Both the position numbers and the translations under genes were made by a program. The notes under the pieces were generated by a model that was given only the letters and a program-made list of their open reading frames with translations, was not told the DNA's origin and searched no databases. Shown here piece after piece: positions 1 to 35,274 of a stretch of 35,274 nt of DNA. Source of the DNA: Candidatus Omnitrophota bacterium (GTDB lineage: Bacteria > Omnitrophota > Gorgyraeia > Gygaellales > Profunditerraquicolaceae); NCBI GenBank assembly GCA_029561735.1, contig JAKQWZ010000072.1:1-35274 (forward strand). The letters run 5' to 3'. Within the stretch, counting starts at the first letter, position 1, and each line of letters begins with the position of its first letter.

Positions 1-455
1 TTATAGCGGTTATTCTGGCTATAGTATTGTTTTGGGTTTTATTCAATGCCGGCAGGTTTATAGCTGTTAAGATATCGGGACTTTTCGCTAAACGTTCAAA
101 GGCTGTATCAGTCAGCAAGGAGCTTTCCAAGGCTGAGGCAAAGAAATCTTCTAAGCCTTCTTCGCAGGCCCATATCGAGAAAATACCCGCATCTAATGTG
201 CTGCGCCTGAGCATCCGTGCCAAAGAAAATTGTTTTGTCCAGGTAAAATGCGACGGTAAAACACAATTTTACGGTACGCTTAAAAAAGGCAGGTCAGACA
301 GCTGGAAGGCTAATGAGAAAATAGAATTTACTTTAGGCAATGCCACCGCAGTAGAAGTGGAAGTGAATAACCGCCTTATCAACAGTTTGGGCCGCAGGGG
401 CCAGGCAGTAAAGAATATCCTGATCACCAAAGACGGCTTAAGTATCCCCAGATGA
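1..455 (+). CDS. rodZ: RodZ-like cytoskeletal/cell-shape protein, C-terminal part (DUF4115), 5' truncated by window edge
   Basis: The reading frame is open from base 3, so the gene begins upstream of the window. The visible part starts inside a hydrophobic membrane helix (IAVILAIVLFWVLF). A basic, Ser/Lys-rich linker of about 45 residues follows, then a domain of about 80 residues that matches the RodZ C-terminal domain: 'CFVQVKCDGKTQFYGTL', 'W-K-A-N-E', 'GNATAVEVEVNNR', 'LGRRGQ'. In RodZ the cytoplasmic N-terminal HTH domain binds MreB and the C-terminal domain lies in the periplasm; the HTH part is not visible here. The stop overlaps the rimO start as ATGA. A rodZ-rimO-pgsA order is seen in many bacteria and supports the call. 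Translation starts proposed inside the window, such as the TTG at 27, are artefacts of truncation. Confidence 0.85.
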   Translation, partial: IAVILAIVLFWVLFNAGRFIAVKISGLFAKRSKAVSVSKELSKAEAKKSSKPSSQAHIEKIPASNVLRLSIRAKENCFVQVKCDGKTQFYGTLKKGRSDSWKANEKIEFTLGNATAVEVEVNNRLINSLGRRGQAVKNILITKDGLSIPR

Positions 456-1699
456 AAAGTAAGGTAGGTATTTTGAGCCTTGGATGCCCGAGAAATCTGG
501 TTGATTCCGAGCATATTGCCGGAAGGCTGCGCAGCAAGGGCTACAAGATAACAGATATCAATAAAGCAGACGTAGCTATTGTTAACACCTGCGCTTTTAT
601 TGACGATGCCAAGGCTGAATCGGTTGATGCGATTTTGCAGCTCATTGATTTAAAAAAGAAAGGCAAGCTTAAGAAGGTTTTGGTTTATGGTTGCCTTTCG
701 CAGCGCTACCACGTTGAACTGCCTAAAGAGCTGTCGCAGATCGATGCTTTTGTAGGCAGGGTAAGTTTGGATGAAGGGATTGAGCGGTTTGCCCTTACCC
801 CTAAACATTACTCGTATCTAAAGATATGCGAAGGTTGTATTAACAATTGCAGTTTTTGCGTGATCCATAAAATAAAAGGCAAGTTTTGCAGTATAGATGA
901 GTATTCGCTCATTGAGAAGGTCAAAGCGCTTGACGCGGATAAAATATCCGAGCTTAATATTATAGGCCAGGATATCTCCGGATACGGTATAGATATTTAC
1001 GGTAAATATAAACTTGCCGGCCTGATAAAAAATATCAGCATGTCCTGCGATAATATCAAGTGGCTGCGTTTGCTTTATCTCTATCCGTCCAGGGTTAATG
1101 ACGAGCTTTTGCGCCTGGTTAACGATGATCCGAAGATATGCAAGTATCTGGATGTGCCTATTCAGCACATTAATAGCAGGCTCCTTAAATTGATGAATCG
1201 CGATACCGACAGCCGCGGTATTTTGGAGTTGATTTCCAGGATTAGAAAGATAGTGCCGGAGGCTGCTATCCGCACTTCGATAATAGTAGGTTTTCCTTCT
1301 GAAACTCATAAAGAATTTGAAGAGTTGCTGGATTTCGTTAGAGACACAAGATTTGACCGGCTCGGCGCTTTTATGTATTCAGCTGAGGAGGGGACTCCTG
1401 CTCATGGCTTTAAAGATCAGGTGCCGGAAAAAGTAAAAAAAGACCGTTTCAATGCTATAATGACTTTACAGCAGCAGATCTCGGTTGAGAATAACGCGAA
1501 ATTCTTAGGCAGGACAATAGATGTGATCATTGACGCAAAAGAGAAAGATCATTATCTGGGCCGTAGTCAATTTGACGCTCCTGAAGTAGACGGATTGGTT
1601 TATGTGACCGGTTCCCGGGTTTTAAAGCGCGGGGATATAGTAAAGGTAAAAATAAACGATACTCTTGAATACGACCTTAGAGGAGAAATAGTTCAATGA
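452..1699 (+). CDS. rimO: Ribosomal protein S12 methylthiotransferase RimO (radical SAM)
   Basis: This enzyme adds a methylthio group to a conserved aspartate of ribosomal protein S12, using two [4Fe-4S] clusters and S-adenosylmethionine. The 415 residues show the family layout. The N-terminal UPF0004 domain has three cluster cysteines (C12 in 'LGCPRN', C47 in 'NTCAF', C81 in 'YGCLSQ'). The radical SAM core has CxxxCxxC at C129/C133/C136 ('CINNCSFC'). A C-terminal TRAM domain covers roughly the last 65 residues. 'LGCPRNLVDSE' favours RimO over the tRNA-modifying paralogue MiaB, which usually reads GCQMN there. The length is close to the usual 430-440. The start ATG overlaps the rodZ stop by 4 bp and the stop overlaps the pgsA start by 4 bp, so translational coupling is likely. 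Confidence 0.95.
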   Translation: MKSKVGILSLGCPRNLVDSEHIAGRLRSKGYKITDINKADVAIVNTCAFIDDAKAESVDAILQLIDLKKKGKLKKVLVYGCLSQRYHVELPKELSQIDAFVGRVSLDEGIERFALTPKHYSYLKICEGCINNCSFCVIHKIKGKFCSIDEYSLIEKVKALDADKISELNIIGQDISGYGIDIYGKYKLAGLIKNISMSCDNIKWLRLLYLYPSRVNDELLRLVNDDPKICKYLDVPIQHINSRLLKLMNRDTDSRGILELISRIRKIVPEAAIRTSIIVGFPSETHKEFEELLDFVRDTRFDRLGAFMYSAEEGTPAHGFKDQVPEKVKKDRFNAIMTLQQQISVENNAKFLGRTIDVIIDAKEKDHYLGRSQFDAPEVDGLVYVTGSRVLKRGDIVKVKINDTLEYDLRGEIVQ

Positions 1700-2274
1700 A
1701 TATAGCCAATCGCATAACGATGTTCAGGATAATCCTGGCGTTTGTTTTTATATTCTTGATCTTTAGCAGCGGGCTTTGGGCAAAAGCAGGGGCATTGATC
1801 GTGTTTATTGTTGCGGCAATATCGGACTTTCTTGACGGTTATATCGCCCACAAGAGGAATCTGGTCACTGATTTCGGCAAGATTATGGACCCGATAGCGG
1901 ATAAAGTGCTGGTTTTGTCGGCATTCACCTGTTTTGTCCAGATGCAGTTGATTGAATCATGGATGTTTGTGGTTATAATCTTACGCGAACTTCTGATTAC
2001 GTCATTGCGGCTATTTGCTTTGAGCAAAGGCCATGTTGTTGCAGCTTCCAAGGCCGGTAAACATAAAACTGTCTCTCAACTGGCAGTGATAATCTTTATC
2101 CTTATTTTTATTGTAGCCAAAGAGGCAATGCTGGAATATGCAACCTGGAACCCTGCCTGGGAAAAATTCTTCTTAAACAGCATCTTTGTGATGATGCTTG
2201 TTACTGTCGGTTTTACTCTATTCTCGGGTTTTTCCTATCTTTGGGAAAACCGCAAGATGATTTCCCGGAACTGA
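1696..2274 (+). CDS. pgsA: CDP-diacylglycerol-glycerol-3-phosphate 3-phosphatidyltransferase PgsA
   Basis: This integral membrane enzyme makes phosphatidylglycerol phosphate from CDP-diacylglycerol and glycerol 3-phosphate. The 192 residues are very hydrophobic, with several membrane helices. They carry the CDP-alcohol phosphotransferase signature: D44-x2-D47-G48-x2-A51, G61-x3-D65-x3-D69 ('SDFLDGYIAH', 'DFGKIMDPIADK'). The four aspartates are intact. The arginine normally following the Ala of the motif (A-R) is His52 here, with Lys53 and Arg54 next to it. pgpA, which removes the phosphate from the product, begins 7 bp downstream, so the two consecutive steps are adjacent. Overlap with rimO is ATGA. 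Confidence 0.92.
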   Translation: MNIANRITMFRIILAFVFIFLIFSSGLWAKAGALIVFIVAAISDFLDGYIAHKRNLVTDFGKIMDPIADKVLVLSAFTCFVQMQLIESWMFVVIILRELLITSLRLFALSKGHVVAASKAGKHKTVSQLAVIIFILIFIVAKEAMLEYATWNPAWEKFFLNSIFVMMLVTVGFTLFSGFSYLWENRKMISRN

Positions 2275-2281
2275 TTATTCT

Positions 2282-2749
2282 ATGAAAATTTCTTACCGCA
2301 TTTATGTCTTGATTGCCACTTTCTTTTATATAGGGTATCTGCCGCTTATTCCCGGCACATTCGGCAGCCTTGCGGGATTAGCCATATTCTTGGCCTTAAA
2401 TGGGAATGTTGCGTTTCAGTTAACAGCGCTATTTATAATCCTGTATTTGGGGTTTTTATCCAGCGGTAAGGCTGAAGAAATATTAGGTAAGAAAGACCCC
2501 GGCTGTGTGGTGATTGATGAAGTCGCCGGGATGTTGATCACTTTTCTTTTTATCCCGTTTGAGATAAAAACAATTCTTATCGGTTTTTTAGTTTTTAGAT
2601 TGATGGATACTGTTAAGCCTTTTCCTGCTTACGGCCTGCAAAAGAAGCACGGCAGTATCGGGATAATGGGCGATGATATAGTTGCGGGGATCTACTCTAA
2701 TCTTGTGCTTCAGGTAGTTTTAAGATTTACTTCTTTTATGGGCGCGTAG
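2282..2749 (+). CDS. pgpA: Phosphatidylglycerophosphatase A
   Basis: PgpA dephosphorylates phosphatidylglycerol phosphate to phosphatidylglycerol at the inner membrane. The 155 residues match the usual size and show the family motifs: 'PGTFGSLAG' near residues 24-32, 'VVIDEVAGM' with D79 and E80, and 'FRLMDTVKPFPA' further on. Several hydrophobic helices lie between. It follows pgsA, which makes its substrate, by 7 bp. The last 40 bp overlap the 3' end of the convergent thpR gene on the other strand. No strong terminator separates the two genes. Confidence 0.92.
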   Translation: MKISYRIYVLIATFFYIGYLPLIPGTFGSLAGLAIFLALNGNVAFQLTALFIILYLGFLSSGKAEEILGKKDPGCVVIDEVAGMLITFLFIPFEIKTILIGFLVFRLMDTVKPFPAYGLQKKHGSIGIMGDDIVAGIYSNLVLQVVLRFTSFMGA

Positions 2750-3282
2750 GCCGGGCCTTTAGGGGAGAGTTTACTTTCAAAAAGAGTGATTTTTAAAACC
2801 TGCATTTCTAATCCTTTTCCGGAAAAATCCGCGCTTAATTTTTTTAATTCACTGACCAGTTTGAGCCTGTTTTTGCCTGTTCTGACTCTTCCTATAGTAA
2901 TATGAGTTGAAAATTCTCTGGTTTCTTTGGGGATTCCTATTGAGTAGAGTTTTTCTTCTAGAAGACGGGCGATTTCTTTGGTTTGGCTGTCGCCAAGGTC
3001 AATCCCTACCCAGATAACCCGTGGGCAGTCTATTTTAGGGAAGCCCCCTAATTCAGATAAACGGATAGAGTAGCTTGAGTTAGTTTTTGCTATCCCTTCT
3101 AAAATATCGCTGGTATGTTTTATTTTTGTATCTTCGATCTCGCCTAAAAATTTCAAAGTCAGATGGATGTTCTGCGGTTCAACCCATTTTACGTCAGGAT
3201 CGGTCTTTTGAAGTGTTTGCTGGAGCAGGGAGACAGAAGTACGGATTTCTTGAGAAAGCTCTAATGCAATAAATGTTCTCAT
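2710..3282 (-). CDS. thpR: RNA 2',3'-cyclic 3'-phosphodiesterase (2'-5' RNA ligase family)
   Basis: This is a 2H phosphoesterase: the two catalytic HxTx motifs are H40-L-T42-L and H127-I-T129-I, at the usual spacing for about 190 residues. The family opens cyclic 2',3'-phosphates on RNA and can ligate tRNA halves in vitro; the cellular role is poorly known. I start it at the ATG at 3282 ('MRTFIALEL', the family's usual N-terminus). The TTG one codon upstream overlaps the cinA stop. The cinA stop and this start share one base (TGATG), so the two minus-strand genes form an operon. The 3' end overlaps pgpA by 40 bp in a tail-to-tail arrangement. Confidence 0.92.
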   Translation of the reverse strand: MRTFIALELSQEIRTSVSLLQQTLQKTDPDVKWVEPQNIHLTLKFLGEIEDTKIKHTSDILEGIAKTNSSYSIRLSELGGFPKIDCPRVIWVGIDLGDSQTKEIARLLEEKLYSIGIPKETREFSTHITIGRVRTGKNRLKLVSELKKLSADFSGKGLEMQVLKITLFESKLSPKGPAYAPIKEVNLKTT

Positions 3283-3749
3283 CAAAGCACTTTTCTAATC
3301 AATTTCATGGCTTCTAATGCGGATTGCTTTCTTATTCTATCGCGGCTGCCTTTAAACAGGAATTTTTTACAGCTAGTTCTACCTTTTAAAGCCAGAGCAA
3401 TAAATACAGTACCTACGGGTTTTTGAATGGTGCCGCCTGTTGGCCCGGCAATACCGGTGATGCCTACTCCAATATCAGTTTTGGCTAAATACTTGATATT
3501 TTGCGCCATTTTTGAAGCGATCTCTTGGGATACAGCGCCCTTTGCCTTAATAAGCCGGCCGGGGATATTCAGCAGTTTTTGTTTAGTTTTATTGCTATAA
3601 GTGATCAGGCCCAATTTAAAGTATTTTGAACTTCCCGGAGTTGCCGTAAGCAGGAATCCGAGCAGGCCACCGGTACAGGATTCAGCAACGGCTATGGAGA
3701 GTTTTTTATGGATAAGCGCTTTGTGAAGCCCGGAGCATATTCTGTTCAT
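3282..3749 (-). CDS. cinA: CinA C-terminal-domain protein, nicotinamide-nucleotide amidase (PncC type)
   Basis: PncC-type amidases deamidate nicotinamide mononucleotide to nicotinate mononucleotide and so recycle NAD breakdown products, including the NMN released by the NAD-dependent DNA ligase encoded later in this window. The 155 residues hold only the C-terminal domain of CinA; the N-terminal MoaB-like domain is absent, as in E. coli PncC (formerly YgaD). Motifs are 'AESCTGG' (Ser24), 'TYSNKTK' (Tyr50, Lys55) and 'GITGIAGPTGG...KPVGTVFIAL'. Ser24, Tyr50 and Lys55 align with the known catalytic Ser-Tyr-Lys set. It is divergent from the riboswitch promoter. No Shine-Dalgarno is visible before the ATG. 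Confidence 0.9.
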   Translation of the reverse strand: MNRICSGLHKALIHKKLSIAVAESCTGGLLGFLLTATPGSSKYFKLGLITYSNKTKQKLLNIPGRLIKAKGAVSQEIASKMAQNIKYLAKTDIGVGITGIAGPTGGTIQKPVGTVFIALALKGRTSCKKFLFKGSRDRIRKQSALEAMKLIRKVL

Positions 3750-3759
3750 CTTAAAACCA

Positions 3760-3787
3760 ATTATAACAAAATTATTGCATATGGCAA
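3760..3787 (-). promoter_or_regulatory. Possible sigma70-type promoter for cinA-thpR
   Basis: On the minus strand, TTGCCA (3787-3782) lies 16 bp from a consensus TATAAT (3765-3760). The expected transcription start is only a few bases before the cinA ATG at 3749, so the mRNA would be nearly leaderless, which fits the lack of a ribosome-binding site. The -35 match is moderate and the region is A+T-rich, so this is tentative. Confidence 0.4.
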
Positions 3788-3800
3788 AGCCATTATTCTA

Positions 3801-3831
3801 TTGACAAATTCCCGGGTTCTGGTAATATAAT
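3801..3831 (+). promoter_or_regulatory. Promoter of the FMN riboswitch / riboflavin operon
   Basis: A consensus TTGACA (3801-3806) is followed by TATAAT at 3826-3831 (19-bp spacer); an overlapping TAATAT at 3823-3828 would give a 16-bp spacer. The predicted transcription start is just upstream of the first P1 base of the riboswitch at 3836, as expected for an aptamer at the very 5' end of the leader. Confidence 0.65.
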
Positions 3832-3872
3832 TAACAATCTTCAGGGCAGGGTGAGATTCCCGACCGGCGGTT

Positions 3873-3960
3873 GCGCAGCAAGCGCACACCGGCGCTTCCT
3901 TTAGCGCCGGGTGATAGCGCAGCAAGCGCACACCGGCGCTTCCTTTAGCGCCGGGTGATA
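3873..3960 (+). repeat. Perfect 44-bp tandem duplication inside riboswitch stem P3
   Basis: Bases 3873-3916 and 3917-3960 are identical 44-bp units placed directly between the two strands of P3. Each unit contains GCGC-AGCAA-GCGC (a possible 4-bp hairpin), then ACACC, a perfect 6-bp stem GGCGCT/AGCGCC closed by the loop TCCTTT, then GGGTGATA. CACC and GGGTG can extend the stem with one bulged G. The perfect identity points to a recent tandem duplication. A diverged copy lies in P6 at 4014-4057. Confidence 0.95.
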
Positions 3961-4013
3961 ACCCGCGAGCCTCTCAAGGGCATGATCCGGTGAAATTCCG
4001 GAGTCGATGGCTA

Positions 4014-4057
4014 GCGCAGAAAGCGCATACCAATCCATCATTTTGGATTGGGTGAAA
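4014..4057 (+). repeat. Diverged third copy of the 44-bp element inside riboswitch stem P6
   Basis: This 44-bp stretch aligns without gaps to the P3 units. The first 18 bases differ at only 2 positions (GCGCAGAAAGCGCATACC). The loop is TCATTT instead of TCCTTT and the end is GGGTGAAA instead of GGGTGATA. The 6-bp stem is wholly different in sequence (AATCCA/TGGATT instead of GGCGCT/AGCGCC) yet still pairs perfectly, with five of six pairs changed by compensation. It lies between the conserved blocks that flank the variable P6 stem. Confidence 0.9.
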
Positions 4058-4089
4058 GTCCAGATGGAAGAAGATTAAGCAGTTTCTAT

Positions 4090-4121
4090 GCCCGAAGATT
4101 TTGTCTTCGGGTTATTTTTTT
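4090..4121 (+). terminator. Intrinsic terminator of the FMN riboswitch expression platform
   Basis: The 8-bp stem CCCGAAGA (4091-4098) / TCTTCGGG (4104-4111) with loop TTTTG is followed by TTATTTTTTTAT. It lies between the aptamer and the ribBA start. Its 5' arm contains GAAGATT, the same 7-mer as the 3' strand of P1, so the P1 5' strand can pair with it instead to form an antiterminator. Confidence 0.92.
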
Positions 4122-4134
4122 ATAGGGAGATTAA

Positions 4135-5346
4135 GTGTTCAATTCTATTACAGAAATACTGGAAGATCTGAAAAAAGGCCGGATGGTGGTCGTGGTTGAT
4201 GACGAGGACCGCGAGAACGAAGGCGATCTGGTAGTTGCCGCGTCATTTGCTAAACCGGAAACTATAAATTTTATGGCCAAGGAAGGGCGCGGCCTTATCT
4301 GCATTCCTATGGAAGAAGTCCGCCTTCAGGAATTGCAGCTGCAGCCAATGATGGAAGAAGGCTCTAATTTAGCTAAAAAAGACCCGTTTTCAACTGCCTG
4401 GATGGTCTCTGTTGATGCGGCAAAAGGCGTGACTACCGGAATTTCAGCTTTTGACCGCAGCCGGACTATTGAAGTCTTAATAAATCCAAATTCTAAACCG
4501 GAAGATTTAATCCGCCCGGGCCATATATTTCCTTTAAAGGCTCGCAATGGCGGAGTCCTGGTGCGCGCAGGGCATACCGAAGCAACAGTGGATATGATGC
4601 GTTTAGCCGGGCTATATCCGGCCGGAGTTATTTGTGAAATAATGAATGAAGACGGTTCAATGTCGCGGCTGCCGCAATTATTGGAATTTTCCCGTAAACA
4701 TCATCTGAAAATCTGTTCGATTGCTGATCTGATTGAATACCGCCGGCGTTCAGAGAAACTGATTGAGCGGATCTCAAAGGCCAGGCTTCCTACTGAATAC
4801 GGGGTTTATGATTTGATAGCATACCGCGACCTGACTAACAAGAAGGTCCATGTGGTGTTGACAATGGGAGAGTTTGGCAATGATCCGGTTATGGTACGCG
4901 TACATTCAGAGTGCCTGACCGGAGACGTATTTGCTTCTCTGCGCTGCGATTGCGGCAGGCAGTTAAAAATAGCCATGCAGAGGATTGAAAAAGAAAAAAA
5001 AGGCGTCATCCTTTATATGAATCAGGAAGGAAGAGGCATTGGCCTGGCTGAAAAGATTAAGGCCTATGCTTTGCAGGATAAAGGAATGGATACAGTTGAG
5101 GCCAATAATGCGCTGGGGTTTGATCCGGACCTGCGCGATTACGGTATCGGCGCCCAGATATTAGTGGACTTGGGAATAAAAAATATTAAATTATTGACTA
5201 ATAATCCGCGTAAGATAGTCGGCCTGGAAGGTTACGGCCTGAAAGTCATAGAGCGGGTGGCGCTGGAGATTGAACCTAATCCGCAGAATTACAATTATTT
5301 AAAGACAAAAAAAGAGAAGTTAGGGCATGATTTAAATCTGCTGTAA
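4135..5346 (+). CDS. ribBA: Bifunctional 3,4-dihydroxy-2-butanone-4-phosphate synthase / GTP cyclohydrolase II
   Basis: This fusion catalyses both entry reactions of riboflavin synthesis: ribulose 5-phosphate to the four-carbon unit, and GTP to the diaminopyrimidine. Residues 1 to about 205 are the RibB domain, with '[10 protein letters not shown]' (22-31), His130, and '[10 protein letters not shown]' (His147, Glu149). Residues from about 215 on are the RibA domain, with zinc ligands C260, C271 and C273 ('[17 protein letters not shown]'), 'QEGRGIGL' and 'TNNPRK'. All key residues of both halves are present, so both activities are expected. Length 403 is typical. The start is GTG at 4135, preceded by AGGGAG at 4124-4129. 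It is the first gene after the riboswitch terminator. Confidence 0.96.
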
Positions 5347-5365
5347 TTATTTAGGGACACTTTTG

Positions 5366-5410
5366 TGAGTAAATTCAGAACCGTCCCCTGAGTAAATCCA
5401 GAACCGTCCC
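5366..5410 (+). repeat. Tandem 22-bp repeat in the ribBA-ribH gap, likely remnant of a dispersed palindromic element
   Basis: TGAGTAAATTCAGAACCGTC plus CC (5366-5387) is repeated at 5389-5410 with a single T-to-C change. A GGGAC at 5353-5357 can pair with the GTCCC that ends either unit, so the block has an imperfect palindromic form. The 80-bp ribBA-ribH gap is the only long gap in this operon and consists almost wholly of this block plus the ribH ribosome-binding site. The sequence resembles the REP-like elements linked to IS200/Y1-type transposases in some genomes; that resemblance is from memory and unchecked. Confidence 0.75.
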
Positions 5411-5426
5411 TACAAGAGGAGGAGAA

Positions 5427-5891
5427 ATGGTAAAAGTAATTGAAGGTGATATGATAGCAAAGGGCAAGTCGTTTGGTATAGCTATATCAAGGTTCAATGA
5501 TCTGGTGACTAAAGAGCTTTTGTCAGGATGTGTTGATACTTTGGTCCGCCACGGCGCAGATGAAAAAGAAATTCAGGTTGTCTGGGCTCCGGGAGCTTAT
5601 GAGATTCCGTTAATTGCGCAGAAAATGGCTAAATCAAAAAAATATGACGCGATTATCTGTTTAGGCGCGGTGATTAGAGGTGCCACCCCGCATTTTGATT
5701 ATATCGCTGCGGAGAGCTCTAAGGGCGTTGCCAAGGTTATGCTGGATAATTCAGTCCCGGTGATCTTCGGGATCATTACTGCTGATACTATTGAGCAGGC
5801 AATTGAACGCTCAGGCACTAAAGACGGAAACAAAGGCCGCGACGCAGCTATTAACGCCATTGAAATGGCTAATGTATTGGAAAAGCTCTAA
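5427..5891 (+). CDS. ribH: 6,7-dimethyl-8-ribityllumazine synthase
   Basis: RibH condenses the 3,4-dihydroxy-2-butanone 4-phosphate made by RibBA with the ribitylaminopyrimidine from the RibD branch to give lumazine. The 154 residues match the family size. Motifs are 'ISRFND', '[10 protein letters not shown]', '[21 protein letters not shown]' with the catalytic His89, and '[12 protein letters not shown]' following Arg128. Lumazine synthases usually form 5-mers or 60-mer capsids; which form applies cannot be read here. A strong AGGAGG (5417-5422) precedes the ATG. The stop TAA shares one base with the nusB start. Confidence 0.96.
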
Positions 5892-6307
5892 TGCGCAAAC
5901 GTACAAAATCAAGGGAGTTTGCTTTGCAGGTGCTTTACCGTATGGATGTCACCAAAGACCCCTCGGATGTTTCATTGGATAATTTCTGGCTTAGCCAGCC
6001 TGATGAAGTGCCCGAAGCACAGGTAAAGGAATTTGCTACCCAGCTGGTTAAAGGCGTAGAGCAAAACCGCAAGGTCATTGACGAGAAAGTCTCTCATTAT
6101 GCGGCTAACTGGCAGCTTGAACGTATGGCTGTAGTAGACAGGAATATCCTGCGCCTGGCTACTTTTGAAATATTGATGTGCCCCCAAATCCCGCCGAAAG
6201 TCTCCATTAATGAAGCAATAGAGTTGGCTAAGAAATTCTCCGATGTGGAGGCATCCAAATTCGTTAACGGCATATTGGATAAGATCAAGCTTGAGAAAGA
6301 TAAATGA
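5891..6307 (+). CDS. nusB: Transcription antitermination factor NusB
   Basis: NusB binds boxA RNA with ribosomal protein S10 and supports rRNA transcription antitermination. The 138-residue all-helical protein shows the family pattern: an N-terminal 'RTKSREFALQVLYRMDV', a central 'ANWQLERMAVVDRNILRLATFEIL', and the C-terminal 'PPKVSINEAIELAKKFSDVEASKFVNGILDKI'. ribH next to nusB is a common order in bacteria. Here the gene sits within the riboswitch-controlled unit, overlapping ribH by 1 bp and the PHP gene by 4 bp (ATGA), so its transcript is probably FMN-responsive unless an internal promoter exists. Confidence 0.95.
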   Translation: MRKRTKSREFALQVLYRMDVTKDPSDVSLDNFWLSQPDEVPEAQVKEFATQLVKGVEQNRKVIDEKVSHYAANWQLERMAVVDRNILRLATFEILMCPQIPPKVSINEAIELAKKFSDVEASKFVNGILDKIKLEKDK

Positions 6308-7125
6308 AGTGCGCTGACTTGCATTTGCATACTGTTTTTTCCGACGGCACCTTTACGCCGCGCGAACTTATCCAAGAGGCAAAGAAGGCAGGGTTGTCGG
6401 CAATATCCATAGTTGACCATGATACTGTCGCAGCTATAAAGCCGGCGATTGATGAAGCCGGGGAATTTGATATTGAGATTATTCCCGGGATAGAGCTTAC
6501 CGCAGACCATAATGGCAGAGAAGTGCATATCCTGGGTTATCTAATTGATTATACTAAACCCAGTTTTAAACAAAAGCTCGATTTTTTAAAGCAAAACCGC
6601 ATTGAGCGTATCCACAAAATTACCGAAAAATTAAAAGATATAGGTATAATTTTAAGCCCGGAGAAAGTATTTGCTTTGGCAAGTTTCGGCACTGTGGGCA
6701 GGCTGCATGTTGCGCGGGCAATGGTTAAAGAAAATATTGTTGCAAACACCAAAGAGGCATTTCGCAGGTTTATCGGTGAAAAGGGCCCGGGTTATGTATG
6801 CGGTTTTAAGCTGAATGTTCCTCAGGCAATAGGCCTGATTAAGTCTGTTAAGGGCATTCCGGTTTTAGCGCATCCTTTTACGCTTTATGACGATGAGCTG
6901 ATCCCGGAATTCGTCAAATACGGCATAATGGGGTTAGAAGTGCATTACACTGAGCATTCGCAGTCTATGATTAATACGTACCTGCGCATGGCCAAAGAGT
7001 ATAATCTTGTGGTGACCGGGGGTTCGGATTGCCACGGAGACGCAAAGCCAAAGATTAAAATCGGTTCAATTAAAATCCCTTATGCTTTAGTTGATTCGCT
7101 TAAAGCGGCGCAGGCCAAATTATGA
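6304..7125 (+). CDS. PHP-domain metal-dependent phosphoesterase (RNase AM / YciV-like)
   Basis: The 273 residues form a PHP domain of the YciV/TrpH type. Metal-binding motifs are 'DLHLHTVFSDG' (Asp5, His7, His9, Asp14), 'SIVDHDTV', 'IPGIELT', 'HPFTLYDD', 'LEVHY' and 'TGGSDCHGD'. Characterised members are 3',5'-nucleoside bisphosphate phosphatases or 5'-3' exonucleases that trim short RNA and rRNA 5' ends. The position between nusB and ribD, overlapping both by 4 bp, makes two roles possible: RNA processing, or the missing phosphatase step of the riboflavin pathway (removal of phosphate from ribitylaminopyrimidine phosphate). The second is conjecture; known enzymes for that step are HAD proteins. 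Confidence 0.88.
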   Translation: MKCADLHLHTVFSDGTFTPRELIQEAKKAGLSAISIVDHDTVAAIKPAIDEAGEFDIEIIPGIELTADHNGREVHILGYLIDYTKPSFKQKLDFLKQNRIERIHKITEKLKDIGIILSPEKVFALASFGTVGRLHVARAMVKENIVANTKEAFRRFIGEKGPGYVCGFKLNVPQAIGLIKSVKGIPVLAHPFTLYDDELIPEFVKYGIMGLEVHYTEHSQSMINTYLRMAKEYNLVVTGGSDCHGDAKPKIKIGSIKIPYALVDSLKAAQAKL

Positions 7126-8234
7126 AAAAAGACGACCTTTATTATATGAGGATAGCGCGCGATCTGGCGCTTAAAGCCAAAGGTAAGACTTCACCCAATC
7201 CTTTGGTTGGGGCAATGGTGGTTAAAGACAATCGTATTGTCGGCAAAGGTTTTCATAAAAAATGCGGCGCTGCCCATGCTGAAGTAGTAGCGCTTGATAA
7301 CGCCGGCAAAAAGTGTGAGGGGGCAAAGCTTTATGTTACGCTTGAACCCTGCGGCCATTACGGCCGCACTCCGCCGTGCGTACACAGGATAATTCAATCA
7401 GGCGTAAAAGAGGTGATTGTGGGCATGGTTGATCCTAATCCGGTAAATAACGGCAAAAGTATCCAGATATTACGCCAGAATAAAATAAAGGTCAAAGTTG
7501 GGTTATTAGAGGAAGAGCTGGCAAAGATTAATGAGGTTTTTATAAAATATATAACTAAGAGGGAGCCGTTTGTAACGGTTAAAACCGGGCAGTCTTTAGA
7601 CGGCAAGATTGCTACCCGTACCGGTGATTCCAAATGGATAACTTCTGACCAGTCGCGCCAGTTTTCCCGCAGGTTGCGTTCGTCTTTTGACGCGATAATG
7701 GTCGGAGTGAATACAGTTTTGCGGGATGACCCGCGCCTGGATGCCTGGTTTTCCGGATCTTCCGGCGGCGGGTCCTTGAGGAAACAGCCTGTAAAAATAA
7801 TAATTGACAGCCGCCTGAGCACTCCTGCTGACGCAAATATTTTTTCTAAGAATTCCGAAGTCATCATTGTTACTCTGGCCTCAAAATCGGGTCAGGAGAC
7901 ACAAAACCGCAAGGCCTTGTCTCAAAAGGCCAAGATACTTGAAGTTAAAGATAAATCAGGCCAGGTAAACCTTAAAAACATGATGAAGCAGCTTGCCCGG
8001 ATGGAAATTGCCAATATTCTGGTAGAGGGCGGGGGTATGCTCATCGGCTCTTTGTTTGACGAAAAATTGGTGGATAAGGTTCTTATTTTTATCAGCCCAA
8101 AGATAATAGGCGGTAAAGATGCGATTAGCTCTGTTATGGGCAAGGGTATTGCCCGGGTCGATAAGGCGATAAGATTAAAACAGGTTTCAGTAAGGCGCAT
8201 TAGCGAAGATATTTTGGTGGAAGGCTATGTTTAG
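7122..8234 (+). CDS. ribD: Bifunctional diaminohydroxyphosphoribosylaminopyrimidine deaminase / 5-amino-6-(5-phosphoribosylamino)uracil reductase
   Basis: RibD carries out the second and third steps after GTP cyclohydrolase II. The N-terminal 145 residues are a cytidine-deaminase-like zinc domain with His52 and Glu54 ('AHAEV') and Cys77 and Cys86 ('PCGHYGRTPPC'). 'SPNPLVGAM' is the substrate-binding strand. The rest is a dihydrofolate-reductase-like NADPH domain with 'SLDGKIATRTGDSKWITS', 'DAIMVGVNTVLRDDPRL' and 'ILVEGGG'. Length 370 is typical. The ATG overlaps the PHP stop by 4 bp, and the end overlaps ribE by 8 bp. Confidence 0.95.
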   Translation: MKKDDLYYMRIARDLALKAKGKTSPNPLVGAMVVKDNRIVGKGFHKKCGAAHAEVVALDNAGKKCEGAKLYVTLEPCGHYGRTPPCVHRIIQSGVKEVIVGMVDPNPVNNGKSIQILRQNKIKVKVGLLEEELAKINEVFIKYITKREPFVTVKTGQSLDGKIATRTGDSKWITSDQSRQFSRRLRSSFDAIMVGVNTVLRDDPRLDAWFSGSSGGGSLRKQPVKIIIDSRLSTPADANIFSKNSEVIIVTLASKSGQETQNRKALSQKAKILEVKDKSGQVNLKNMMKQLARMEIANILVEGGGMLIGSLFDEKLVDKVLIFISPKIIGGKDAISSVMGKGIARVDKAIRLKQVSVRRISEDILVEGYV

Positions 8235-8808
8235 CGGAATTATAGAAGAATTAGGCGTAGTAAAAAATATATCCCGGTGCTCAAAAAGCACTTTGTTTCA
8301 GATAAAAGCGGATAAATGCGCTAAAGATATTGCTATCGGAGATAGTATTGCCGTTAACGGCGTGTGCCTGACATTAATAAAGAATGAGCTCGGAGTTTTA
8401 AGTTTTGAAGCAATGCAGCAGACTTTGTCAGTCAGTAATCTGGGTTTTTTAAAGGCTGGCGATAAAGTCAACCTCGAGCGCGCTCTAAAAATTGGAGATA
8501 GGGTGTCCGGACATTTTGTTACCGGCCATATTGACTGCATGGGCCTGATCCGCAGTAAGGCTTACCGTAATAATAATTTGTGTTTTGAAATAGCCGTTCC
8601 GCCCAAATTCATGCTTTTTTGTATACTTAAGGGTTCGGTTGCCATTGACGGAGTAAGCCTGACAATTATGGAAAAAAAGCCGTCAGCTTTCAGTGTTTAT
8701 ATAATTGCGCATACCCTTAAGAACACTATATTTATGTTTAAAGGCCCATCAGCAAAAGTCAATGTTGAATTTGACATTCTGGCTAAAAGCGTAAAATCCC
8801 AGCAATGA
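8227..8808 (+). CDS. ribE: Riboflavin synthase, alpha subunit
   Basis: Riboflavin synthase dismutates two lumazine molecules into riboflavin and a pyrimidine that is recycled. The 193 residues contain the two tandem lumazine-binding barrels: barrel one with 'MFSGIIEELG' and 'DSIAVNGVCLTLI', barrel two with 'GHFVTGHIDCMG' and 'KGSVAIDGVSLTIM', followed by the C-terminal trimer helix. It is slightly short against the usual 200-215. It is the last gene of the riboswitch unit. The next gene downstream is a tRNA with its own promoter. No clear terminator follows the stop codon. Confidence 0.95.
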   Translation: MFSGIIEELGVVKNISRCSKSTLFQIKADKCAKDIAIGDSIAVNGVCLTLIKNELGVLSFEAMQQTLSVSNLGFLKAGDKVNLERALKIGDRVSGHFVTGHIDCMGLIRSKAYRNNNLCFEIAVPPKFMLFCILKGSVAIDGVSLTIMEKKPSAFSVYIIAHTLKNTIFMFKGPSAKVNVEFDILAKSVKSQQ

Positions 8809-8837
8809 CTTATGTTAACTTTCTGCAGCATAAAATA

Positions 8838-8866
8838 TTGCCTTCTTTTTTGATTTCTGATATACT
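8838..8866 (+). promoter_or_regulatory. Promoter of tRNA-Pro
   Basis: TTGCCT (8838-8843) and TATACT (8861-8866) are separated by exactly 17 bp. The predicted start near 8873 lies about 9 bases before the mature tRNA 5' end at 8882. Confidence 0.65.
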
Positions 8867-8881
8867 GATTCCATAAAATTA

Positions 8882-8955
8882 CGGGGGGTAGCGCAGTTTG
8901 GCAGCGCGTTTGGTTCGGGACCAAAAGGCCGTGGGTTCAAATCCCACTCCCCCGA
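8882..8955 (+). tRNA. tRNA-Pro (anticodon CGG)
   Basis: A full 74-nt cloverleaf can be drawn. The acceptor stem is CGGGGGG (8882-8888) with TCCCCCG (8948-8954), ending in one G-T wobble. The D stem is GCGC/GCGC. The anticodon stem TTTGG/CCAAA encloses the loop TTCGGGA, giving anticodon CGG (8916-8918) with G37. The T arm is GTGGG-TTCAAAT-CCCAC. The first pair C1-G72, discriminator A73 and bases G35 G36 are the bacterial proline identity elements. It reads CCG codons. The CCA end is not encoded, so the CCA-adding enzyme at 13324 would be needed. Confidence 0.96.
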
Positions 8956-9032
8956 TTAAATTTACCGTCTATTAACCCAAATAAATTTATGCCGAGCGCC
9001 GGTTATTTCATATAGCGGCGAGGCAGAAGAGT

Positions 9033-11812
<2,780 letters not shown>

Positions 11813-11816
<4 letters not shown>

Positions 11817-12433
11817 TCCTGGAAAGAGTCTGTGTCGGTGAGCTTGAGGTAAACTGCTATATCCTTGCAGAGGCCCAAGGTAAGGAGTGCATAATAATTG
11901 ATCCGGGTTCTGATTATGATAAGATAAATAAGGCCCTTATCAGGCGCAAGTTAAAGCCCGCGATAATCATTAATACCCACGGCCACGCCGACCATATCGG
12001 ATGCGATGATGATTTTGGTTTGCCTGTATATATACATAAGAATGATGCGGCTTTGCTGGGTGATCCGATAAGGAATTTTTCGGGTTTTATCGGAGAATCT
12101 TTTTCAATAAATGTTGAAATAAAAGAAATCAAAGATGGGGATAAAATAGAACTGGGTAAAATAAAACTTGAGGTGCTGCATACTCCGGGGCATACATCCG
12201 GCGGAGTGAGCCTGTTACTTAGATGCCCTGAAAAATTTATGCTTTTTAGCGGGGATACTTTGTTCTTTCACAGCGTAGGCAGGACTGATTTTCCCGGGGC
12301 CAGCCACGAAGCGCTGCTAAGGTCTATCAAGGACAAGCTTTTGACTCTGCCGGACTCAACAGTTGTTTATCCCGGCCACGGCCCCAGCTCAACTATCAGA
12401 GCGGAAAAAGAAAATAATCCGTTCCTGGATTAA
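11813..12433 (+). CDS. Metallo-beta-lactamase-fold hydrolase (glyoxalase II-like)
   Basis: The 206-residue protein has the complete dinuclear metal set: 'NTHGHADHIG' (His56, His58, Asp60, His61), 'HTPGHTSGG', 'FSGDTLFF' and 'VYPGHGPSST'. The short form without the C-terminal helical domain of true glyoxalase II resembles E. coli YcbL/GloC, which hydrolyses S-lactoylglutathione. 'SVGRTDFPGASHEALLRSI' is also typical of that group. The substrate cannot be fixed from sequence. It lies between the lipoprotein (ATGA overlap) and xerD (1-bp gap). Confidence 0.9.
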
Positions 12434-12434
12434 C

Positions 12435-13322
12435 ATGAATGACCTGATCGACAGTTTTCTTTCTTATTTATCCGTGGAAAGAGGCCTGGCAGCAAATACC
12501 ATTTCTTCATATCATGACGATTTGAATGCGTTTTCAGGGTTTTTAAAAACCCGTAACATTGCCGCAATCTCCGGGACCCAGCGCAATGATGTTACGGATT
12601 TCATGCTTTTTCAGAAAGACAAGGGCCTTAATCCCAGTTCTATTTCGCGCAGGCTGGCTGCAATCAAAGTATTTTATCGGTTCCTGGTCAGGGAGCGGGT
12701 ATTAAAAAGCGATCCCACCAGCCTTATTGAGACTCCGCGCATATGGAAGAAGATTCCGGAGACCCTGTCCTTAAATGAGGTGGAAGCGCTTTTAAATGCG
12801 CCGAATATCAGGGATGTTCAAGGAGCGCGTGACAAGGCATTTTTGGAAACGCTCTACGCCACGGGAATGCGGGTTTCCGAAGCAGTCAACTTAAAAATAA
12901 ATAATGTAAATCTTGATATCGGATTTTTACGCTGTGTCGGCAAAGGCAATAAAGAACGGGTTATTCCTTTAGGGAAAAAGGCGATTACCAGTTTAAACAG
13001 ATATATATCCGATAGCCGCCATAAACTTTTAAAGGATAAAGAAAGCGAATATTTATTTTTAAGCCGTTCAGGGGCAAAGATATCCCGGCAGTCTTTATGG
13101 AAAATAATAAAAAAGTATGCCCGTTTGAGCCGTATCAAAAAGCCGATCAGGCCGCATATATTGCGCCATTCTTTTGCCACGCATTTGTTGGAGCGCGGCG
13201 CTGACCTGCGTTCGGTGCAGGAGATGCTTGGCCATGCCAATATTTCTACAACCCAGATTTATACTCATATAAATAAAGACAGGCTAAAATCCATACACAA
13301 AATGTATCATCCGAGGCCATAA
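12435..13322 (+). CDS. xerD: Site-specific tyrosine recombinase XerD (XerC/D family)
   Basis: Xer recombinases resolve chromosome dimers at dif and cooperate with FtsK. I use the ATG at 12435 ('MNDLIDSFLSYL', 295 residues), not an in-frame TTG 24 codons upstream that lies inside the MBL gene. The N-terminal SAM-like DNA-binding domain covers residues 1-100. The catalytic domain has all active residues: Arg146 ('ATGMRVSEA'), Lys170 ('VGKGNKERVIPL'), His241 and Arg244 ('HILRHSFATHLL'), His267 ('LGHANISTTQIYTH') and Tyr276. Choice of XerD over XerC is by overall similarity and is less certain than the family. Confidence 0.92.
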   Translation: MNDLIDSFLSYLSVERGLAANTISSYHDDLNAFSGFLKTRNIAAISGTQRNDVTDFMLFQKDKGLNPSSISRRLAAIKVFYRFLVRERVLKSDPTSLIETPRIWKKIPETLSLNEVEALLNAPNIRDVQGARDKAFLETLYATGMRVSEAVNLKINNVNLDIGFLRCVGKGNKERVIPLGKKAITSLNRYISDSRHKLLKDKESEYLFLSRSGAKISRQSLWKIIKKYARLSRIKKPIRPHILRHSFATHLLERGADLRSVQEMLGHANISTTQIYTHINKDRLKSIHKMYHPRP

Positions 13323-13323
13323 T

Positions 13324-14607
13324 ATGAAACATTATTTGAATAAACTGCCGCAGGATATCAGGGGTATAATTCATAATATTTCTCAAGCAGCTGTTGAAGA
13401 ACGCGTATCAGCCTATCTGGTGGGTGGATTCGTCAGAGACCTGATATTGGGGGAACCGAATTTTGACCTGGATCTTACGGTTGACGGCGATGCCATAAAG
13501 TTAGCCCAGAATCTGGCGCGTAAATTTCAGGCTAGGATCGTTATACACAAAAGATTCGGCACTGCAACATTAACCTTTTGCCACAAAAAAATAGATTTTG
13601 CCACCAGCAGGAAAGAATGCTACCCGGAATCAGCGTGCCTGCCGGTTGTTTCGCCAAGTTCGCTTAAGGACGACCTGGCCCGGCGCGATTTTAGTATTAA
13701 TGCCATGGCAATTGAGATTTCCAATAAAAATTTCGGGAGGCTGATTGACCATTTTAACGGAAAAGAGGATTTAGATAATAAAAAGATCCGAGTTTTGCAC
13801 AATCTTAGTTTTATTGACGACCCTACGCGTATTTTGAGGGCGATACGTTTTGAGCAGAGATACGGCTTTAATATTGAGGCGAATACAATGGCGCTTTTAA
13901 AAGACGCCGTAAATTTAAGCATGCTGGAGGTAGTTGAGCCGCAGCGCATAAGAGACGAGATTATTTTGCTCTTAAAAGAGAAAGACCCTGTTCCGGCTTT
14001 GAAAAGGCTGAACAGCCTTGCGGGCCTGAAATTTATTCACCCTTGCTTAAAGTTAAAAAGGGCGGGTTTTTCCCTTCTGAGGAATGTTTCGCGCCAAATA
14101 GCGGAATTCAGCAGGAATTATCCGGGATTGCGCCGGTTGGATACGTGGTTGATTTATTTTTGTGCCCTTGTTGACGGCTTAAGCCTGAAAAATTCTGAAG
14201 CGGTATGCAGAAAATTTGTATTTCGTAAAGGTGAAGAGAAAAGGATTATCGCTTATAAAAAGATAAAACGGGGTTTGATCCGTAAGCTTTGCGATAAGAA
14301 AATAAAGTTTTCCGGAATATACGAGCTGCTTGAGGCACAAAGTTATGAAGTGGTCTTTATGGTCAGGGTACGTTTTGCCAATAATGTACTTAACGCTAAT
14401 GTGGATCATTTTTTCAACCGTTTAAGCACGACGCGTATACATACTTCGGGAAATGACCTGCATCAGCTGGGGCTGGAACCCGGGCCCGGTTATCAAAAAA
14501 TATTCAAACAGGTGCTTGATGCGAAGCTGAATAATACCGTAAAGAATAAACAAGAAGAACTGGCATTAATCAAACAACTGATTAAAAAACACGGAGAGAC
14601 AAAATAA
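13324..14607 (+). CDS. cca: CCA tRNA nucleotidyltransferase / poly(A) polymerase family protein
   Basis: The 427-residue protein is a class II nucleotidyltransferase that adds CCA to tRNA 3' ends. The head domain shows 'LVGGFVRDLILG' and the catalytic 'FDLDLTVDGD' (Asp48, Asp50). The neck carries 'RRDFSINAMAIEI' and 'DDPTRILRAIRFEQRYGF'. The C-terminal region is helical and ends with a segment typical of the CCA/poly(A) polymerase tail ('LGLEPGPGYQKIF'). The tRNA-Pro in this window has no encoded CCA, consistent with a need for this enzyme. In some bacteria the CC- and A-adding steps are split between two such proteins, which the sequence alone does not rule out. Confidence 0.9.
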   Translation: MKHYLNKLPQDIRGIIHNISQAAVEERVSAYLVGGFVRDLILGEPNFDLDLTVDGDAIKLAQNLARKFQARIVIHKRFGTATLTFCHKKIDFATSRKECYPESACLPVVSPSSLKDDLARRDFSINAMAIEISNKNFGRLIDHFNGKEDLDNKKIRVLHNLSFIDDPTRILRAIRFEQRYGFNIEANTMALLKDAVNLSMLEVVEPQRIRDEIILLLKEKDPVPALKRLNSLAGLKFIHPCLKLKRAGFSLLRNVSRQIAEFSRNYPGLRRLDTWLIYFCALVDGLSLKNSEAVCRKFVFRKGEEKRIIAYKKIKRGLIRKLCDKKIKFSGIYELLEAQSYEVVFMVRVRFANNVLNANVDHFFNRLSTTRIHTSGNDLHQLGLEPGPGYQKIFKQVLDAKLNNTVKNKQEELALIKQLIKKHGETK

Positions 14608-14608
14608 C

Positions 14609-15028
14609 ATGGGCAGACAAGAGCGCGTTGCTGAAGCGATCAAGAAGGAGGTAAGTTGTATTTTACATGATGAAATGAAGGACCCGCGGCTGGGGTTTGT
14701 GACTATAACGCAGGTGCAGGTCAGCCCTGATCTGGGTTTTGCCAAAGTATTTTTTAGCGTAATGGGCAAAGAAGAGGACCGTAAAAAAACCAAGGAAGCC
14801 CTTGATTCGGCGCGGGGTTTTATCCGTAAACTTGTTTCAGAGAGGATAAACTTAAGGCTGTCTCCTGAGTTGTCATTCAAGGAGGATATCTCAACCGAAT
14901 ACAGCGTGCACATACAGGAAGTGCTGGAGGAGATAAAAAAATTAAATGAGCCCAGCCATCCCGGTGAAGGGCTTAATAAGGACAAACAAAAAAAGGAAGG
15001 ATCCGGTGAGCCTGAAAGAAACGATTGA
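14609..15028 (+). CDS. rbfA: 30S ribosome-binding factor A
   Basis: RbfA binds the 30S subunit during late 16S rRNA maturation and cold adaptation. The 139 residues show the single KH-like domain with 'RQERVAEAIKKEVSCILHDEMKDPRLGFVTITQVQVSPDL', followed by 'ALDSARGFIRKLVSERINLRLSPELSF'. The last 25 residues are a charged, probably disordered tail. The gene starts 1 bp after the cca stop and overlaps nrnA by 23 bp. In many bacteria rbfA follows infB; here infB and nusA are not adjacent. Confidence 0.95.
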   Translation: MGRQERVAEAIKKEVSCILHDEMKDPRLGFVTITQVQVSPDLGFAKVFFSVMGKEEDRKKTKEALDSARGFIRKLVSERINLRLSPELSFKEDISTEYSVHIQEVLEEIKKLNEPSHPGEGLNKDKQKKEGSGEPERND

Positions 15029-15971
15029 ATGCATAAGAAATAATAAAAAATTCCTTATTTCCAGCCACGTTAATCTTGAGGCTGATGCGCTTGGCTCGGA
15101 GTTGGCGCTTTACCGGCTGCTTAGGGCATTAGGAAAAGAGGTTACAGTTGTCAATGAAGACAGTATTCCTTACGGCCATGAGTTTTTCCCCAATGCGGAG
15201 GTAGTCAAGAAATATGGCGACCGTTTAGGAAAAGTTGATTTTGATGTATTTGCAGTAGTTGATTGCTCCGACCTTAACAGGACAGGAGAAGTGCACCGCC
15301 TTTGCAAAGATAAGCCGGTATTAAATATTGACCACCATATCAGCAACCGGTATTTCGGTTCAGTAAACTGGGTGGAAGACGCCGCTTCCTGCACACAGAT
15401 GATCTACAGGCTTTACAGAGAATTAAAGGTCCCTATAGATAAGGCCTCTGCGCTTTTATTGTATGCCGGCATTATGACTGATACGGGATCGTTTAAGTAT
15501 ACTAATACTACTGCCGAGTCTTTAAAAATAGCTGCAGACCTGGTTTCAAAAGGAGTAAACCCGGCCCAGGTGTATAACCGGCTGTATCAGAATATACCGT
15601 ATGATGACCTGAAGGTGCTGGCAAAAATTCTTCCCGGAATGCAAAGGACAGAACAGGGCAGAGTGGTCTGGTTTCAAATAAAACACAATTTGCTGCGGCA
15701 CAAGAAATTGAAGTTTGATTTAAGCGAGAACATTTTAAGTTTCGGCCGTTCGGTCCAGGGTGTTGAAGTAGTGGTTTTGTTCAAAGAGAATCTGGGAGTC
15801 AGAAATGAGGTCAGGGTTAATTTCCGTTCCCATGGCAAAATTGATGTTAATGCGATCGCGAAATTCTTTAATGGCGGAGGGCATAGGGCTGCCAGCGGCT
15901 GTACTATTAAGGGCAGGATAGACAGCGTCAGAAGGCGTGTTCTACAAAAAGTAAGGGAAAGCCTGAAATGA
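15006..15971 (+). CDS. nrnA: DHH-family oligoribonuclease / 3'-phosphoadenosine 5'-phosphate phosphatase NrnA
   Basis: NrnA degrades short oligonucleotides and can dephosphorylate pAp. I choose GTG at 15006, with AAGGAAGG at 14993-15000 in front; this gives 321 residues beginning 'SLKETIECI' like the family. An in-frame ATG at 14946 lies deep inside rbfA and adds an unrelated tail. The DHH domain shows 'SHVNLEADALGS' (His21, Asp27; Glu25 takes the place of the usual Asp), 'VVDCSD', 'NIDHH' and 'GIMTDTGSFKYTNTT'. The DHHA1 domain ends with 'FNGGGHRAASG'. The stop overlaps the ribF start by 4 bp. Confidence 0.93.
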   Translation: MSLKETIECIRNNKKFLISSHVNLEADALGSELALYRLLRALGKEVTVVNEDSIPYGHEFFPNAEVVKKYGDRLGKVDFDVFAVVDCSDLNRTGEVHRLCKDKPVLNIDHHISNRYFGSVNWVEDAASCTQMIYRLYRELKVPIDKASALLLYAGIMTDTGSFKYTNTTAESLKIAADLVSKGVNPAQVYNRLYQNIPYDDLKVLAKILPGMQRTEQGRVVWFQIKHNLLRHKKLKFDLSENILSFGRSVQGVEVVVLFKENLGVRNEVRVNFRSHGKIDVNAIAKFFNGGGHRAASGCTIKGRIDSVRRRVLQKVRESLK

Positions 15972-16882
15972 AAGTTATTCATGGCATCGCGGGTTTGCGC
16001 AGGTTTAAGAATCCCGTTGTAGCCCTGGGGGTGTTTGACGGTGTGCACCTGGCCCATCAGCGCATCTTAAAGAGAACAGTTGCTATTGCCAGAAAGATTA
16101 ACGGCACATCCATGGTTGTGACTTTCTGGCCTCACCCGCAAAAGCAGGAAAGCCTTTATTCGCTTAAACACAGGCTTTTTTTGATCAGCCGGATAGGCAT
16201 AGATGCCTGTATAGTTATTAAATTTTCTGCCGGGTTTGCAAAGATTCCGGCGCAAGTTTTTATTAAAAAAATTCTCATTGACAGGATAGGCGCCCGGTAT
16301 ATCTGCGTAGGCAGAAATTTCCGGTTCGGTTGCCATGCTGCAGGCACTGCAGGTCTATTAAGAAAGTTATCCCGCCGGTTAGGTTTTAAGCTTAAGGTTT
16401 TTGATGTGATTAAGAAAAACTCTGTACCGGTTAGCAGTACTGTTATCCGGAAATTGATTACCGCAGGCAAATTAACCGGCGCACGAAATCTTTTGCGTAA
16501 ACCCGTGACAGTGCTGGGTACTGTCATTAGAGGCAATGCCTTAGCCCGTAAATTTGGTTTTCCTACGGCAAACGTAAACCCGCATCATGAGATACTCCCG
16601 CCTAACGGGATTTATGCGGTGAATATCATGCTCAAAGGCAGGCAGTATAAAGGCATATGTTATATAGGAAGGAGGCCGACTTTTATAAATAATAAAATAG
16701 ATAAAAAGCGCCACGTTGAAGTGCATATATTTAATTTTAAGAATAACCTCTATAAGGAAGACCTCGAGATACAATTTATATCTTGCATAAGAAAAGAAAG
16801 AAAGTTTGATTCAAAGGAAGACTTAATAAAGCAGGTTAAAAAAGACATTTCTTTAGTGAAATCCCGGTTTTTCCTCCCCTAG
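15968..16882 (+). CDS. ribF: Bifunctional riboflavin kinase / FMN adenylyltransferase
   Basis: RibF converts riboflavin to FMN and then FAD, so it produces the ligand of the riboswitch at 3836. The N-terminal half is the FAD synthetase domain with 'GVFDGVHLAHQ' (usually GxFDGVHxGH), 'TFWPHP', 'YICVGRNFRFG' and 'VSSTVIRKLI'. The C-terminal half is the riboflavin kinase with 'GNALARKFGFPTANV' and 'PPNGIYAV'. Length 304 is normal. It is outside the riboswitch unit, so it should not be repressed directly by FMN. It ends its operon; the next promoter is about 80 bp downstream. In the common rbfA-nrnA-truB-ribF order truB is missing here. Confidence 0.95.
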   Translation: MKVIHGIAGLRRFKNPVVALGVFDGVHLAHQRILKRTVAIARKINGTSMVVTFWPHPQKQESLYSLKHRLFLISRIGIDACIVIKFSAGFAKIPAQVFIKKILIDRIGARYICVGRNFRFGCHAAGTAGLLRKLSRRLGFKLKVFDVIKKNSVPVSSTVIRKLITAGKLTGARNLLRKPVTVLGTVIRGNALARKFGFPTANVNPHHEILPPNGIYAVNIMLKGRQYKGICYIGRRPTFINNKIDKKRHVEVHIFNFKNNLYKEDLEIQFISCIRKERKFDSKEDLIKQVKKDISLVKSRFFLP

Positions 16883-16960
16883 TTATACCACAATATATGC
16901 CCATCGCAGGCTAAAAGCACACTACTTATTGTAATTACACAGGTTAGATAAATATTTTTC

Positions 16961-16989
16961 TTGACAAAATTATTTATTATATCTATACT
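16961..16989 (+). promoter_or_regulatory. Promoter of the dcw (division and cell wall) cluster
   Basis: Consensus TTGACA (16961-16966) and TATACT (16984-16989) are separated by the ideal 17 bp in an A+T-rich stretch. The predicted start near 16996 lies just upstream of the MraZ operator repeats and about 40 nt before the mraZ GTG. This is one of the strongest promoters in the window. Confidence 0.8.
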
Positions 16990-16999
16990 GGGTTTCGTA

Positions 17000-17031
17000 G
17001 TGGATGAAAGTGGTGCAAAGTGGAGAGGTGG
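17000..17031 (+). promoter_or_regulatory. MraZ operator: three 10-bp direct repeats (GTGG boxes)
   Basis: GTGGATGAAA (17000-17009), GTGGTGCAAA (17010-17019) and GTGGAGAGG (17020-17028) are phased at exactly 10 bp, and a fourth GTGG at 17028 is out of phase. MraZ proteins are known to bind short direct repeats of this kind upstream of their own gene (TGGGN repeats in E. coli, AAAGTGK-type repeats in Mollicutes). The position downstream of the -10 box and over the ribosome-binding region fits autoregulation. Confidence 0.8.
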
Positions 17032-17036
17032 AAAAA

Positions 17037-17474
17037 GTGTTTTACGGCGAATTTCTGCATTCTATAGACCGCAAAGGCAGGCTGATTTTACCTGCTAAAT
17101 TCAGAGAAGTTGCTAAAAACAACTTCGCAGAGAAATTTTTCCTTACCCGCGGGCTGGATAAGTGCCTGTTTATGTTCATTGAGGAGGAGTGGCGGGCGCA
17201 GGAAAATAAATTCCGGGCGATATCATTTACTAAGCAGCAATCAAGGACTTTTAACCGTTTATATTTTTCCGGAGCGCAGGAAGCTGTTCCCGACAGGCAG
17301 GGAAGGATACTGTTGCCGCAATACCTGAAAGATTACGCTGAAATAAAAAAGGATGTAACCATAGTCGGAGTATCCAACCGTATTGAAATATGGTCGCAGG
17401 ATAAGTGGAAAGAATTTTACGGAAACTCCCGTCAATCATTTGAAGAGATAGCAGAGAAGCTGATGGATGCTTAA
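17037..17474 (+). CDS. mraZ: Transcriptional regulator MraZ
   Basis: MraZ is a ring-forming AbrB-fold DNA-binding protein that controls the dcw cluster. I start it at GTG 17037, which gives the family N-terminus 'FYGEFLHSIDRKGRLILPAKFR' over 145 residues. An in-frame ATG at 17004 would add 11 unrelated residues translated from the operator itself. The GGAGAGG at 17022-17028 serves as ribosome-binding site and overlaps the third operator box. The two tandem half-domains show 'DRKGRLILPAKFR' and 'DRQGRILLPQYLKDYA'. The end overlaps rsmH by 8 bp. Confidence 0.94.
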   Translation: MFYGEFLHSIDRKGRLILPAKFREVAKNNFAEKFFLTRGLDKCLFMFIEEEWRAQENKFRAISFTKQQSRTFNRLYFSGAQEAVPDRQGRILLPQYLKDYAEIKKDVTIVGVSNRIEIWSQDKWKEFYGNSRQSFEEIAEKLMDA

Positions 17475-18393
17475 GCAGGAACGCTTTTTGGATTGTTACG
17501 TGGAAACTAAATTTCATGTACCGGTAATGCCGCAAGAGGTAGTCAAGTATCTTGAACCGGCACCCGGTAAGATAATAGTAGATGCGACAACCGGGACCGG
17601 CGGGCATAGCGAGATTATAGCCGGCCGTATTTATCCCGGCGGCAGGCTGATCTGTATTGACCGCGATGAGGCATCGTTGGCAATCGCGAAGAGCAGGTTA
17701 AGCGCTTATCGCGATTCCGTAGCTTTTGTTCATTCTAATTTTATAGATATTGATAGCGCATTATCCGGGCTGGGGGTTGATAAAATTGACGCAATAGTCT
17801 TTGACCTGGGGATGTCGACTTTTCAGCTTGATGACTCAAGCCGAGGCCTTAGTTTTCAGAAAGAAGGCCCGCTGGATATGCGATTTGATAAATCCGCTTA
17901 TATAAGCGCATATGACCTGGTCAATAATTTGAATGAGGATGAATTATCCCAGGTACTTTGGACATTCGGGCAGGAAAGATGGCATAACCGCATAGCGCAT
18001 CTGGTTGTTGAATCAAGGCATCAGCAGCCGATAACCACTACGCGCCAGTTAAGAGATATAGTTGTCCGGGCGATTCCGGCAAGGTTCAGGCATTTTCGTA
18101 TACATCCGGCGACCCGTACATTTCAGGCAATACGTATAGCAGTGAACCGGGAGCTGGAGGCTGTGGAGGCAGGGCTTAACAAGACTGTCGGGCTGCTTAA
18201 GGAAGGAGGCAGAATTTGCGTAATCTCCTTTCATTCCCTGGAGGACAGGATTGTGAAGTTTCGTTTTAAAGAATTTGCTCAACAGAATAAAATAAGAATT
18301 ATTACTCCTAAGCCTCTGGTCCCTTCACAAGAAGAGATCAGGGCTAATCCGGCATCCAGAAGCGCGAAATTAAGGGTTGCACAACGCATATAA
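17467..18393 (+). CDS. rsmH: 16S rRNA (cytosine1402-N4)-methyltransferase RsmH
   Basis: RsmH (MraW) methylates N4 of C1402 in 16S rRNA with S-adenosylmethionine. The 308 residues show 'HVPVMPQEVV', the SAM-binding 'DATTGTGGHSEII', 'DAIVFDLGMSTFQLDDSSRGLSF', 'PLDMRFD', 'ATRTFQAIRIAVNREL' and 'ISFHSLEDRIVK'. ATG 17467 is used; GTG 17500 would give a start nearer to 'HVPV' but has no ribosome-binding site. Its place right after mraZ is the standard dcw order. It is 1 bp from the ftsL start used here. Confidence 0.95.
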   Translation: MLKQERFLDCYVETKFHVPVMPQEVVKYLEPAPGKIIVDATTGTGGHSEIIAGRIYPGGRLICIDRDEASLAIAKSRLSAYRDSVAFVHSNFIDIDSALSGLGVDKIDAIVFDLGMSTFQLDDSSRGLSFQKEGPLDMRFDKSAYISAYDLVNNLNEDELSQVLWTFGQERWHNRIAHLVVESRHQQPITTTRQLRDIVVRAIPARFRHFRIHPATRTFQAIRIAVNRELEAVEAGLNKTVGLLKEGGRICVISFHSLEDRIVKFRFKEFAQQNKIRIITPKPLVPSQEEIRANPASRSAKLRVAQRI

Positions 18394-18394
18394 A

Positions 18395-18769
18395 ATGAAA
18401 ATGTCTAAGTTTCTGGTTAATATTGTTTTTGTGACTCTTTTCTTTATGCTTTATGCCTGGCAGCAGACCGAAATCTACCGTATGGCTTATATCAACCAGA
18501 AGAACATGTCTATAGCCCAGGAATTGCTTGATAAGAACACCCTGTTAAGATACAATATAGCCAAGAATACTTCGCTTACCCGCATAGGAGTTAAGGTAAG
18601 CACTGATAAAGATTTTCAGATGCCTGACAGGTTCCAGATGCTGACAATGGTTTATCCCAAAGGAGCCCTAAGGCCGAAGGTTGTGGATAATATTTCCGGT
18701 CGTCAGAATGTTTTAGCCCGCCTATTCGGAATCAAAAGACAGGCTGAAGCTATGACCGTTAACCAATAG
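18395..18769 (+). CDS. ftsL: FtsL-like cell division protein
   Basis: The 124-residue protein has a short cytoplasmic N-terminus, one membrane helix (about residues 5-20), and a periplasmic helix rich in heptad-like Leu/Ile ('AQELLDKNTLLRYNIAKN'). This is the shape of FtsL, which bridges FtsB/FtsQ and activates FtsWI. FtsL is poorly conserved, so the call rests on topology and on its position between rsmH and ftsI. ATG 18395 lies 1 bp after the rsmH stop. The longer in-frame TTG start at 18377 overlaps rsmH and is less likely. Confidence 0.8.
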   Translation: MKMSKFLVNIVFVTLFFMLYAWQQTEIYRMAYINQKNMSIAQELLDKNTLLRYNIAKNTSLTRIGVKVSTDKDFQMPDRFQMLTMVYPKGALRPKVVDNISGRQNVLARLFGIKRQAEAMTVNQ

Positions 18770-18797
18770 ATTTACCCCAAAAAAGTCCTCCAAAAAA

Positions 18798-20507
18798 GTG
18801 TATAACACAAGCAACTACCGCCGTAAACTCGAAGCGGTTTTCTTAGTTTTTTTTATCTTTCTGCTTTTATGTATTATCCGCCTCATGTATCTGCAGTTTT
18901 TCCGCGCCAGCTTTCTTGCTAATATAGGCAGAAAACAACATAGCCTTTATGTGGAATTAGAAGCCCGCAGAGGCACTATTTATGATTCTAATCAGAAGCC
19001 CGAAGCGGTCAATATTGCTACTGATTCTGTCTATGCTGCGCCTAATGAAATGAAGGATAAAGATAAAGAGGCTGCTATCCGGCAGCTTTCTCCGATACTC
19101 AATATTAGCGAATCAAATCTGCAAAATAAAATATACCGCAAAAAATCTTTTGTTTGGATCCAGCGCAAAATCTCTGCGCAGCAGGCTCAGCAAATCAGGC
19201 AGCTCAAGATTAAAGGCATAGATTTTATTAAAGAGAGCAAGCGCTGCTACCCTAACGCCTATCTGGCCAGTCAGGTCATTGGTTTTGCCGGATTGGATAA
19301 TCAGGGCCTGGAGGGCCTGGAACTTTATTATGATAAATACCTTAAGGGCAAGAATGGTTTTGCCCTTTTTTTACGCGATGCCCGCCAGAAAAAACTGGAT
19401 TTAAAAGATAAAACACTTGCCCCCCGGGATGGATACGACCTTGAGTTGACCATAGATGAAGTTATACAGTACATTGCAGAAAGGGAGCTGGATAATTCCT
19501 TCCGCGTTAATAAAGCCAAGGGCGCCAGCATTATTGTTATGGAGCCCCATACCGGAGAGATACTGGCAATGGCCAGCCGCCCCACATACGACCTTAATGA
19601 ATATTCTAAAGTTGACAAAGAACAGGTGCGCAACCGTGCCATTTGCGATATGTTTGAGCCGGGTTCAGTTTTCAAGGTGGTTGCTGCCAGCGCCGCGCTG
19701 GAAGAAAAAATGGCCAGCGAGCAGGATAAATTTTTCTGTGAAAATGGGGCGTACAGGGTGGGAAACCATATTTTGCATGACCACACTCCCCACGGATGGC
19801 TTACCTTTACCGAGGTAGTTGAACAATCCAGTAACATCGGCACAACCAAGATAGCCCAATTGATCGGCCCGGATATGCTTTATAAATATGTCAGAAAATT
19901 CGGTTTTGGCACTAAAACCGGAATTGATATGCGCGGAGAAATAAATGGTTCAATCAAAGAGCCGCGCTTTTGGTCAAAGACATCCATCGGCGCTATCCCT
20001 ATAGGCCACGAAGTAGGCGTGACAGCCTTGCAATTGGCTTGCGCTTATTCAGTAATAGCCAACGGCGGAAAACTTATGAAGCCTTATATTGTAAAAAGCA
20101 TCAAAGATAAGTTCGGGCAGGTAATAAAAAGTTTTTCTCCTGTTGTAACGGCCCAGGTTATATCTGCCGATACGTCTGCCAGAATGAGGAAGATACTTAC
20201 CGGGGTAATTGAGGAAGGCACCGGTAAAATGGCCAAAATGGAAGGTTTTAGCGCCGCCGGGAAAACCGGGACTGCGCAGAAGATTGAGCCCGGAGGAAAA
20301 TATTCGCATAACAAATTCATCGGTTCATTTATCGGTTTTGCCCCGGCAGAGGAGCCTTTGATAACAATAGTGGTTACAATTGACGAGCCGCGCCCTTATT
20401 ACTACGGAGGGGTAGTAGCCGCTCCGGTGTTCCAAAAAGTGGCTGCTGATGTTTTAAAATATTTAAGGACCAAACAATTACCGGATGAGTATTATGCCTC
20501 AAATTAG
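18798..20507 (+). CDS. ftsI: Septal peptidoglycan transpeptidase FtsI (penicillin-binding protein 3, class B)
   Basis: FtsI cross-links septal peptidoglycan with its glycosyltransferase partner FtsW. The 569 residues have a membrane anchor at about 13-33, the class B dimerisation domain starting with 'ARRGTIYDSN', and a transpeptidase domain with the three active-site motifs S290-V-F-K293, S344-S345-N346 and K489-T490-G491. There is no PASTA domain. The GTG at 18798 is the first usable start after an in-frame stop at 18753. No Shine-Dalgarno is visible; instead CCAAAAAAGT occurs twice directly before it. The end overlaps murE by 23 bp. Confidence 0.94.
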   Translation: MYNTSNYRRKLEAVFLVFFIFLLLCIIRLMYLQFFRASFLANIGRKQHSLYVELEARRGTIYDSNQKPEAVNIATDSVYAAPNEMKDKDKEAAIRQLSPILNISESNLQNKIYRKKSFVWIQRKISAQQAQQIRQLKIKGIDFIKESKRCYPNAYLASQVIGFAGLDNQGLEGLELYYDKYLKGKNGFALFLRDARQKKLDLKDKTLAPRDGYDLELTIDEVIQYIAERELDNSFRVNKAKGASIIVMEPHTGEILAMASRPTYDLNEYSKVDKEQVRNRAICDMFEPGSVFKVVAASAALEEKMASEQDKFFCENGAYRVGNHILHDHTPHGWLTFTEVVEQSSNIGTTKIAQLIGPDMLYKYVRKFGFGTKTGIDMRGEINGSIKEPRFWSKTSIGAIPIGHEVGVTALQLACAYSVIANGGKLMKPYIVKSIKDKFGQVIKSFSPVVTAQVISADTSARMRKILTGVIEEGTGKMAKMEGFSAAGKTGTAQKIEPGGKYSHNKFIGSFIGFAPAEEPLITIVVTIDEPRPYYYGGVVAAPVFQKVAADVLKYLRTKQLPDEYYASN

Positions 20508-21969
20508 ACTATCAGAGTTATTAAAAGCATTAAGCGCGCCTAAGAAGTGCATTTGTTTTTCTGATCCGGGCATTTACGGTATTAGCTGCAATTCCAGGGA
20601 CATTAAAAAAGGGCAATTATTTGTTGCCGTAAGGGGCAATCAGGCTGACGGGCATGATTATATTCTGGATGCGGTTAAAAGAGGGGCTGTGGCAGTGGTC
20701 AGTGAATTACAAAATGCACAAATGCACCGCTGCCAAAAAATAAATTTAATCAGAGTCGTTGACAGCAGAAGCGCGCTTTTGGAATTAGCAGCCAGATTTT
20801 ATGATAATCCTGCCAAGAGATTGGGGTTTATCGGAATTACCGGGACAAACGGCAAAACCACGGTGGCTTATTTGCTTGAAGCTATTTTGAAGGCGTCCGG
20901 ATATTCTCCTGCTGTTATCGGCACGATAAACTACCGCTATAAGGGCTATAAAGTTGCGGCAGGCAATACTACTCCGGGTGCGTTACAGTTACAATCGCTT
21001 TTTAACCGGTTTGTGAGATCCGGCTGCGATAAGGTAATTATGGAGGTTTCTTCGCATGCGCTGGACCAGGGCAGAGTATGCGGTATTAGTTTTGAAGCGG
21101 CTATTTTTACCAACCTGACTCAGGATCATTTGGATTATCATAAGACAATTCCCGGGTATTTTAAAGCTAAAAGCCTGCTTTTTAAGGAGCTGGGAAAAGA
21201 TTCTATCGCTGTTATCAATAATGATGATTATTACGGCAGAAAGTTGAAAAAAATGACCAAGGCAAAAGTTGTGACTTATGCAATAGACCATCCGGCTGAC
21301 CTGAAAGCAACCGGAATTGATTTTGATATGCATTGCTCCCGGATGAATCTTTCCTGGAAGGGCAGGGAGTTTAAGGCCGTTTCCCGGCTGATAGGCAGGC
21401 ATAATGTCTATAATGTATTGGCTGCGGCCGCGTATTGCCTGCAATCCGGAGTAAGTATTTCCCGGGTAGTCTCGGCAATAGAAAAATTCAGAACAGTCCC
21501 GGGCAGATTAGAGAAAATAAAGTCAAGGCGCAGCTTCACGGTATTTGTGGATTATGCCCACACCGATGATGCGCTTAAAAACGTGATTACTGCGCTTAGG
21601 GCCCTGCCTGCTAATCGGATTATTACCCTGTTTGGCTGCGGCGGAGACCGTGATAAATCTAAAAGGCCGAAAATGGGCAGGGTAGCTACGGATTTGAGTG
21701 ATTATGCGGTTATTACCAGCGATAATCCGCGGCAGGAGAAACCCGCAGATATTATTAAGGATATAGAAAAAGGTATCCGGAAGTCTAATTATTGCGTAGT
21801 GGTTGACAGGAAAGATGCAATTAAAAAAGTATTGTCTTTCGCCCGGGATGGGGATATCATTCTCTTGGCCGGGAAAGGCCATGAAAATTACCAGATAATC
21901 AGAGGCAGAAAACTGCGCTTTGACGACAGAGAGGTTGTAAAAGAATGTTTACAGTCCGCCAGCTTATAG
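20485..21969 (+). CDS. murE: UDP-N-acetylmuramoyl-L-alanyl-D-glutamate-2,6-diaminopimelate ligase
   Basis: MurE adds the third residue of the peptidoglycan stem peptide in the cytosol. Three Mur-ligase domains are present. The ATP loop is 'GITGTNGKTTVAY' with Lys124. Further motifs are 'VMEVSSHALDQGRV', 'LTQDHLDYH', 'DYAHTDDALK' and 'GCGGDRDKSKRP'. The D413-N-P-R416 motif marks meso-diaminopimelate as substrate rather than lysine, so the wall is probably of the DAP type. Length 494 is normal. ATG 20494 is an alternative start, three codons in. The start overlaps ftsI and the end overlaps murF by 25 bp. Confidence 0.95.
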   Translation: MSIMPQIRLSELLKALSAPKKCICFSDPGIYGISCNSRDIKKGQLFVAVRGNQADGHDYILDAVKRGAVAVVSELQNAQMHRCQKINLIRVVDSRSALLELAARFYDNPAKRLGFIGITGTNGKTTVAYLLEAILKASGYSPAVIGTINYRYKGYKVAAGNTTPGALQLQSLFNRFVRSGCDKVIMEVSSHALDQGRVCGISFEAAIFTNLTQDHLDYHKTIPGYFKAKSLLFKELGKDSIAVINNDDYYGRKLKKMTKAKVVTYAIDHPADLKATGIDFDMHCSRMNLSWKGREFKAVSRLIGRHNVYNVLAAAAYCLQSGVSISRVVSAIEKFRTVPGRLEKIKSRRSFTVFVDYAHTDDALKNVITALRALPANRIITLFGCGGDRDKSKRPKMGRVATDLSDYAVITSDNPRQEKPADIIKDIEKGIRKSNYCVVVDRKDAIKKVLSFARDGDIILLAGKGHENYQIIRGRKLRFDDREVVKECLQSASL

Positions 21970-23333
21970 AAGCAAGTTCCGCTGACCTGGTGCAGGGGGA
22001 TGCGCAAAAACGGGTCAAGGGTATTTGTATTGATTCGCGCAGGGCCAATCCCGGAGATTGTTTTATTGCCATAAAGGGCAGCAGTTTTGACGGGCATGAT
22101 TTTATCGCTCAAGCAATTAAAAATGGCGCTTCTTGCGCAATTGTGTCTATTCCCAATCCAAAGCTCCTAAGCTCTAACCCAAAATATAAAAGAATATCTA
22201 TTTTAAATGTAGACGACACAATCAGGGCTCTGGGTAAGATTGCCGCGTTCCATCGCCAGAGGTTTTCTATCCCCGTTATAGCTGTTACCGGCAGCAACGG
22301 GAAAACCACCACTAAGGAAATGCTGGCCCATGTGTTATCGGCAAAAATGCGCGTGCTGCGGACCGAAGGGACTAAAAACAATAATATAGGAGTGCCTTTG
22401 ACCCTGCTGAATCTTAAAAGTACCCATGATATTGCGGTGGTGGAATTAGGCACAAATCATTTCGGAGAGATTGAATATTTATCCGGAATCTGCCGGCCTA
22501 ATATGGCGGTGATTACAAATATAGCTGCTTCGCATCTTGAATTCCTTAGAGATTTAAACGGTGTGTTTACCGAAAAAACAAGCCTGTTGCGTTTGTTGCA
22601 GAAGCCGGCCATTGCAATACTTAATGCCGACGATAAGTTTTTATATAAATTGATAAGCGGAAGAAAACACAGGCATACCGCAGTATCTTTCGGCGTAAGG
22701 AGCCGGGCGGATTTCAGGGGTTCGGCAATAGAATTAAGAGGCGAAGAAAGCAGATTTCTGCTAAACTTTAAGCATAGGTTTATGCTTAAGAATTGCGGGC
22801 AGCACAATATCCACAATGCCCTTTCAGCTATAGCTGTCGCCAGGATCTTTGGGCTGTCGCATAAAGATATTATATCAAAGCTTGCCTCTTTTAAATTTCC
22901 CGCGGGAAGGTGCAGTATGGCAAAATTCGGCGGCCTGCGGCTGATTGATGATACCTACAACTCCAATCCGTTCTCTCTCGAGCATGCCCTTTATGCCTTG
23001 GCTAATATTAAGGTAAAGGGGAGAAGGATATTTGTTATGGGGGATATGCTGGAATTAGGCCCGGACAGAGAATCTTTGCACGGTAAGGCAGGCAGGCTGG
23101 CAGCAAAGATCTGCGACACCCTTATTGCTGTAGGGCCGTTATCCGGGAAAGCGCTCAGGGAAGCAAAAAAATCAGGGATGAAAGAAAAAGACCTGTTTAG
23201 TTGCGCTGATTCCGGACAGGCCGGAAAAATACTTATTGGGAAAATACAGCCGTGCTCCCAAGATGCAGTTCTGGTCAAAGGTTCCCGCGCAATGAAGATG
23301 GAAGAAATAATCAATAACCTTAAACAAAAATAA
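21945..23333 (+). CDS. murF: UDP-N-acetylmuramoyl-tripeptide-D-alanyl-D-alanine ligase
   Basis: MurF adds the D-Ala-D-Ala dipeptide, supplied by Ddl (30056), to the MurE product. The 462 residues show the N-terminal 'CIDSRRANPGDCFIAIKG', the ATP loop 'VTGSNGKTTTKEML' with Lys120, 'EGTKNNNIGVP', 'VELGTNHFGEIEYL', 'NIHNALSAIAVA' and 'DDTYNSNPFS'. Length and domain order are standard. It overlaps murE by 25 bp and is followed by mraY after 1 bp. Confidence 0.95.
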   Translation: MFTVRQLIEASSADLVQGDAQKRVKGICIDSRRANPGDCFIAIKGSSFDGHDFIAQAIKNGASCAIVSIPNPKLLSSNPKYKRISILNVDDTIRALGKIAAFHRQRFSIPVIAVTGSNGKTTTKEMLAHVLSAKMRVLRTEGTKNNNIGVPLTLLNLKSTHDIAVVELGTNHFGEIEYLSGICRPNMAVITNIAASHLEFLRDLNGVFTEKTSLLRLLQKPAIAILNADDKFLYKLISGRKHRHTAVSFGVRSRADFRGSAIELRGEESRFLLNFKHRFMLKNCGQHNIHNALSAIAVARIFGLSHKDIISKLASFKFPAGRCSMAKFGGLRLIDDTYNSNPFSLEHALYALANIKVKGRRIFVMGDMLELGPDRESLHGKAGRLAAKICDTLIAVGPLSGKALREAKKSGMKEKDLFSCADSGQAGKILIGKIQPCSQDAVLVKGSRAMKMEEIINNLKQK

Positions 23334-23334
23334 T

Positions 23335-24423
23335 ATGTTCTATCATTTTTTATACCCTTTGCATGAAATCTTTGCATCGCTGAATATCTTCCGCTATATT
23401 ACTTTCAGGGCGGTGATGGCCGCGCTTACTGCTTTTGTGCTGAGCCTTATATTCGGGCCTTTAGTTATCCGTATGCTTAAAAAATGGAAGATCGGCGAGA
23501 ATGTCAAAAAAGAAGAGAGCGGCAAGCTTTATGAGTTGATCAGCAGTAAGCAGGATACCCCGACAATGGGCGGCATATTTATACTGTTGGCAATAGTAAT
23601 TTCAACTTTGCTCTGGGCCGATGTAACAAATAAATTTATCCTGCTGGCTTTATTCTGCACCATCTGGCTGGGCATTACCGGTTTTATTGACGATTATATC
23701 AAGTTGACCAGAAAAAAGTCCAAGGGCCTTACAGCTACGGCGAAATTCAGCAGTCAGATTTTGCTCGGGTTGATTTTAGGTACTATTCTCTACTTGTATT
23801 CGGATAACAGTTCAGCCATAGACGTGCCTTTTTTAAAAAATGTTACTTTGAACCTGGGTATATTTTATATTCTCTTTGTGGTTTTAGTAATCGCCGGGAC
23901 ATCTAATGCGGTAAATCTTACTGACGGCCTTGACGGGCTGGCAATAGGCAGCGTAATAATGGTAGCCGTACCGTTTAGCATCTTAAGCTATGTCAGCGGG
24001 CATATAAAATTCAGTGATTATCTGCTTATCCCTTATATCAGGGGGGCGGGGGAATTGACTGTATTTTGCGCCAGCATTCTCGGAGCAGGTTTAGGCTTTT
24101 TATGGTTTAATTGTTATCCTGCGTCCATATTTATGGGCGATGTGGGATCGCTGGCCCTTGGCGGGGCTTTAGGCACAGTAGCTTTATTAATAAGAAAAGA
24201 GCTGCTGCTGGTGATAGTCGGAGGTATATTTGTTGCCGAAGCGCTTTCAGTGATATTACAGGTATTTTCTTTTAAATTCTTTAAGAAGCGTATATTCCAA
24301 TGTTCGCCGCTGCATCATCATTTTCAGTTTCTAGGTTGGAAGGAAAATAAGATAATTGTAAGATTCTGGATCATAGCGGCATTGCTTGCCCTCTTTACCC
24401 TGGCAACATTAAAAATCCGGTGA
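23335..24423 (+). CDS. mraY: Phospho-N-acetylmuramoyl-pentapeptide transferase
   Basis: MraY moves phospho-MurNAc-pentapeptide onto undecaprenyl phosphate to form lipid I. The 362-residue polytopic membrane protein has about ten hydrophobic helices and the family motifs 'DTPTMGGIFIL', 'GFIDDYIKLTRKKSKGL', 'NLTDGLDGLA', 'FMGDVGSLALGG' and the His-rich 'CSPLHHHFQFLGW'. The catalytic aspartates are present. The stop overlaps the murD GTG start by 4 bp (GTGA). Confidence 0.96.
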   Translation: MFYHFLYPLHEIFASLNIFRYITFRAVMAALTAFVLSLIFGPLVIRMLKKWKIGENVKKEESGKLYELISSKQDTPTMGGIFILLAIVISTLLWADVTNKFILLALFCTIWLGITGFIDDYIKLTRKKSKGLTATAKFSSQILLGLILGTILYLYSDNSSAIDVPFLKNVTLNLGIFYILFVVLVIAGTSNAVNLTDGLDGLAIGSVIMVAVPFSILSYVSGHIKFSDYLLIPYIRGAGELTVFCASILGAGLGFLWFNCYPASIFMGDVGSLALGGALGTVALLIRKELLLVIVGGIFVAEALSVILQVFSFKFFKKRIFQCSPLHHHFQFLGWKENKIIVRFWIIAALLALFTLATLKIR

Positions 24424-25682
24424 AAAATCAAGAATTTTTTAAAAATAAAACAATTACGGTAGTCGGTTTAGCCCGTTCGGGAGTGGCCTGCGCGAATCTT
24501 CTTCATTCTTTAGGCTCCAAGGTCAGCGTTACCGACAGTAATGATAATCCGGAGACCAGAGAAGCCGCGAAAAGGCTGATTTCCCGCGATATTCCGGTTG
24601 AGCTGGGTAAACACAGCCGGAAATTTTTTGAAAACAGGGATTTTATAGTTGTTTCTCCGGGGGTCGCTGCGAAAAGCCAGCCGATTACCTGGGCCGGAGA
24701 ATCAGGTATCCCGGTTTTAAGCGAAATAGAAGTTGCCTGGTCTTTATGCCCGGGGACGGTAATTGCAATTACCGGTTCGGGGGGAAAGACTACTGTTACT
24801 ACCCTGATTGGTAATGTTATCCGGGCTTCAGGTAAAAAGGCTTTTATTTGCGGAAATATCGGGAATCCTTTTTCAGGTGAAGTGGAAAATATAGGCCCGG
24901 AAGATTTTGTTTCTCTTGAGGTAAGCTCGTTTCAGCTTGAAAATATTATCCGCTTTAAGCCGCATATTGCAGTAATATTGAATTTTAACCGCAATCATCT
25001 TGACCGGCATGCGGATATGCAGGAATATCTCAATGCGAAAAAACGCATCTTTGCAAATCAGGATTCCGGTGATTTTCTTGTGCTTAATGCAAATGATACG
25101 GCTTTAAAGGATTTAGGCGGGCAAGCACGATCAAAGACCGTATTTTTCAAGGCTTCTGTTGAGTTTAATCCTAACCAGCAGGCTGTTCTGGCTGTGGCTT
25201 CAATTTTAGGTATTGAAAAAAAAGTGTGTAACCGAGTGCTCAGCGAGTTTGAAGGCTTAGAGCACCGCATGGAATTTGTAGCTCAGGTTAAAGGGGTCAG
25301 ATTTATTAATGATTCTAAAGCTACGCTTGGCGAATCAACCGTATGGGCTATAAATAATATATCTTCTCCTATAATACTTATTGCCGGAGGAAAAGACAAA
25401 GGCGTTGATTACTCTTTGATATCCGGGCCCGGAAAAGGCAAGATAAAAGAGGTAATTGTTATCGGCCAGGCCGCAAATACCATTAAAGGCGCCTTAAGAA
25501 AAAGTTTTAAAATAGAAGAGGCTGGCAATTTACAGGAAGCGGTAATGCTGGCATTTAATAAATCCAGCCCGGGAGATAGTGTCCTGCTTTCTCCTATGTG
25601 TTCAAGTTTTGATATGTTTGCAAATTACGAGGAAAGAGGCAGGGTTTTTAAACAGGCAGTGAAGGATTTATATGGCCCGTAA
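24420..25682 (+). CDS. murD: UDP-N-acetylmuramoyl-L-alanine-D-glutamate ligase
   Basis: MurD adds D-glutamate to UDP-MurNAc-L-Ala. The 420 residues show an N-terminal Rossmann-like 'VVGLARSGVACANLL', 'VVSPGV', the ATP loop 'ITGSGGKTTVTTLIG' with Lys123 (more often GTNGKTT or GTKGKTT), 'LEVSSFQLE', 'NFNRNHLDRH', 'NDSKATLGEST' and 'LLSPMCSSFDMFANYEERG'. GTG start, GTGA overlap with mraY. The end overlaps ftsW by 11 bp. Confidence 0.95.
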   Translation: MKNQEFFKNKTITVVGLARSGVACANLLHSLGSKVSVTDSNDNPETREAAKRLISRDIPVELGKHSRKFFENRDFIVVSPGVAAKSQPITWAGESGIPVLSEIEVAWSLCPGTVIAITGSGGKTTVTTLIGNVIRASGKKAFICGNIGNPFSGEVENIGPEDFVSLEVSSFQLENIIRFKPHIAVILNFNRNHLDRHADMQEYLNAKKRIFANQDSGDFLVLNANDTALKDLGGQARSKTVFFKASVEFNPNQQAVLAVASILGIEKKVCNRVLSEFEGLEHRMEFVAQVKGVRFINDSKATLGESTVWAINNISSPIILIAGGKDKGVDYSLISGPGKGKIKEVIVIGQAANTIKGALRKSFKIEEAGNLQEAVMLAFNKSSPGDSVLLSPMCSSFDMFANYEERGRVFKQAVKDLYGP

Positions 25683-26766
25683 CACTAGAATTGATCTTTT
25701 TGCAACTTCGGTTATCTTGATCTGCATAGGGCTGGTAATGATCTATAGCTCTTCCAGTATCTATGCCTGGGAGAGGTATAAGGATAGCTTTTTCTTTTTT
25801 AAAAGGCATTTTAGTTTCATGGTTATAGGCGCGGCCATAACGTTTTTTATAATGGGCATGGATTATAAAAACCTGCGCCGCTGGGCCAAACCCCTGCTGA
25901 TAATTTCTTTTATATTGCTTTTGCTTGTGCTTGTCCCCGGGCTGGGAAGAGAAGTATCCGGAGCGCGCAGGTGGTTCAGGTTCAAAATGTTCAGTTTTCA
26001 ACCGTCCGAATTTGCTACACTGGCAGTCTTGATATATGTAGCTGATTTTATTGCCAGAAAGGGAAGCCAGATAAAATCATTTTTCCGCGGGTTTTTACCG
26101 CCTATGCTGGCGCTTGGCGGAATTGTTCTCCTGATACTTATGCAGCCGGATTTGGGGACATCGCTGGCGTTGGTTATTGTAGTCACAATTATGCTTTTTA
26201 TTGCCGGAGTGCGTCCTATGTATATCTTTTCTATGATTCTGGCCAGCCTTCCGGCATTGTATGTGCTGGTGTTCAGTGTCCCTTATAGAAGGATGCGTAT
26301 TCTAGCTTTTTTAAATCCCTGGCTTGATCCCAGGGGGATAGGTTTTCAAATAATCCAGTCGCAGATAGCTTTGGGTTCAGGAGGCTTATTCGGAGTAGGC
26401 CTGGGCCAGTCCAAGCAAAAGTTATTTTATTTGCCTGCGGCGCATACTGATTTTATTTTTTCTATCATCGGGGAAGAACTGGGACTTTTAGGGACAATGG
26501 GGGTGATAGTCCTTTTTATAGTTTTTATACACTTAGGCCTGAAAATAATCAAGAACGCGCCTAATACCTTCAGTTATTTCTTGAGCCTTGGCCTGGTCCT
26601 GATGATAACGCTTAAAGCCGCCATAAATATAGGGGTTTCCTGCGCGCTTTTGCCGACCAAAGGGCTGCCTTTGCCGTTTATTAGTTACGGAGGATCGTCT
26701 TTTATATTTGATATGGTTTGTTTGGGGATATTGCTGAATATCGCGCGCACAGGAGAATACCCGTGA
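25672..26766 (+). CDS. ftsW: Septal peptidoglycan glycosyltransferase FtsW (SEDS family)
   Basis: FtsW polymerises lipid II at the septum together with FtsI. The 364 residues form about ten membrane helices. SEDS motifs are 'VSGARRWFRFKMFSFQPSEFA', 'LMQPDLGTSLAL', 'GFQIIQSQIALGSGGLFGVGLGQSKQKLFYLP', 'HTDFIFSIIGEELGLLG' and 'LPLPFISYGGSS'. Position between murD and murG is the classical place for ftsW rather than rodA. The stop overlaps the murG start as GTGA. Confidence 0.95.
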   Translation: MARNTRIDLFATSVILICIGLVMIYSSSSIYAWERYKDSFFFFKRHFSFMVIGAAITFFIMGMDYKNLRRWAKPLLIISFILLLLVLVPGLGREVSGARRWFRFKMFSFQPSEFATLAVLIYVADFIARKGSQIKSFFRGFLPPMLALGGIVLLILMQPDLGTSLALVIVVTIMLFIAGVRPMYIFSMILASLPALYVLVFSVPYRRMRILAFLNPWLDPRGIGFQIIQSQIALGSGGLFGVGLGQSKQKLFYLPAAHTDFIFSIIGEELGLLGTMGVIVLFIVFIHLGLKIIKNAPNTFSYFLSLGLVLMITLKAAINIGVSCALLPTKGLPLPFISYGGSSFIFDMVCLGILLNIARTGEYP

Positions 26767-27854
26767 AAATATTAGTCGCTTCAGGCTCTAGCGGCGGGCA
26801 TATTTTTCCTGCTATGAGCCTGCTGGATAATTTAAATAATGAATCCGGAATTGAGACTATTCTGGTAATCCCCAGCTCTTCAAGGCGTAATAACATTGAA
26901 ACAGCAGGTTATAATGTTGTTTTTATCAGCGTTGAGAATATCGGGATTAAGCCTGTCTGGCGTCTTTTTACTTCCGTTTTTAATTTCATGAAAGGCACCC
27001 TGCAAAGCCTGATTATCCTCGCCGGATTCCGTCCTGATGCTGTTGTTTGTTTTGGCGGCATATCCTGTGTGCCGGTTCTGCTTTGGGCCTGGCTTTTTAG
27101 GATTAGGACAATGATCCATGAGCAGAATGTGATACCCGGCAGGGCTAACCGGTTTCTGGCCGCCTTTGCAGATAAGATAGCGGTATCATTTCCGCAGAGT
27201 ATCAGCCGGTTTAGGTCTAACAGGGATAAGATAGTTGTTACCGGCAATCCTTTGCGCAGAAGCATCGTGAATGTCTCGCGGGAAAAGGCGTTAGATTTTT
27301 TCGGGTTCAGCCCGGAAAAGTTCACTGTTTCTGCAATGGGTGGCAGCCTGGGCTCAGGTAGGATCAACCAAGAGTTTTCCAAGGCTATAACGATCAGCAG
27401 CTATAGGCAGAGATTGCAGGCAATACACCTTTGCGGCAAGTCTGATTATGATATTCTAAAAAAACGTTATACCGAGGTCGGATCGGATACCAAGTTGTTT
27501 AAGTTCCTGAATTCTATGCATTATCTCTACAGCGCAAGCGACCTGGTTATCTGCCGCGCAGGCGCTACTACGATTTCGGAACTGATATATTTCAAAATCC
27601 CGGCAATTATAATACCTTATCCGTATGCTTACCGGCATCAATTTAACAACGCCCTGATTTTACAAAAAGCAGGGGCTGCGGTTATTGTTGAGGAAGATGA
27701 ACTAAGCGCGGATATTTTAAGGCAGATGATTGAGGATTGCGTAAATGACCCGCAGCGTTTATTATCAATGCGGGCAGCTTATTCTAAAATTGGCGTTTCC
27801 GACAAGGGAGAGCTGTTAGCCAAAGAGGTATTGAAAGAATTATCATGCAGATGA
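26763..27854 (+). CDS. murG: UDP-N-acetylglucosamine-N-acetylmuramyl-(pentapeptide) pyrophosphoryl-undecaprenol GlcNAc transferase
   Basis: MurG converts lipid I to lipid II at the inner face of the membrane. I use GTG 26763, preceded by AGGAG (26751-26755) and overlapping the ftsW stop by 4 bp; this gives 363 residues starting 'KILVASGSSGGHIFPAMSL'. An in-frame ATG at 26718 lies inside ftsW. GT-B fold motifs are the glycine loop above, 'HEQNVIPGRANR', 'GGSLGSGRIN', 'CRAGATTISELIYFKIPAIIIPYPYA' and 'HQFNNA'. The third glycine loop reads GGSLGS where GGSxGA is usual. Confidence 0.95.
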   Translation: MKILVASGSSGGHIFPAMSLLDNLNNESGIETILVIPSSSRRNNIETAGYNVVFISVENIGIKPVWRLFTSVFNFMKGTLQSLIILAGFRPDAVVCFGGISCVPVLLWAWLFRIRTMIHEQNVIPGRANRFLAAFADKIAVSFPQSISRFRSNRDKIVVTGNPLRRSIVNVSREKALDFFGFSPEKFTVSAMGGSLGSGRINQEFSKAITISSYRQRLQAIHLCGKSDYDILKKRYTEVGSDTKLFKFLNSMHYLYSASDLVICRAGATTISELIYFKIPAIIIPYPYAYRHQFNNALILQKAGAAVIVEEDELSADILRQMIEDCVNDPQRLLSMRAAYSKIGVSDKGELLAKEVLKELSCR

Positions 27855-29212
27855 ACAAGCGGGTGCATTTGATCGGGATAGGCGGAATAGGGATGAGCGC
27901 CATTGCGCATTTATTGCTGAAGCAGGGGGTTAAGGTCAGCGGCTCAGACGTTAAGTCCAGCAGGATTATTGATGGGCTTAAGAGCGCCGGCGCCAATATT
28001 TTTATCGGCCACGAAGCTTCAAATGTAAACGGTTCTGATGTGGTGGTTTATTCTTCGGCGATAAAGGCGGATAATCCGGAATATGCGAGGGCTAAAGAAT
28101 CCGGGGCTATTCTTGTCAGGCGGGCGCAGGCGTTAGCCGAGCTGATGCAGGACAGGGTTGTTATTGCGGTTGCCGGAAGCCACGGCAAGACAACCACATC
28201 ATCGTTATGCTCTTTGATGCTTATAGACGCCGGATTGCGCCCTACAATTGCTGTGGGCGGCATACTTAAAAATATCGCCGCGAATGTTTATTTTGGCGAC
28301 GGAGATTACTTTGTGGCCGAAGCCGATGAATCAGACGGGTCATTCCTTGATTATAAGCCGACCTATTCCATAATCACTAATATTGATCATGAGCACCTTG
28401 ATTATTACGGAGATTTTAAAAGCGAGGTAAAAGCTTTTGGCGCTTTTATCAACAATACCCTTGAACAAGGATGTGTTTTTTATTGCGCTGATGACTTAGT
28501 TTTGCGGGATTTGCTCAAAAACAGCAGTAAGAGAAAAATAATGTTTGGCTTAAAGGATTATGCTGATATCTATCCGGTAAATATCAGGACTCAGGGCTTG
28601 AGTAGCGAATTTGACGTATTTTACCGGAATAAATTTATTGACACCTTCAATCTTTCTTTAGGCGGCGAACATAATATTTCCAATGCGCTTGCGGCCATTG
28701 CTTTGGGGCTTGAATTGGATATTGATACAGGCTCGATAAAAAATACCCTTTTGAATTTTAAGGGTGCAGGCAGGAGGCTGGAAATCAAATTTAACGATAA
28801 TGACTTCATGCTCTTGGATGATTATGCGCATCACCCCACTGAAATAAAGGCGAGCCTCGGGGCCTTGAAAAATCTGGGCAGAAAGAGGATCATCGCGGTA
28901 TTCCAGCCGCACCGCTATTCGCGGACTCAGAATCTTTTGGATGAATTTGCCTCTTGTTTTGCCCATGCGGATTATCTGATCCTGACCGATATATATCCGG
29001 CAGGAGAGCCGGTAATCCCCGGGGTGGATGCACAGCTTTTGTTTGAACGGGTGAAAAAATATGCCCCATCCAAAAAAGTTGTCTATTTGCCCAAAGAAGA
29101 TATTATTGCGCATATTCTTAAAATAAGGCAGCCGCATGACTTGGCGGTTACGCTTGGCGCAGGAGACATATCAAGGATATCCGATGAATTGGCCCAAAGA
29201 ATTAAACAATAA
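27845..29212 (+). CDS. murC: UDP-N-acetylmuramate-L-alanine ligase
   Basis: MurC adds L-Ala to UDP-MurNAc, the first peptide step. The 455 residues show 'HLIGIGGIGMSAIAHLLL', 'GSDVKSSRI', the ATP loop 'AGSHGKTTTSSL' with Lys115, 'EADESDGSFL', 'NIDHEHLDYYG' and 'LDDYAHHPTEI'. A second ATG at 27851 gives an ATGA overlap with the murG stop and is an equally good start. The end overlaps murB by 29 bp. The murC-murB-ddl order supplies the early and dipeptide steps together. Confidence 0.95.
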   Translation: MQMNKRVHLIGIGGIGMSAIAHLLLKQGVKVSGSDVKSSRIIDGLKSAGANIFIGHEASNVNGSDVVVYSSAIKADNPEYARAKESGAILVRRAQALAELMQDRVVIAVAGSHGKTTTSSLCSLMLIDAGLRPTIAVGGILKNIAANVYFGDGDYFVAEADESDGSFLDYKPTYSIITNIDHEHLDYYGDFKSEVKAFGAFINNTLEQGCVFYCADDLVLRDLLKNSSKRKIMFGLKDYADIYPVNIRTQGLSSEFDVFYRNKFIDTFNLSLGGEHNISNALAAIALGLELDIDTGSIKNTLLNFKGAGRRLEIKFNDNDFMLLDDYAHHPTEIKASLGALKNLGRKRIIAVFQPHRYSRTQNLLDEFASCFAHADYLILTDIYPAGEPVIPGVDAQLLFERVKKYAPSKKVVYLPKEDIIAHILKIRQPHDLAVTLGAGDISRISDELAQRIKQ

Positions 29213-30065
29213 GATAAAAAAAACAGAATCCCTTAGCAAGTATACAACTTTTAGGTCCGGAGGCAAGGCTGCTTTCTTCGCCTTTCCGGGAAGTGCGGGG
29301 CAATTAAAGTTGTTGGTATGTACAGCTAAGAAAAATAAACTGCCGATAAGGATTATCGGGGCTGGCAGTAATATTTTGGCTGCGGACAGGCTTAAACGGT
29401 CAATGGTTATTAAATTATCAGCTCCTGAATTTACCGGGATTGCATTCCGGGGCAATAGAGTTTACGTTGGCGCAGCTGTGGCATTGCCGCGAGTACTAAA
29501 AATATGCTGTGATAAGGGGTTGGGAGGCTTAGAATTTCTTTCCGGGATACCTGCTACTGTTGGCGGGGCGCTGGTGATGAATGCCGGGGCCTGGGGCCGG
29601 AATATATCGAATTTAGTTGAACGGGCCAAAGTAATGGATTATAATGGCAAAATTCGCCACCTTAGCCGCAGGGCAATAAATTTTTCATATCGCGGTTCCG
29701 GTTTAAGCAGGTACATTGTTTTAGAGTGCATTTTAATGCTTAATAGAAAAAGCCGGAAGAGCATTAAAGATAAAATACGAGGTTATCTTTTAAGGCGCAG
29801 GAAAACGCAGGACTTATCCAATCCCAGCGCCGGGTGTATTTTTAAGAATCCTAAAGATTATCCTGCAGGCATGCTTATAGAGGCCTGCGGCCTTAAAGGC
29901 CTTGCGTTCGGGGGCGCTGCAGTCTCACAAACACACGCAAATTTTATAATCAATAAAAATAAAGCAAGCTCATCTGATATTATTAAATTAATGGGATTCA
30001 TCCGCAGGGAAGTCAAAAAGAAGACAGGGATTCAGCTTGAGCCGGAAATAAAAATATGGGATTAG
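29184..30065 (+). CDS. murB: UDP-N-acetylenolpyruvoylglucosamine reductase
   Basis: MurB reduces UDP-GlcNAc-enolpyruvate to UDP-MurNAc with FAD and NADPH, tying wall synthesis to the flavin genes of this window. ATG 29184 with AAGG (29173-29176) in front gives 293 residues; the longer frame from 29136 lies wholly inside murC. FAD-domain motifs are 'TTFRSGG', 'GAGSNILA', 'GLEFLSGIPATVGGALVMNAGA' and 'SYRGSGL'. 'PSAGCIFKNP' has Cys218 where many MurB proteins have the proton-donating Ser. The compact C-terminus suggests the short type II form. The end overlaps ddl by 10 bp. Confidence 0.94.
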   Translation: MNWPKELNNKIKKTESLSKYTTFRSGGKAAFFAFPGSAGQLKLLVCTAKKNKLPIRIIGAGSNILAADRLKRSMVIKLSAPEFTGIAFRGNRVYVGAAVALPRVLKICCDKGLGGLEFLSGIPATVGGALVMNAGAWGRNISNLVERAKVMDYNGKIRHLSRRAINFSYRGSGLSRYIVLECILMLNRKSRKSIKDKIRGYLLRRRKTQDLSNPSAGCIFKNPKDYPAGMLIEACGLKGLAFGGAAVSQTHANFIINKNKASSSDIIKLMGFIRREVKKKTGIQLEPEIKIWD

Positions 30066-31012
30066 ATAAAAAGGCGCAAAAAGGTAAATTCGGCAGGATA
30101 GGCGTGCTTATGGGCGGTCCGTCCAGCGAAAGGGATGTATCGCTTAAGTCAGGTATGGCAGTTTTAGAGAACTTGAGCAGGCTCGGGCTTGACGTAACAG
30201 CGATTGATATCAAGACGGATTGTTATGAAGATAATACGCGTTTATTAAAGTCTCATGCTATAGATTGCGCTTTTATAGCATTGCATGGTAAATTCGGCGA
30301 GGACGGCGGGATACAAGAAGTACTGGATGGCCTCAGGATTCCCTATACAGGATCCGGCGTATCAGCCAGCAGGCTGGCTATGGATAAGGCGGCCTCGCGT
30401 AAGATATTTCAGATATACGGCTTAACTATCCCGGACTATGAAATTTTAAATAAATTTTTCTATAATAAGAATAAGTATAAACGCTACAGGTTTAATTATC
30501 CGTTAGTAGTCAAGCCGGCTGCAAATGGTTCAAGTATCGGTTTATCTATCGTTGAAAAGCCATCTTTGCTGGATAAAGCAATTGATCTGGCTTTTGCCTA
30601 TGACGATAATATTATTATTGAGGAATATATTAAGGGTCGGGAATTAACCGTGGCTATTCTTGACGATAGGGCTTTGCCGGTTATAGAAATAGTCCCCAAA
30701 AGAAAGTTTTTTGATTATCAGGCAAAGTATAAATACGGGTTGACTGAATACCTGGTGCCTGCGCCTTTGCCTGCGCCCATCAAGAAAAAAGTACAATTAT
30801 GCGCGCTTAAGGCGCATAGGCTTTTGGGGTGCTTTGGTTGTTCCCGCGTTGATTTTATGCTGGATTGTAAGTCCCGCGTGTATATCTTAGAGGTGAATAC
30901 AATACCCGGTTTGACGCAAACCAGCCTTTTGCCAAAAGCTGCATCTAAAACGGGGATAGATTTTTCCCGGCTTTGCCTTAAACTGGTGGGTTTGGCTTAT
31001 GAGAAAAATTAA
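30056..31012 (+). CDS. ddl: D-alanine-D-alanine ligase
   Basis: Ddl makes the D-Ala-D-Ala dipeptide used by MurF. The 318-residue ATP-grasp protein shows 'GVLMGGPSSERDVSLKSG', 'ALHGKFGEDGGIQ', 'PYTGSGVSASRLAMDK', 'VVKPAANGSSIGL', 'IIEEYIKGRELTVAIL' and 'LEVNTIPGLTQTSLLPKAA'. The metal-binding Glu and Asn of 'EVNT' are present. Ligases that use D-lactate for resistance usually differ in the omega loop; here the 'KYKYGLTEYLVPAPL' region looks like a standard Ddl. It overlaps murB by 10 bp and ftsQ by 14 bp. Confidence 0.95.
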   Translation: MGLDKKAQKGKFGRIGVLMGGPSSERDVSLKSGMAVLENLSRLGLDVTAIDIKTDCYEDNTRLLKSHAIDCAFIALHGKFGEDGGIQEVLDGLRIPYTGSGVSASRLAMDKAASRKIFQIYGLTIPDYEILNKFFYNKNKYKRYRFNYPLVVKPAANGSSIGLSIVEKPSLLDKAIDLAFAYDDNIIIEEYIKGRELTVAILDDRALPVIEIVPKRKFFDYQAKYKYGLTEYLVPAPLPAPIKKKVQLCALKAHRLLGCFGCSRVDFMLDCKSRVYILEVNTIPGLTQTSLLPKAASKTGIDFSRLCLKLVGLAYEKN

Positions 31013-31805
31013 AAAAGAATTTCGCCTGCCCCCGGCAGGGCTTATAATATTTGCGGTTGTTTCAGCGTTAATTCTGCTGTCTGTAGTATTGTTCTTCAGC
31101 AACCTGAAAAATCTAAGCATTTTTACTATCAGAGAAATTACGGTTAAGCAGGGTGCGGCAATTGACCTGGCTTATCTAAAAGGTAAAAATTTATTCAGTA
31201 TTGACCTTGCCCGGGAATCCCAGAATGCCCGGCGCAGATACCCGGTATATAAAAGAATACGTTTGATCAGGATTTTGCCTGACCGGGTCTATGTTGATTT
31301 TGTAAAACGCCGGCCAGTGGCACTGGTTAAATTAAATACAAAGTATTACAGCGTAGACGAAGATGCCATGCTTTTTGATGCCGGGAGTGTTTTAAATGCC
31401 AATGATCCGGCATGGCAGACCCTGCCGGTTATGTTGGGGCTAGATTCAAAAATTCCTAATCCCCGGCCAGCCGTCAGGTATTATCTGCCGGAATTGGGCT
31501 TTGGCCTGAAAATTATCAGTGAAGCAGAGAAGAATAAAGGGTTTAGAGACTTCCGGATAGTATCGCTGGATCTGTCGGTACCGGGCAATACGCTCATGTT
31601 CCTGACTTTGCCATCGCTTGCTAACGCAGGAATAGTAGAGGTCAAATTGGGTAATGAGCAAATAATTTCCCGGTTAAGGATATTAGAAGGGCTGCTTTAT
31701 CAATTTAAGAAAGACTGGAACAGTATTAAATATATAGATCTAAGGTTTAAAGAACCGGCTATAAAATTCATTGATATATCTAAGATCGGAAAAGGGGCCA
31801 GGTAA
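30999..31805 (+). CDS. ftsQ: Cell division protein FtsQ/DivIB
   Basis: FtsQ is a single-pass membrane protein that scaffolds FtsB/FtsL at the septum. The 268 residues have a basic cytoplasmic N-terminus, one membrane helix at about 13-32, and a POTRA domain: 'IFTIREITVKQGAAIDLAYLKGKNLFSIDL' and 'RIRLIRILPDRVYVDFVKRRPVALV'. A FtsQ/DivIB beta domain follows. Position between ddl and ftsA is the classical dcw order. It overlaps ddl by 14 bp and is 4 bp before the ftsA start. Confidence 0.92.
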   Translation: MRKIKKEFRLPPAGLIIFAVVSALILLSVVLFFSNLKNLSIFTIREITVKQGAAIDLAYLKGKNLFSIDLARESQNARRRYPVYKRIRLIRILPDRVYVDFVKRRPVALVKLNTKYYSVDEDAMLFDAGSVLNANDPAWQTLPVMLGLDSKIPNPRPAVRYYLPELGFGLKIISEAEKNKGFRDFRIVSLDLSVPGNTLMFLTLPSLANAGIVEVKLGNEQIISRLRILEGLLYQFKKDWNSIKYIDLRFKEPAIKFIDISKIGKGAR

Positions 31806-31809
31806 GAAA

Positions 31810-33069
31810 ATGATATTTAATAATTATATCTGTGCGGTTGATATAGGCTCAAGCAAGATATCCGCTGTATGCGCCAAGGTCAGCGGCAGGAAGATTGTTG
31901 AGCTGTTCTTTGAAAATGCCCCTTCCAAAGGGGTAAGACAGGGCGTGGTGATAAACTCTATTGACCTGGTGTCCTGTTTAAGCAGGGTATTATCAGGGCT
32001 AAAACGCAAATCCGGCATTAATATCAAATACGTCTATACAAACCTTTCCGGAAGCGAGGTAGCGGCTAAGCATAGCCATGCGATTATGCCTTTAGCAGAG
32101 CGCGGCAATAAGGTAATCAGCCCTTATGATATCCAGCAAATTGTAGAGCAGGCGCGTGTATTAGGCTCTAGCCTTGAAGAAGAGATTATCCATCAGATGC
32201 CCGCTTCTTTTTCAATAGATTCCAAAAGCAATATACTCAGCCCCGTCGGGCTTTACAGCCACAGGCTGGAGGTGGACCTTTATCTTATTTACGGCAAGCT
32301 TTCAGCCATCCAGAGCCTGACTCGGGTAGTCAATCAGGCAGGATACGAAATAAAAGACCTTTATTTTTCCGGCGTGGCAACCGCTGCCTGTATCTTTAAT
32401 AAGGAGAACAGGCAGGGGATAAACGTATTATGCGATATAGGAAGCGATATTACCGAACTGGTCATTTTTAAAGACGGCCTTATAAAAGCAATAGAGATAT
32501 TGCCGATAGGCGGAAATTTTCTTACCCAGCATCTGGCGGACGAGTTAAAGATCCCCTTTGAGCTGGCCGAAGACCTGAAAAAATCGCATGCCTCTATCGG
32601 TGATTCCGGTAATATTCCCGAGGATAAAGAAATACTTATTAAGAAAAATAATGTCTATAAACCGATCAAACAGAAGCTGGTTGCCGAAATCGTGACGGCT
32701 AAAGCTAAAGAGATCTGCGAGCAGGTTAAGGCTGCCCTTGATAAAAATATATCCGTAAACGACGCGGTGCATAATTTCTCCTGTTGCGGCAGGATAGTTT
32801 TTGTAGAAGGCTTCTTAGAAACAATGGAAAATGTTCTTGGTATTTCGGTGCGATTAGCCAGGATAAATAATCCTCTGCTTAGCGCGTTTAATAATAAGTC
32901 GGAGGAATTATCCGGGCAAAAATACCTGGATTATCTTACTGCTTTAGGGGTTATTTGCCAGGCCCTGCTTGATGAACAGCCGCATATCTTATCTTCCGGA
33001 CAACCCGCAAAAAATCCGCTTAAAAAATTTGCAGTCAGGCTTAAAGAAGTCTATAGGGAATACTTTTAA
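31810..33069 (+). CDS. ftsA: Cell division protein FtsA, with degenerate nucleotide-binding motifs
   Basis: FtsA is the actin-like anchor that tethers FtsZ filaments to the membrane. ATG 31810 gives 419 residues. The N-terminal 'AVDIGSSKISAVCAKV' is phosphate motif 1, and the 1C domain follows with 'GVRQGVVINSID' and 'HQMPASFSID'. The C-terminus 'LKKFAVRLKEVYREYF' is a good amphipathic membrane-targeting helix. Phosphate motif 2 reads D209-I-G-S-D-I-T where D-I-G-G-G-T is usual. The adenosine-motif region reads 'SCCGRIVFVEG' (324-334) where a Gly-rich LTGGG-type turn is expected. ATP binding may be altered. No ftsZ follows; a promoter for unrelated genes starts at once. Confidence 0.9.
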   Translation: MIFNNYICAVDIGSSKISAVCAKVSGRKIVELFFENAPSKGVRQGVVINSIDLVSCLSRVLSGLKRKSGINIKYVYTNLSGSEVAAKHSHAIMPLAERGNKVISPYDIQQIVEQARVLGSSLEEEIIHQMPASFSIDSKSNILSPVGLYSHRLEVDLYLIYGKLSAIQSLTRVVNQAGYEIKDLYFSGVATAACIFNKENRQGINVLCDIGSDITELVIFKDGLIKAIEILPIGGNFLTQHLADELKIPFELAEDLKKSHASIGDSGNIPEDKEILIKKNNVYKPIKQKLVAEIVTAKAKEICEQVKAALDKNISVNDAVHNFSCCGRIVFVEGFLETMENVLGISVRLARINNPLLSAFNNKSEELSGQKYLDYLTALGVICQALLDEQPHILSSGQPAKNPLKKFAVRLKEVYREYF

Positions 33070-33097
33070 TTGACCCGCGTTTTTGCAGGTGTATAAT
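33070..33097 (+). promoter_or_regulatory. Promoter of the yggS-proC-mtnP unit
   Basis: TTGACC (33070-33075) and consensus TATAAT (33092-33097) with a 16-bp spacer lie directly behind the ftsA stop codon. The predicted start is near 33104, followed by GAGGA (33115-33119) and the yggS GTG at 33130. It marks the end of the dcw operon. Confidence 0.75.
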
Positions 33098-33129
33098 ATA
33101 AAATAAATTTCGACGAGGATCGGGTTTAA

Positions 33130-33828
33130 GTGATAAGGGAAAATATTATTGAAATTAGGGAGAGGATAGTTAAGGCTTGTGCAGCCTCTGGCAGGAGTAG
33201 TTCCGAAGTAACTTTAATAGCCATAACTAAGAACAGGCAGCCAGAAGAGGTCCTTAAAGCTATTGAAAACGGCGTTACGGATATCGGAGAAAACCGTGTG
33301 CAGGAGGCCATGCGCAAATTCAGCGGTTTACAGCAAGTAATAAACGATAAGCAGATTAAGCGGCACTTTGTCGGGCATTTGCAGACTAATAAGATAAAGG
33401 AGGCTTTAAGATTGTTTGATCTGATTCATTCCGTGGACAGCGTTAAACTTGCTGCAGAGATAGATAGGCAGGCACAAAGAATGTCTCAATCGCAGGACAT
33501 TCTTGTGCAAATTAATACTTCATTTGAAGAAAGTAAGTCGGGATTTACGCCTCAGGATGCAATTGAAGCGGTATTAGAAATTGCTAAATTTAAGAATATA
33601 AAAATTAGGGGGCTGATGACTATGGCGCCCGTGGTTAAAAACCCGCAGGAGGCTGGAGTATTTTTTAAAAATTTAAGGGATATACGCGATAAAATAAACA
33701 GTTTGGCCCTTACCCCTTACCCTATAACCCATTTATCCATGGGCATGAGCGATGATTTTGAAATAGCTGTCCAGGAAGGGTCAACAATGGTCAGGTTAGG
33801 CAGGGCAGTATTCGGAGAGCAGCTATGA
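33130..33828 (+). CDS. yggS: Pyridoxal-phosphate homeostasis protein (YggS/PROSC family)
   Basis: This PLP-binding barrel protein buffers PLP and affects amino acid balance; no catalytic activity is firmly known. The 232 residues show the PLP lysine Lys34 in 'AITKNRQ', then 'DIGENRVQEA', 'HFVGHLQTNKIK', 'IHSVDS', 'NTSFEESKSGF', 'GLMTMAP' and 'LSMGMSDDFEIAVQEGSTMVRLGRAVFG'. GTG start at 33130, about 10 nt after GAGGA. It overlaps proC by 4 bp; yggS next to proC is a common pair. In many genomes yggS also follows ftsZ, so ftsZ may have been lost or moved from just before it. Confidence 0.94.
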   Translation: MIRENIIEIRERIVKACAASGRSSSEVTLIAITKNRQPEEVLKAIENGVTDIGENRVQEAMRKFSGLQQVINDKQIKRHFVGHLQTNKIKEALRLFDLIHSVDSVKLAAEIDRQAQRMSQSQDILVQINTSFEESKSGFTPQDAIEAVLEIAKFKNIKIRGLMTMAPVVKNPQEAGVFFKNLRDIRDKINSLALTPYPITHLSMGMSDDFEIAVQEGSTMVRLGRAVFGEQL

Positions 33829-34661
33829 AAAAGACAATAGGGATAATCGGTTGCGGCAATATGGGCCGGGCAATAGCCGATCAGCTTAAGCTTGATTTTT
33901 CAATTTTGGCCTTTGATAAACTTGTTGAGAAGGCATCTCACATTGAATGCGTTCAGGCTGCATCCGGCATAGCTCAATTATGCGCGGCGTCACAGGCTAT
34001 AATCCTGGCGGTTAAGCCGCAGGATTTTGATGAAATGTTAGATGAGCTCAAGGGGAAAATAGATAATAAATTAATTATTTCTATTGCCGCCGGTATTTCT
34101 ACGCTGTCAATTGAAAAGACCCTTGGCGCTGTTGCGGTAGTCCGGGTGATGCCGAATGTTGCGGTAAAGATAGGCAAGGGCACCAGTTGTATATCCAAAG
34201 GTAAGTATGCCGGCATTGATGAGCTGGACCTGGTGCAGAATATTTTTGACCACATGGGCCAGACTATTGTAATAGAGGAAAACTTTATGAATGCCGCTAC
34301 TGCCATATCCGGAAGCGGGCCCGGGTTTTTTTATTATTTGCTGCAGGCAAAAAAGATTAATCCTGCCGAGTTTGATACGGTTAAGAAATTTGCGCTTGAA
34401 GAATTTTCAGTTTTGCTGACTAAAGCAGCTTTAGGCCTGGGGTTTAATATGGGGCAGGCGCAGTTCCTGGCGGTTAATACCGCTGAAGGTTCGTTAAGCC
34501 TGCTTAATGAGGGCGGCCGTACTTTAGAGGAGCTGATTGGCCTTGTTACTTCTAAGGGCGGCACAACCGAGGCAGGGCTGGAGGCTTTAAGAAATGGGCA
34601 AAGCTTAGAGGAAGCAGTCAAATCAGCTAATATGCGCGCAGAAATATTATCAAGGAGATAG
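33825..34661 (+). CDS. proC: Pyrroline-5-carboxylate reductase
   Basis: ProC reduces pyrroline-5-carboxylate to proline with NAD(P)H, the last step of proline synthesis. The 278 residues show an N-terminal Rossmann loop 'IGIIGCGNMGRAIADQL', 'LAVKPQDFDEML', 'SIAAGIS', 'VVRVMPNVAVKIGKG', and the C-terminal dimerisation domain with 'AISGSGPGFFYYLLQA' and 'LVTSKGGTTEAGLEAL'. All signature elements are intact. ATGA overlap with yggS. mtnP follows after 4 bp. Confidence 0.95.
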   Translation: MKKTIGIIGCGNMGRAIADQLKLDFSILAFDKLVEKASHIECVQAASGIAQLCAASQAIILAVKPQDFDEMLDELKGKIDNKLIISIAAGISTLSIEKTLGAVAVVRVMPNVAVKIGKGTSCISKGKYAGIDELDLVQNIFDHMGQTIVIEENFMNAATAISGSGPGFFYYLLQAKKINPAEFDTVKKFALEEFSVLLTKAALGLGFNMGQAQFLAVNTAEGSLSLLNEGGRTLEELIGLVTSKGGTTEAGLEALRNGQSLEEAVKSANMRAEILSRR

Positions 34662-34665
34662 GTTT

Positions 34666-35274
34666 ATGTCAAGATTAGGGGTAATTGGCGGCAGCGGTTT
34701 ATATAAAATGGAAGGCATGAAGAATGTGAAAGAGGTGGCGGTTAAGACGCCTTTTGGCCGGCCGTCAGATAATTTAATTACCGGCCAGATGAGCGGGATG
34801 GAAATCGTATTTCTGCCGCGCCATGGCGTAGGGCACAAAGTCTCTCCGACTGAGATCAACTACCGTGCGAATATCTATGCCATGAAAAAAATGGGCGTTG
34901 AGAGGATAATTTCCGTAGCTGCCTGCGGAAGCCTGAAAGAAGAATTGGCCCCTATGGATTTTGTGGTTATTGATCAGTTTGTTGACCGCACTAATCATGC
35001 CCGGCAGATGAGTTTCTTTACGCGAGGGATAGTAGCGCATACTATGTTTGCGCATCCGATCTGCGGCGAACTCGCCGGCCTGATTTATAATGCAGGCAAG
35101 GGGTTGGGCCTAAAAATACATAAGGGCGGGATTTATTTGAATATGGAGGGCCCAGAATTTTCAACTTTAGCCGAGTCTAACCTTTACCGCAGCTGGGGTA
35201 TGGATATTATAGGCATGACTAATATGGCTGAGGCAAAGCTGGCCAGGGAAGCCGAGATTTGTTATGCTACGCTT
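34666..35274 (+). CDS. mtnP: S-methyl-5'-thioadenosine phosphorylase, 3' truncated by window edge
   Basis: The enzyme splits methylthioadenosine with phosphate into adenine and methylthioribose 1-phosphate, salvaging the by-product of polyamine synthesis and radical SAM chemistry. The 203 visible codons are open to the window end; about 80 residues are expected beyond. ATG 34666 has AAGGAGA (34652-34658) in front. Motifs are 'GVIGGSGLYKM', the phosphate-binding 'FLPRHGVGHKVSPTEINYRANI', 'AACGSLKEELAPMDFVVIDQFVDRTN', 'NMEGPEFSTLAESNLYRSWGMDIIGMTNMAEAKLAREAEICYA'-like spacing in the order typical of MTAP. The Asp pair that separates MTAP from purine nucleoside phosphorylase lies past the window, so substrate choice is not final. 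Confidence 0.9.
   Translation, partial: MSRLGVIGGSGLYKMEGMKNVKEVAVKTPFGRPSDNLITGQMSGMEIVFLPRHGVGHKVSPTEINYRANIYAMKKMGVERIISVAACGSLKEELAPMDFVVIDQFVDRTNHARQMSFFTRGIVAHTMFAHPICGELAGLIYNAGKGLGLKIHKGGIYLNMEGPEFSTLAESNLYRSWGMDIIGMTNMAEAKLAREAEICYATL

Follow-up and report, generated by a model that had tools for sequence, protein, structure and literature searches.

A dcw cluster that ends at ftsA without ftsZ in Omnitrophota, a PVC phylum that appears to lack FtsZ and to retain FtsA in nearly all genomes

FtsZ is the ring protein used for division by almost all bacteria, and FtsA is its membrane anchor. Among the described systems closest to the one reported here, Chlamydiae have no FtsZ and retain MreB, FtsK and most dcw genes (PMC12283558, PMC7029139), and Planctopirus limnophila, a PVC relative that is likewise without ftsZ, still has its dcw genes largely present; it is without ftsA, ftsB and alr, and ftsK is the sole essential gene among the dcw genes listed for it (PMC12283558, Table 1). 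FtsA has been lost in Chlamydiae, and Planctomycetes and Chlamydiae are the only phyla that the relevant part of Pende et al. 2021 names as also being without FtsA and SepF (PMC8178401). An FtsZ-bearing arrangement is represented by the clusters of Verrucomicrobium spinosum and E. coli, which have the order ftsQ-ftsA, with ddl upstream in V. spinosum (PMC12283558, Table 1). Methanopyri are another group in which the context of FtsA is unusual; there it occurs alongside SepF and was probably acquired by transfer (PMC8178401).

The standing of Omnitrophota in this respect is contradictory in print. The legend of Fig. 5 in Pende et al. 2021 places Omnitrophica among the FtsZ-less phyla (PMC8178401), whereas a 2017 review counts them as FtsZ-bearing (PMC5945725), and a 2025 study of V. 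spinosum groups Omnitrophota with the FtsZ-bearing phyla in which the dcw cluster is strongly conserved (PMC12283558). Rivas-Marin 2016 took the FtsZ of Omnitrophica from one genome, OLB16, and left undecided whether the absence of FtsZ from two other Omnitrophica genomes was real (PMC5147048); OLB16 (NCBI taxid 1617433) now stands under Ca. Hinthialibacterota in the NCBI taxonomy. Thus, the loss of FtsZ in Omnitrophota is known from one printed line of 2021 that is contradicted elsewhere, and the present result bears on this conflict between the 2016 review, the 2021 legend and the 2025 study. As for a retained and re-tuned FtsA, no description of an FtsA that persists without FtsZ in this phylum was found among the open-licence literature, and the main text of PMC10066038 contains neither FtsA nor MreB as a term. 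The retention of FtsA over deep evolutionary time without FtsZ would represent a natural experiment on the role of FtsA itself, a question sharpened by the MreB-like double filaments that FtsA can form (PMC7613929).

The window, which is the whole stretch of 35,274 nucleotides analysed here, belongs to a genome of Omnitrophota, which is a PVC phylum; the initial annotation had raised the possibility of a PVC relative, in which the loss of FtsZ would be plausible, and this placement proved correct. The features concerned are as follows.

17004..24423, + strand, mraZ, rsmH, ftsL-like ORF, ftsI-type PBP, murE, murF and mraY
18377-18769, + strand, ftsL-like ORF, named by position and size, with no match in Pfam
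24420..30065, + strand, block of murD, ftsW, murG, murC and murB, by profile matches
25672..26766, + strand, ftsW (TIGR02614, 413 bits)
30056..31012, + strand, ddl, by profile matches
30999..31805, + strand, ftsQ (Pfam FtsQ_DivIB_C)
31810..33069, + strand, ftsA, 419 amino acids, ATG start (TIGR01174; Pfam FtsA and SHS2_FTSA)
33070..33129, + strand, gap between ftsA and yggS, the ftsZ slot of other bacteria, by sequence and promoter scan
33130-33828, + strand, yggS (TIGR00044)
33825-34661, + strand, proC, by profile matches

These include a dcw cluster of 15 genes on the + strand in the order mraZ, rsmH, ftsL-like, ftsI, murE, murF, mraY, murD, ftsW, murG, murC, murB, ddl, ftsQ and ftsA, so that the cluster ends with ddl-ftsQ-ftsA and without ftsZ. 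The near-textbook order of the 15 genes claimed in the initial annotation was supported by profiles, except that the names ftsL-like and ftsI are softer, the ftsI protein matching the SpoVD/PBP2/FtsI-type models strongly yet falling under the curated cut-off of each. The end of the cluster was also as claimed there: the stop codon of ftsA lies at 33067-33069, a promoter-like TTGACC-N16-TATAAT with 11 of 12 consensus bases follows at 33070-33097, starting at the base directly after ftsA, and yggS begins at 33130, leaving a gap of 60 bases in which ftsZ cannot fit. When four relatives were aligned, the promoter-like site was found again in two (L040 and L043) and was absent from the other two (L004 and L005).

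The absence of ftsZ at this position is informative, because an FtsZ match lies immediately 3' of ftsA in 14/14 control loci of FtsZ-bearing bacteria, in 8 of which the gene there is also annotated as ftsZ. In relatives, tblastn with three FtsZs as queries matched none of 22 long Omnitrophota stretches that carry ftsA. In these stretches, yggS was present within 450 bases downstream of ftsA in 11 and farther downstream in two (L038 and L041), a proC match was present downstream in another two (L047 and, weakly at 20 bits, L037), and neither yggS nor proC was close to ftsA in the remaining 7. On the upstream side, ddl-ftsQ precedes ftsA in 21/22; no separate ftsQ was drawn in the exception, L053, for which a second search gave an overlapping ftsQ match.

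A gene that is missing from its usual slot could be located elsewhere or be missing only through incomplete metagenome assemblies, and the genome of the window gives this explanation some ground, being 82% complete and also lacking a match to FtsK. The Tubulin/FtsZ profile found nothing in this genome; this absence alone is weak evidence because of that incompleteness, and the pattern across the phylum has to decide. With the same profile, 0/58 genomes (the window's own and 57 relatives) matched, and across the phylum a match was obtained in 2/384 genomes and in 1/249 of high quality, whereas 13/14 control genomes matched in the same search. The FtsZ equivalog profile TIGR00065 gave 0/97 genomes, the window's own being again negative, and 0/72 among the high-quality ones; the negatives include the single-contig genomes G127 and G129, which do yield matches to MreB and FtsA. 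A normal ftsZ elsewhere, by which the case would have been reduced to a simple relocation, was thus looked for and not found in the window's own genome, among the 58 genomes or, apart from the two matches treated below, among the 384. Relocation and assembly gaps are accordingly largely rejected for the phylum and retain only a very slight probability. Of the two alternatives left by the initial annotation, relocated or missing, the profile searches indicate that ftsZ is missing, not moved, in Omnitrophota, and in the printed conflict these sequence data support the FtsZ-less listing of 2021.

The two matching genomes, G318 and G238, were inspected individually. G318 has a strong FtsZ match (L001) on a contig of 3.7 kb, adjoining an FKBP-like gene, and, judged by eye, it looks like a contaminant. 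In addition, G318 (L003, G318:C77) and G238 (L002, G238:C10), which belong to two Omnitrophota families, carry one divergent copy each of the tubulin superfamily. These proteins are 420-427 aa long with a lysine-rich N-terminal tail, score only 42-50 bits and are similar to TubZ (PF22453), with the cut-off passed by the G238 protein only; from their sequences, they look like rare TubZ-like proteins. Their existence as divergent members leaves some room for the explanation that the role of FtsZ is filled by a tubulin-like protein too diverged for profiles. The profile did detect both of them, however, and the G238 protein as a query against 285 genomes returned, besides its own sequence, a single weak match (G133, E 7e-4), G318 being absent from these results presumably because it was not among the 285 genomes drawn. 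Moreover, the 22 stretches share no uniform ORF downstream of ftsA, and the likely docking residues of FtsA are also lost, as described below. A hidden tubulin of this kind is quite unlikely.

FtsA itself is retained. The FtsA of the window scores 200.6 bits against TIGR01174, over the equivalog cut-off of 175.85, has the SHS2 (1C) domain (PF02491, 53 bits vs 25.4) and is 54% identical to FtsA of two Omnitrophica/Omnitrophota MAGs. TIGR01174 matched 383/384 genomes at E<=0.001, of which 223 were over the curated cut-off; the count of 383 is an upper bound, since the FtsA profile built in this analysis also picks up MreB loci and one weaker match to that profile in G127 falls on its MreB gene. 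Three families with weak FtsA profile scores (f38, f34 and f11) contributed 22 loci with a divergent FtsA, near which an ftsQ match was present in 21/22 and a ddl match in 20/22, and all the divergent FtsAs of f38 and f34 terminate in EYF or DYF. Furthermore, a profile specific to f38 recovered FtsA in the single-contig genome G282. FtsA is not fully universal, because a full-length FtsA was found by neither profile in G173, G185, G196 and G215. Taken together, these matches indicate that Omnitrophota keep FtsA in nearly all genomes.

This retention separates Omnitrophota from the systems introduced above. The parallel with Chlamydiae and Planctomycetes that was originally drawn for this locus is valid for the loss of FtsZ and fails for FtsA, which those phyla have lost (PMC8178401); as to the features of the FtsZ-less PVC type, FtsZ is absent and MreB is present in Omnitrophota, while FtsA, which is also lost in that type, is kept. 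P. limnophila likewise is without ftsA, whereas Omnitrophota have it in the dcw cluster, and the clusters of V. spinosum and E. coli differ from that of Omnitrophota, in which ftsZ is absent and the residues of FtsA likely to face FtsZ are altered.

An FtsA without FtsZ might be a relic or have its role elsewhere, for example in the assembly of type IV pili, with division carried out by MreB and FtsK alone. Weak scores of FtsA against PilM models are in line with this, as is the position of ATPases of type II/IV secretion (PilT-like by Pfam) directly 3' of ftsA in two loci (L049:6025-7131 and L050:8481-9593). The protein of the window is over the FtsA equivalog cut-off and has kept the SHS2 (1C) domain, however, and ftsA of the relatives stays beside ftsQ, which points to division. 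We therefore regard a relic or a pilus protein as improbable.

The sequence changes in FtsA were evaluated in an alignment of 94 Omnitrophota FtsAs, consisting of high-scoring matches and synteny loci (L121 and L147 were dropped because their genomes were already represented), with 14 FtsZ-bearing controls from four phyla, none of which was PVC. Among the 38 columns that are conserved in the controls (>=85%), the steepest falls were at E. coli D242, from 14/14 to 5/94, and R300, from 14/14 to 8/94, and the two residues together were kept in 1/94 Omnitrophota FtsAs vs 14/14 controls. The column of E303 fell from 13/14 to 29/94, and those of L334 and T335 dropped to 15/94 and 27/94. The FtsA of the window has H241 at the position of D242 and K298 at that of R300, so that these residues of the docking region are not kept. 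We take D242 and R300 to contact FtsZ, in or beside the docking subdomain 2B, the borders of which are likewise assumed. Subdomain 2B of FtsA binds FtsZ (PMC4281207, PMC5256927), and an arginine of FtsZ makes a salt bridge to 2B (PMC5256927); for contacts between individual residues, the two open-licence papers found offer statements at the level of the subdomain. The suggestion made in passing in the initial annotation, that an altered FtsA would fit a changed partnership with FtsZ, is supported by the steep fall of these columns, given their presumed placement at the docking site. Part of this divergence may nevertheless reflect drift within the lineage, since the controls include no PVC member and changes also occur in columns that are not known to contact FtsZ, namely those of L334 and T335 and the column at E. 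coli A174, which is Cys in 12/14 controls and mostly Ala in Omnitrophota, with Cys in 5/94, and is thereby as low as that of D242.

Other parts of FtsA were retained. The glycines G16, G212 and G336, which we assign to nucleotide motifs, were present in 87/94, 91/94 and 94/94, and the C-terminal membrane helix ends in E/D-Y-F in 84/94. The FtsA of the window retains the motifs DIGSSK and DIGSD, and its C-terminal amphipathic helix ends in EYF. Over the final 15 residues, the hydrophobic moment was 0.54 for the window, with a group mean of 0.48, compared with 0.47 in the controls and 0.26 in shuffles, and 47% of the Omnitrophota FtsAs were above the 95th percentile of the shuffles. For this FtsA, AlphaFold gave a model of low quality (pLDDT 40.5), on which none of the readings relies.

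With nucleotide-motif glycines and membrane helix kept in most of the 94 proteins, the part that FtsZ plays in organising septal wall synthesis might have passed to FtsA filaments rather than to MreB, and the actin FtsA can indeed form MreB-like membrane double filaments (PMC7613929). This explanation has to accommodate family f38, in which FtsA is retained despite the loss of its phosphate motifs: the phosphate-1 glycine is gone in 11/11 aligned proteins and the phosphate-2 aspartate in 10/11, with C-termini of YxEYF in 10/11 and YKDYF in one. With these motifs lost, the f38 FtsA probably does not form ATP-driven filaments, and MreB, which is over its cut-off in 134/145 genomes, is therefore placed as the likely main filament. 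The replacement of FtsZ by FtsA filaments is thus possible but rather unlikely. The f38 proteins, encoded at L075, L079, L083-L085, L088-L092 and L096, are apparent pseudo-actins adjoining ftsQ.

A match to MreB was obtained in 142/145 genomes, including all 115 of high quality (weakly in G185 and G120), and none in the other 3. FtsK was matched in 56/58 genomes, including all 49 of high quality (weakly in G105). MinC and ZapA act on FtsZ, and neither was found in 117 Omnitrophota genomes (0/117 each); this absence lends weak support to the loss of FtsZ, because few controls carry them (MinC in only 6/14 and ZapA in only 4/14 control genomes).

From these sequence comparisons, we consider it reasonably probable that ftsZ was lost before the radiation of Omnitrophota and that FtsA persisted as a hub at the membrane that no longer depends on FtsZ, the main filament probably being MreB; division in Omnitrophota would then probably occur by a different, actin-based arrangement. 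The loss is dated before the radiation because the absence is near phylum-wide. In the proposed course, ftsZ would have been lost from the slot after ftsA while the remaining dcw cluster was retained, and FtsA would have survived its partner, adjoining ftsQ and retaining the membrane helix and, in the majority of the aligned proteins, the nucleotide motifs, with the loss of conserved charged residues in or beside subdomain 2B, to which we ascribe the docking of FtsZ. FtsA could then act as an actin-like hub, bound to the membrane, which brings together FtsQ, FtsW and FtsI; MreB, as the main cytoskeletal filament, may set the division site by analogy with Chlamydia; and FtsK may couple division to the chromosome. 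A more far-reaching proposal is an FtsA-centred, tubulin-free divisome throughout the phylum, in which FtsA with MreB organises septal wall synthesis and the f38 FtsA serves as a scaffold without phosphate motifs. This proposal is tentative and open to considerable doubt; if it is true, Omnitrophota would represent a present-day intermediate that links division by FtsZ with the division of Planctomycetes and Chlamydiae, in which both FtsZ and FtsA are missing.

With respect to the genes next to ftsA, yggS and proC are found downstream of it not only in the window but also in many other Omnitrophota. ORFs of 338-370 aa that lie downstream of ftsA in some families were considered as hidden FtsZs and rejected, being proteins of other types. 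Judged by eye from the sequence, that of L046 is a repeat protein and that of L052 an HD-GYP response regulator, the next gene in L052 being an ATPase of the PilT-like kind confirmed by Pfam. The PilT-like ATPases of L049 and L050, which come from two Omnitrophota genomes outside the class of the window, stand where ftsZ formerly lay.
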